Source: Branchiostoma floridae (Eukaryota; Chordata; Leptocardii; Amphioxiformes; Branchiostomatidae). Taken from it: 64,000 nucleotides of DNA. A program made the position numbers and the translations under genes. This document shows positions 1 through 64,000 of the stretch, piece by piece. Location: contig NC_049983.1 in the NCBI RefSeq assembly GCF_000003815.2, forward strand, positions 596,524-660,523, in the 5' to 3' direction. The notes under the pieces are model-generated. The model saw nothing but the letters and a program-made list of their open reading frames with translations, did not search any database and was not told where the DNA came from. Within the stretch, counting starts at the first letter, position 1; every line of letters begins with the position of its first letter.

Positions 1-3000
1 CCTCAGGACAATCTCAGCGTCACTTGTGGAGCCCAAGTCGGCAAGCACCACTCGCCCTGTGACCAAGTAGCAATAGATATGTCAGTAGGGTTTCAACACA
101 TTCGGAGAGCTCAAACTAGAGTTCAACAGTGCCAACTAGAGGTCGTGTTCCGAAATAAAGCATCTTGGAGAAAGACGTATGCAGTCGCCATTAGTTAGCA
201 CACGATGTCCTCGGATGATCGGGAGAGTGTTTGATTAATTGCTTGCTTGCTTGGCTAATTCATGGAATGGTTGCGCTCATATAATCAGACATTTCTTCTT
301 CATGTTTTTGATAGAAATGAATACTGTTTAGGAATTCTCTAATTACATATCGGACAACAGGAAAAGATATGTATGTACCTCCATCTCTGATTTCCAGTGA
401 CATAAATGTGGCGGATGACATCAGAAGGTAGTTCTGTCCTCTACCCACAACCACCTGCGCGCTGGTGTCGTGCCCAGGATTCCATGGGGCGAGGGTGTGG
501 TCCTGATCCGGGCACTGATGGCCGCCATTCAAAGGGTCAGTCACAGGGTCAACATCCGGGCATGTCCATTCTAGGCAAAGATACAATACAACGTTAACGC
601 ATTAAATGAATAACAAAGGTATTTCTACACATTAGTGCGTCATTTAATCCACGTGACACCTTTGTCACCTTCTGCAGGGAAATTCTGACTAATTAACATT
701 GCACTGCAGCTGTAGGTGTCGCTACTTACAAATGCAAACCCAAACGGTATTTGTATTATGTACGTGCATAGCCAATGCCTTTGTTTACAATGCATTACTA
801 TATGAACCAGTCAGTTTTTACCCAAAGGAAGATAACAAATGGTCACCCAAACGTTAATTGAATAAAACACTTAGTTATGCACAATTTTTTGAGAGGCATA
901 CCAACCTGATGAAACTATCTACGGATTACATACGATGTGAGAACAAAAAATGGAAAATTAAGTTCCAAAACTGAAAAGTTAATCCTAGAAACGTGCATGA
1001 TTGTTGTAAAGATTGTTTGGAAACGACAAACATACCTCCATAAACCTCCACTTCGCACAGAGCGAGAATCCGGTTGCTGCCAGGTAAGGTGATGCTGACG
1101 TACCGCCCCTTCAGGCCGCCGACCTGAATGGTCTTCTCTGCCTGTCCCGCAGGAAAGCTGAAATCTCCAACAAGCTTTTGGTTTTCCGTCACGTTGCTTT
1201 TGTCTCCAATGTACACCTCGAATGGAGTGATCCTGTCCCAGCAACAGTCCTGTCGGTTGAAGATGGTGATGTGGTCGACTTCTTGCGTTCTTTCCAGATC
1301 GACGTACCACCAGGGGTTGTCTTCTGTGTCGGTGTGAGAGCAGGAGCCATCTGCAAAAGACCCACTGCGACCACCGTCTACAGCACGACCTGGGTTACCG
1401 TTCCAAGACACACTGCTCTGGTAGGCAGGCTTGTACAACGCTAGGTTCGTAAATCCACCTGCATCGCCTGAACAACGAGATATAAAATCATTTTAGGGAG
1501 CACACCCCAGTTTATCTGGGGTTTCAATTGGAGGCGGCATACCCTTAAGTCTAGCGACCAGCTCTACCAGGGAATTATCCTGAAGCAAAATAACTGTCTA
1601 TGGGGTAAACGGATATTCCTTCAGCTACAAGACCAACTTACTTTTGATCCTTCAAAACATTATTTTCATGTAAAAAAATAATGTAAAAAGTCGGGCATTT
1701 TAGCATTGAAAAAAAAAACATGAAGAAGATTTTTCCGGCAAACACGACTGATACTGTCAGAAAGAGTAAAACCTAGCGAGTAATCCAGCCAATTATAAAG
1801 AAAAGTCTAGTGCTACAGTTTTTTAATCATCCATGGCGCGCAGCATTGCAACTTGGCTTAACACAGCGCTTCAGAGGTCAATCTAGGTCACGGGCCTGTT
1901 TACATCGAAGGCGCAAGAATATCCGGAAATGAGAGTCGGGCCAAAACATAATTTGCACCCAAAACACACCTTTTCCTACGCTTTTCAGCCATGATAGCGT
2001 TTAATGTCATTTCGCAGTAAATAAGGAGAAATGTCAACTCAAACATAAACCCTCGGAAGCCTTTCGTCACTTTTTTGTCGCGCTCTACCACGGACTGGGG
2101 TGTGCACCGTTAAGATCTCACGAAAACTATATACATTTCCTATGTACATTTGGAATATCAATACAAACAATCCTGGCATTCTAGTTGTTGGTACATGATG
2201 CATTAACACTTTTGTAAAACATGGTTCCTACCATGCAAGAACGATATTTTACTATGTGTTTGTACCATCTATATATAATGATGTATGTCTATAGATTGAT
2301 TAGGACTTAAATGATGTAATCTGCATGTCTGTAAATTACATTTTATCTCAACCTTACTCGTATATCATCATGACCTCAATGAAAATCGACCTGGAGACCG
2401 ATTTGAGCTTTCTTTAATGAATAAAGTTCAATCAAACACCTGGTAACGTTCCCACCGTTGCCGTTTCATCTGATGTTACGAACCCACGACAATGGCAAAC
2501 CAACTGAGAGCAATGAGTTAGTGAGTAGACCCATGCAAACTAAAGCTGATCACTCACTGAGAGTGTCTGTTGGTGACAAATTATTGCAGAAACATTGCCA
2601 GGTTTACAAAAGAGTTATTACTATTACTATTACGAAATTAGATATAAGATAACTTTGTCGGGTGTCGTAGTGTTACCACTACTGAATCAAAATATCACAT
2701 TATGAAGATTCATCAGAAAGAACCTGTTGGCGTCTAGTTCGAGCCTGGTTCGCACGCAACATAGCATTTTGTGATTTTTTTTCACATTTGAAAATCCCAT
2801 CTTTAGGCAATCAATTGCCTCTTTGGCTACTGGTAAGGAATGTTTTTGGCAAAAAAATTCGACAGAAAGCGCGACCCAGTGAACACAATTCAACGCCGTT
2901 ACATTTATGACAAGCAATAATGAATGAATGAAAGACCTTTATTATGCTCTGGAACAAAGAAGCTGCCAATATTGTAACCTAAATAAGATAGAGGATGAGT

Positions 3001-3485
3001 GTCACTTTATTGTTGACTGTATTTTATACACCAACAAAAGAAACGTCCTCTTCGATTGCATGTAAGACATGGTCCATATTTTCTGTTATATGAATAGTAA
3101 AAAGATTCTAATTCTTTATATGCAACTAGATAAATCTTGAACTATTAATTATCTGACCTATTGTTTACAATTGTCTTAAGAAGCGAGAAGAACGTACATA
3201 CTAGCATATTAGCATATAGTAGTCTGTGTAGATGTAAAAAAAATGACACATTTCTTATGTCAAATTATGCCTTATCACTAGGACCTGTACTTGTTTGAGC
3301 ATAAATGTACAATAAAACTCTTTCATTCATTCGGTAATAATAAGCAAGTACATTATCTACATATGTAATATACATCGATTGTAACATCGATCCACTAGTT
3401 TACGGTAAGGTTTCTTACCTGTACCCAGTGATGGACAGGTAGCGATCAGGCCTAGTAACAGTATCGGGAGACTTAACCCTGACAT
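1..3485 (-). CDS. Secreted fucolectin-CEMIP-like chimera (5' part; runs off left edge)
   Basis: Four exons are visible on the minus strand: 3419-3485, 1036-1467, 379-570 and <1-56. All junctions are GT-AG and all are phase 1. Exon 1 encodes a hydrophobic signal peptide (MSGLSLPILLLGLIATCPSL). Exon 2 is a complete F-type lectin (F5/8 C-like fucolectin) domain, about residues 27-166. It holds the family's fucose-binding signature: a His in CSHTD, then 26 residues, then RQDCCWDR (R-x-D-x4-R). Exons 3-4 match the start of the CEMIP-like gene at 22851 (CPDVDP, TPWNP-like, VVVGRGQNYLL, SSATF, LEI.DGG; then VLADLGSTSDAEIVLR), that is, the beginning of a G8 domain. The product is predicted to be extracellular, combining fucose recognition with a hyaluronan-binding CEMIP body. 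Exon 3 carries an extra CPDQD segment absent from the paralogue. The fusion is supported by frame and phase but not by a transcript. Confidence 0.82.
571..1035 (-). other. Intron 2 of the fucolectin-CEMIP-like gene
   Basis: This AT-rich intron separates the lectin exon from the first CEMIP exon, with donor GTATGT at 1035 and acceptor CTAG next to 570. I see no further coding or repeat signal in it. Confidence 0.6.
1468..3418 (-). other. Intron 1 of the fucolectin-CEMIP-like gene
   Basis: A two-kilobase intron lies between the signal-peptide exon and the lectin exon. Around 2270-2445 the plus strand reads like a LINE 3' tail, with GACCTGGAGACCGATTTGAG followed by AATGAATAAAG. A clearer LINE relic follows at 2922-3332. 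The rest shows no feature. Confidence 0.5.
2922..3332 (+). mobile_element. Non-LTR retrotransposon (LINE) 3' fragment
   Basis: The plus strand encodes a short C-terminal zinc motif typical of non-LTR reverse transcriptases: CQYC, then IEDE, then CHFIVDC and ILYTNKR. A non-coding tail ending CAATAAAACTC follows. The ends are inverted copies of GAATGAATGAAAG.CTTTATT (2922-2943 and 3311-3332). It is a dead relic inside the intron of gene 1. The clade (CR1/L2-like) is a guess. Confidence 0.5.
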
Positions 3486-3560
3486 CCCGCACGACCAACA
3501 GTCAGCTCCGTCTAGTCTATCGCCGAAGTACGATAAAGTACACCGTTCTCCCTGTGTTCA

Positions 3561-3569
3561 CAATTTATA
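3561..3569 (-). promoter_or_regulatory. TATA box of the fucolectin-CEMIP-like gene
   Basis: On the minus strand this reads TATAAATTG. It lies about 76 bp upstream of the start codon at 3485, leaving room for a transcription start near 3530 and a short leader. The paralogue at 22851 has a TATA box at a matching distance. Confidence 0.5.
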
Positions 3570-5113
3570 CATCTCTGTCACACCTAACCTACATAAGTTG
3601 TGTTTGCTAACAGTAGGAAAGGGGCGCGCCCCGGTGGACAGAGTGTGTAATATGTTTGCGAATGTGTCGAAGGACGATGGAACTTTGATAAAGATGTGCT
3701 GAGAGAGGAGCTCGATCGAGAAGGTCCATTTTAGCGACGCCTAGGGAACGGAGGAATTGTTGTACAGTATTATGATCTGTCTGATTATATTTTTGAAAAA
3801 AGTTCAAAGAACGTATATTCCCATTGAGATTGAATTATCTTAAACATGGATCTGTAGCTATAGGGAGCTAGCATTTGGTATGTGGGTAGTTGTCAACATT
3901 TGAAACAAAGGGAAAGTGCTATTTTGCTTTTAGGTGGGATCTGCAACTTAGGTGTTTTTAAAACATATTTTGTTGTATTTATGTGAAGAAAGTATATGTA
4001 CTATATGTACTATAGTTTAAATTAATTCCACTTCATATTATACTCCATACTTAGCGTAACTTTAATGTACTTCTCGTACTTAACACTGCATTACATCAAA
4101 TATTTTCGTGACACAAGTTATCGCAGGTGATCATTGCAGGTACATGTAATGTCACTCAATGTATCATTTATGTCTTACACCGAGTTGGTACCCTAAAAGT
4201 GCCCGTACCCAAAAAGTAAAAGGCTCCACGAGCGTGTATGTTTAGCGGTGAGAAATTCCCTTTTAGCCAGTCGAACTGAGTTCATACGTTAGATTGGTTG
4301 AAGTTTGTTAGTAACTTTAATAAATTAGTAAGCAATGTTCGATAGCCGCGTGCTGGATCGGAGGTACACAGTCCTAGATTCTGAGTTGTGCGGTCTTTAA
4401 CAGCTATAAAGTTTCTGTTGCCGTAAGTGGTCAAAAAAAGACTGACTGCCTAGAAGTTGTTAGGACTTTTTACATGATAAATGTGCTCAACAAAGATATC
4501 TTAAGTAGGCTCATTATGAACGAGCCCATGTAAAACACACATTTTTGCATTGCTTTCCATGCAATTACAAATCCATCAATGGGACCTCAAACAAACATAC
4601 AGACGACCCACTTGTTGGCATGAAGGACAAATATAGACATCACTGTGTGTACAAAGATAGTAGGGGGATGTTCATATTGGGTTTTGAGTGTGAAACATCA
4701 TTAGGTGTCACTTAAGTAATGTAAACTGTTGATATGCGAAAGGCCATGTGAACGACCACAGCTGTGTGTAAAGTAGTCTTGTCGGGGGATAGCATAACAC
4801 GTATAAAGTAAATTTAGGGTCACAACTAATTGAATGATAAACAATTTTAAATCTAACCTAAGGCTGGTACATGAGGTAAACCTCCCTTCCACGGCAAAGT
4901 CCTTCCTCGACCAACGTTGAAATTCTCGAACCATAAAATATACTCTTCCAATTAAAAAAAATGCCTTTGTAATGAAGACGTTTACTTTTATTAGGTCTGG
5001 AGGTACAAACAGAAAAAAAACGTAGGAATTTGATCCTGACAATGCTTTGTCAAGAAAAAACTGAGGATAATATCCTGTGATTTTTTTTTACACTGATACA
5101 TTCGATTGCAGAG
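3570..5113. other. Intergenic/possible 3' region of the small secreted gene
   Basis: The sequence is AT-rich. A minus-strand open stretch at 3607-3807 (ending GAPLSYC) could be a terminal exon but has no clear acceptor or homology. Nothing else is supported. Confidence 0.3.
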
Positions 5114-5697
5114 CATGCTAGCACAAACACAGTCACTCTTTACAATGGTCATTGGCGCATGAGGCTATCCACCACGTATCGTTGATGCCTCCTAGCGATT
5201 CATATCGTTATTGCAGCTATGGATATTTTTGTTGTTGCAATGTTCTCTTGAACTGCTAGGGGGCTATTTTGATCCATACAGCCGACTCCAAAACAATGTA
5301 TTATAAAACCGAATTCTTATGTACAGGATAACGGAATGAATACGAGTTTAACAGCACTCTCACGATTATTCACCTCACAGAAAATACGAATTATACAGAT
5401 TTCAGCCGAGCTTATTAAATAAACATAGGTGAGTTTAACGGATCAACATCATCATTAACGGATCGCGCGGCGTGGAAGGCATGCGATCACTAACTAATCA
5501 GTCTAACAGGTTTATCGGAACCCATGCGAGATTTACGGTATACATACGATCCTTACTGTGTCTTGTATAAATTCTGTATGATGCTTATTTTCCTTAATAA
5601 ATGTAGCAGATCTTTGAATTCCGTAAGATTTGTGTGAATACTTGGGCACCTCTGTAATACTGAACTAGAGTTCGTGGACCTCAAAGTCTCAAACCCT
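5114..5697 (+). repeat. Dispersed repeat, copy 1 (partner 14689-15217)
   Basis: About 550 bp matches 14689-15217 in the same orientation. Shared stretches include CCTAGCGATTCATATCGTTA, a GATCCATACAGC segment, TTTATCGGAA and TTTACGGTATAC. Several differences and small indels separate the copies. No coding capacity is evident, and the family is unidentified. A partly related stretch lies near 21077-21345. Confidence 0.65.
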
Positions 5698-6814
5698 TAA
5701 ATGAAATACTTAACCCTATCCAGACCGGGGGGGGGGGTTATGCTAAAAGTCTCCGCGCCAACTATGCGTCATATAGCTCCAAAACGGCTTGTGTTAGAAC
5801 AAGCAAACTTTGTGAATTTCCCTAAACATTGTTTGCAACAAACTACAAAAAATAGAGTAAGGTTATCATTTTTCGTGTTGCCCTGGCAACGGGTTTCTTA
5901 AAGGCATATTTTACAAAAATCCCTAATTTTTTATTTAACAATGGGATTTTAAGATTTTCTTGCTAAACTATACTTCTTTTCATATATCTTTAATATCTAA
6001 CATATCTTAGTGTGACCTTTATTAAGTGAATATTTATAATTACACTAATGTAATGACGTTATTGGTCAAAATTCGGGATGGCCTACAATATGATAATGAA
6101 CCAAGTATATCAAGCGTATTTTCACTCAGATTAATCTGAAATCAGTTGATCACCTTGTCTAGCAAAACAACAAAATAGACTTTTCTTGCTACGTATGCAA
6201 AGCAGCTCATGATGTGTGTGATTGATATGTATCTAATTGCGTTAAGCATTACCAACGCTATCTACATACCAAAAGTTATGACAATCTGTCGACCTCTTCT
6301 TGAGTTAGTCATGTCCAAATATCAAAATAAAATATCAATTCTCGCTGCAGTTCCAAACAAGTCGCCAGTGGGTGAACTTTCTGTACTCCCGGCCCCGAGA
6401 CTTTTTTTTTATTATTACCGAAATATCATGAGCCTGGCACTTGCTGAAAATTGTAAGCTTCGCTGAAGCATCGTAACCCGACGCTAGGAGGCCAATGATA
6501 TATAGAACCTCCTTCTTGCGTCCCCACGCATCCACCAAATATCATGCAGACCCATATTCAAATTTTCAAGACACATTGTGTCAAACAAACATACACACAT
6601 TCTGCTGCAGTACCGACGAAAAATGCTAGGTCTATCATTTCTAATTTGACCTTCGTTTTTTGCATCCGCTACAAAATATGATGATGCATCCAAATTCTGT
6701 CGAGGTATTCTGTTGACCTACATACAGATCTGCACCATAGTCACTCCACTATGACATTACAGAAAACATAACATTCCTGGCGAAGGTAATTATAATCATA
6801 ATTATCGTTCCTAC
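5698..6814. other. Non-coding stretch left of exon 3 of the small secreted gene
   Basis: The missing downstream exon(s) of the minus-strand secreted gene could lie here, but I could not find a block with a convincing acceptor, phase and stop. No repeat family is recognised. Confidence 0.3.
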
Positions 6815-9800
6815 CGCGTGTCTCTTTAAGAGCCTTGTTGTCTTGGGTGTTCTCGCTTGTAGAGTATTTCAGCTCTTTCAGAACCTGCAATCAAAAACAA
6901 CAACAGAAATTATATATTCTTAACACTGTCGTTAGTGTTTAAAGTATTTTGGGGTGCATCTATTCCACCTTGAATGTGTGAGTTTAGCTTACACCGCAAA
7001 TCAAGTGTATTTGCGTTACTAAAGTCTAGGTTACACATTGCCGAGCTTAGCTCCCAAGTCTCTTCCGACTATAGTTAGGAATGTTTCGGGAGATACGTGG
7101 GCTGTAGTCGGCTGACGTTCGGCTGAGTCGGCTGGTGTTCGGCTGCGCCATCCGAATGTTTTGAAATGTTCGGGACCGAGAAAAAGCGGTTGTGATGGAC
7201 AGGTGTCGCTAAGAAGAGGTGGTTGCTTGGGCAGGTTTGACTGTACGCGTAGCTTCTCACAGTAGGAACAAAGACAACATAGGGCACGAAAACGCATTCA
7301 TATAGCCGGGTTCATAGCACCCACCCATTTAAGAAATACCATCCAGGTTCTCTAACGCCAACACAACAGCGCAATAGAAGAGGGATAGGCAGAAATCACC
7401 ATCATTCAGGCAGAAACCTACCGTAGTTTACAAGAACCTGATAAACAGTTAACTTAAGCTTCACAACCCGCCATACGTGCAATTTGTCCGTACTTTGTTT
7501 TTTTTTGGGGGGGGGGGGGGGTAGGGCAACGTCCACCACGTTGTGGCGTCGGGCGTGGCGTAACTGGTAGAGCATTCGGCTCTGAACCTAGAGGTTCTGA
7601 GTTCGATGCCCACCGTGCCCCGCCCCCGACGTTGTACCCTTGGGAAAGACACTTTACACGACCTTCCTCCCTTCATCCAGGTGTAAAAATGGGTACCTGA
7701 CTTCGGTCGGGGAGGTGAAGGACTACCTTTACCTTCTGTCTGTATCGTGTATGTGGCACTGTTAATATAAGTTACAAAAAACTTGAGTGCAGTGCCACAT
7801 TGTCCCCGTCTGTCCCTAGGCAAAATTAAAAAAAAAAAAACGTCCGCCACGTATTTCTGAAAACGTTCAGGCTGTATACGGCAGGTGGCGTCGCCCGTAC
7901 TGGCACGTACGGGGGGCGAATCCGCAGCCTGATTGCACATGCAAAGCTCTACGGCGTGTCTGCTCCAAAATCCGTCGGATTCCCTACGAGTTCGTACGGA
8001 GGCGGTACTTACCACTTACGGATCCCAAAAGATTGCCAACGCTCGGGCACGTAGACAGCACGTATTTGCACGTATTTACGGCCAGTTGTGCCCTTAGCTT
8101 TAGACCACACGTACCTTCATCACTATTTTCTCCACAATGTCGTCCGGCCAGTCTTGGTTCCAAACCGAATTTTCCGCGACGGTCACTTCTTCCTTCTTCT
8201 TCTTTGCCGCTTCTTCCTCCAGCATTACCACTTCTACAGGCTATTTATTCTGGTCGTCTATTGGCCCGGATGTTAGCCACGTGATCTGCCCATTCTATAA
8301 GTATGCAGAACAGCGACACCTTTGTCACGTGGTCGACGTTCCTCAGGCCTGTCAGAAGTTCTCCGCTCGTCCCTTACCGCAAAGCAAAATTTTTCCGGCG
8401 GCGAGGCCGATTCAGGACCCTGTAGGATAGCACGTTTGCAGCCCGAGGTACTGGCGGTTACGTTGTGGTTACCGTCTGGACGACATTTTTTCCACGGAAG
8501 GTTTGATGTATGGCCCCAACGGCCGGTTGGTACTTTGTGTTTCTGTCGTATGTTTCATATTTTGTGAGATTTGTATGTGTTTCGACGAGGTTCGAAGCAA
8601 CCTATACTGATAATGTGTTGCGCTGCTTGTGATTCTTTCTAGCACGTCTGGAATGCTGACTACCGGCTGTATCGTTTTTAATCTTTGCATTTCTTTGTGT
8701 ATTCGTATGCATGAGTTTTGAACTGTGTGCAGGGGTGGCTGCTCTTCCCAATTTTCTTTACAGTTTCTATCTGTTCCAATCCTAGGCCGAGGCGAGTTTA
8801 GGACGCTTTTCATTCACACTGACGTTTTGTTCCATGTTGGAGCTGCGTGATTTTTGTGTGATTTTTCATTTTTGTGAATGTTTTCAGCAAGTTCTGACAG
8901 CTCGTTGTGTGCTTACATAGAGAGGCAAGATGGCGGTTCCTTGGAAATCTTTTGTTATCACCAAGTTTCTATCCTTTGTAATCGCACGTCTAGGACAGCT
9001 GTGGATGCTGGTTCTTTATGCTGAGGTGTGAAACAGAACGAGAGCTTCTAGATTTTGATGTCATTTATTTTGATTTTCGTGAACATTTCAGGCAGAAACA
9101 GGACGACGATGACATGGTCCACAGAGACAACATGGCGACGTGTTTGTTTTTCAGGTTTACATTTTCACTCCCACCTTCCTTGGAAGAGTTCGGCGTGCTG
9201 AATAGTCAACGTCTCTGAGTTCTGGAGGCTGCATTCTTTACGATTTTTGAGTGTCTTTTGCTGTTTTGGGCAGGTGGATTTTCTGTTTCGCACCGAGATT
9301 GAACGTCGAGGCTGTGTTTGGGGTTTCCGCTAATTTTGGCATTAGCTCGGAGTTTGATGTGCATGTGTATGAGTGTGTATCTGTAAGGCGTGGCGACTGA
9401 GTTGTAGACACGCGTGGCCCACGACTACTCCACGTAACGCGGCTCGCTCGCATGTGGGATCTGGGCGGTGTGGAAGTTGCGTATGTTTTTAGACTTGTCT
9501 GTCTGGGACCGGACCTGTTGCCGGGCGCCCGTCCCTCCCACCATCTCATGGTTCACGTGTTGTTCATACAGGTCTGACGCTCTCCCCCTCCGACAACAGG
9601 AATGCGCGGGACACACCACCGCCCAGCTCCGGGACACGCGCCGCCATCAACCTCGCCAGATGCACGTGCCAGATGTGCGGCCATGGGACCTGTTGGTGGC
9701 ACAGCAACAGCAGCAGAGAGGGGTCAAGACGCGCCAGGAACCTGCTAGGCTGTGATGTTTTTATTGTGAACCTTGTTTCTTTTACCGATTAGAGTTGTTG

Positions 9801-11564
9801 GAAACAGATACCAGAGAATCCGAGGAGGTGGCTTCAGGGCGCAGCGCAACGAGGAACAGCAGTTTGAGGATCAGGCCTGGCTGGCGCTCCGGTCCCTAAC
9901 ACCGCCCAGCCCGCCAGTTCATCCAACATCACCGGCAGCTCAATGAACGGACTGTGAGTCTTTTGGCTTCCTTTTTTTTTGTTAGGCAGGTTTTCCCCCT
10001 CCCTCTCTTGATTTGTGAAATTCATTTTCCAGTGCGATGGGGTGCCGCGGAATGCTGGATTGTTCGGAATTATTCGAGTAACCCTGGCTTAGCCTGACGT
10101 CCTTGTGAATAACACGTCCAGTTACCCGCTTGTATTCTAACGTTTTTCCAATGCGGGGATCCGAGAAGGTGTAGGACGGTGTTTCTTTCTTAGTACGGTG
10201 GGATATCATTCAGTGCGACGGGGTGCCGCGGAAAGCTGAATGATTCGGAAAGCGTGTTGTTGGTTAAGCTTGGTGTGACGTTGTCCAGCGCGAAGGGTTT
10301 CCGCGGAGAGCTGGACGCTCCGAGAACTTCAGTACATTTCTTTCGTGACACACTGTGACGATATCCAGTGCGAAGGGGTTCCGCGGGAAGCTGGATGATC
10401 CGAGAAGTCTTGCACGTTGCATTTTGTTTTAGCATTTTGTGACATTGGCCAGTGCGATGGGGTTCCGCGGAAAGCTGGACGAGCATTTGATTGTGTGCGT
10501 TCTTTCCCGACATGTTGTGACGTCTACCCAGTGCGATGGGATTCCGCGGAAGGCTGGATGATACATATTTACGGAATTGCGTATGTACCTGGGCCTATTT
10601 GAGGCTTGGAGCGGGCACTAGGAAAGGAAGAGTGAGCAGGCTGACTCTTGGTCGTCCACAAGTCATATTTCGTGTGTACACTGCTCACTTACCAATTGTC
10701 ATCAAAGCACTGTTCAGATATTTGCGGATGGGTGTCGGCGACCATTCCGAAAGGAGAGTGGTCCACGAGACACCCCGTCACGTGACTCCTGGTGAAGGTT
10801 TTGTTTGTTGTGATAAGAGTGGGGCGGCGTAGTAATAGGAGCAAGTCGAGATTGAGGAGGAGAAATAAGAACGGGGTGAGATGAGGAAGGGGGAGGAGAT
10901 AGTGTTGAGAGAATAAGATGAGGAAGGGAAGATAAGAGAGGGAGGAAGAGGGAGTAACATAAAGGAGTGGACAGGATCGAAGAGAGAAGGAGCGAGAAGA
11001 TACTACAGGAGGGTATCACAGGAGGGATTCCCGGCTAGGGATCTTAGATACTGGGAATACGGAAGGAAAGGAAAGGCTCAATAGCCAGAGAGGGCAAAGG
11101 CGGAAGACGACGATTTCCGCATCACTTATAACGGAGGGCTAATGGACGACCAGGACAAATAGGATACTATTTATTCTGGTCGTCTATTGGCCCGGATGTT
11201 AGCCACGTGATCTGCCCATTCTATAAGTATGCAGAACAGCGACACCTTTGTCACGTGGTCGACGGTCCTCCGGCCGCGTCTGGAGTCCGAAGCGACCCAC
11301 CCTCCCATCCCGCGAAAAATTTTCTGCTTTGCGCGGAACCAGACGCCCGCTTGTAGGCGGCCGTCCCAGCGCATAGGTGACTTTGGGCTCCAGACGACGA
11401 TTTCCGCATCACTTATAACGGAGGGCTAATGGACGACCAGGACAAATAGGATACTTGTTAACCTTTTTGTTGAAGTTAAGATCTACCGATGCCTCGTTCG
11501 CCGCCGCGGCGGAGCTAAGAGCGAGCATCGCCGCCAAGACGAGTGACAGCGCCACGGTAGTCAT
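6815..11564 (-). CDS. Unrecognised small secreted protein gene, interrupted by a transposon (3' end not found)
   Basis: Three minus-strand coding blocks share one frame. Block 1 is 11564 down to 11454/11463. It has an ATG and a strong signal peptide (MTTVALSLVLAAMLALSSAA), then ANEASVDLNFNKK. Block 2 (8240-8115) is acidic/lysine-rich: PVEVVMLEEEAAKKKK, then NSVWNQDWPDDIVEKIVMK, with donor GTACGT. Block 3 (6884-6815) has acceptor TTGCAG and donor GTAGGA; it reads VLKELKYSTSENTQ and ends KALKETR. Blocks 2-3 join at phase 0 with a predicted helix across the junction, and the next exon would start at phase 1. Everything between blocks 1 and 2 is transposon. Dropping 8241-11453, or splicing from GTTAAC at 11462 to TAG at 8241, keeps the frame. 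No family is recognised; a secreted peptide or small protein is inferred. Terminal exon(s) were not located. Confidence 0.55.
7195..7248 (-). mobile_element. Terminus of a pogo/Tc1-mariner-like MITE
   Basis: The plus strand ends GCAGGTTTGACTGTA. This is the reverse complement of the CAGTCAAACC terminus of the element at 63648-63909, and is preceded by a similar AAGAAGAGGTGGTTGCTTGG stretch. Only one end is recognisable. Confidence 0.4.
7551..7840 (+). mobile_element. tRNA-derived SINE
   Basis: The head (7551-7622) resembles a tRNA, with a box A-like TGGCGTAACTGGTAGAG and a box B-like GAGTTCGATGCC (7599-7610). The body carries CTTGGGAAAGACACTTTACA and CCAGGTGTAAAAATGGGTAC, and the tail is an A-run at 7828-7840. 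A poly-T/poly-G tract precedes it. It lies between exons 2 and 3 of the small secreted gene. A degenerate acceptor-stem match and the attached body make a functional tRNA unlikely. Confidence 0.75.
8241..11162. mobile_element. DNA transposon A (non-autonomous, 2.9 kb)
   Basis: The left end CTATTTATTCTGGTCGTC and the right end GACGACCAGGACAAATAG are imperfect terminal inverted repeats. The first ~110 bp and last ~60 bp are shared with neighbouring element B (11167-11449), which defines the family. I find no transposase reading frame, so it looks non-autonomous. It contains a CACGTG-rich subterminal block, a purine-rich stretch (10840-11100) and a set of regularly spaced CCGCGG hairpins (10029-10560). 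It directly abuts coding sequence of the small secreted gene at 8240. The superfamily is not assigned. Confidence 0.65.
10029..10560. repeat. Six spaced CCAG...TTCCGCGGAA...CTGG hairpin repeats inside transposon A
   Basis: Units start near 10029, 10211, 10285, 10365, 10449 and 10528. Each reads roughly CCAGTGCGATGGGGTTCCGC then GGAAAGCTGGATGA. Every unit carries the palindrome CCGCGG, and most have flanking CCAG/CTGG that could pair. The last five are spaced 74-84 bp apart with unrelated or loosely similar spacers (GTGACG recurs just before several units). Confidence 0.7.
11167..11449. mobile_element. MITE B, same family as transposon A
   Basis: A 283-bp element with the same termini as transposon A: CTATTTATTCTGGTCGTC at the left and GACCAGGACAAATAG at the right. 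It is flanked on both sides by GATA (11163-11166 and 11450-11453), possibly a 4-bp target duplication. It sits immediately right of element A and next to the coding end of exon 1 of the small secreted gene. Confidence 0.65.
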
Positions 11565-14500
11565 CGTGCGTCTGCCAGTCGAACACCCGGCTTCGGCTGA
11601 TATATTCAAAAGGTTGGCTTTGCTTGGTTGACTATGGAAATTTTGGATCAACTTGCAAATGGGGGTATACCTCAGCGTGGCACGGAAACGTGTGAAGAAT
11701 ACTGTGAATCTTCCAACGTTCGCGGTGGTTTTATTTTCTTGGTGATATCTATATCGCGAATGTCCCTCTTTGTATGACTTCTGAGCTCTTTCATCTGCGA
11801 CCTTAAGACACGGCGAAATATTTCAATCTTCGTTTCTCTCTTGTCGTATATACAGCAAAATAAGACAATCGCGAAAGTAACTGAAGTTACAGTGGATGAC
11901 CGCGTTGACTGCTAACGCCTACTTTGGCGTCAATGTGAATGTGTTGTTGTTTGTGACGTTTTTTGTTGCTTGCTTATGCATAATTTAGTGTCTCGTATGT
12001 AAACATAGAATGTTTAACAACATATACCAAGCGCCGGTTGAATGACTAAGATTTAAAAAGACCATTTAGACAGCGCTTCATCTTTATATAATATTCGTGT
12101 CTACTTTATATTTCAAACTACCCGGTATAATTTTTCAGTACTTTTCAAAGCAGACAGGTGGTATAAATATACCAGAATACTTTGTGCTATGTCAGCTTCG
12201 TTTGATTTGATTTCTTGGGTGTAAGAAATACAGTCAGGGCAGCCCACCTAGCCGGACGCTATTATCAACAAATTTAATACAATAAACAAAATTAACGGTT
12301 ACATTGTGTTTACCGATTACTTTGTTTTTCAAACCAGGCTATACAGACAATCCAAGATATGGATTAACTAAGATAGAAAGACAAATCCCTCTGATAAGGG
12401 TTCCTATTGAAAGACGTCGATCTTTTATCCAAAGACATTTACTTGACCAGTCACATTTAATATGCGTACTTCTATGCCATGCGTGTTAAGCCCCTGTCAC
12501 GTATGGCCTTTAGATCGTCTGCAGACAATGGTTGAGAGCTAGAGGTAATTAAGGCATTTGTTGGTTGGAGTTAATGTTTGTCGGCGAACTGCCTACTAAT
12601 TCTTAAAAAAAAAACAGTTGTCTATGACAGCCAACTATTAAGTTTGGCAAATCAGAGTAGGAAAAGTTATCATCTATATTCTATATTGGTTGCGATTTGA
12701 GAGGCAAACTGGAGTTAGAAGTGGGCGAATTCAAGTCTACTCCAAACCCAGCACCGATCATAGTTGGGTTGGGGGGATGGGTCGATAGTAAGGTGATGGG
12801 AAGGTTATGAATGTGTCAAAGGGGCTATGCTTGTAACCTGGGGTACTCAAACACTTGTCGATCGCTCGCTGTGTCGCAAACTTAGAAAAACGCGGTTGTG
12901 TTTGGACGTAAAGGTCGTTTTAAGAGTCCCTACTACCCCTGTGACATTATCCACGATCTTCAGGCATGTCAGGAAGGTCGGCCATATTTAAGATCGACAG
13001 AGGGTTGCGCGTATTTTGCACATAAAGAACGTCCCTGTCATATATAAGCCTTATTTTGTACCTTGTACAATTGTTGTGCAATAAAGTTACTATTATAAGG
13101 GAGGCTCTGGCGTTTGCCGCAGAATCGTCGTCCGATCGATTTTCGCCAAATGTGACTGGGATGGTCTGGACGATACGAGAGAAAAGGAAAGGAGTGAAGG
13201 AGGAGAAAGAAGAAAGAGATGGCTGAGGGAGATAACGTTTCTCATTGGTGTATTCTTTTTAAAAAGAATGGATTGAATGAAATTCTTACAAGATTTTCAA
13301 AGTAACGAGAGAAAATCTTTCAGGAGGAGAAAAAAAAGGATACATCAAAATCACCTAAAACCTTTTGCATACGTCTTTACTAAAAACAAAACCTTGTAGA
13401 GTGACCGTTAGGTCGAATCGCAGCACTGAAGGAAGACTATTGTGATGTAAACATGACAGAAACAAACAAAAGGGAGCGGGGCTTATCTCCAGTTTGTTTG
13501 TGAACGGCAGCAGAGCGAGAGATCGCGTAAGGCACGCGGGCAAGAATTTCATTTTTCTCCAAGAGAGGGTTTATAGTTTTTCAAAAGGACTTACGTCTGC
13601 ATTCATAAGAAATAGAGAAACAGTCATGCCACAACTGTGCTTAAAGTCATACTGGTACTTGTCTAAAAGTTTATCTCTTAAGCATGACAATTCTTTATAT
13701 GTCGGCTTTGTAAAACACTATCCGGTTAAGCCGTGTAAAAACCATGGCTTGGTTTTGCGACTTAGGCGGCTTAGTAAAGTAAATCTATTTATCTATTTTC
13801 TTTGTATACTAACCAAAGCAAGTTAACAAGGCTAAAAAACTACTCTAAACCAAGATTACCATAAAACAGGATGAGTTTTGGGAGAGCCGGAGGACGAAAG
13901 CTATACTGATGAGGGTTTACTATGTTGTTGAGCTGGTAAAAATTGACGTTCAAAGTTGGGAACCCTTTCCTTGATATCTACTACAGTGCTGTTCCCTTGG
14001 AAATGTGCTTTACGCAACGCTGCCCACAATGCGTGTGAAAATGTGTACCTAGCTTCGGTTAGAGACGTCCTCTCTGATGGGACTTCGAGCAAAGGTCCTG
14101 TATTTGAAAAGAGGGATGCCTCAAATACGTTTAAGGACCCTACATACAGATAGAGTCATTCCCGGTAGATCAAACGTACTGTCTATTTGCGGGTCTGTAA
14201 GGCATGCATGATATGCAGCTAGTCGATGTTAAAGCCGTGTTGTCTTGTGGTAGTTTGATGGTTAAGCGAACAAAGAAAGAAGTTAGAGTGTTTATAGTTC
14301 TTTAGTTGTTTATAGTTCTTTCCAGTGCATGATCGGTTAGAAAGAAAGGTATCTGGTCCCTCTGTGTGCGGTTACAAGGGTTAGAGTTGTCACAACAGCT
14401 CTTTTTGGGGGACTAATTATGTGTGGCCTTGACAGCTGACTGTTTGGGTGAGTAGCTGCAGTTCCGCTGGCCTCCGTATTTTAATATATAAGACCTTAGG

Positions 14501-14688
14501 CGAAGACTTGTGCTGGAGACAACCATAGTCCCCGACCCTCCTGATGAGGATGGGACTAGGTGAGGTGAGGTAGGCTACGACAAGAATGATATATCATAGT
14601 TTACGTCGTTCCGTCCTCCAGTGTTCGGTGCTGTGCTAGCTAGATACTGTTCCCTGCATATTCGGTTGTGCTGCCAAAGCCATAGAAG
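11565..14688. other. Upstream/intergenic stretch
   Basis: The first ~60 bp is the probable leader and promoter of the small secreted gene; an AATATATC TATA-like element lies near 11591-11600 on the minus strand. Further right I see only AT-rich, apparently non-coding sequence. It includes an AATAAAG-containing segment near 13080 that could be a retroelement tail. No exon with both splice signals and family similarity was found. Confidence 0.4.
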
Positions 14689-15217
14689 CATGCAAACACA
14701 CTCACTTTTTACAATGGTCATTGGAGCATGTGACTAACCGCGACATATCATTGATGCTTCCTAGCGATTCATATCGTTATTGCAGCTATGAATAATTTTT
14801 CTGCAATGATCTCTTGAACTGCTAGGGGCAATTTGTGATCCATACAGCTGACTCGAAGGCAATGTATCATAAAACCGAGTTCTTATGTGCAGGATTACGG
14901 AACGGATAGGAGTATTACAGCACTCTTACGATTGCCCTAATAGAAAAATACGAATTATACGACTTTCATCCGAGCTTATTAATTAAAGAAACCTAGGTGA
15001 GTTTAACGGAAGGCATACGATCACTAACTAATCAAACAGGTTTATCGGAATCCATACGAGATTTACGGTATACGTATGATCTTCACTGTGTCTAAACCTT
15101 GTATAAATTCTGTATGATACTTATTTTCCTTAATAAATGTAGTATTTGTTTGAATTCCGTATGAATACTTAGCACCCCTACAATACAGAACTACAGTTCG
15201 TAGCCCTCATAACCCCT
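14689..15217 (+). repeat. Dispersed repeat, copy 2 (partner 5114-5697)
   Basis: This is the second copy of the repeat described at 5114, in the same orientation, carrying CCTAGCGATTCATATCGTTA and TTTACGGTATACG. It is intergenic and non-coding. Confidence 0.65.
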
Positions 15218-16140
15218 TTTGCAAAATGTATGCATTTACATTATACATACATGGCCAACTTTTAAATATAAATGTCACTAGTATGAAATTTCTATCATCT
15301 ATCACTTAGGGGCTGTGATATATTTGTATTAAGCAGTGCGCTCCTAATTTCCATGTTTGTTACCTTTGCCAGAATGTTTTGAGCGTGTGCGTCTCTGTGT
15401 GTCAATAGCATAACTCAAGAAGCCTTGAATGTATCCTGATGATATTTAGTAGGCGGGTAGAGACCGAGAAAGCAAATGTCAAGTTCGATAATGAGTCTCC
15501 TATCGGCTTGCTAAGGTACTGCAGTGGAATTTCCTTGGGGCAGAGAGTAATTGTTGTGAGTTTACAACATTATAAAGCTTGGTGAAGGTGAGCATCATTA
15601 GACATAAATCATGCAAATTAGTTTCCTGACTGTTTACATAATCAGGAAAAATGAAAATGGCCCTCTGCTACGATAAGACTTTCATACATTGGACTTGTGA
15701 CTCTTGAATAGAGAGGGTGATCAAAAATACAATTAATGCAAATCAGATCCTTATTTGCATAATCAAATAGAAAGATTGATAAATATTTCACTCGAAAAGA
15801 TTAAAACCATTTGACAAAAGAATGAGGTCGTGGAACTCTAGTTATCGTTGTTCTAACCGCTATGAATTAATGTTTACATATACTGTGGAAATAAAACACT
15901 ACATGCATAACGAAAAAGATATTTAATTGTAAACATCAATTTCACTATGTACAACTTTGTCCACGCTACCTACACAATCGAATGAAAATCAGCCGTTCCT
16001 TTTGATATTTTAGCAAAACGCCACTGCAGTTACAAAATTTAATGCCAGGCGTCAAAACCCATGTCACTCTTTCCCAAGCTATTGACCATTGATCTAGAGA
16101 TATTCCACTGTAGTACTATAACAGGCTGCTAGGGGCTGCT
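15218..16140. other. Intergenic stretch left of the minisatellite
   Basis: AT-rich sequence without a supported exon or recognised repeat; it leads directly into the 66-bp array. Confidence 0.4.
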
Positions 16141-17632
16141 GTTAACTTGCTAACATTGGTCACCTACCAAAAAAAGTAAACTAATCCAAATTCAAAACAT
16201 CTGTATGTTAGCTTGCTAACATTGTTCACCTACCAAAAGAACAGTAAACTAATCCAAATTCGAAACATCTGTATGTTAGCTTGCTAACATTGTTCACCTA
16301 CCAAAAAATAGTTAACTAATCCAAATTCAAAACATTTGTATGTTAGCTTGCTAACATTGGTCACCAACCAAAAAATAGTTAACAAATCTAAATTCAAAAC
16401 ATCTGTATGTTAGCTTGCTAACATTGGTCAACTACCGAAAAAAAATAGTTAACTTATCTAAATTCAAAACATTTGTATGTTAGCTTGCTAACATTGGCCA
16501 CCAACCAAAAAATAGTTAATCCAAATTCAAAACATCTGTATGTTAGCTTGCTAACTTTGGTCAACTACCAGAAATAATTAACTAATTCAAATTCAAAACA
16601 TCTGTATGTTAGCTTGCTAACATTGGTCACCAACCAAAAATAGTTAACTAATCCAAATTCAAAACATCTGTATGTTAGCTTGCTAACATTGGTCACCAAA
16701 CAAAAATAGTTAACTAATCCAAATTCAAAACATCTGTACGTTAGCTTGCTAACATTGGTCACCAACCAAAAAATAGTTAACTAATCTAAATTCAAAACAT
16801 CTGTATGTTAACTGCTAACATTGGACCTATCAAGAATGGTTTAACTAATCCAAATTCAAAACATCTGTATGTTAGCTTGCTAACATTGGTCACCAACCAA
16901 AAAATAGTTAACTAATCCAAATTGAAAACCTTTGTATGTTAGCTTGCTAACATTGGTCACGCACCAAAAAATAGTTAACTAATCCAAATTCAAAACATCT
17001 GTATGTTAGCTTGCTAATATTGGTCACTAACCAAAAAATAGTGAACTAATCCAAATTGAAAACCTTTGTATGTTAGCTTGCTAACATTGGTCACCAACCA
17101 ACAAATAGTTAACTAATCCAAATTCAAAACATCTGTATGTTAGCTGCTAACATTGGACCTATCAAGAATGGTTTAACTAATCCAAATTCAACACATCTGT
17201 ATGTTAGCTTCGTAACATTGGTCACCAACCAACAAATAGTTAACTAATCTAAATTCAACACATCTGTATGTTAGCTGCTAACATTGGACCTATCAAGAAT
17301 GGTTTAACTAATCCAAATTCAACACATCTGTATGTTAGCTTGCTAACATTGGTCACCAACCAAAAAATAGTTAACTAATCTACATTCAACACATCTGTAT
17401 GTTAGCTGCTAATATTGGACCTATCAAGAATGGTTTAACTAATCCAAATTCAAAACATCTGTATGTTGCTTGCTAACATTGGTCACCAACCAAAAAATAG
17501 TTAACTACTCTAAATTCAACACATCTGTATGTTAGCTTGCTAAAATTGGTCACCTACCCCCCAAAAATAGTTAACTAATCCAAATTCAAAACATCTGTAT
17601 GTTAGCTTGCTAACATTGGTCACCAACCGTTG
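16141..17632. repeat. 66-bp minisatellite, about 23 copies
   Basis: The unit is about 66 bp. It carries the palindrome TGTTAGCTTGCTAACA, then TTGGTCACCAACCAAAAA, then TAGTTAACTAATCCAAATTC and AAAACATCTGTA. Copies begin near 16140, 16206, 16273 and so on to about 17599. Variants include a shortened GTTAGCTGCTAAC form with TTGGACCTATCAAGAATGGT (16805, 17138, 17269, 17400). This hybrid subtype alternates with the main type in the right half, a higher-order pattern. Short open frames in the array follow from the unit being 22 codons long and are not genes. Confidence 0.93.
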
Positions 17633-17699
17633 TCCCTTGTATGACTTTGCACTTCAGACTTAAAATGACAAAGCTCACTATTCATTCCTGTAGGATGTC

Positions 17700-18446
17700 T
17701 CACATGTGACTTTGCATGTGTTTCTCCAGATTTTCCAGCCGACTGAACTGCCTGCTGCACTCCTCACACCTGTAGGGTTTCTCCCCTGTGTGAGTACGTA
17801 TGTGCCTTGCCAAATTACTGAGTTTGCCAAACTGCCTGCTGCACTCCTCACACCTGTAGGGTTTACAAACTGTGTGAGTTTGCATGTGAGTCTTCAGGTT
17901 ACTTAGCCGACTGAACTTTCTGCTGCACTCCTCACACCTGTAGGGTTTATCCCCTGTATGAGACCGTATGTGTCTCTCCAGACTTCCCAGCTGACTAAAC
18001 TTTCTGCTACACTTCTCACACCTGTAGGGTTTCTCACCTGTGTGAGTTCGCACGTGTCTTGCCAAATTACACAGTTTACCAAAGTGCCAGCCGCACTCTT
18101 CACACCTGTGTGGTTTCTCCCCTCTGTGAGTTTGCATGTGAGTCTTTAGATTACTCAGCCGACTGAATTGCCTGCTGCACTCCTCACATCTGTAGGGTTT
18201 CTCACCCGTGTGTGTCCGTATGTGTTTCTTCAGACTTCCCAAATGACTGAACTGCCTGCTGCACTCCTCACATCTGTACGGTTTCTCACCTGTGTGACTT
18301 TGCATGTGAGCCTTTAGATTACTCATCCGACTGAACTGTCTGCTGCACTCCTCACACCTGTAGGACTTTGTGGTGGCTCGTCTGTTGCGGATGTCCCGTT
18401 TTGATCCGTTCTGATTGATGTCATCAGAGCCACTGTTTGTTGCCAT
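17700..18446 (-). CDS. C2H2 zinc-finger protein, eight tandem fingers
   Basis: A single uninterrupted coding exon encodes 248 residues. A 33-residue N-terminus (MATNSGSDDINQNGSKRDIR and a basic stretch) precedes eight C2H2 fingers of the CEEC-x12-H-x3-H type. They are joined by TGEKP linkers; two linkers are altered (RGEKP before finger 4, TVCKP before finger 7). Fingers are near-identical outside the recognition positions, with patterns such as SRMSNLKAH, SHLGSLKKH, GKLCNLARH and SQLGSLERH. I place the start at the ATG at 18446; a further in-frame TTG upstream is not a credible eukaryotic start. An acceptor-like CTCCAG near 18481 suggests a 5' untranslated exon. The product is probably a nuclear DNA-binding protein of unknown target. 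Its stop lies 68 bp from the minisatellite. Confidence 0.85.
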   Translation of the reverse strand: MATNSGSDDINQNGSKRDIRNRRATTKSYRCEECSRQFSRMSNLKAHMQSHTGEKPYRCEECSRQFSHLGSLKKHIRTHTGEKPYRCEECSRQFSRLSNLKTHMQTHRGEKPHRCEECGWHFGKLCNLARHVRTHTGEKPYRCEKCSRKFSQLGSLERHIRSHTGDKPYRCEECSRKFSRLSNLKTHMQTHTVCKPYRCEECSRQFGKLSNLARHIRTHTGEKPYRCEECSRQFSRLENLEKHMQSHM

Positions 18447-21076
18447 AGTGATCAAAACTGAAGTCTCCTCTGTAGTCCTGGAGTAAGAAGATTAACCACA
18501 GTTAGTTCTAGCAAAGCTTCTCCTATTATGTCAGTCAGTCCTCATTCTCTGTGAGTCAAGATAGACTTAGCTATGAAGTTAATGATTTAGGGAGAACAGA
18601 TGCTGTTTCAGTCTAACTTCAAAAGTGGACACCAGACATTGCACTTACAAAATAATTATGTTTTGTGATTTGTTTAAATATAGTCATGCTGACAGAGTTG
18701 CAGTCACAGTTGTGTGGTGCCTGTCAGGGATATTGCTAGGCTCTGACGCCTCAAATCTGTCCCATTGGACTGCAGAGGTACATTTCTGTGTTTAAACGAG
18801 TAGGCCATGGTGTCTATTCATTGCCATGTTGATTTTAACTCAAACTTTTAAAAGAAATCTGGGGTCCAAATATAGCCTTGTGACACTGGGGGTCCCATTG
18901 GGGTCATGCCTAAAAGTGAAAAAAGCCCATGAACTCCTTGGCGGGGTTCCTTTTTCTAATTGTGGCCGAAGCACTTGGTTAAGCTATTACCTGCAAGATA
19001 TCTTGATTCAGTCAAGCTGCTGAAAATTGATGTCTGGAAGAAGACAGGCAAAGCCTAGAATGACTACAACTGCTGAACACCCACTTACACTCTTGCTGGC
19101 TATGGGCACAACCCTTTGTTGTTTCCACTTACTCTACTTTTTCCCTTGCTATCAATAAAAGAAAATTGCTGGCTATAACTTTGGTTAATGGCACCGAGGA
19201 GGTTATATATAACCCCTGCAATCAATAAAAACAAGTTTACTAAAGTTAGTGATTCTCCCCCTTAATCCGCCTACACAGAACTACAAGAACAACAGATAGT
19301 GAAATACACCTTGCATAAAGTCGCCTCAATAAACACAACTACTGTACAATGTCATGTACAACAGTGAGAGAACCTCACCCAATTCCCTCCATCTTCCATG
19401 ATAAAATCATGATGTTGTGGCGGGAAACTCATCATGCGAGACGCTATAGGGGTTTAGAGAATACTAGATAGAACTCAAGTCAACTTCTTGTTCGAACACA
19501 AACATCCCTGTTCCTCTGCACAAATCGCCTATGTTTTTTAAACGTAGTCTCCTCGTTTCCGGTTTGATATGGAAGCATTTCTATAGTTGTCTTCAATATC
19601 ATACTTTGAAGTATCTGTATCCCCCTTCAGAGCTTCCTATCGGCGCATACGATATTTTCTGAGTTTTCTCTCAGACACCGAAGCGAATTAAATATAAATC
19701 TACCCTTTATATCCAACAAACCCAACGTTAAAAGATTACGGGTTCTCCAGATACTCTCTGAAGTTGTTGCTGACAGAAACTTGCTGAGAATTTCACGCAG
19801 ACGGAAGGCTTTTGGAACAAACGTCGGGGCATAGCTAGCGGCCAGTGAGTGAGACACAGTTAAAACATGTTTTCATAAAATAATCTCCCTGTCAAATCAA
19901 GGAGCTTTTACTGATAAAAGCTCCTTGGTCAAATTGATGATTGCAGAGTAGACAAGATCTTTGGACGTACCTGAGTGGTATGTAAGATGCGATCCCGTCG
20001 ATTTAACGGCAAAAAGTCGTGTAAAACTGTGAGGCGAAAACTCACTTCTTTCCCACCTCAACACACTTGGTGGACGGAGGCGCGGAGGTTTTTCGAATCC
20101 GTTCCGCGGAGCTGTACAGGTAAGGATATGCTCCGCTGAGTTGGATTCTGGATGAGTTCCGCGGAGCCAGATTCAGAATGGGCTGCACGGAGCCACTTTC
20201 GTAATCAGGCGAGGGGACCCCAGTGGCTTTATAGGGTGCTGGCCCGAGAAGTCTGCGGTCTTGGAGTTCACGCCTGAAAAGTCCAAGTCAGTATTATATG
20301 CATGTTGACCCTCTAGTCCTCTAGGAGGGTTCGGGATCGTAGAATTCGAAAAAAAAAAACTCGTCCAACTAACTGGTCTGGTTGAAAACCTCCGTTACAA
20401 CCGTGTGCACAAGTTAGATTTTAGTATCTTTGACAGAAAGTTGTGTTTTCTATGTGTTTTTTAACTGCGTGCAGAAGACCTGGTTTGTATCATTTTCTTA
20501 AACATTGTGAATAGTTTCTGATATACCAGTTCAAGATTATGACAATGCCAAGTAAAGCAATTTCTTTACCTCAGTTTGCATGTTTAAAGCATAAAGGATG
20601 ATTAAATATATGCAGAAATGCTACAGATATGCAGACATGATAAAGATTTTGGTGTTCCCAATCAGTCTGTTATTGTACTGCAGTGAAACATCCGATTTTA
20701 ATATCTCGATCCATAGCGATAACTGATGTAAATTTCATACTTATATGTGTAAGTCACTTAGTAAATACCTCAGTAATTATGTACTTATTCAAATCATTTG
20801 CATAATATTTTTATAAGCTGTAAATATTTCAAGGTGGTCTGAGGTACCCTGTGATACTGAGATATTACAAGGGTGCCGATGAATTTATACGAATTTTCGA
20901 AATTCATACAATGCACTATGTATACGTGTAGAATTAACCCATGGCTAATTTTATCATGATCATATTCAATACCCTAATTTGCTTAGTAGTGAATCCTATG
21001 ATATGAGTTCCGTCAAACACGTTTGTATTCTGTGTGTGATTCGTATGGATACTCCATTATGTAGTACATTGTATTG
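18447..21076. other. Upstream region of the zinc-finger gene
   Basis: No coding exon is supported. It holds a perfect 13-bp-stem hairpin (19898-19927) and a CCGCGGAGC-rich stretch at about 20090-20200, where GTTCCGCGGAGC and related words recur. The latter may belong to the first exon/promoter of the minus-strand zinc-finger gene or to a repeat. Confidence 0.4.
19898..19927. repeat. Perfect short hairpin
   Basis: CAAGGAGCTTTTA, loop CTGA, then TAAAAGCTCCTTG: a 13-bp perfect stem with a 4-nt loop. The function is unknown. Confidence 0.6.
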
Positions 21077-21155
21077 AAGTCGGCTGTATGTATCAAAATT
21101 GCCTCCTAGCAATTCAAAAGATTATTGCAGATAGATCACAGATAGCTACAAAATG

Positions 21156-21243
21156 CGCCAAAAAAATAGTTACTCAAGCAACTGGATATGGTTTTGAAAC
21201 GGTCAAAACCATATCCAGTTGCTTGAGTAACTATTTTTTGGCG
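21156..21243. repeat. Near-perfect 41-bp inverted repeat (foldback)
   Basis: The left arm (21156-21197) and right arm (21203-21243) are reverse complements apart from one extra A; the loop is AACGG. Arms contain ATAGTTACTCAAGCAACTGG and ATGGTTTTGA. A related single arm (CATATCCAGTTGCTTCTTTA then ACTGTTTTTTG) lies near 56770. It looks like a recent or conserved MITE core, within a stretch (about 21077-21345) loosely related to the repeats at 5114 and 14689. Confidence 0.85.
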
Positions 21244-21743
21244 TATCTTATTACCTGGATGTCTAACCTACATCGACGTAGCTACAAAATGGTATGAGTC
21301 GCTAGGGGCCCTCAATAACACATGACGATTGTCCACATGCACCAATGACCGTTGTAAAGATTATATTACAGTTGGACTGGTATGTGCTTGCGTGTTTTAA
21401 AAATGCCCCATGCAACCTAATAGGTAACAGATCCTATTAAAACATTCCGGGTTTTCTTCACGCTATCAGGACCACATGTCTACGTTTTTCTGTATGGACC
21501 TGTAGCTTGCAGTCTTTGTAAACGTAAACGACAACAACACAATGGTACATATTTTTCCAGACGGGAAAGCAACAACATCCTTCCATGGCTTCCAAACACA
21601 TTTTTTTGTTTCAAGAATAGGAACCTGGTGGGAACGTGTTGCTTTGATGCCAGTGTCTTCTTTGGCCAAATCAATGAAGCACCCATGGTGGCAAAGAAGT
21701 TGGAGCAACACCTCATCAATTAAAATATGGAGTATCCAATAGT

Positions 21744-21783
<40 letters not shown>
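21744..21783. repeat. (TA)n microsatellite
   Basis: About 20 alternating TA dinucleotides. Confidence 0.95.
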
Positions 21784-21786
<3 letters not shown>

Positions 21787-21804
21787 TCTATAGTGCATAT
21801 AGCT

Positions 21805-22195
21805 ACGATGGAGCTCCGCGGAGTTGTCAAAAGCTTGGCTCAGGGCTGCACTAATATTTACGTTCAGTAGAGCTCCTTTTCTTGAAGGTGACGTGAATCA
21901 AGTGTAAACATTCATATTGCGTAGAGCAAACTCTGTGAAGTTGGCAAAAATTCATCGCTGTACTGTATTGAAAGCTCCATGGAGAGCTCTAGAACGTTTC
22001 TTAAAGGTGACGTGGATCATATATTCACAATGCGTAGAGCTACGAGGGATTGCAAAAATACGGCGCAAGGTTGTACCAATAGCTCCGTACAGCTGGCAAT
22101 AATTTGGCATAGGGTTTTAACTATAATAGCTCCATGGAGCTAGCTCCGTGGAGAAAGCTTTATGGCGACGGATCTAGCTCCATGGAGCTTTTAGT
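21805..22195. repeat. Cluster of AGCTCCATGGAGCT-type palindromes
   Basis: Variants occur near 21811 (GAGCTCCGCGGAGT), 21979 (AGCTCCATGGAGAGCTC), 22128-22152 (AGCTCCATGGAGCT followed directly by AGCTCCGTGGAG) and about 22174 (AGCTCCATGGAGCT). The spacing is irregular and the spacers partly similar. There is no coding frame. It lies about 600 bp upstream of the TATA box of the CEMIP-like gene. Confidence 0.65.
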
Positions 22196-22772
22196 ACGGC
22201 CTATGTTCACTATAACTTTGGATCATTATTTTACCTAAAGGAATAATACGTTCTTATTATTATAAAACTGACAAAAAACTCAAGGGCAGACGTACGCAGC
22301 CCTTTAGATCGTCCAAGCTCTGGCCTTGTCAGAATGTCACCTGTATTTGGCACCTTACGTCAAACTTAACGCTTTTAGAAACGGTAGACAACTATATTTG
22401 TTCAAGTCAGATAAGCATAGATAGGGACATTTGCAACTCTACATCTCCGTATATCTCTTCATGCCTGTGTTGTGGTCCCACTTTTACCGTGAGCAATGAA
22501 AACTGTACAGTTTGACTGTTTTTCCCCTTTATCCGTTCCAAAGTGTAACGCTTTATGAAATATATCATATATATAACACGGAACCAGTCATGAAAATAGT
22601 TTTTGCGGGCAGTTTTTCTTAGCGATCGCCCAGTAGAACTACCCGTCCTATATGTCGTCGAGTCTGTACGTAGGTAAACGTAACGTTTGCTCAAACACAC
22701 GAATTCCGTACTGCCGCTTCCTAACTAATGATAAAGTAAGCATGACACCGTATCCTTGCGTGGGCAAGAGCA

Positions 22773-22780
22773 TATAAAAG
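22773..22780 (+). promoter_or_regulatory. TATA box of the CEMIP-like gene
   Basis: TATAAAAG lies 71 bp upstream of the ATG at 22851. A TTCAGTT initiator-like sequence near 22809 sits at the expected distance of about 30 bp. Confidence 0.65.
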
Positions 22781-22850
22781 TCTCGCGCAGACACGGGCTT
22801 TCGGTCGCTTCAGTTCCACGGTGGCCACAGCTGAAGAAGATTGGCTGAGG

Positions 22851-25800
22851 ATGGCTACGCGTGCACTTCTAGCAGTCTTACTGTTTTCTCTACCTGCTCT
22901 TATTTTGTCACAGCACACGGGTAAGGCAGTTCTGTTGTAGGGTATCTATGTCCCCGACTAGCCATTGTCGAAGGTTGCTTATCAGACTTGGTGTACACCA
23001 CATATCCATATTTTGTGCGGTGTCGATACCGTAATAAGGATCTATTTGATCTTTCACTCATTTGTTCTCTGTCTGCTAATAGGGTAGAGAAAACGTTGTT
23101 TTTTTATTTTGATATATTGGATGCAGATTTTAAACATCTTAGCTGGGCTTTTGCTGACTTTATTTTTAGCTGGAGCCATGTTGATTTGATTATATGGATG
23201 ACGTCCTGGCACGCAATATTCTTGTCCGTTTGCGACAAAACTGTAAATTATTCAAAGCAGATGCAAAATTAGCAAATATGTGCTACATCTTGAAAAAAAA
23301 ACCTCGGTCGATTCCAAAGACGATGTAAAAGAACAAAGATGAAAAATCTATTGTTCTTTATACCATACTCTAATTAGATTTCATAAAGAAGGTAATTTTT
23401 TGTCAAACTTAAAGTTTGTTTATTCGCACGCTCGAATTAAATTCGAGGTTCATCGAGGATGACATCCATATGACCGAGTCAACATGGCCTATTTGTAAAT
23501 ATTTCCATGGGAAGGTCAGCACCTGGATTGCGCTCCTCAAACACGCACTATGCCAGCATGAATTCGAAGTTATCTTATTAATGTCACATCAGTGTAATTT
23601 TATTTAACCATAATGTTGATAATTGGATGATTCTTACAGAGCGGTTATATTCTAATTCACATTAATTGTTAAGAGGATTGGCAAAAGCGCTTTATTGCGT
23701 ATCGAAGACTTCTCTGGCACTCATACATACATAGGTAAGATAAACAAAATGTCCCCTCATAGTATGTTAAGGTGGAGACAAACAAAATGGGATTAAGATA
23801 AACAAAATAACAAGTTATCTTCTCCTAGTGTATAATTAGATTTATGTATGGGATGGAATGCATTTATTTCTTTTGAACAAGCAGCAAGAAAGATTAACAG
23901 CCTAATTTGTGTGTTTTAGACAAACGTCTTCATTGCAAAATAAAATTTAGCGGTAGTTAACGTTGCAGTCGAATTTGACCAAGAAGATGACGGAACGAGG
24001 ATATGAAATATTTTCGTTCTGGAATTGTCATGTCATCACAAAATCAAACACAGTAGGCCATAAAACAGTCTGCATTATTTAATTTTCAGGGTGCCCGGAT
24101 GTTGACCCAACGCTGACCCCATGGAACCCTAGGCACGACCCCACCGCGCAGGTGGTTGTGGGTAGGGGACAGAACTACCTGCTCCAATCATCCGCCACCT
24201 TTTTCTCACTAGAAATCAAAGATGGAGGTAAGTGAGTTATAGAAATGTTGCTAAGACTTCCATTGTGTCTATTTATTTAAACATGATTTTGACAACTTAA
24301 ACTTAGATTCACTATGTCAGTTAAGACAGTTTGCGTCATTCTGAATGTACATGGGGCTGTGGACACCTTTGCACTGGCATGGCCGTTTAAATCCTATATT
24401 AATTTGAAAACAACTTACACATCGGATTATGAAAAAATATGTAACATTTCCGAGCTGTATGTTGCAACGTTGAATGTTTCGACATATTTTATATACTAGT
24501 AAATGTTTTATTTCCAAAATAATGCCCTAATTGCAAGAACGGTCTCAAAGTAAGAGTAATGTACATATAACAACACTGGTTACTAATTAAGTATAAGGTA
24601 CTGCGTTTACTATTTGGTTGGGTTTCACTTCTTCGTTGAAGGCAGTTGAACTCCCCAACATGCACGTTCTGCGCATTGAATGATAACATGGTACATGTAT
24701 TTCCTAATGTAGCCTGGCTTTAGCAGACAAGAAGTGAGTACTACATATGTTATCAATACAGGTCGTGTTGTATTTGCCGACCTTGGATCTGCAAGTACCA
24801 ACGAGATCATTCTTCGGTCACGTGAGATCACCTTGGGCAGCGATGGCGAGTTCCACATCGGCAGTGAGACCTGCCCGTACCAGGGGAAGGCCACGGTGTC
24901 CCTGTACGACCGCAAGGACGACCAGAAGAACAGCAAACAGTTCCTGGTCATGGCAGGTGGGACACTGGAGATCCACGGGCAACACAAGCTGGCGTGGACA
25001 CAGCTCACACAGACAGTGCCACAAGGAGGACTTCCTAAGGTAAATACTGAATTTACGATAGCTCATAATCCCTAGGTATTTCATACTACAAAATCTCATA
25101 CAACATTTTTCCTTAAAGTAGAGTACATGCACATGTAAAGCTATTTCACCTTTATCCGCGGGGTAACCTATATCCGCTGTGTTAGAAAAAAGGGTAATTC
25201 GGGATATTTAATCGGCGGACGGTGGTTTCAAAATGCAATTACAACATTGCATTTTGAAACCACCGTTCGTCGACTTTATGTTCCTAAATACTCTTGTCAT
25301 TAAGAACAACGGATATGGGTTATCTTGTGGACAGAGCTGAACTAGCACCTTTTTACATGTCATTCATTCACTTGAACGTTTTGTTCTAAAGAATGGTTTC
25401 AATTTTGGGCCAAAATGTTACAAAATGGGCCACCTCTATTCAAATCCAGGGAGCCTACTACTACACATCTGACGGTAAGGGATGGGTCCGTGGGATCCAC
25501 TTGCGCGTCATCGACGAAATAACCGGAGCTGTGGTGGACTCGGCAAGGTTCGACACTTACGCCGACGCGGAGAACAGCCGAAGTTTGGCGACATTCATCG
25601 ACCAGGTACCTTCGGGAAAGATCGTGGCTCTGGCGACGTTCGACGAACCATCCCGAAATCTAGAGGACTCTGCAAAGGAGAAGCTTAGAGAGCTTGGGAG
25701 CGTGGAGGTGGACTCATTGGGAATTAGGTGAATTTTACGTTTGAGATCACATTGTAAACAATCACTGTATACTAGTATCAGTCATATTATTAGTAGAGGT

Positions 25801-28800
25801 GAACAATTTACGTTTATGACCGCATCGATAGGCAGCGCCACCTATAGATGCAGTACAAGTACAATGTGAAGCAATCAGCACTGCCTTGACAAATGTGACA
25901 ATCCCCGAAACGTCTACTAGGTAGAAATACGTACAACAAGGATCTGAAGTAACAACGTCTTCATGCAGTAACGTACAAACCTGATAAAACTATTAATGAA
26001 GGATTATGATCTTCTTTTAGAAAATCGAGACTTTGCACGATCGATGTAAAGGTGGCTTATCTGGCGTTATAACATTCTCATCAATGTAAATCGAATTTGA
26101 CGATAGTTGTTTTCAATTAATTTTTCAGGAATCCGTGGGTGTTTGTCAGTGTAAAGGGAGATCCCAGCGTTGCTGTTGAACAAAGGATCCCATACATAGG
26201 TAAACGAGCTCCTCTAGGTGTTGAGAACACTTCCTTCTACTATGCTTTTATCGGCCATAATTTGTCTCAGAGAAACTTATGATTTCTTAGACAAGTGATT
26301 TTTTTTGTCTTTCATTCCTGTTACAGACACAGAGACTACTGGTACAGCAACGGTGACAGCTATCTTTGATGCCTTCTTCGGATCCTTCAAAGTCGTCCTT
26401 AAGAGTGAATGGTTGGCAGGTAAAGACTTATGGTTTATACCATGGGCACTTCAAGACAGTGAGCCCAATATATTGCTGTCTCGTTCGAAAAGAAAGTGCT
26501 AATCGATTAAATTCTTGTACAAATGGTAATTAGGGGAGGGGAACACCCCCATGCATGTTAAAGAACCCACCACACCTTTTCAAAAAGAGTAGGAGCATAC
26601 CCGGTGTGTGATGGAGCAAATCCGTCTGTCTGTAGTTCAAATCACCTGGATGCAAGCCTGGCGAATCTCCGTCTCGTATAAGCCACACAGTGATTTACAC
26701 CATTTACCTGAATTGGACGGGAGAATTGGAGCATTATCCGTCTTGTATAAGATGAAATGGTACGTCAACACGGGCCGTAAGGGGAGGTATAACCCCAACG
26801 ATGTTGTATGTCTCTATTACTAGTTCTAATATTATATACAACAATTTGGTTGGAATTACTCAGGAACGAGATGCAGTTTTTCCATCGAGCCAACTGCTGA
26901 CGAATACGTCATCAACCTGAAGGATGACGTCACTTCCTGGCAGCCTGGGGACCACATCGTGCTGGCCAGCACGGACTACAATATGGAGCAGGCAGAAGAG
27001 TTCCAGCTGCTGCCGTGCCAGGAGTGCTCCAGCCATCAGGTCAAAATCAGCGGTAAGACACTTAATCTGTTGATATACTTTCTGATGAGTTAGCCTGGGT
27101 ACCATCCTCCGCAGTGCTGGCTCAATCCTTTCACTTGCTAACTGGTTAGCCGTACTGACTGCTTAGCAAACGAAAGCATTGAGCCAGCGATCACTACAGA
27201 GGATGGTACTCAGGCTTGTGTTGAGGCATAGATACATCAGAGCTCTGCATGCGGCATCCCTAAGGAAAGACGGTGTGCGCCATAGTCTTTCTGCAACTTA
27301 TGATCCTCACTCCTGATTGAGTGACGTGTACTATGTATCTGTGTATGTATCTATGTCATCAAGGGTTTTGATGGTTTAAAGTATTCTTTGCTATCAAAAT
27401 CTCCGATGGATGACATGAATGTATTATATCGCCTTGTAACATGCCCCTCATGCAATCAGTTCACAAAAAAAGGCAACTGTCCGCAGGTACAACCGAGTAC
27501 ATGCACTTTGGGGAGATAACCGATGACGTAGACTTGCGGGGAGAAGTCGGTCTTCTGACTAGGAACATCAAGTTCCAGGGGGAGGTAGAGGACAGCTGCT
27601 ACGGAGATAATTTCTGTCAGTTCTTCGACTATGATACGTATGGAGGGCATCTCAAGGTACGTCCCATGTTTTGCATATGTTGGGGAAGCTTTCTGCATTT
27701 GACGGATACAGTTTATTGATAAAAAGCATTATGTTATAGTCAATGAACCGCCATGACGTTATAATCGGGTGTTCTAGACCGGTTGATAACTCTCCATATC
27801 ACATGGGTTTCCATCGAATAAATCTAACGCACTTCGCGCGCACCGAGTTCGGTGCAGTCGAAATTTTGAGTACCGCATTCGGACGCCGGAAAAGATTTTG
27901 TTACAAATTTTGGATCAAGCGCACCAGATTGTCTCAACTTGGAGCATTTCTCATTCAAATATTACATAAATAAAATTGTGTATTCCGTTTACCTCTCAGT
28001 ATAAGCCATCTCAAAGGTCGGATCACCCTCCGGCCTTCAGCGATGCCACGTATACTTGTGGTTGCGGGCTGGTACCTTGGGATCAGGTTATATAAAATAC
28101 ACTGTGTTGTATTCCATATTTACTGGGGCTGTATTCGAGCGGTGACGTGCCTATATCTTCAGGTTTTGCAAGGCTTCAAGAACGTTCACTTGTCCGGTAT
28201 CGAGTTCACCCGCATGGGCCAGCAAGTGCAGGGCAGCTACCCTGTCCACTTCCACATGGCCGGAGATGTGGACGAGGTCGGAGGCTACAGCCGCCCAACG
28301 TACGTCCGAGAGCTGTCCATTCACCACTGCTTCTCTCGCTGTGTGACCATTCATGGCACTCACGGGCTGCTGGTCAGTCATTATAATGATATCAACGACG
28401 ATTTGTATTCGATAAATGAAGCATTGCAAGATACATAAACGATTAAAAGTCAAATCAGAAATTTGTCATCAGCTTCCATATATCGACAGATAAGAGCTGA
28501 AGAAGAGTGATGGAAGTCACTTGAATCGACCTGAAGTAAATCTCCGTTTTTATCCAGCTGTAGACTTATACGTAGAAATTGAATGGTATTTGCACTTTTA
28601 TTAGCGCAGTTAGGTCGCAAATACAATGTCTTTCGTATCTCGTATATGCAGGTCCAAGACACGGTTGGTTACGACACACTCGGGCACTGTTACTTCTTGG
28701 AGGATGGCTGGGAGCAGCGTAACGTTCTGGACCACAACCTGGGCCTGGTAACCAGACCTGGCACCTTGCTGCCCAGCGACAGGGACACCAACATGTGCCG

Positions 28801-31800
28801 NNNNNNNNNNNNNNNNNNNNNNNNNNNNNNNNNNNNNNNNNNNNNNNNNNNNNNNNNNNNNNNNNNNNNNNNNNNNNNNNNNNNNNNNNNNNNNNNNNNN
28901 NNNNNNNNNNNNNNNNNNNNNNNNNNNNNNNNNNNNNNNNNNNNNNNNNNNNNNNNNNNNNNNNNNNNNNNNNNNNNNNNNNNNNNNNNNNNNNNNNNNN
29001 NNNNNNNNNNNNNNNNNNNNNNNNNNNNNNNNNNNNNNNNNNNNNNNNNNNNNNNNNNNNNNNNNNNNNNNNNNNNNNNNNNNNNNNNNNNNNNNNNNNN
29101 NNNNNNNNNNNNNNNNNNNNNNNNNNNNNNNNNNNNNNNNNNNNNNNNNNNNNNNNNNNNNNNNNNNNNNNNNNNNNNNNNNNNNNNNNNNNNNNNNNNN
29201 NNNNNNNNNNNNNNNNNNNNNNNNNNNNNNNNNNNNNNNNNNNNNNNNNNNNNNNNNNNNNNNNNNNNNNNNNNNNNNNNNNNNNNNNNNNNNNNNNNNN
29301 NNNNNNNNNNNNNNNNNNNNNNNNNNNATTAGAAGCCGCTTAAATGCGGACCCCATTTGCTAGGGCATTTCGTGCAATTATCCGAATGGTGCAACAAAGC
29401 AAAGTTATTAAAGCTGGACCACACCACCGCTGGATTTGGGGACGTCGTGCAATTAACAGAAGTGTGCGATTATCCCTTATGCAATTGACTTGCTTCAAAT
29501 GTATTTGAAAAGCATATTGCACGTACAGTCTCAAAGTAAGAGAAAAGTAATGGAATACATAATCCTAGTTTCCAATCAAGTATAAGATACGTATAGTACG
29601 ATGCTGGGTTTGACGAACAGCCCCCCTCTTTGCATAAAAGCAGGTTTAGTGATATTAGAAGGAACGCAGGTCGTTAATGGTGAAAACTCGCTGAAATTGA
29701 GGTAACAGTTCGAAATAATAATGATAAGTTCCTTTCGGCCTTGTAGTGAATACACTAAAACATATAACTTATTTTCCATAATTGTATCCATTGATCAATT
29801 GAGCAATATTTACATAAACTTTCGTGGACAGGTATCTTTTCTTATAGCGTCCCCTTCCTATCTCTCATGGATGTGCACGTATTGTTTTATAGGTCATGGG
29901 GATATGGTTCATCTTCCACCGAGAACCCACAGGTCCGTCCGCAGGGGCTCTTCCCAAATGGGAGGCGGAGCGAACCCCACTAGGACGCCTCTACAACAAC
30001 AGAGTGCACTCCAATGGAAGAGTATGCATTGGTCATGGAGTAAAAATATAGATTATTGAATTTGAGTGGAAACGGTTTGGTAAGGGAGGATAGTAGATGA
30101 GAGTTTGACAAAGATTACCCACAAACGGATTGTACGAAGGCGTTGTCATAATGTCAACATACATAATGTCAACATACTTTGATATTGGACTTTTCCTTTC
30201 GCAACCAGCAAAGCCTCGCCTGCTTACGTTTCCCTTTCTTGCTTATCATACATTTTCGTCAGAGATTCTAACTGGAGTGCTCCTTATCGTCGACCGCCAT
30301 ATGTGGCCAATGTATGTGGCGCTTTTGAGGCGAGAACAATCGCAAACGTGGCAAAATATGTAGCACGCACCCTTCCCCCCGGTCCGGTTTCAGTACTGGT
30401 GTTGACATTCTTATATCCAGGCAACCTCCTTGATCTACCAAATGCGCCGTCTATCCTTATCCGTGGATCAAGGAGGCTGTCTGGATAAGAAAGTTAATCC
30501 CATTTGAGACTTTACAGGTTACCTTTAGGATACCTTGAGGTTGTGTCCAAGAAAACTCCAGTATTCTATGTTCTACAAACCGGATGATACTATTCTTCAA
30601 TGTAAGCATATTTGTGTTGATGGTGATTACCTGTACATGCCTAGTCAATTATTGACTTATCGTTTTTAGCAAGCACAATATTTTGTTTCTCCCTTCCCCA
30701 GGCTGGATTGATGTTGGACGGGGGAGTGAAGACCACACAACCGACAGCAAACTCACCGTATGAGTACCTGTCCATAGGGCACGGAGGAGGGGCACGGTAA
30801 GGACTGTCACAACTAATTATATTAGGTTATTCATTCGTGCCGGCTGAAAATTGCTCAGGTTTGACAAGACATTGACTAGGTTTACACAGTCACGTGTTTT
30901 CGAGTGCACCCAAACAGCCAAATAACTTTTTGCCAATGTAAAACAGAGGAAACGTAAATACATTTATACATTGGTGAAACTGAACGTGCGTTGAAAACTA
31001 GATTTATGAAACATCCACGACTGCCAGCTAAGATGTATGTCAATACATATACATGAAGTCTCACCGGGAAACCCCGATTTGCTGGACAAAGTCAAAATCC
31101 TGGATTCAAAATCTTGGAAAGAGGACTGAAAGACGCTGTGTACATTCGAGCTCACCACCTACGACCCACTGCTGTAGTCCCGTGGTTTAAACTTACTTTC
31201 CGGAAGCTGTATAGTAGACGGGTCCTTTCCATGAACAAGGCCGACGGAATCATTCGAACATTTTGTCGGACAGTCCCAAGAGTGTTCTGTTCATACCTTT
31301 CGCAGCGAATTGACATCGAACGTCCAGCAGCGCCGGTGGTGAGACGACCAAAGTATTGCCTCGGTTTTGAATCACTACCAACTTGCAAAACAAGTTGCCC
31401 AACATTTAAAACATGTGGAACACTTATGGCATGAAAGAAACACATTTTACATTTCTACTTACACAGTATAGAGTCTACAACAAGTCAACACGGAAAACGC
31501 GTGCGTAACCAATGCAAGTTACTAGTGTGATCTTGTCGAGGACTTGCATGCCTTATACATGTTATATATTTCTATCTACGGAAAAACTTGCTATTTGCAG
31601 GTACAAGCCTCACCAGAACGCCGACCTGTCCCAGCCGCGGGTACCTGCCATGATTGAGGGGCTCATCGCCTCCAAGAACTGGGTCTGGGGCTCCTGGATA
31701 CGGGGAGGGGACATCTGGTTCGACAAATGCGCGTGAGTTAACGATATAAACAGATAGATATAGATAGACAGATATAGATAGATAGATAGATAAATACATA

Positions 31801-31856
31801 GATACATAGTACGTACTTCGCTGTACGTATAAGCGATATGTTTGACTGTATAACCA

Positions 31857-31939
<83 letters not shown>

Positions 31940-34900
31940 TTGATTACTGTCGCAGATTGATCCTTTTTCTTCTTTTCAGTTTCGTGGACAACGGCATAGG
32001 ACTTACAATGGCGAGGTACGGCACGTTTTATTCAAACTAAATGTGATAACGCACACATTGCTATGGCATGATCAAGCATGATTAAGCATCAAAACGCTAA
32101 CCTATCATAGAAGGAATTCATAATAAGTCAATGTTGTTTTACAAGTTATGATATTGATTTTCCTTGTCAACGTAAATTGCCTTAATTGTTCTGTTTAGGT
32201 CTTATTATTTAAACGTATATACTGTAACGAGTGAGCAACTTGCATATGGCATTGTCTTTTGTGGATGTTAGTTTGTAATTTTTAGTTTTACAATTAAGGT
32301 TTTTGCTCGTCAGACCCCCGTACAAAGTATCTATATATATCGCTTTATCAGAATATCAAATAGGAAACGTACTGGTTAATTTGACTCTTTGCGTTTCGTT
32401 GATACAGTGAAGGCGCCTTCCCTAACGACGAAGGGTCTACCCAGCAAATTTGGAACAGTATCTTCATCGGGGAGAGTGAGAACGTGGGCACGGAAAGCGG
32501 GGCCAGGGTCTGGGGAATGGGCGGGGTGAAACCGGTGGAGAGGAGCCTACCTCACGGCACGTACGTAATATACGTAATGTATATTTTTAAAGTTGATGAA
32601 ATAGTTGTTACATACTATAATTATTGCTACCGGGGTATTTTGGGGCCGAGCCGAGCAACGGGTTGAATTTAAGTCGGACCTAAAATAAGGGAACCAGTGA
32701 CAAATAAACACCGTGACCTCCCCGTGGAGAACACCAACGGGGGAACCACACCGTATTCGGCAGTCCATCGGAACAAATTTGTGGCTTCGGAGCCCGATCG
32801 GGGGTACATCCCTAGTATAGGCTTAGGTCCCAATTTCCAACAAAACGAAACGGCAACAGCACGGAAAAAATATATTCATGAGCATAATTTGCGCATATTC
32901 CTTGAAAAACACTTTTATTTTTCGTTTCCGCAAACATCCCGGCCGGGACCCGGTTTGGAAATGGGACCTAAGCCTTACTTGGAAACCTAAGCCGTAATAA
33001 GATACTCAATACAAAAGTTACCAAAGCAACAGTATAATTGTTTCCGACTGTAATGACAAGTAGCAAAAATACGTAACCTAAACTAATCTTTTGTGGTGCC
33101 TAACCACATCAAAATTGATGAAATCATGCTTTTTGTAAATAGGAACCATCCACTGGTTGGACTAGACGTATACGACGGTCCAATCTTAGCCGACGGTTGC
33201 ACCTTCAAGAGGTACGCCACAGCACCGGAGTACGACCGCTGGTCCAGCGCTTTAGGGTTCCACAGAACCAACACCTGGCAAAACACCCCGACCAGTAACA
33301 TCACACGGGCCAAATTTGACAATGTGAGTAACGTTAGATGTCCCCTTTTCGTTCCGTGCGCTGTCAAGATACTTAACCTCTACTGAGTGCTTTATTGCCA
33401 CTTCTCATGATGTCAAGTGACTGATTATTAAGCATTAAGATTTATATACAAATAACTTCATGATTAGAGTGATTGTTGTTGTCGAACACTTAGCTCAAAA
33501 TGCAGCTTGGTGATATATAAAGATAAGAAGTAACAATGGTTCGCCTTTATCTACAGGGCAACTTATATCCGTTGTTTTTAAAACCAGGGTATTCAGGGAT
33601 ATCAAGTTGACAGGCGGTGGTTTCAAATTGGAACTTTTTAGAAATCGTCTATTTTAATCCACCGTCTGTTAACTTTATATGCTGGTTACTTGTATTTGTG
33701 TTCGAAAGTTAATATATGTTTAAGCCCTATCAACTGTTGACCGGTACACTTTTGTCAGGTCCAAAGTCGTATGTTTCTGGGTGGGCCGGGACTGCCGTCA
33801 TTCGGTCAGAACAACAAAGACGGAGATAAGACCAACATTCTGCACGACCTGGACGGGAGCCTCACCGGCTACCCGGACAGCTACTTAGTCGGGCCGGACA
33901 ACTACCTGGTCAGGAACCCCGGCTGCGTGGAGAAGCCGGAGTGGCGCGGTACCTTCTGCAGCGGGAAGTATGGCCAGGTCAGAATACCTATGCTTACATG
34001 TTCATCACACAGTAGATCCATGCAACTCTATATCCTTTCATCGGAATTTGAAAAAGAACTGGAGAATTAAAATCATTTCAAAATGTTCATGATTTCCTTA
34101 AATTCCTGAATTTCTAACTTCATTTAGTTTTTTACGCTTTCGGCATGCACCACCTGGTAATCATTCATTTGGGGATTTTTTTTTGCTATCAGTGTCTACT
34201 GTATAATACATGCACAATAGTAAAGCAATTATGCTATATGCGGTGACCAAAAGACCTCAATAAAACCACTTTTCCACCAGACAGCGATCGCTGAACGACC
34301 ATACAGTGACCAATGTTGCATTCATTATTGGGATACAGTGTAAAATGCAAACGTAAAACACAAAACGTTTAAAAAGTATCTTTACGTTTGAAATTCGTTG
34401 AGCAATCTGTTAATTGGATATAGGAGAATTCTTTGTACACAACCAGTAGGTACTTACATAGCTTACGTTTCGATGTCTCTCAGACACCTTCGTCAGAGCT
34501 TCTAGCTGGAGTTATGCTTCTCACCGCCATATGTAGCCGATGTAGGTGGCGCTTTTGTGGTGAGAAAACAATCACAAACGTGGCTAAGCTTGTATCCCCC
34601 CTCGTCCCGGTTCATCGCTGGGGTTGACTTTCTTATACAGATGGCCTCCTTAATCCACCGTGCCCGCCTGTTGTCTTCCTTTTCTATGACCAATATCTAT
34701 ACATATAGCGGTGAGAAGCAGAACTCCAGTTAGAGGCTCTTACGAAGGTGTTTGAAAGACATCGAAACGTAAGTTATGAAAGCCTTACTGGTTGTGTACA
34801 ATGAATTCTCCTATATCCTATACTCTACCAACCTGATGAAACTATTCTTGGAAATCTATTGATTGTTCTGTCGCTCAGCGGGTGCAGCGAGGGAGTAGCC

Positions 34901-37900
34901 TATAGTAGGATGTAAGTGTTACAGATTCAGACAAACTTGTACACTGATCAATTGCGACGTAAGATTTATGGAAGTTTACGATTGCTTCATGCACTTTGCA
35001 CAGTGGTGGGTGCAAGCGAAGCTACCGAACACGCTGAAGATGTCCCTGGTTCGTGACGAGTATCCAGACCATCCAATGACCCTTGCCGGACCGCTATCTC
35101 ATGCTAACAGTTACCAACAGTACCAGCCTGTGGTCACGCTGAACACCTCCTACACCATCCACTGGGACGGGCGGGCTCCGGAACAGATCTTCCTTTACCC
35201 CATAAACTTCAACAGGTATAACGACCCTAACATGGCAAATGTTACGGTCTTATTTACACCATTCTCCTACGCAGAGGGACCACAGTCGTGTCGAAACTCC
35301 TAGTGGTCACCTCTGCTGTCTGCAGCACTCAGATCAGTTACTGACCGCAATGCTTATAAATATCAATGAGCTTACCCTTATATGGGAATCAGTCAGTCAC
35401 CGCCCTTTGGAATCAGGCCTTTGCAAGATCCCTTTCGAAAACAAAAAGGACAAGAAAGGCCTAATCTCTGATTGGCTGACATCTGCTTTGTGGCGACGCT
35501 CACAGTAACCGCTGGTGAGCCTCCAGACAGCAGGGCCACAACAGGCAGTCAGCTAGTGCCGTCGGGGACCTTGCGTAGGAGAAGGATTTACACAAGTGTC
35601 CGTACAGGGTGTAGACCTGGCCAGACTCTCGGTGTTTCACGATTAAGCTACGACCTCTGTTTGTCGCCGGGTCCCGCGGTTGATTTTAACTGCGAGATAA
35701 AAGGAATCCGAGGGCCTGACCGTGACGGTGACAATACCGTGATGACTAGTTTCCATGGTTGTAGAGTATTCCGAGCTCCTATTGGACTAATTTTCATAGT
35801 GATAAAGAACTAAGAGTCCCTATCCTACATTGGTGACGGCTATAGGCAAGGGAATCATTGTTCTATTGCATTTGAGGTGAATTAATAGCCTCAAGCTCTC
35901 TGGGAGGGGCCAATCAACTCCTGACAGCCAAAAATTGTGTAAACAGTCTAGCAAGTATCTGAAGATTTTGCGGTTTCATCTTTCAATTCCTTACTTAGGG
36001 ACCTTTGCAAAGATACCAAATTTGACAGGCCGGAACTTAAAGCCTAAGCTACAATCGCGACATTAAGTCATCACCCTACCCGGTGCCGTGACAGGCGGTG
36101 TTTCAAAAAAGGAGCTAGCAGTTGCGCCTAAGAGGGCCCATATACTCAAGAATATCTCGAGAAGGAAGTATCCGAATATTTTGCGGTTTTCATCTTTCAA
36201 TTCCTTACTGAAGGACCTTTCCAAAGATACCAAGTTTGCCGGACTGGAACTTAAAACCTAAGCTACAATCGCGACATTAAGTCATCACCCTACCCGGTGC
36301 CGTGACAGGCGGTGTTTCAAAAAAGGAGCTAGCAGTTGCGCCTAAGAGGGCCCATATACTCAAGAATATCTCGAGAAGGAAGTATCCGAATATTTTGCGG
36401 TTTTCATCTTTCAATTCCTTACTGAAGGACCTTTCCAAAGATACCAAGTTTGCCGGACTGGAACTTAAAACCTAAGCTACAATCGCGACATTAAGTCATC
36501 ACCCTACCCGGTGCCGTGACAGGCGGTGTTTCAAAAAAGGAGCTAGCGGTTGCACCTGAACAGGGCATGTATACTCAAGAATATCTCGAGAAGGAAGTAT
36601 CCGAATATTTTGCGGTTTTCATCTTTCGATTCCTTACTAAGGGACCTTTCCAACGAAACCAAGTTTGTCAGGCCGGAACTTTAAAAAGCCTAAGCTACAA
36701 TCGCGACATTAAGTCATTACCTAGGCTAACCCCACGCAATGCAGGAGGGAATACTTTGAACTATTCTCAAGAGCCCATAACTCTGTATATTATACAAATA
36801 CGCAGCATGATATAAAACGTACAAGTCTTTGGCTCTTAATAATGACAGTCCCAATTTCGCCTTTGACAACAGTAAATTACCATTAAAAGAGAACTACTTG
36901 CCAGTGACATTCTGTGCTGAACGTTTGAAATGAAAATCTACTTACTATATTTTACTTGCAGTGGAGACTGGATCCGAGTAGGCCTCTGCTACCCACCAGG
37001 AACCACATTCGATGTCAGGTACCAACGACATGAGTACCGAAATCAGTGGAACAAATATCAGAACGAAGACGCCCAGCCCGTGTCCAGCCTGGCTGCTGTG
37101 GAGGCCGGCGACGGCAAACTCTTCTACTTCGAAGAAAGCACGGGGTAGGTAGAAGCTAGAAAGTCGCCCATTCAATGATCCTATTTGCAACTGTGCCCGG
37201 GCTCGTAGGGGGTGTAGCCCCGACTGGGCTCCAAAGACACAAATTTGTCCCGGTGGACCGCCGGATTTTTACTGGTGTTTGAACGATTAGGTTACGTCCG
37301 TTCATGTTGTCTTTATAGATTTAATATTTTGGATAAGCCCCTTTCATTGTCCAGTGACAATAGGTATATGTCTATGTATGTGTGTGAACATGTACTGTAT
37401 CGTTCTTTACAATATTCATAAAGCACAAAAAAAGAGATTAGGCCATGTTATTCATTTGCTGCCGGATCCCGGGTTGATTATATCTCCGAGTTAAAGAAAT
37501 CCAGGGTCCCGACCGTGCTTCAAAATAGCCCGGTAGCTAGATGGTGCACCACGGGGAGACGCATTGATTACGCCTGAAAGTGCAGAAAAAGACTCCATGC
37601 ATACCTAGAGGGACCCTTTTTCCAAATGGGACAGTAGCATAAGTACAGGATAACTATGATCTTGTCGTCATGCCTCTTCCAGTCTGTTGTTCCTGAAAAT
37701 CCGCGCAAACTATGATCGGGAAGGCGACAGCTACTGTTCAAACATGGGCTGTGAGAGGATCAGAATTGCGGCAACAATGACAAGTGACGCGGTCAGCAAC
37801 TGTATGTCTACAGCGTATCCCAAGTACAGCCTGACACCGACAGAGACTGTCCCCATGTCCAGTTTCCTTAGTATGGCCCACGACTGTACTGGGTGTGGCG

Positions 37901-40481
37901 CTACGGTGAGTTTACGTTCAGCCAGAAACGATTCTGCAAGTCTCAAATTACACACAGTTATTACTGTTAACGTTGTTCACCCTGTGATGACTATAGCACA
38001 TATGTTCGCCTCTTTTCCTTCGTTTCTGAAGCAGGGTATATTTTCTTACACGGAGGGGTTGCTAGCCTTTCGCCTTCAACGTGCTATTGAGACACCCCAC
38101 AAAAGATCGGTGTCCATTTACGTCCCTTCCGAAAGACGGGTACAGTCCCAACCCAAGATCCGGGATTGAACCGAGATCTCCAATTACCAGCTTATTAGTG
38201 CTACTGGCTACTACCAGTTGAACCACAGGGACATCTTATACACAGCTATCATCAATTAAGTTTTTCTGTTTGCAGAGGATTTGATAGTTCTGCTCTAGGC
38301 TGTACAAAGATCATTATTATGCAAGAGTACGTTACAAAGGCAAAGTGTGTATAGTTTGTACATTGTAGGAAATCTGGGAAATAATGTTGCACTCTATATT
38401 CCTCCAGGAGCCAATCGTCTACGACGTTAACCAGAAGTTCCTGGAAGTGACCGTGGTCTCAGCCGGGTACAACGAAATGTGGCAGCAGGGCCATAGGTCG
38501 TTCATCGAGGTAGGATTTCCAGAAGATGTTATAAAGAAAAGTTAAACGATTGATTGATGGATCTTCGGGACACTTACGGATAACGAACAGTCTGCGATGA
38601 TTGTAAAATCGGTCACTACCACTACAAACCAGGCATAAGATTTTGTGCGTGAATAGTTTGGTAAGTAAATGGATAACAAATCAAGTTCTTGGTATTATTT
38701 ACCTAGCCAACGAACGTTTCGGTGAATTTCCTCTATCTTACTAGTATTCATGGCATTAATTTCTGTTCAGACTTTGAACTCTAACAAGATGACGCTGCTG
38801 TAGTCACCGAAGAATCTACGTCAGTCATGAACCGTGATGAGGGGGGATACAAACTTAGTCACGTTTGCGACTGTAGTCATTGATCGTGTACTTACAAGGA
38901 ACTTATCTTAAGATCACGGGTGGTTACGATTTGCATGCAGCACAAATGCTGGGCCGAACCGTTTTTTTTTGGGGGGGGGGGGGGTCGATATTTTTGGGTT
39001 CAGCTTTGTTGTTTAAAGGTAGTATACTTCATAACCAATTGTCATCATCAAATCTGCAGATAGACGGAGTGCGGTATGATAGTCATTACCGGGGATTCCT
39101 CGTCGTCGCACTTGACGCTCTGACGGGCGCCGCCGCGACGCATCACGAGACGTTCGACACGCACGGACAAGCCGGGGCTGACGTGGCGATGGCGAATTTC
39201 ATACGTAACGTCATACCGCAAAAGTAAGGTGGCTTTGTAAAAGTAACATATACACATGGCCAGACGTTTACAAGTAATGCGTAACATATGGCTTCATGAA
39301 ACATATGGTGGTTTATGGTTTTAAGTATATTTGTCATCAAAACCTAATTGTAAGACTTTTGATTTTTATTGGTTTAACCTTAAAAAACGGGACACATCAA
39401 TTCAACTATCTCAACTAAATAATAAACTCTTACTTAGAACAGTATATATGTATATATCCTGATCGTGATCTCTGTCTACAGAGACTCCGATCTCGATCAT
39501 CTGTACCTTGACAGTGTTGTTAATATTGTGTGATTTTTAGAAAACGTTGTCTCAAACCTTTCAGCTCCATCGTGCTGGTGGCAGTAAGTGACGCGTCCAG
39601 CCAACACGCGCAGGAGTGTCTGACAGCGCTGAGGGAGATCGGAGCTCAGGAGCCCGTCAAGACAGACTTCAGAGGTGAGCGCCATGTAACACGACTCAAA
39701 GCATCTGCATCCCAGGCATTACATTTAAAGAACACATTTTTATAATACACAGGTAACGGATGGCCTCATATTTTCCTCAACGTGAAATGGGGGTAACAGA
39801 CATGTGACTATGATAGTAATGCATGTTTTGAAATTACTGTCTAGGGACCAAGATTTGCAACTTCACTACCTTTGCACATTTCATTGGACTAACAAAGTAC
39901 AATTTTACGACATACAGGCTGGTATACTACTTTGAACACATGATTATGCTTTTGTGCCATTATCACTTTAAAAGTCACGATTGTGTACGTAATTATATAA
40001 ACACCATTGTCAGACTTGGTGCAATGGTCCTCATAATTGCTTTTAAACCGACTGTCCAACGGAAACATTGAAGGAAAGTTTGTGGAAAGTTATAACCCGT
40101 GATCACATCATCTCCCTCTGCTAACCCACATGTACTTGTAACCATTACATTCTTACTCTAAAGACTTGAAACATTTACATGGTTCGATTCAGATCCCAGT
40201 ATGCTCGCTATAGAGTCGTACAGCATTTAGCCAGTCATGTCTATGCCACTTAAACATGCTTAGGACTCGACCAGATTTATCAAAGTTTGCGTTTACACCA
40301 TTGCAAAATCGAAACATAAGCTGTCTTATTGTCTAAATTTATCTTTTCCTTCATTTTTGTAGGCAATTTCGCCATGGTTGGTTTCAAGGGCACCTACTGG
40401 CCCAGCTGGGTCCAGCAAGTCAACCTGCCGTCCGGTCAGGGGCCGGCACAGATCTACACCAAGATCCCGCTCATGGCTTGA
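22851..40481 (+). CDS. CEMIP: CEMIP/KIAA1199-like secreted protein (G8, GG/ILEI, PbH1)
   Basis: There are 24 visible exons: 22851-22920, 24090-24227, 24762-25039, 25450-25727, 26129-26199, 26327-26419, 26864-27052, 27487-27656, 28163-28372, 28652-28800 (cut by gap), 29893-30021, 30702-30796, 31601-31732, 31980-32015, 32408-32560, 33143-33323, 33759-33977, 35004-35215, 36962-37144, 37683-37905, 38408-38509, 39060-39223, 39565-39674 and 40363-40481. Every visible junction keeps phase, giving about 1,234 residues plus what the gap hides; human CEMIP is about 1,360. Domain order: signal peptide (MATRALLAVLLFSLPALILS), G8 (about 24-162), first GG/ILEI domain (GAYYYTSDGKGWVRGIHLRV), parallel beta-helix region (HFHMAGDV, GIWFIFH, IWFDKCAFVDNGIG, DGDKTNILHDLDGS), TIHWDG, and second GG/ILEI domain (SHYRGFLVVALDALTG) before the stop. 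There is no transmembrane segment, so it is CEMIP-like rather than TMEM2-like. Hyaluronan binding/turnover is inferred from family. At least one exon is missing in the gap. Confidence 0.93.
23174..23488. mobile_element. MITE with GCCATGTTGATTTGATTATA termini
   Basis: The left end AGCCATGTTGATTTGATTAT then ATGGATGACGTC is mirrored at the right by GATGACATCCATATGACCGA then GTCAACATGGC. It lies in intron 1 of the CEMIP-like gene. A second copy lies just 3' of the gene at 40615-41012, and a stray end near 50080-50150. Confidence 0.65.
24530..24650. repeat. Dispersed repeat shared with 29515-29640
   Basis: Both stretches carry GTCTCAAAGTAAGAG followed by a similar region with CTAATTAAGTATAAG / CAATCAAGTATAAGATA and GGGTTT. 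They lie in introns of the CEMIP-like gene. The family is unknown; the second copy directly follows the assembly gap region. Confidence 0.5.
25147..25332. mobile_element. Nested inverted-repeat MITE in intron 3
   Basis: Outer ends TATCCGCGGGGTAACCTATA and CGGATATGGGTTATCTTGTG are inverted copies. An inner hairpin has arms GACGGTGGTTTCAAAATGCA and TGCATTTTGAAACCACCGTT. A diverged copy starts at 33546 in another intron of the same gene. Confidence 0.7.
26525..26650. repeat. SINE-tail-like repeat in intron 6
   Basis: It holds the words CATGTTAAAGAACCCACCAC and AAAAAGAGTAGGAGCAT, then a stretch ending AATCCGTCTGTCTG. Relatives with CATGTTAAAGAA and AAAGAGTAGGG occur at 54190-54290 and 55435-55560. 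Confidence 0.45.
27091..27216. mobile_element. Short MITE with AGCCTGGGTACCATCCTC termini
   Basis: The left arm TAGCCTGGGTACCATCCTCC and right arm GGATGGTACTCAGGCT are inverted. Inner arms also pair (GGCTCAAT with ATTGAGCC). It lies in intron 7. Similar AGCCTGG-ended elements occur at 46448-46540 and 55578-55657. Confidence 0.7.
28801..29327. other. Assembly gap (527 N)
   Basis: It begins inside exon 10 of the CEMIP-like gene, directly after the codon for Cys in TNMC, and ends in intronic sequence. The rest of exon 10 and at least one following beta-helix exon are expected inside it. Confidence 0.98.
30250..30480 (-). mobile_element. Penelope-like retroelement relic
   Basis: It shares the words GGCGCTTTTG, CGAGAACAATCGCAAACGTG and a GGTCCGGTTTCAGTACTGG segment with the clearer relics at 34430-34815 and 62705-62890. 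It lies in an intron of the CEMIP-like gene. Confidence 0.5.
30955..31180 (+). mobile_element. Penelope-like element fragment with GIY-YIG endonuclease
   Basis: The plus strand reads LYIGETERALKTRF, then after a stop HEVSPGNPDLLDKVKILDS and, in another frame, ERGLKDAVYIRAHH. This is the GIY-YIG endonuclease pattern of Penelope-like elements, broken by stops and frameshifts. It is a dead intronic copy. Confidence 0.7.
31750..31797. repeat. GATA-rich microsatellite
   Basis: Runs of GATA/GATAGATA lie immediately 3' of the donor of the exon ending at 31732. Confidence 0.85.
31862..31936. repeat. (TA)n(GA)n compound microsatellite
   Basis: About 21 TA units are followed by about 16 GA units, in the intron before the 36-nt exon at 31980-32015. 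Confidence 0.95.
32820..32974. mobile_element. MITE with GGCTTAGGTCCCAATTTCCA termini
   Basis: The left end GGCTTAGGTCCCAATTTCCA and the right end TTGGAAATGGGACCTAAGCC are inverted repeats, 155 bp overall. It lies in an intron of the CEMIP-like gene. It is related to the 201-bp element at 47211-47411 in a Hakai intron. Confidence 0.8.
33546..33700. mobile_element. Diverged copy of the MITE at 25147
   Basis: It carries TTTATCTACAGGGCAACTTA and GCGGTGGTTTCAAATTGG, parallel to 25147-25332, with a partly matching right arm (AATCCACCGTCTGTTAACTT). The right boundary is uncertain. Confidence 0.5.
34430..34815 (-). mobile_element. Penelope-like element 3' relic
   Basis: The minus strand encodes WIKEAICIRKSTPAMNRDEG followed by GYKLSHVCD, the C-terminal end of the Penelope-type GIY-YIG endonuclease region. 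It is flanked by inverted sequences containing GACATCGAAACGTAAG / CTTACGTTTCGATGTC. It is intronic and inactive. Confidence 0.75.
35660..35740. repeat. Short dispersed repeat shared with 37455-37530
   Basis: GCCGGGTCCCGCGGTTGATT here resembles GCCGGATCCCGGGTTGATTA at about 37461. Both are followed by GAGATAAAAGGAATCC / GAGTTAAAGAAATCC and a CCTGACCGTG / CCCGACCGTG end. Confidence 0.45.
35950..36721. repeat. 214-bp tandem repeat, about 3.5 copies
   Basis: Landmarks AAGCTACAATCGCGACATTA recur at about 36046, 36260, 36474 and 36692, giving periods of 214, 214 and 218 bp. Units contain CCCGGTGCCGTGACAGGCGG and GAATATCTCGAGAAGGAAGT. The middle two are almost identical. The array lies in the intron between exons ending at 35215 and starting at 36962. 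Confidence 0.93.
38829..38880 (+). mobile_element. Penelope-like element scrap
   Basis: The plus strand reads [15 protein letters not shown], the same C-terminal motif as the relic at 34430-34815. It is a short fragment in an intron. Confidence 0.6.
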
Positions 40482-40533
40482 AGAATGAGTGTCACGGTTG
40501 CGTGGGACAACCAAAATCTACCTTCATTCATTC

Positions 40534-40539
40534 AATAAA
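40534..40539 (+). terminator. Polyadenylation signal of the CEMIP-like gene
   Basis: AATAAA lies 53 bp after the TGA stop at 40479-40481, giving a very short 3' untranslated region. Confidence 0.7.
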
Positions 40540-40614
40540 AGGAAATTCTGAATATTGAAAGTCATTTTTCATGTGTTACAATTTACCTGTGTGTTCAGTA
40601 GTATGTTGAGCTGG

Positions 40615-41012
40615 GGCCATGTTGCTTCGATTATATGGATGATTTCTGCTTGCGTATCAATTTTCGCCCGTTTCCAAAAATAAAGAAGAGAATATTGTAA
40701 ATTGTGCAAAGTGGCTGCAAAATGAGCAAAAATATGCTGTAATGTGCAAATTAAACATATCAGGAAACGGATACTTCAGTCATTGAAAGTGAATTTATAA
40801 GTAAAAAAAAAAGATACACATGAATTAAGAAAATGAAGAATTTATTATTTGGGAGAACATAATTACTGTGTGTTTAGTCCTTAGTTCAATCGTCCGTACC
40901 ACTTAGATTTCATAATGATGGCAACTTTTGTGGCCAATCTTTTTTAAGTTGCACAATCGCATCAGTTTTGGGGATCCCATATGATGTCATCCATATAATC
41001 AAATCAACATGA
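40615..41012. mobile_element. MITE, second copy of the GCCATGTTG family
   Basis: The left end GGCCATGTTGCTTCGATTAT then ATGGATGA pairs with the right end GTCATCCATATAATCAAATC then AACATGAC. It begins about 75 bp after the polyadenylation signal of the CEMIP-like gene. Confidence 0.65.
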
Positions 41013-41690
41013 CTTGATTGAAAAATAATGCAACAGCATGCTGTACTCGGATAAGAAACATGCTAAAAACGTTGGCGTCATAGACCTTTGTAGGATATAG
41101 GTGAACTTATTATGATTTATATAAGCATATTTTGTATGATTAAAGGTAATTCAATGACTAAAACTGGATACGATATGCTAATCGTAGAGATGGAACTGTA
41201 GTTAAATATTGTTAACCTGGATGTCTAATCTTCATGAATACACTTTAGACAGTTTTTACAATTAATAGTTCGAGACATGTTGGAGCATTTTACATTTATT
41301 TACCGCTTGCGTACCATCATTGAGACGAAATTCCCTTACCCTTTGACATAAACTTCCTTTAGTTTCCATACATCAATTCCAGAAAACCTGAAGTGTATAG
41401 ACATTCACAATCAGGAATTGATGAACTAGTTTGTGTACATGTAAGATGATTTTACTGTTGGGCACACGATAACGATGTCTACTTTTCTTTTTACATCAAT
41501 AACAACGAACGATGTTGATGTTTTCAAAAGCATACAGATAACAGGGATCAAGTAAGATAATCAAATAATGTCATGACGAGAAATTCATCATCGTATTAAC
41601 CATAAAGAAGTCAGGTATTGGTATAACTTCCAGCATTTGATGATGCCTGTTAAACAAGTGTTTTATGTACATCAGGCAGCCCATGCCAGC

Positions 41691-44600
41691 TCAGTTATAA
41701 TACGATGTTCTTGGGGGATGCCCGTGGGCTGCCTGTGGTGGCATGCTAGAGGACGGCGCACTACTAACGGATGGCATTCCGCCGGGGACAGGGCCCTGAG
41801 GGACCGGGGCGGGTCCTCGAGGGGGCGGGCCGGCGAGGGGCCACGCTGCCCTAGGACTGTGTCCGCCTGGTTGGGCGAAGGGAGGACTTATCGCTGACTC
41901 ATCGTACGGCCTCCCGTGTGAGTCATAACCGGGACCACGGACAACAGGAGGTCCTGAGTGAACAGGTTGCCCGACATGTCCGTGGGGTGGGGGTGCGGAG
42001 TACGGTATCGGCACGGCCCCAGAGTGGGGTACAGCCGGGGCGGCCCCCTGGTGGATGGGCCTGTACATGGTCCCCTGGTTGTGAGGAGTCTGGGTCGAAG
42101 ACGGGGCCTGCTTAGCAAGATCTTCGCTGTCGTCTTTGATAGGGACTGTGATGAGGTTGCTACTGCGGCTGCTGGTCACAGGCATGTAGGACTGGGACAC
42201 GGGGTTGGGGAGGGAGTCTGACGATGGGGGGTAACGGTGGTGTTCTGGAGGAGGGGGCGGGGGTGGAGGCGGCAGGTGGTCCGGGTGGGGCGGGCCAGTC
42301 GTGGCATGCCCCGTCAGTGGGTCCTGATAGTGTTGCGGAGGGGGGATGGGGTGAGGAGGGGGCTCGTGCATCCTGTCATCGTGTGGGTGTCCGGGAGGGG
42401 GGATGCTGTGGTGTGGAGGCATCCTACTGTAGTCCCTGTGTTCTGGTGGAGGCTGTAGTGGAGCACCGTGCGTCATGGGCATCCCCTGGGGTACCGGCTG
42501 GGGAGGTGGGGGTGGTGGTGGCGGCGCGTACTGGTCCCCTGGGACGGGTCTGTACACGGCGGCGCTCTGGTCCTGGGAGGTGGGATATGGCTGGTATGTC
42601 GTGGGGTACGTCTGGTGTGGGGTTGGCTCGGCTGCCACCGCAGGCCGCTTGTGGCGATGGTTGATGTGAGCCTGAAGAGGAAGAGTTTGAAAAAGTCAAC
42701 ACTAAGAGGGACAGATGTGCCTCTGTGAACAGAAAATGTTGTATATGCCCAAGAAGATGACCGACTGGTTTATGTCAACAGGTCACTATGCACAGGATTT
42801 TTAACGCTTGTGTCCATGGGAAAAATTATCAAAATGACCACCAAACAGTGTTCACATTAGCCAATAGCCATGTGACCCTTGTGTTGAGGTGGCCATTTGT
42901 ACAAGTTTGTATTCATAAAATGGATAATTGCTTGGCAGAAGTTTCTTGAATTTTGAAAATCACTCTAAAGCCTTTAAGATTAAAGGTAACACTTGAGATC
43001 CTAAAAAATTAAGTGTTACCTTTAATTTTAATTTCAAAATTCTACTGTGAGTGTGACATCAGCTTTCTCCATAATGGAAGGCTTCACACATTACTGGGTA
43101 CTACAAGAAAGCTTGAAAAGATCCTCATGACATTGTATTTTACAGAGCACACTTTGGGTGCAGCTAACTAGTTTTAGGTGTACAACTAAAATGAAGGTAG
43201 AGCTTACCTGAAGGTCCCGTTGGGACAGGTAGGTCCTCCTGCACCCCTTGTTGCCATGCTTGCCATCACCAAACGTACACATGAACACTGCACCTCGGGG
43301 ACACTGCTCTATGCGCTGGACAGGGTCCCCGCATCTTACAGAGGAAACACAGCATATGTAAGCAGGGTCCTCCCCAGAGGATGGAATAACGGAGGCCCTC
43401 CACTTTTCTCCTTGCCTAACTCCACTATACTACTTTTGAAATTTAGTGTGTTTCTCTCCTATTTTCTTGGTTAGTTTTGTTAAAATTAATGAAAATTTAC
43501 AGATTTTTGTGCCACGTGGCATCACCTTTCCAGTCGGCATTGTCTGCAAAAACTTGTGAACAGGTGATGATCAAAACAATAGTCGTTTTGCCACTTCACA
43601 ACAAAGGAATACCTATAATGTACTATACTTGTGGTATTTGACACCCTCTGTCATTGCAAATGAACCCATTTTCATGAAAGCTCAGCACGTTGGTTTGGAT
43701 TATTTTTGCCAGCGCCTCCACTAAACTAAAATATTCTGGGGAGAACCCTGTTTGAGGAACAAAGAAAAAAATTCTGCTGCTGTACCAAGGTCACCTACCA
43801 CTCACACTCACTCCTCTTGCACATGGTGCGTAGAGCCAACTGACTGTACCAGCACTCCAGCAGGGTTCTCCAGTCACACACCAGGGGGCCCCCAAATCAA
43901 CCTTGACCTTCGTCTTCCCCAACCCCCACCCACAAACCAAATATCAGTGTAATACATCCAGAGGTTCTAGAGTTATGCTGACCACAAATATCTGGAAACA
44001 CAGACACACAAACAGACACGCCAAAAGCTATACATTGTACCTCCACTTTTCGTGGAGGTAAGAATTTTCAAATTACATGTAAATAACAACTTTCATACTT
44101 TTCTTATATAATTAAACTGGAACAAGGCAACACTATTTACAATACCAATATTGTTTATTCTTAGTACATGTACTATCAGTATTGGATTTCTCCAGAGCGT
44201 GTAATACTACAATCATGCCATGTAATTCTAAGTTGCATACACATATCCTTACCTTAAGCAGTTTTTGTCTGTCCTCTTGGAGCAATCAAAACAAAAGACA
44301 TGCTTGCAAGGTATCTGGAAGTAAGAAAACAGAGACAATTGAATTGGTAAAATGGTAATGAAAGTCTGCACATCATGAACAAGATGTTTAGGGATGGAAG
44401 GACTAATAAAGTGATCAACTGATTCAACTGATCAATTCATCAATATTGTAATTCTATGAGCTGACAAAGGGTTACTACAGCCAATCCTAAAAGATCTATG
44501 TATACATTGTCCTTAGTCAACAACATGATGTGCCAGTTGGCTCAAACTTAAACTTGACCTTAATTTTCCCTACCTCTATCGACATGCCAAATATCGTTAC

Positions 44601-47600
44601 AATCCATCCTGAGGTTCTTAAGTTATGGTGACCAGAAATATCCGGCTATAACAAACACACAGACATACACACACAGACACATCAAAAACAATACCTACTT
44701 TTCATGGAGGTAATAACAGAATCGGTAGTAACTGTTAAAAGTGAAGCTTACCATCCTGCCATAGAGGTTGACTGGACAGACACATTTCTCACACAGGTGC
44801 AGCATGGTGTCGTTAATCTTCTTTCCAATCAGGTTCAACTGCCAGACACAAGAATTGACACTTTTTAGTACATATACAAAAAATCATGTACCTCTGGTAC
44901 TACTAGTAAGTATATACAAAAGGTACTCAGAAGTTCAGAACCTATGGAAATGGAAGGTTAGCTTCAATGATATACTGAGTTTCTGGTAATGTAAATTCGT
45001 GGTAAGAAGAAAATAGAGTGTTTGCAGTGGTTCTGAGTCACTTACTGCTATATACATGTACAGTAATGAAAATACTGGCGCCATTACTGACAGCCAGTCG
45101 GAAACCACATACATGTACTGGCCACTCGGTAAGGGTACTACAAATGGACAGAGAACCTCTAACACTACCAAATACTTCATTATCATACAGTATGTACATC
45201 TGCGCTTAGACAAGGGGGTACAAATGTAGGTGGGCAGAGGACTGAACAAAATTTTGCATAAGTTATGTGTGTTCATGGTGCAGAGGTCACCATCAAAATC
45301 ACAAACATAAAACCACTGAAAACTTAAATACATTTACATGTACACATGAATTACAGCATGTCCTCAAGTTAGACATTGCCATAACTACTGAGAGTGGCAT
45401 TCCTCACCTTGACATCCCATTTCATGGGTCCGTGATGCTTCTCTGAGGAGGATCCTCTGTCATCTGTTAAAAAGGAAGCGAAGAACAAACAACAGGTCAA
45501 AAGAATGCTACAACTATATAAGTTGAGTATATACAGAGCACAGCACTGTACTGTCCTAACTTTGGAGAACAAACATCATTTGTGCTTTTCTGTCACCTTG
45601 GATGGAGACTTCAGTTGTAACAAGGTAACATGCATTTAGCAAGCTGGTTGCCAAAAATCAATGTGCATCATCTGAACCACACTAGCTGCCGATATGCCAA
45701 AGTACATACAAAGGGATGAGTTATAACTTATACTGTAACTTATAGTTGCAAACACAAATAATGAATTGCAATTCATGGTTATAGGAGGTGAATCTCCTTC
45801 ACAGAGGTAATAACTTAAATAAGACATGATGTATGTAGTACAGGGGTTTTTCTAGAAAAAAAAGAGGGAGCACTGCAATTGAGCGGTACCACCAAGTGGG
45901 GGAGATTTGGGGTTCTTTCTACCACTAGTACCAGGCCAGGGTGTGGATTTTTTTTTATAATTCTAATCAGTTGAAATGGAGCATTCCTATGGGCCAAAAC
46001 TACTATCTGACTGACCACGTCTGATCCCTGGTCAACAAAATTTTAAGCTTGCCAGAGGATCTGCTCCCCAGGGTTAACTTAGGGGGTGCATGGTCAGGGT
46101 ATGAGGGCAAAGTCCCCCAGCCCTGTTCCCTTGTTTTAAAAAATCCCTGTAGTACATTGTTACTAGTACATTGTATGATGTTACCTCTGATACTGGCAGT
46201 CCTCTTGCTGTGATGACTGCTGAGCTTCAGAGGGATGGCTCTCCTGACTCCATCCCCGTGTCCTCCCCTCTCCACTAACTCTCCTTCCAGCTCCAGGTTA
46301 CCTGAGGATTAGGGGAAAAATGTAAAAAAAATTAAAACATTAAAACCGTCAACTCTGTCATGAAGTGTCTATATACCAGTAATGTAATTCTTTTTCAAAT
46401 ATGGCTTTGTTTCTCCTCACTTTCAGGTTGATGCACCTACTAGTAGCTAGCCCGGATACCACACCCAAACCTCAAAAATATCTTTTGTGTCCCTGCACAA
46501 TAGATACTTGAGATCGGGCTGGGGTTTGGTAACCAGGCTAAGTGCAAGCCTACTACTAGTACTAGTACTCCTCCCAATAAGTTAAGTACATGCTGGGTTT
46601 TTTCACACCTAAGGCTCGTGCCATACACACTAAACATCACTTCAACAACAGATTTGACGTACTCTAGATCTCCTAGAAACTCTTCCAGCAACTCTCAAGT
46701 ACATGACACCAAGAGCTAAATACCCTGATTGAAAGTTGACTCAATACAGAACCAAGTGTTATCCAGCACCAAGAGACCACGCCTACTACTAGTAGTAATA
46801 CTAGCAAAATAATATACATTTATAAGCAAGGACAACAACATCATCATCACTTCCCCATCTGAATGAAAGGACAAATGTAACCCCAAACAGCCATTGATTC
46901 TTATATTACTTAGTGGTTATACCTTTTAGTAATGATTCCTAGGTGAGTAGGCTTGGGTTGGCGGAAACGGCTGCCCGGTCGGTCGGCGGAAACCGCTGCC
47001 CGGTCAGGTCCGGAGGTTGGCTTTGGGGGTTTCGAGTATTGCATACAGCAGAGTAAGCAGCAAAAAAACATTGTAATCTCAATATTACCCATCGCTGAAT
47101 AAATGGTCTACAAAAACCATGTCGAAATTTTGGACGGGGTTTTGGTTGGAAAACGGCTGGTAGTATTCTGTATATAGATTACGACGAGCGTAATCATGTA
47201 CACGCTGTAAGGCTTAGGTCACATTTCAAAACCGGGGCCCAGCCGGGATGTTTTAAGAAACGAAAAAGTACAATGTATACCTAGAAATGTACACAAATCA
47301 TGCCCATGGATCTTATTTCGACATTTTCTGTATTTTGATGAATTTTATATCATTATTTTCGACCCCGAAAGCTGTCCGACCGGGCCCCTTTTTTGAAATG
47401 TGACCTAAGCCTAAATCCGATCTTTGACGATTTTCTTAACAAAATGGACTGCACCGTGTGTGCAGAACAATCCTCATAACCATGTTCTCTTGTGTGAATG
47501 GAAAGTAACGTTATATCTCAAAGCAAAAATATGTGTATTCAAGTAGTAAGAAGCGACATACAACGTAAAATAAAAAAAATGTGCCTGTTTTGGCAATATA

Positions 47601-48979
47601 TTTATAACGCAACCAGTTTACACCGGTCACCGACAAGCAGCTTTGACATTGCCGCTGGGCGTGATCAGTGATCGGGAATGTCCGACATGTCCGAGGAAAA
47701 ACTGTCTCCACAATCGGCTCGAGAAAAATTCTTTATTAGTAATCCTCAACAAGAAAGACTCATACTCTGATCAATGCCAACATCTTATTTGTCTAAAGCT
47801 ATTCCAAAGAGCAAGTAACAATAAAGGTTACAACTGTCCCCTTTTAGAAGCTGCCTTACACGCTGCTTATTTCGGGGTCAACGACCTAAGGTGCGCCGCA
47901 TGGAATGCCGAAAACTTCCGATGAATTGCTCAATCCAATCAATCCAACCTACAGTTTTCTCATTTCAGAGTATATAAATATAAAACTAGTGTTAGGGATT
48001 ACACTTTCCAAACAAAATCAAGGCGCTAATAGGTTCTTACGGTGAGGACACGCGGCTCATTGTCGACCCTTCTAGCGTTAATGAGCTGGCAGCACCGAAA
48101 TCTGATGTTCACTGTGAACGTGTACAAAATCGAAATTACGTCATGTTTGTGTTTTCGAATTTCCGAAATTTCGGTTATGTTTACGATATTTATAGTGGTA
48201 CTGTAAGTTGTAGGGCCAGCCTACACGAGAGGGGACCAAATCACTGATTTGCTGCGATAGCAGGCCATCTTGTTTACCTTTGGTATACTTGAAACCCCCA
48301 ACACCAACCTCCGGACCGGACTGGGCAGCGGTTTCCGCCGACCGACCGGGCAGTCGTTTCCGCCAACCCAGTAGGCTTCGCTGCCAGTGGTGTCACCCCC
48401 CTGTCACTCACTACTTCTTCTTCCCCCAGCACAAATCCATGCAACCGTGATATGATGTGCTATGATGTGAGTTACTTAACTAATGCACAGCATCTAAAAC
48501 ATATCTAATTCTAAACGGTTTCCTAAAATATTATGCTTGAGGAATCCTTCATAGTTTACTGAAGTATTTTTCATAATTTTACAAATTATTCTGCTCCTAT
48601 TCTTGAACATACATCTGTCCACATAAAAATATGAATAAAATGATTGTCATCCAACTGTACTCTAACGTTATGGGTATTTCCTGAATATCAGATGATAACG
48701 GCTCTAGCGATATCTGTTCATGGAGAACATAATTTGCTACCACAAATTCAAGCACACCAGGATAGCCAACAGTGAACTTCAAACATCTTGGTTTAACGAT
48801 TCCAGAACGGTGCCACAGAGTGGAGCAGAACAATAATTTGAGCTATAAAGGCTACAGAAGCGACAGAGATACCTCATGATGAACAGAAAACAACCCTCTT
48901 TCTGTAAGAGACATTACAAGAGGACATTTTCCTACAAAACCCACCCTTCCCTCATCTCACCTCTCCGTTCGCCCTCCAT
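41691..48979 (-). CDS. CBLL1: Hakai / CBLL1 E3 ubiquitin ligase
   Basis: Complete seven-exon gene: 48961-48979 (ATG), 46185-46301, 45408-45463, 44752-44838, 44253-44314, 43208-43334 and 41691-42671 (TGA). All junctions are in phase, giving 482 residues (human Hakai is about 490). Residues 80-118 form the RING finger ([24 protein letters not shown]). Residues 133-163 form the adjacent atypical C2H2 part of the HYB domain ([12 protein letters not shown] and AHINHRH). The last exon encodes a Pro/His/Gly-rich tail (157-482) with two runs of eight or more prolines. In other animals Hakai ubiquitinates phosphotyrosine-containing targets such as E-cadherin and is part of the m6A writer complex; that role is transferred by homology. 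The zinc-finger loop between Cys133 and Cys145 is longer than I recall for vertebrates. It is divergent from the USP19-like gene. Confidence 0.95.
42672..43207 (-). other. Hakai intron 6
   Basis: It contains a short inverted repeat around 42975-43030 (TTAAAGGTAACACTT with AAGTGTTACCTTTAA). Otherwise it is plain. Confidence 0.55.
43850..44065. repeat. LINE-tail-like dispersed repeat, copy 1
   Basis: It carries AACCTTGACCTTCGTCTTCC, CCAAATATCAGTGTAATACA, CAGAGGTTCTAGAGTTATGC, an ACAGACACAC block and CTTTTCGTGGAGGTAA. The same order of words occurs at 44530-44715. Both are in Hakai introns. It probably derives from a retroelement 3' end. Confidence 0.6.
44530..44715. repeat. LINE-tail-like dispersed repeat, copy 2
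   Basis: It carries AACTTGACCTTAATTTTCCC, CCAAATATCGTTACAATCCA, GAGGTTCTTAAGTTATGGTG, an ACACACAGAC block and CTTTTCATGGAGGTAAT, parallel to 43850-44065. Confidence 0.6.
46448..46540. mobile_element. Short AGCC-ended MITE in Hakai intron 1
   Basis: The left arm TAGCCCGGATACCACACCCA then AACC pairs with the right arm GGTTTGGTAACCAGGCTA allowing mismatches. It resembles the elements at 27091 and 55578. Confidence 0.45.
46947..48378. mobile_element. 1.4-kb inverted-repeat transposon in Hakai intron 1
   Basis: About 95-bp terminal inverted repeats lie at 46947-47041 and 48283-48378. Both carry a tandem pair of GGCGGAAAC.GCTGCCCGGTC words, then GGTCCGGAGGTTGG and GGGGGTTTC. The interior holds a nested palindromic MITE (47211-47411). 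A modest open stretch (about 47643-47924, plus) has no recognisable transposase signature. Confidence 0.8.
47211..47411. mobile_element. MITE nested in the 1.4-kb element
   Basis: GGCTTAGGTCACATTTCAAA at the left and TTTGAAATGTGACCTAAGCC at the right form perfect 20-bp termini. It belongs to the family of the element at 32820-32974. Confidence 0.85.
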
Positions 48980-48990
48980 CTTGAAAACCG

Positions 48991-48998
48991 TGACGTCA
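48991..48998. promoter_or_regulatory. CRE/ATF site
   Basis: The perfect palindrome TGACGTCA lies 12 bp upstream of the Hakai start codon, so probably in or near its leader. Confidence 0.55.
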
Positions 48999-49185
48999 GA
49001 ACTTTGGTTGGCGGGACATTCAAAATAATTACATTTTCCGATATATTTTTCTCTAAAAGAGACCTAAACTTAAATATTACATAATTTGTGAAAATATTCA
49101 GATTCTATTTCATTGCAATTCCTCTGTAAGCTGCGAAATGTTTTGGAAGGTTTACAGAGGGCAGAGGTCACCATCATTAATATCC

Positions 49186-49195
49186 AAGATGGCGG
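49186..49195 (+). promoter_or_regulatory. YY1-like site
   Basis: AAGATGGCGG, the core of the YY1 consensus often found just after the start site of TATA-less promoters. Confidence 0.5.
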
Positions 49196-49334
49196 ACGCC
49201 GGATAGAAAAATCCCAGACGTCGAGAAATTTCGCACTAATTTTTTTACGGAGTCGTACTTTTCTGACATTTTCTTTGACTTTGGAACACATAGAGTAATC
49301 CCGCGTGGTGTTGTGGCGCTGTTTAGATGGCTCT

Positions 49335-52300
49335 ATGAACCATCGGACGCAGGACGTCGCCAGAAAACGTAAGCGCTCGCCTGTAGCAGTGACGGACAGA
49401 GACGGCAGCAGCATGACTGTTTTGCGCCATCCTTTGAACAATGGAGCGAGCTCGCTCGACGGACAAAGCGGAGCTCCCAGCGCCGAAGCAGGGCACGTCA
49501 GCGGGGAAGGGGCGGTGAAGAAGATACGGGGTTCCGCAGAACTATCCGCAGAAGCGGGTAGGTGGTATTTTTTTGCGTATCTGCACGTGTTTTACAGTCG
49601 CCGGTCGGCAATCTGAGACGAGCGGTCTTTGTTTTTGTTGGCCGCGGCACGGGCCATTAGGAATGTTGTGGGGAGGGGGTGCGCTTGGGTCCATATGTGG
49701 GTCGAGGTCACGGCTGCTGTCTACGTCAGTCTGACACTGACATTTCTAACGGATAGTGTTCGAGGGAACATTGACTTTCAAACTTCTATCGTTACATGGG
49801 TATTCGGTATCAAACATCCTGTACATTTAAAGTACAACGTTGAGTCATATTCCTAACAATGTGCCCTACTTCCGGTGTGAGACAGATAGTCTCATCATCC
49901 TGTTCATCCATGTTCTTTGTTCCAACTTTTCAGCACGGTACTATATCAAACGGTCATATAAAACGATAAGAATTGTTTAACTTTACTACATTGAAATGCA
50001 ATTGTGTAATACTATATAGATATGTTATTGTTTGTTTCTACCTTTTATGATTAACAGTATGATCAAAAACTGTTCACAAAATGAACAAAAACTGATCGAT
50101 GCATCAGTGGATGTTATCTATATTATTCATCAAATCAACATGGCCTAAAAGAACAACTTTTGCAATTTCACGTCAATTCTCACAATGGTGAATAATCAAA
50201 ATCAAAATGACAAAATTCAAAGATACGCCATGAAATTCACAAATAACAAGTTCATATTAGCCAGACGTACATACAAATATATTCAACTTTTTCCTTTCCT
50301 CCATTGTGCAGCTGGAGGCACTGATGTGGATGTCCAGCCTATTGTCCCGATGTGGTCACAAGATGGGAAAACAGTGACCATCACGCTGCCCATCTGCAAT
50401 GTCAGGTCATCGGACGTGAACCTGACCGTTGATGGACAGGACGTTAACTTAAATTTGCCAGGTGAGACTGAAATCATGTGTAACATTTTCTGTAAAACAC
50501 TTGTAAACTACTAAAGTACATGTACACTACATTTCATACCACTATTACCAGGTACCTGAAGGAATTATAGTTATACAACATGGTCAGGATTTGGAAGTCC
50601 ACTAACCCCATTATCCCAGGAAGTGGAAATGCAGATTGGCTAAGCATATATGTCCTACCACACTTGCCTGATCGGGCAAGTTAGATTTTTCCATGAGATT
50701 TTGATATTATATTATCCTTGTACTTGTAACTTTTCACAGTTATGAAATTGAGCATTGGTCAACACAGAAAAATAAGGCCAATAAACAAAAGAAGAATTCC
50801 ATTGCTGGAAGTGAAAATTCATGAAAAAAAGTTATTTAAGTCATTCAGGAAAGTAAAAAGTTGATTTCTTCATTCTTTATGTAGTTTTTTTTTATTCAAC
50901 TACAATATGCAAAACAGGACAGAGAGGTGAAGCACTCTAGCAGTGATAGTTGCCTGATAGGACTATCGAATTTTGGAAAACTTGTCCAATTTTTAGTCTT
51001 ACATTGCATTTCCACAAAATGCTGAAACTGGCACCATTTTTTTTTCAAGTCTCTAGCCTTGAGTACACTTGAAAAATATACATTGTATTAACATAGTTCT
51101 GCTGTGTCTTGAAAGGTACATGTATAATATGCAAAAACATGTAACTACTGCACAATACTAATAGTAATAATGTACATGTATGTATGTATGTACTGTAAAT
51201 GCAGAAATTTTTGCAGTGGTCTTATGTTTGCGTTTTTCTTGTTGCAAATTTACCGTGAACTCAAAACCACCGCAAACATTTTTCCATGACATTAAAAGAC
51301 TAAAGTGCATGGTGCTACGAACTTAAAAACCACCGCGAACAGTCCTTCTCCTGCTATTGCGAAATTAAATCCCCGCAAACTTAAATCCATTTACAGTATT
51401 TTTTTGTTGTCTGTTGCTTTGCATAGATGGGAGATCGTGGAGTTGCAGCCTGCATGCTGCAGTAGAAGCTACTGACCCCATGGTCATCTGTACAGACGAA
51501 CTCATGTCCATCACCTTCAACAAGGAGGAGAAGTACAAGAAGTGGCCAGCCTTAACAGCAAAGGTAAACTACTTCTGGTTACAGATGTTCCAAAAAGTTG
51601 TCATGCCAGTCTATAAAGTTCACTTTGTAATTGTATGTAATACATACTATGTATTGCTTACCTGGTAAATCTCCTCATGGCATAATGCACCAGGTTTGTA
51701 CTGAACAGCACAAGCTGCATATCTAGACTGATTTACTTACACTGGTCAGGAAGGACCCCGATTCTTTTTCGTAAGTGTGGTCTGGTGGGTTCTTTAACAT
51801 ACTGGAGGTGTGGCTCTCCTCAAACATGGAACCTCCATTTGGCGTCCTATCTGAGCAACGTCCCTAGTCAAAGCTGGGTATTTACTTATACAACATGTAC
51901 CTGAATAGTAATCGATTAGGTGAGAAAATTCGTGTTAAGTGCCATTCCCAAGGATTCAACTTTAGGTCATCTCGACACCAGGACCTCTGGTTTCTGGATC
52001 AAACTCCATACTTTAACACCACAGCAATGCCTATTGTATATCAGATTCTGATTGTTAGGATATTCTCAAGATAGTATTTGTGAAAGATTGCTATTGTGCA
52101 ATTTCGTAACACAAAATCTTACCCACTCCACTTTGCCATTCTTGATCCTGAAGAAGGCGACAGTGAGCGATGAAAATTTGATCCTTGTACACCTTAGTGT
52201 AGGAAAATATTTTAGCATTGTAATACTATCAACACAGATGAGCTTCCATGATAATTAACTACTCTATGATTTCCTGTACTAGGACCCTCCACCACCAGAG

Positions 52301-55300
52301 GCAGCATCTAACCATGTAGGAGAGAACCATGCTGCAGAAACTATGGAGGTGTCAGATGGGAGAAACCATGTTGCAGAGGGGGGTAGGGACAGCCCTACCA
52401 AGCTAGGTGTTGAGGAATCAGAAGGTAACTGGAAATTCATGACTGTTAGATAACTTTAAATAGCACTTACATGTACAGCAAGAAGTTGGGGGTTACGGGT
52501 CATATTATGCCGTGCCATATACACATAAGTGGCTGGAATATGTTGTATAGACAATATAGATACAGATACAGTAGCCTGATTAAATCTCGCTTATAGCAGC
52601 CCGCCAAACATCCGCCGGCCCACTATCAGGTTATAGCTAGTGGAGCACAAACTCCGCGGGGAGGGGCCAGTTAGAGCCCTGGACAGCGGAGTCTGTGTTA
52701 CACAGACTACAGATACAGATACAGATAGTAGGGTGATACTCCTTGTAGCCTTAAACTGGGAGATTCACATGTACACAAAATGTNNNNNNNNNNNNNNNNN
52801 NNNNNNNNNNNNNNNNNNNNNNNNNNNNNNNNNNNNNNNNNNNNNNNNNNNNNNNNNNNNNNNNNNNNNNNNNNNNNNNNNNNNNNNNNNNNNNNNNNNN
52901 NNNNNNNNNNNNNNNNNNNNNNNNNNNNNNNNNNNNNNNNNNNNNNNNNNNNNNNNNNNNNNNNNNNNNNNNNNNNNNNNNNNNNNNNNNNNNNNNNNNN
53001 NNNNNNNNNNNNNNNNNNNNNNNNNNNNNNNNNNNNNNNNNNNNNNNNNNNNNNNNNNNNNNNNNNNNNNNNNNNNNNNNNNNNNNNNNNNNNNNNNNNN
53101 NNNNNCACCAAGGAGGTCCGCAAGGACACACTGGACATCCAGTTCTCTGACCAGGCGCTGACCGTCAACTTCCAGACCGGTGATAACAAGTTCCTGGCCC
53201 TGCACGAGGGGTCGACGACCCAGACCATCTTCTGTTGGAGTATCAGGCTGTTCTATCGTATAGTTCCGGACGAGTGCGTGTATCGTGTGGGACAGTCGAC
53301 GCTGGACATCACGCTAAAGAAGGCAGACCAGCGGAGGTGGACGAGACTGGAAGCCTTGTCTAACACAAGTTCAGGTGCATTAATTAATTATGATGAAACT
53401 CATTGCCACTAATTACTAGTGTATATGGAGCGTCTTCATTAGCTTTAAATGGTGCCAACAGTTCGATATGCAAAGGTTACTTAGTTTTGACACTACCATT
53501 CAGTATAGTATGACCAGCTGCTGCCACGCTGCATGCCTGCAAAGCTAGTGTGTTATGCCAAAGGGCGGTGATACTGCCTAATATAGATATAGAAGCTAAA
53601 TTACCCTTTGGCATAACACATTAAATGTGTTATGCCAAAGGGTGGTTGCACCGGCCATACAGATACAGAAGCTAATGTGTTATGCCAAAGGGTGGATGCC
53701 GTGTCCCCAATAGGTTATCAGAAAAAGTCATCGAATGTCATCTTCTCTATCAATCTTTTCAGTTTTAGATTACTGTTGATGCTTTGAATGGATTGTTTTA
53801 GTGGCATCTTAAGATGTCTCATTGTACTTTTGCAGGCCCGTCAGCCAGTGGTGTGTCTAACTGGAAGCCCCTGTCAGCTGCTGGGTCTGTGTCTCAGGAA
53901 CCTGTCCGTCAGCCTGCTGCCACCACCGCCACCAAGAAACCACCCCCACCACCGCCTGCACCACCGCCTACTAAACTTAGCCAGGTAAGAAACCACCCCC
54001 ACCACCGCCTGCACCACCGCCTACTAAACTCAGCCAGGTAAGAATCTTGTGTAGTGTCGTGTTGGCGCAATGAGTAGGGTGTTTGGCCTAGGACCCAGAA
54101 GACACTTTTCATGAATTTCCTGACATCACAATGAAAGTGAGTAGACCTAGCTTTGGCTAGGGACTTCCCTCAGATGGGAAGTTAGATGGAGGTCTGAGGA
54201 GAGCATGTTAAAGAACCTGGTACTTTACTTCAAAAAGAAATGGGGTCCATCCAGGGGTGAGTGGGTCGAACAAAACTGTCTGAATATATATTTTTTTAAG
54301 CAAATTGTAGTCTTCTATAGAAACCTGGCCCCTGGTAAAGCATGTCTTTAGGATTCTTGCCTAAAAGTATGGTGTCCAATTCCTTGTTATTTTTAGAACA
54401 GTAAGCATAGATGCTTGCCTGGCTAAAATCCTGGGTAAGAGCAATGGTGTTCAACTACATTTGCCAGGCGGTCACCAAAATGTCAACTGTTGTAAATCCT
54501 TGGTTGTGAATTAATAGCTTTGTTATACAATCGTGTGAATGTTGTGTCCGCAGAAGCCGACCTGCCTGGTCCCCCCGGTGACCCACGGTTCCTGGGGTGC
54601 AGCCGGAGACGTGGAGAAGACGTGTGAACCCGGCTTCACCGGCCTGGACAACCTGGGCAACACATGCTTCATGAACGCAACCTTACAGGCGCTGGCCAAC
54701 ACCAGGGAGCTCAGGGACTTCTGTCAGAGTAAGCTAAAGACCTATCACTATCTTATCTTGAAAGTTGATCTGTGTTGGTAGAAGTCATTCTTGAACTAGT
54801 TGAACTGTAAAATCCAACACAAAAACTGGACTTGCCCAAATTTTCCACTGAACAATACCAGTCTTTGTCAAGGAATGAACAATCCACTGCTGTCGTGATG
54901 TCACGTTATGCAGATAGAACAGGTGACTGAGCAGTGGATCATTATTAAGTTGCAGGAAGTCTATGACGCCCACCGTCTCTGTTCAGGGATGGTTGTTAAG
55001 CTCTGATATAGATGGCTTCTTTAATCCCTCAGGCAAAAAAGTCATTGACTTCCTGCAACTTATGATCCACTGCTCACTGAGTCATGTGTTCTATCTGTAT
55101 AACAAAGACTGGTGCTGTTCAGTCGAAAATTTGAGTGAGTCCAATTTTTGTGTTGGATATTACTTAACATTTAAACTAGTTCAACTATCACTATCTTTTT
55201 TTATCTTTAACATGTCTCAAGTTGAAAGAAATTTTAAGTGGTGTCGCAGGGTCTAAAGGTAGGTATTTGGCCCATACCCTAGAATTCCTAGCTTCCAACT

Positions 55301-58300
55301 CCTGACATGCACCATTTACATTTGAAAATGCACACAAATTTCCTTACTTCACTCAGGTGTAAATGAGTACCTTACTGCAGTTAGGGATGATCCTTCGGAG
55401 ACTAAGGATGTTAAATTGAGGTACAGTGTTTGAGGAGAGCTACACATCAAGCATGTTAAAGAAACAATCACACTTAACGAAAAGAGTAGGGTGTCCTTAC
55501 CACTTAAATTGTGAGTGGATCAAATAAATCCGTCCGTATATGAAGCATGTAGTCTTTGATACAAACCAGGTTTGTTGTAGCCTGGTATCCAACCGTATGC
55601 GGAGAGGACAGAAGAGACTCGGGAGCTAAAGGTGTAATACGGTTGGATACCAGGCTAGGTATGCAATATTACAGACAACATTTTGTCCAGTGTTAACCAC
55701 TGTCTTTGTTTCTTCTTTTTTGCAGGTAATAAATTCAAGGAGGATTTGAACACAGAAAATGTGCTGGGTTCGGGAGGGAAGCTCGCCATCGCTTTTGCCT
55801 GCGTGCTGCGTACGCTGTGGTCGGGCACGCGGACGTCGTACGCTCCCTCTCGTCTCAAGAGCATCATCGCCACCAAAGCGCACCAGTTCACAGGGTTCGC
55901 CCAGCACGACGCTCAGGAGTTCCTCGCGTTCCTATTGGATGGACTACACGAGGATCTGAACCGTATCCAGGACAAACCGTACACCACGACGGTCGAGTCC
56001 GACGGACGACCGGACGCTGAAGTCGCAGACGAAGCGTGGCGCATATACATGAAGAGAAACGACTCTTTCATGGTTGATCTCTTCCAAGGGCAGTTCAAGT
56101 CAACCCTGGTGTGCCCCGTGTGCTCGAAAGTCTCCGTAACCTTTGACCCTTTCGCCTACCTCTCCGTCCCGTTACCCAAAAAGCAGAGAACGATATCCGT
56201 GTACTTCCAGTCGCGAAACCCGGCGAACAAACCGGTGTTGTTTTCGGTGCCGCTGGCGGTCGATGCCGCCGTGGAAGACTTGAAGTTGGCCATTGGGAGG
56301 AGGACGGAGACGAAAGCGCAGAACCTACGCGTGTTCGAGGTTTACAAGAGCGGGATCCACTTCTGGTACAACCGTGGCGACACCCTGAGTAACGTCCAGG
56401 CTAACGATCACATCATGGTGTGTGAGGTGCTCGATCAACAACAGGTCAGTATGAATTTTTGTGCTGTTGCATCTTTTTTTCTCTTTTTTTTGTAGAAACT
56501 TCAAAGAAATTCAACTACTGTAAAAGGCTTTAAATACACCGGATTTAATTTTGTGCTAGGGAGAAAATGGTTTTCGGTGGCTTTAAAATAAGTTTGAAGT
56601 GGACAATGAGGTAGACAGACAGAAGTTTCTGGTCACCACAAAAACAGCAAACATTAGACCACTGCGAAATTGCAACAATTTTACAGTCTCCAATAGTGAA
56701 CAATTCACCTTCAATATCACTGAGGAAAGATAACAGATATTATCTTAAACGTCTGACTGTTTCCAAAGTCATATCCAGTTGCTTCTTTAACTGTTTTTTG
56801 CCGCAATGGTATATTATAGAATAGCAGAAAGTTTATACTAGATATCTATTATAGGTACGCTACTGGCTTATTTTTCCTGTATTTTGGACCTGCTACAAAT
56901 ATACAGTACTGGTATACAGCTCCACCTCATTTATGTACCACCATACACAACTGTTTACACCCCCCCCCCCAGACAGGAGAGGCTGTGTACGAGGTTGCTG
57001 TTCTCCAGCGCTGTCTCCAGCCACTGAATCGCTCCCCCATCACCACCCTACATAACTGTTTACACTGTTTACACTCCCCTAGACCGGAGAGGCTGTGTAC
57101 GAGGTTGCTGTGCTCCAGCCGCTGTACCGCTCCCCCATCATGTGATGTACCGCCCTAAATAACTGGTTAAAACCCCCCCCCCCCCCCCCCGAAAAACTTG
57201 TAAGGCTGTGTACGAGGTTGCTGTTCTCCAGCGCTGTCTCCAGCCACTGAACCGCTGCCCCATCACGTGCTGTACCACCCTACATAACTGTTTACACCCC
57301 CCCCCCCCCAGACAGGAGAGGCTGTGTACGAGGTTGCTGTTCTCCAGCGCTGTCTCCAGCCGCTGTACCGCTCCCCCATCACACGCTGTACCAGCTGTCA
57401 GAAGATCAGCCCTGACGGCTGCAACATGAAGAGGTGCACCAAGTGCTTCAAGGCCGGATACTGCAACCAGTAAGTCATTTTGGAACAATGCTGTTCTTTA
57501 ATGCATAAGATCAGGGTTCTAACCAGCGCCCATCCTTCGGTCCTTTGACAGAATATTGATGCTGGGGACGGACATAAATTTTCCCATTCCGTCCTCTATA
57601 ATGGACAAAAATCAGCATGCAAAGATGCCATTGAACCAAGCAAAGTCTACAAAATTTACCCCTGAAAATACAGGAAATAGTGTTTCAGAGGGTCTAGATT
57701 AAAGGATGGGATGGGAAAATTTATGTCCATTCCCAGCAGCAAGATTCTATAAAGGACGGACGCTGGCTTAGAACCCTTATCTAGTGCAATAAAGAACAGC
57801 ATTTTCCCAAAATCTCCATCAGATCTGTTGCAACCAGTATAAGTCAATAGCAGGTTTCTAGTCAGGATTTTGTTTTACTTACTATATATAGTGTAATGGT
57901 AATGGCAAAGTAAAGAAGCAACTAATTTTGGAGGTGGTGTAGATGTAGAGATTTTGACAGCTCCAACATGGAGAGGTGCACCAAGAGCTTCAAAGCTGGA
58001 TACTGCAATACTGTAATTCCTAATTTTTTCGATGTACTGTAACGTTCACAGTTTTCACAGTGATGACTGTAACATGAACTAATATCATTTCTGATAACAA
58101 ATAATTCACAGACTTTTGTTATGCGCACTTGCCGCGAAAGTGAACATTTAGTTCCGAGAACATGTTGAATTTTCTCAGACCGTGAAAGTTTAGTACCGAG
58201 AAGAAAAAGTGAATTACAGTAAGCCAATAGCAGGTTTCTAGGCAGGATTCTAGTTATAATTTAATGTACATGTTTAAATGTCAAAGTAGAGAAGCAACCA

Positions 58301-61300
58301 ATTGGGGAGATGGTGTGGAAGGAGAGATTTTGAAAATGTATAAGAAAAGTTGGCATTTCCATGCAGCACAACCTTTGTTTAAAAATCCTTTAGGAAGATC
58401 ATTGTAGACATGCCTGTAAGAGTGTTTTAAATATGAAAAACTTGAACGTTTACATTGTATGTATCATTCTGTCTTTCTTCAGGCAGTGTCAGAAGAAACA
58501 CTGGCCCACCCACAAGGCCATCTGTAAGTACAGTCCTGAGCCCATCGGCTGTCCCTTCATCATCAGCCTGCCCCAGTCCCTGGCCACCTTCACCAGGCTC
58601 TGTGAGATGTTAGAGGCATTTGCAAGGTACAGTAGACTCACATTTACATTGCTTTATGCAAAGTAAACATTTAAGGCAACTACTACATAAGGATTTCTGT
58701 TGTTCATTTCTTATTTTGTACCAAATAATCATTCCAAGTAAAGTTTCAATGTATATGTCTATATTTATTGTTTTGTAAATTGTATAGTGTTCTTGTTCAT
58801 TTTTCTTCATTTGCCAGGTACAGTACAAAAAATATGAATGTCAATGAATGGATAGACTAAAACAAGGATGTGTTGTATCTGGTTTTGAACTTTTTGTAAG
58901 AAAAAATTTTTGGAATCTACTGTTGTATGTATTTCATCGTGTACACTGTATCTAATGTTACATGTACCGTAATTAAACAAATGATGTCAACATAGAGTGC
59001 ATTCCAAGACACCATGAGGGTTTTTAGGCGATATTTATAATTAGTCTGAATTATTTTGAATAAAAGAATATCTGAGCCACAATAATTAAATTATTTTCAA
59101 AATATTGACTAAGAAAATACTCATTTATTTGAATTTCTTTGAATATTTTACAAACATTTTGAAAGTAACTGTACAAAAATATCATTATTTAGAATAATTG
59201 TAAAACCTGTCTGTGATTATTTCACATTTACAAATATTTACAAAAAATGGTAAACCTGGCCAAATGGTAAAATTAGTTTATTGCCCCCATAAAAGTAAGC
59301 CCTATTGTTGCATCTGTATATTTTTAGATTTCACTGCTGGGCACTGGTGGATCCTTTGTGGTGGGCCATTGTTGCATGGCACCCAACCATAATTTGCAAG
59401 GATGTGTGAATTGCTATCTTCCCAGCCCACCGAACCATTTACAAAAAATGGTAGAAAATGGTAGAAAATGGTAAATAATGGTAGAATGCTGTTATCATTA
59501 TTTAGAAACCATTAGAAGTATCCAATTCCACACCATGAATATTTCCAAAGTTTTACAGGACCAGGGAAATATTTATAAAGTTGAAACAGTGTTAAAAATA
59601 TTTCTGAAGTATCAAATGTCCTAGACATATAATTACAAAACTTCAAAATCAATTCTAAACAATGGCAACAAACATCCGCATGGTGTCTTGGAATGGACTC
59701 TAGTCTCTTAGTTATATTGTTATTGTAATATCATAATGTTGAGCAATTGACATAAACATACTCTCTTAACTTAAACTATGCGACTCCAGATGTCTTACTG
59801 AGGGACAAATGGGCTGCAAAAGATGTCCATAGCTTGAAGAATGAGTCCACCTTGCTTCACATATTCTTTAGGTTTTGTTGCAATACAAATTCTACTCATT
59901 GTTTTACATGGCTTTCTTTCTGTTCCTTCTTCCAGATACTCTGTGGATGTCTTCCAGCCCCCCATTCAGAAGAACACGCCTGCTTCAAGCAGCGAGTCTT
60001 CCGCACCATCCGAGGAGCCAGCAGCCTCACCGGGCAACCAGGAGGAGAAGGTCGACGACCTGCCGACGCCCGGCAACCAACCACAGCCAATCACAGAGCA
60101 GGAGGACAAGAGAGAGGAGACAGGTACTGATCTGACCAGTCCTTAACAAAATTGGATTTGCCATGCAATGTTTTAAGGCCTAGGAAAAAAATATTGCTTC
60201 CATTTTCCCTACCTACCCTAGAAAAACCTGCCAACTTTTAAACATGTCTATTATGCACAAAATTAAAGTTTGACATTGAAATACAAGTACAAGTGTCCTT
60301 GTGCATTTCAGTTTACTTTTTTCAACTGTATTGTAATATGTATCAGTAGAGTTTTGGTCAGCTTGAAAAAATTTAGCTCAGAGCACAAAAACAACAATGT
60401 TTTAGTCTTTTTCCTGCTCAAATTTCACAATTTATGAAAGGTTTTTAGATGTTTCACAGATTCACTACAGAATCTAATATATTAAGTAAGGAATAGTTAT
60501 TTTTGCAAGTCTTGAAATGGCTGCTGACATTTAGTTTTTAACTGAAACATTTTTATGTGACTGTCCATTTGTAGTCCAGTGTTTAGGTGCCCAGCAATAC
60601 ATACACAATACTCATAGTACTGTAAGTTCATTTATGTTCGCGAGCACTTAATTTCGCGAGTTTGAGCAAATCGGGAGTTCGCGAGATCTTTGAGTTCGCG
60701 AGTGGGTGTTTCAATTATTTTTCGAAAGTTACGTTACGATCCGGTAGCGAGTGCCCCCCTCCCACCCACACCGCAACACTAGTCATGCCGTCAAAGGCGG
60801 CATTTACGCCTTACGGTTCATAGTTTCCCTTCAAACAATGTCTAAAGTTGGTGTACTCAATAGAAAATGTGTTTCTACCGAGCCACTGTCTCATTGTTGA
60901 GCTCATTTCGGCCGTGATTTGACGACAGCGCACTGAACGCAACGGGGTCAATGACCTCTGTTATGTCGCAATCACATTTGCCGCATAGGCTGACGGGATA
61001 CCCCACGCCAAGCCAAGCGACGCGGGCGCCATTTTGAAATTTTTTTAGCGTGAAAGACGGCGCTAAGTTTTAAACTTTCAGCGTAATTTGTGGACAAAAG
61101 TTGTACACAAGAAGGTGAAGAGTTTATCTCTCATATATTTACAGTAGTTCTAACTCAGAATTATGAAACGGACATCTTATTTTCGGCATGTAAGCGGAGT
61201 TGTGTTTGCCACGTTTCTAGTCATGAAAAAAAAGTAAATATTCCCCGGCTGTTATTGTTGTAAACCTGCTGCAATTCCATAGCCTTCCTTGTATTTGTAA

Positions 61301-64000
61301 AGACCAGTACTACTCAGTTTTATTTTTTTTGTTTCGTTCGTAACTTGTAGAAATGTAGTAAAACTAGGACAATGTACTAAGTAAATTGTTATCGCAGCCA
61401 TGTCACGGCGTGTACGTAACGTTACTAGTAAACAAAGCCGATAGTTTCTTTTTTCTCCGTTCGCCAGTGGCACATTTCTATACAACAATGACTCCATGTG
61501 TCGTATATGTGTTGAATTAACTTTTATTTCGGTTTGAAAAGAATAAATGGCTGTTGTCAGTTGAGTATTGTCATTGGTTGCTATCATAGTAAACACGTAG
61601 TTGATACTGGATCATAATTTTGGACGGAAGGTGTGGGAAGGGGGACGATGTTGAACATGCATGTTCGCGAGTAGATGACTTCGCGAAGAGAAGGTTTCAG
61701 CGAAATACGCGAACTTAAAAATCTCGCGAACTTAAATGAACTTACAGTAGTAAGAATGCCACACTCTTATGTCACTGCAATTGCACTTCTTCTTGATCAA
61801 CACGTACATGACCTACAAAATATATACTTGTAAGGGTGTTATACATTACAGATCATTCAAGCTGTATTAGCTCACAGGTTTGGACAAGTTCTGTAAAATT
61901 AAATTGTTCTATCAGCCAAGTACATAAAAAATTTACTTGCCTGAACCAACTTTTCACTTGCCCCAAATCCACATTCTTCTATGTATTTTCACTTCCATCG
62001 ACGATTATTGTTATTGGCTCTATTTTTCTGTGTTGACCAATGCTTGATGTCATGACTGTGAAAAGTAGCAAGTACATTTAAAAATGTCGCATACTGGAAA
62101 AAAAATCAAATATGCCCGATCAAGTGGGGTAGGACATGCACATGCCAGATCTGCCTTTTCACTTGCCGGCCCGGACAATAGGGTTAGTGGACTTGTCCAA
62201 CCCTGTGCTCAATATTGTATCTCCTTGTGAATATGTATTAATGATTGTGAATTGTAGGCAATTCAGTGTCGTGAACACTGCAAAATCTCAACAAGTACAT
62301 TTTGTATCTTGCATCAGATGCTGCCGACAGTGAAGAAGCGAGCACGCCGAAAGAAGGGGAACCAAAGATGGCGGTTGTTCACGGCCAGCAGCAGGATCCG
62401 CCGCCCGAGCGAGACATCCTACCGTTCTTCCTCAAGCCCTGTAACGAGAGGGGTCAGGGCAAGGTCGGGCCAGACGGGGAGCGGCTACAAGATCAAGGTA
62501 GAAACTTGGTTTAAGTGTCTCTATAATTTCTGAACAATCTGCTGTCCTCTTTGAGTTTTTGCTATCTATAGCTAACAGTTTGAAATTGTACAATAGATAC
62601 ACGTAGTCTCACATGAAAGAGTTGTCATTGTGTTAGAAACTTTAGAGATAAAATATGTTCAGTGACTTCAGAGTCAGTATATTGTAGTTTTCTTTTACAT
62701 AACCAGGACTGCCTGTCAGACATCTTCCTCAGAGCTTCTGACTGGAATGCTGCTTCTCGCCGCTATAATGTTGCCTATGTAGGTGGCGCCTTTGCGTCGA
62801 GAACACAATCCCAAACGTGGCTAAGTTTGTATCCCCCCCATTGTCCAGGCTCATCACTGGGGTTGAAACGTAAGCCGGTCAAAGACAGCAATAGTTGTGC
62901 AAAAGAAAAGTCTAGTATCTTAATATGTTCTGCCAAACTGATAAAATAATTCTAAGGTCAGTTTTAAGGTCTAATGATGCATTCATGTTGCATGGCTGTA
63001 AGATTTAAGACTGATGTTGTTGTCTCAGGAAACGTCCCCTTGGACCTGTCAGACCTGACCTACCTGGCCATGGACTGGAGAAACCATGAGAAGTCCAAGA
63101 ACTACGTCCTGGTGCAGTCCAAACAACTGGTATGATATGTTTTACTTTAGAATTCGTTGATTTCTTCACTGTCTCCCCTTAAAATGTTGTAACAGCTTGT
63201 CTTACATATACGTACATGTATCATGTTTACTTCATATACTAATTGTATCTAGAAAGTGATAAGAGTAATATTGATTTAAGCCAATGATCGTGTTCAGTGA
63301 TGAAATATTCTAGGTCAGAAGTGCACATTAATGAACATGGTGGCCAAATGTAATGTTTCTTGGTTTTGAACATGTGCATCTGTGTTATTATTATTAATAG
63401 GAGTATGAAGAGGATGAAAGTGTCCATTCCACACCTACCTCAGGTAAGTTGATTATTACATAATTATAGTTCTTTTCCTTGGGCATGTTTTGCTGTAATG
63501 AATTTGATACCATCAATGAAAAACAAAGGAAGCAAGACATGAGTCTATGTTTATTGGGAATTGCCGAAACACAGACAGACAGAAAGACAACCTAGATTAA
63601 AGGAATACAATATAACCATAGTGATATTTTAGTGATAGACATTGATACAGTCAAACCTGTATTAGCGGCCACCTTTGCATAGCGACCACCTGGTCATTGC
63701 GGTCGCCTTTTGTCTGTCCCTTGGATTTTTCCCATTGATCTAAGCAATCAGAAATAGTCTATAGCGGTCCCCTTTCCATTGCGGCCTCGGCCACATGATT
63801 TCCGGTCCCGTGGATACAGAAACACAGCATATTGCGACCAAGTCTTTGTCGGCAAATTTACCAACGTTTCTTATGGCAATATCTATCATTTTCGGCTTAG
63901 GTTTGACTGTATGTTTTTTAATCATTATGTGTTTGTGACCACAGATGGCCCCATCACCCTACAGCAGTGTCTTCAGCTGTTCACAGAGCCTGAGACACTG
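49335..64000 (+). CDS. USP19: USP19-like deubiquitinase (N-terminal part; runs off right edge)
   Basis: Visible exons: 49335-49557, 50312-50461, 51427-51563, 52283-52424, (gap)-53374, 53836-53984, 54554-54728, 55726-56444, 57312-57469, 58483-58626, 59936-60123, 62318-62497, 63029-63129, 63401-63443 and 63945->64000. Phases agree at every visible junction. A basic leader (VARKRKRSP) precedes CS domain 1 ([20 protein letters not shown], exons 2-3). A linker and CS domain 2 (after the gap, ending at 53374) follow. A Pro-rich stretch precedes the USP Cys box [13 protein letters not shown] in exon 7, whose Cys is catalytic. Exon 8 has the Gln/Asp box [18 protein letters not shown] and CPVCSKV. Exons 9-10 encode an inserted MYND finger ([42 protein letters not shown]). 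This order is specific to USP19. The His box and any C-terminal membrane anchor lie beyond the window. By homology it deubiquitinates ER-associated and misfolded-protein clients. Confidence 0.93.
51191..51398. mobile_element. MITE with TACTGTAAATG termini
   Basis: The left end TACTGTAAATG and right end CATTTACAGTA are perfect inverted repeats. The interior has internal echoes (ACCGTGAACTCAAAACCACC, GCGAACTTAAA-like words). It lies in intron 2 of the USP19-like gene and is the first of four similar elements in this gene. Confidence 0.75.
51745..52020. repeat. Interspersed repeat in intron 3 of the USP19-like gene
   Basis: Contains GGTGGGTTCTTTAACATACT, GGTGTGGCTCTCCTCAAACA and GTGCCATTCCCAAGGATTCA. 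Reverse complements of these words resemble the SINE body/tail seen at 7551 and 55330 (TTGGGAA.GCACTT, CATGTTAAAGAACC). It is probably a SINE in minus orientation. Confidence 0.5.
52784..53105. other. Assembly gap (322 N)
   Basis: It hides the start of the exon encoding CS domain 2 of the USP19-like gene, and possibly a preceding exon, between those ending at 52424 and 53374. Confidence 0.98.
53545..53700. repeat. GTGTTATGCCAAAGGG short repeats
   Basis: The word GTGTTATGCCAAAGGG(C/T)GG occurs at about 53549, 53627 and 53673. An inverted copy (CCCTTTGGCATAACACA) lies near 53603. It is a small foldback-type cluster in the intron after CS domain 2. Confidence 0.7.
53932..54037 (+). repeat. 53-bp tandem duplication across the exon 6 donor of the USP19-like gene
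   Basis: The unit starting AAGAAACCACCCCCACCACC and ending TTAGCCAGGT is present twice with one T/C difference, so there are two identical donors (after 53984 and after 54037). Only the first preserves the frame into exon 7, because 53 is not a multiple of three. Confidence 0.85.
54125..54295. repeat. SINE-like interspersed repeat
   Basis: Contains TAGGGACTTCCCTCAGATGG, GCATGTTAAAGAACCTGG, AAAAAGAAATGGGG and GTGAGTGGGTCGAACAAAAC, matching words in 55330-55570 and 26525-26650. It lies in intron 6. Confidence 0.5.
54806..55165. mobile_element. Foldback element in intron 7 of the USP19-like gene
   Basis: The arm at about 54806-54965 (AAATCCAACACAAAAACTGG, CCAGTCTTTGTC, TGAGCAGTGGATCAT, TTGCAGGAAGTC) is the reverse complement, with mismatches and indels, of the arm at about 55037-55165. 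The latter carries GACTTCCTGCAACTTATGAT, CCACTGCTCACTGAGTCATG, AAAGACTGGTGCTGTTCAGT and TTTTTGTGTTGGA. The spacer is about 75 bp. Confidence 0.75.
55330..55570. repeat. SINE-body-like repeat
   Basis: It carries CTCAGGTGTAAATGAGTACC (compare CCAGGTGTAAAAATGGGTAC in the SINE at 7551) and GCATGTTAAAGAAACAATCA. It also has AAAAGAGTAGGGTGTCC and GTGAGTGGATCAAATAAATC. It is probably a truncated SINE. Confidence 0.5.
55578..55657. mobile_element. 80-bp MITE with TAGCCTGGTATCCAACCGTA termini
   Basis: Perfect 20-bp inverted ends: TAGCCTGGTATCCAACCGTA and TACGGTTGGATACCAGGCTA. It sits about 70 bp upstream of the acceptor of the catalytic exon at 55726. Confidence 0.85.
56516..56687. mobile_element. 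MITE with TACTGTAAAA termini
   Basis: TACTGTAAAA at the left pairs with TTTTACAGT at the right; inner words resemble the element at 51191. It lies in intron 8. Confidence 0.65.
56972..57311 (+). pseudogene. Three tandem fragments of the MYND exon (5' half) upstream of the real exon
   Basis: The word GGCTGTGTACGAGGTTGCTG, followed by TCTCCAGCGCTGTCTCCAGC or a variant and CCGCTCCCCCATCA, occurs at about 56981, 57089 and 57203. It occurs again in the functional exon (57312-57469). Each copy is preceded by a C-rich tract that would serve as an acceptor, and the first three break off after CCCATCAC without a donor. The spacing is about 110-115 bp. Copy 2 has the shorter CTCCAGCCGCTGTACCGC form. 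Confidence 0.85.
57486..57804. mobile_element. Inverted-repeat element right after the MYND exon
   Basis: The left arm AATGCTGTTCTTTAATGCAT then CAGGGTTCTAACCAGCG pairs with the right arm CGCTGGCTTAGAACCCTTAT then GCAATAAAGAACAGCATTTT. Inner arms also pair (CATAAATTTTCCCATTCCGT with GGATGGGAAAATTTATGTCC). It lies in intron 9. Confidence 0.75.
57955..58008 (+). pseudogene. Decayed copy of the 3' half of the MYND exon
   Basis: GACAGCTCCAACATGGAGAG then GTGCACCAAGAGCTTCAAAG, CTGGATACTGCAAT parallels the functional exon at about 57414-57466 (GACGGCTGCAACATGAAGAG and so on). Two zinc-ligand Cys codons have become Ser (TGC to TCC, TGC to AGC) and the donor is lost. The flanking intron segment (AATAGCAGGTTTCTAGTCAGGATT, in part) recurs at about 58225, so the block was tandemly duplicated. 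Confidence 0.8.
58009..58221. mobile_element. MITE with TACTGTAATTC termini
   Basis: ACTGTAATTC at the left pairs with GAATTACAGTA at the right; it contains CCGCGAAAGTGAACATTTAG and CGTGAAAGTTTAGTACCGAG. It is a member of the TACTGTAA group. Confidence 0.65.
58627..59935 (+). other. Intron 10 of the USP19-like gene
   Basis: A long AT-rich intron. Between about 58980 and 59700 the sequence begins GAGTGCATTCCAAGACACCA and ends GGTGTCTTGGAATGGACTC in inverted orientation. It may be a 720-bp inverted-repeat element rich in TTTACAAAAATGG-type words (59440-59480). Confidence 0.5.
60618..61749. mobile_element. 1.1-kb transposon with TACTGTAAGTTCATTTATGT termini
   Basis: The left end TACTGTAAGTTCATTTATGT then TCGCGAG and the right end CTCGCGAACTTAAATGAACT then TACAGTA are inverted repeats. 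Subterminal GCGAA/TTCGCG words recur. There is no clear coding frame inside. It fills most of intron 11 and is the largest member of the TACTGTAA group here. Confidence 0.8.
61873..62207. mobile_element. MITE with CACAGGTTTGGACAAGT termini
   Basis: CACAGGTTTGGACAAGTTCT at the left is mirrored by GTGGACTTGTCCAACCCTGT at the right. CACTTGCC words recur inside. A partial relative with AAGTCCACTAACCCCATT and CACACTTGCCTGATCGGGCA lies at about 50585-50700 in intron 2. Confidence 0.65.
62705..62890 (-). mobile_element. Penelope-like element relic
   Basis: Shares TTCCTCAGAGCTTCTGACTG, GTAGGTGGCGCCTTTG, CCAAACGTGGCTAAGTTTGT and CTGGGGTTGA with 34460-34630. It lies in intron 12 of the USP19-like gene. 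Confidence 0.6.
63648..63909. mobile_element. pogo/Tc1-mariner-like MITE
   Basis: Ends CAGTCAAACCTGTATTAGCG and CTTAGGTTTGACTG are inverted repeats flanked by TA on both sides (63646-63647 and 63910-63911), the target duplication typical of Tc1/mariner/pogo elements. The interior has AGCGGCCACC and TTGCGGTCGCC words. It ends 35 bp before the exon at 63945. Confidence 0.8.

Follow-up and report, generated by a model that had tools for sequence, protein, structure and literature searches.

An F-type lectin exon ahead of the G8 domain in a CEMIP-like gene of Branchiostoma floridae: a predicted fused gene within an array of seven

In Branchiostoma floridae, a CEMIP-like gene (gene A) is predicted to carry an F-type lectin domain (FTLD) between its signal peptide and its G8 domain. 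Read on the minus strand, the first exons of gene A occupy the left end of the window, that is, the whole 64,000-nt stretch of DNA analysed here (Table 1), and the gene was traced leftward through the adjoining sequence to C5:567100; the CEMIP body is outside the window. The order of domains in the product is signal peptide, FTLD, G8, ILEI, CEMIP beta-helix, CEMIP domain X and ILEI. An earlier note on this DNA had described the FTLD as fused, in one frame, to the start of a CEMIP-family protein, and this is borne out by the final model, which is open over 1428 residues, with 26 coding exons and no internal stops. At the level of sequence, gene A is very probably a real fused gene. The whole explanation that we favour, a fused gene whose lectin targets polysaccharide handling, seems to us rather probable.

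Table 1. Coordinates of the window and of selected exons of genes A, B and G (phases of gene A according to the gene model)
Feature	Window position	C5 position	Strand	Length (nt)	Phase	Remark
Window		596524-660523		64,000		
Gene A, exon 1	3419-3485	599942-600008	-	67	0:1	start codon and signal peptide MSGLSLPILLLGLIATCPSLGT; ends in phase 1
Gene A, FTLD exon	1036-1467	597559-597990	-	432	1:1	
Gene A, exon 2	379-570	596902-597093	-	192	1:1	WTCPDVDP...NPGHD...; CEMIP body starts
Gene A, G8 exon	1-56 (first 56 nt)	runs past window to 596299	-	281 in total	1:0	left end placed by hand
Gene B, internal FTLD exon		556638-557069	-	432	1:1	directly after first ILEI
Gene G, candidate signal-peptide exon	22851-22920	619374	+	70	1	pattern search; one of two candidates
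Gene G, exon 2	24090-24227		+	138	1:1	
Gene G, G8 exon	24762-25039		+			G8 profile match and gene model

Three automatic gene models were built from paralogue conservation and splice-site scores, blind to the coordinates of the earlier note. The settings of the second model were altered after the outcome of the first; the third, with looser settings, contained many spurious repeat-derived exons, including extra small ones in genes D and E of the array described below, and only those of its coordinates that agreed with homology were kept. The FTLD acceptor (position 1467), both edges of exon 2 and the right edge of the G8 exon (base 56) were exact in all three models, and the FTLD donor in two. 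Exon 1 was exact in one of the three, being missed by the first and shifted in the third, which also put a spurious exon between the FTLD exon and exon 2. The junctions proposed earlier, 3419/1467, 1036/570 and 379/56, were reproduced exactly by the second model, with the same strand and phases.

In the final model, 14 of the 26 exons are identical to those of the second automatic model, one edge was shifted by hand in eight so that length, phase and homology agreed, and four lie beyond the region of that model, two small exons of which were dropped. The introns have GT..AG boundaries in 25 of 25 cases, partly by construction. The intron between e21 and e22 is 16.9 kb long and contains two assembly gaps, so only their order, strand and phase connect the last four exons to the rest. 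The same intron holds inverted repeats adjoining assembly gaps, at C5:569-572k (+) against 582-585k (-) and at C5:575.0-575.7k (+) against 576.5-577.2k (-). A version of gene A lacking the second ILEI was rejected: the region of the first two models was too short, and e22-e25, to which this domain is assigned by homology, lie further left.

The predicted protein has a hydrophobic start of 22 residues, judged by eye to be a signal peptide. Its counterpart in gene B gives a 22-residue tblastn match, 73% identical, in an exon of 67 nt, and a homologue of exon 2 is present in all six paralogues of gene A. Assignment of the lectin to a separate upstream gene was rejected: exon 1, with its putative signal peptide, ends in phase 1, and both sides of the lectin exon are in phase 1 as well.

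The FTLD of gene A, 143 residues long, matches the Pfam profile F5_F8_type_C_2 above cut-off (72.8 bits; residues 50-148 of the protein), and NCBIfam profiles gave no match. It has the F-type fold, and among PDB entries it matches striped-bass FBP32 (3cqo, 1.1e-53) and eel agglutinin (1k12, 2.1e-20). A fold prediction from the single sequence had a pLDDT of 51, and an alignment of 43 rows was used instead. The fucose-binding signature H-X26-R-x-D-x4-R, earlier described as intact, is indeed so and occurs once; the Cys-Cys pair is kept as well. The family motif (His..Arg-x-Asp-x4-Arg/Lys) is printed with HX24 in PMC5712786, yet the residue numbers given there for the eel lectin AAA yield 26. 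The exact spacing of 26 residues is found in four of the five FTLDs of the array, that of gene A included, and is 28 in C1, one of the two domains of gene C; the other, C2, lacks the Cys pair. AAA (1k12) and FBP32 (3cqo) are free serum lectins, whereas the FTLD of gene A would form an extra head attached to a CEMIP protein.

The earlier proposal called for leftward extension of the sequence, and this, carried through twenty adjoining pieces, recovered the CEMIP body with G8, two ILEI stretches, beta-helix and domain X. The Pfam matches G8 (residues 198-314), CEMIP_beta-hel (586-798) and CEMIP_X (1063-1239) are all above cut-off, as is ILEI, whose better stretch of two is at 338-428; the G8 match at C5:596329-596571 scores 70.6 bits for that place alone. 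These domains stand in the order known from CEMIP (KIAA1199/HYBID) and TMEM2/CEMIP2. The likeness extends over nearly the full length: residues 18-1255 of the 1257-residue gene A body align with the human TMEM2 ectodomain (8c6i, 1180.8 bits), the alignment beginning within exon 2. Counted by hand, Arg265 of TMEM2, equivalent to Arg187 of CEMIP, aligns with an Arg in the gene A stretch WQRGINVRVID; mutation of this residue in either protein lowers degradation of hyaluronan (HA) according to PMC10206443. By its hydrophobic start, judged by eye, the product of gene A may be a secreted protein like CEMIP rather than a type II membrane protein like TMEM2. What distinguishes gene A from both is the extra FTLD between the signal peptide and G8.

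Gene A belongs to an array of seven CEMIP-like genes (A-G) within about 200 kb of C5, in a genome of 513 Mb and 431 contigs. Three of the seven have FTLDs: gene A one, in intron 1; gene B two, in intron 1 and between exons 5 and 6; and gene C two in tandem. All five are separate exons flanked by phase-1 introns. Four further matches in the stretch searched are weak (20-40 residues, E 0.39-0.98), and no FTLD was detected in D, E, F or G by tblastn at E<1, the matches there being limited to 20-30 residues at E 0.8-0.98. The models of these four genes are partial, and those of D and E contain stops in some runs.

Gene B thus differs from CEMIP and TMEM2 also by a second FTLD after the first ILEI; the donor of this internal exon is weak (gttggt). 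Its exon 9 (C5:554596-554787, minus strand) shifts frame part-way relative to the other genes of the array, which may reflect a broken gene or an assembly error. The upstream regions of A and B match in five blastn pieces (77-89%) that span the three exons and some intron.

Gene C has an open model of 27 exons and 1564 residues, and differs from CEMIP and TMEM2 by its two tandem FTLDs, which follow the signal peptide; the latter was located by pattern and is one of two candidates. Beside the gene, in inverted orientation, lies an orphan relic of an A/B-type signal-peptide exon without a start codon (C5:513260-513322, minus strand). The idea that the lectin and CEMIP exons are chance neighbours in one frame was rejected, the same design being present in three genes of the array.

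Gene G is on the plus strand of the window and spans positions 22851-39674, with no FTLD detected. The second automatic model picked a first exon other than the candidate in Table 1. Near exon 2, tblastn gave no FTLD match (E<1). The end of exon 10 and exon 11 probably fall within an assembly gap at 28801-29327. Elsewhere in the genome, no G8 outside the array had an FTLD within 20 kb, the places being compared by eye with the best 150 of 647 FTLD candidates scored.

The relation of the array FTLDs to others in the genome was assessed with 40 further loci picked from the upper part of the best 150 of these 647 candidates, and the nearest free-standing relative may therefore be absent from the set. 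The domain was recovered from 38 loci; the other two had no match at the threshold and are outside the tree. The five array FTLDs form one clade among the 43 genome FTLDs (SH-aLRT 97, by a quick method with no bootstrap), within which C1 branches off first and A and B1 are nearest to each other. At 33 of the 38 other loci, both best-scoring flanking sites are in phase 1, and phase-1 sites rank in the top two at all 38; hence the FTLD exon exists in this genome as a 1-1 module ready for use. In the array, it has the marks of a shuffled exon: the domain is a single exon between introns of the same phase and is not detected in the sister genes D-G. All ten pairs of array FTLDs have dN/dS of 0.15-0.32, which indicates purifying selection.

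These data suggest that one lectin exon was captured in the phase-1 intron 1 and was then duplicated and re-inserted. In the simplest history, the exon would have been captured once, into intron 1, and duplicated in tandem; the genes would also have been duplicated, and gene B would have received a second insertion, probably into another phase-1 intron. An FTLD exon with phase-1 introns would thus have entered the first intron of a CEMIP-like gene of the array with the frame kept; later copies would stem from duplication of the genes and, in one case, from duplication inside a gene. Gains of domains through a symmetric exon inserted in an intron account for fewer than 10% of animal domain gains in one survey (PMC2926785); the array offers a traceable case of such a capture.

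Comparison of A and C reveals two classes of exons. The FTLD, e2, e4, e5 and e6 have dS of 0.77-1.9, whereas in e3 and e7-e25 dS is 0.08-0.70, except for e15 (2.9 on 11 codons). Between A and B, some body exons have dN close to dS on few changes (e3, 0.04/0.04; e17, 0.08/0.07). The pattern of dS suggests that gene conversion has kept much of the body alike in the two genes, with divergence of the sugar-facing parts.

The product of gene A would be a secreted homologue of CEMIP with a fucose-binding head. We infer secretion, fucose binding and handling of an HA-like polysaccharide by ILEI and the beta-helix from the properties of the respective families. The head could hold the soluble protein on fucosylated glycans of mucus, matrix, cells or microbes, and the ILEI lectin-like domain together with the beta-helix would then bind hyaluronan, or a polysaccharide related to it, on the spot and help to depolymerise it. 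In the secreted protein, the lectin would take the part that the membrane anchor plays in TMEM2. Since trimers are known among F-type lectins (PMC5712786), the FTLD head could also cluster the CEMIP body; according to the authors of the TMEM2 structure, activity may depend on clustering or on placement at the cell surface (PMC10206443). HA is present in chordates from amphioxus to humans according to PMC10939387, and in mouse skin infection Cemip is the main inducible HA-degrading gene, its loss resulting in less infection (PMC7029423). A role in matrix remodelling or innate recognition, as first proposed for this protein, is plausible; the tether mechanism as a whole we put at even chances. 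It is a tentative generalisation, less likely than not, that lancelet-type animals have evolved a family of soluble, lectin-addressed glycosaminoglycan depolymerases, with a fucose head that can be switched by exon skipping, a body kept uniform by gene conversion, and diversification in the FTLD and the first ILEI region.

The main rival is a non-catalytic role, in which gene A would encode a multi-lectin recognition or adaptor protein that binds microbes or matrix through its FTLD and ILEI domains, with the beta-helix as scaffold; other amphioxus FTLD mosaics may act likewise. We rank it first because the enzyme activity of the family is disputed and because lancelet fucolectin mosaics have been discussed as dispensable defence genes. 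Published titles argue both for and against hyaluronidase activity of CEMIP and TMEM2, and for purified sTMEM2 no activity could be detected and no active site assigned (PMC10206443). The fucolectin-CTL-CUB-APEC mosaics of lancelets are discussed, in PMC12373286, as defence genes, most of those in the clade being dispensable. The FTLD, e2 and e4-e6 (the first ILEI) are also among the exons most diverged between A and C. However, the beta-helix exons e7-e12 are conserved, with A-C dN of 0.03-0.08, and the Arg needed for HA degradation is kept by the hand count. Such a role is possible, if rather unlikely.

It is also unlikely, and to us somewhat more so, that the FTLD is a cassette exon, skipped in the main transcript, with the fused form a regulated minor isoform. 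Phase 1 is shared by the end of exon 1, the start of exon 2 and both sides of the symmetric, 432-nt FTLD exon; skipping would be neutral for the frame and would give back the ordinary CEMIP form. In the second automatic model, D, E and F splice a 67-nt signal exon ending in phase 1 directly to exon 2. On the other hand, all five FTLD exons are under purifying selection, and the splice sites on both sides of the FTLD in gene A look ordinary.

A short lectin-only transcript would consist of the signal peptide, the FTLD and 36 residues read into the next intron, and would end at a poly(A) site of its own. The frame is indeed open for 36 codons beyond the FTLD exon, and one hexamer of the AATAAA/ATTAAA type lies about 387 nt into this 465-nt intron, but a single hexamer in an intron of that length may be due to chance. 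It is unlikely that the lectin exon has an end of its own and is never spliced to the next exon, since each of the five copies is flanked by phase-1 sites and is under purifying selection; we consider the lectin-only transcript improbable. That unrelated neighbouring genes or a misassembly were wrongly spliced together is hardly credible: there are assembly gaps nearby, and the gene models were built partly by hand from DNA alone, but the same order is seen in three genes of the array, the upstream regions of A and B match through exons and some intron, and the lectin exon of gene A has no Met codon and so cannot itself start a protein.

The fused gene, then, remains the preferred reading, and the earlier claim that its architecture is new stands in relation to human TMEM2 and to genes D, E, F and G, where no FTLD was detected, and is unproven in relation to existing databases; the fusion may already be present in public gene models. 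Bishnoi 2015 is said to be the main survey of FTLD mosaics, Branchiostoma included, and reportedly describes an expansion of FTLDs in lancelets. Searches of open-access PMC for an F-type lectin with G8, for a fucolectin with CEMIP and for G8 in Branchiostoma found none, and for CEMIP in amphioxus they gave nothing beyond a title on human skin cancer. Occurrence of FTLDs in mosaic proteins is known, in B. floridae among others (PMC5712786, section 13). Drosophila CG9095 and furrowed, sea urchin SpCRL and Xenopus PXN-FBPL (same source), as well as the lancelet fucolectin-CTL-CUB-APEC proteins (PMC12373286), resemble gene A in combining an FTLD with other extracellular domains. Unlike in gene A, G8, ILEI or CEMIP domains are not mentioned for any of them in the passages of these two articles that name them. 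The mode of HA degradation by CEMIP and TMEM2 is disputed; a CEMIP that occurs in nature and is tethered by a lectin instead of a membrane anchor would be an existing test case for the clustering or placement idea.

Two other features were observed in the window. A long open frame on the minus strand at positions 17700-18491 encodes C2H2 zinc fingers, with seven zf-C2H2 stretches. On the plus strand, an open frame at 55659-56495 matches the ubiquitin carboxyl-terminal hydrolase (UCH) domain and is probably an exon of a ubiquitin protease gene.
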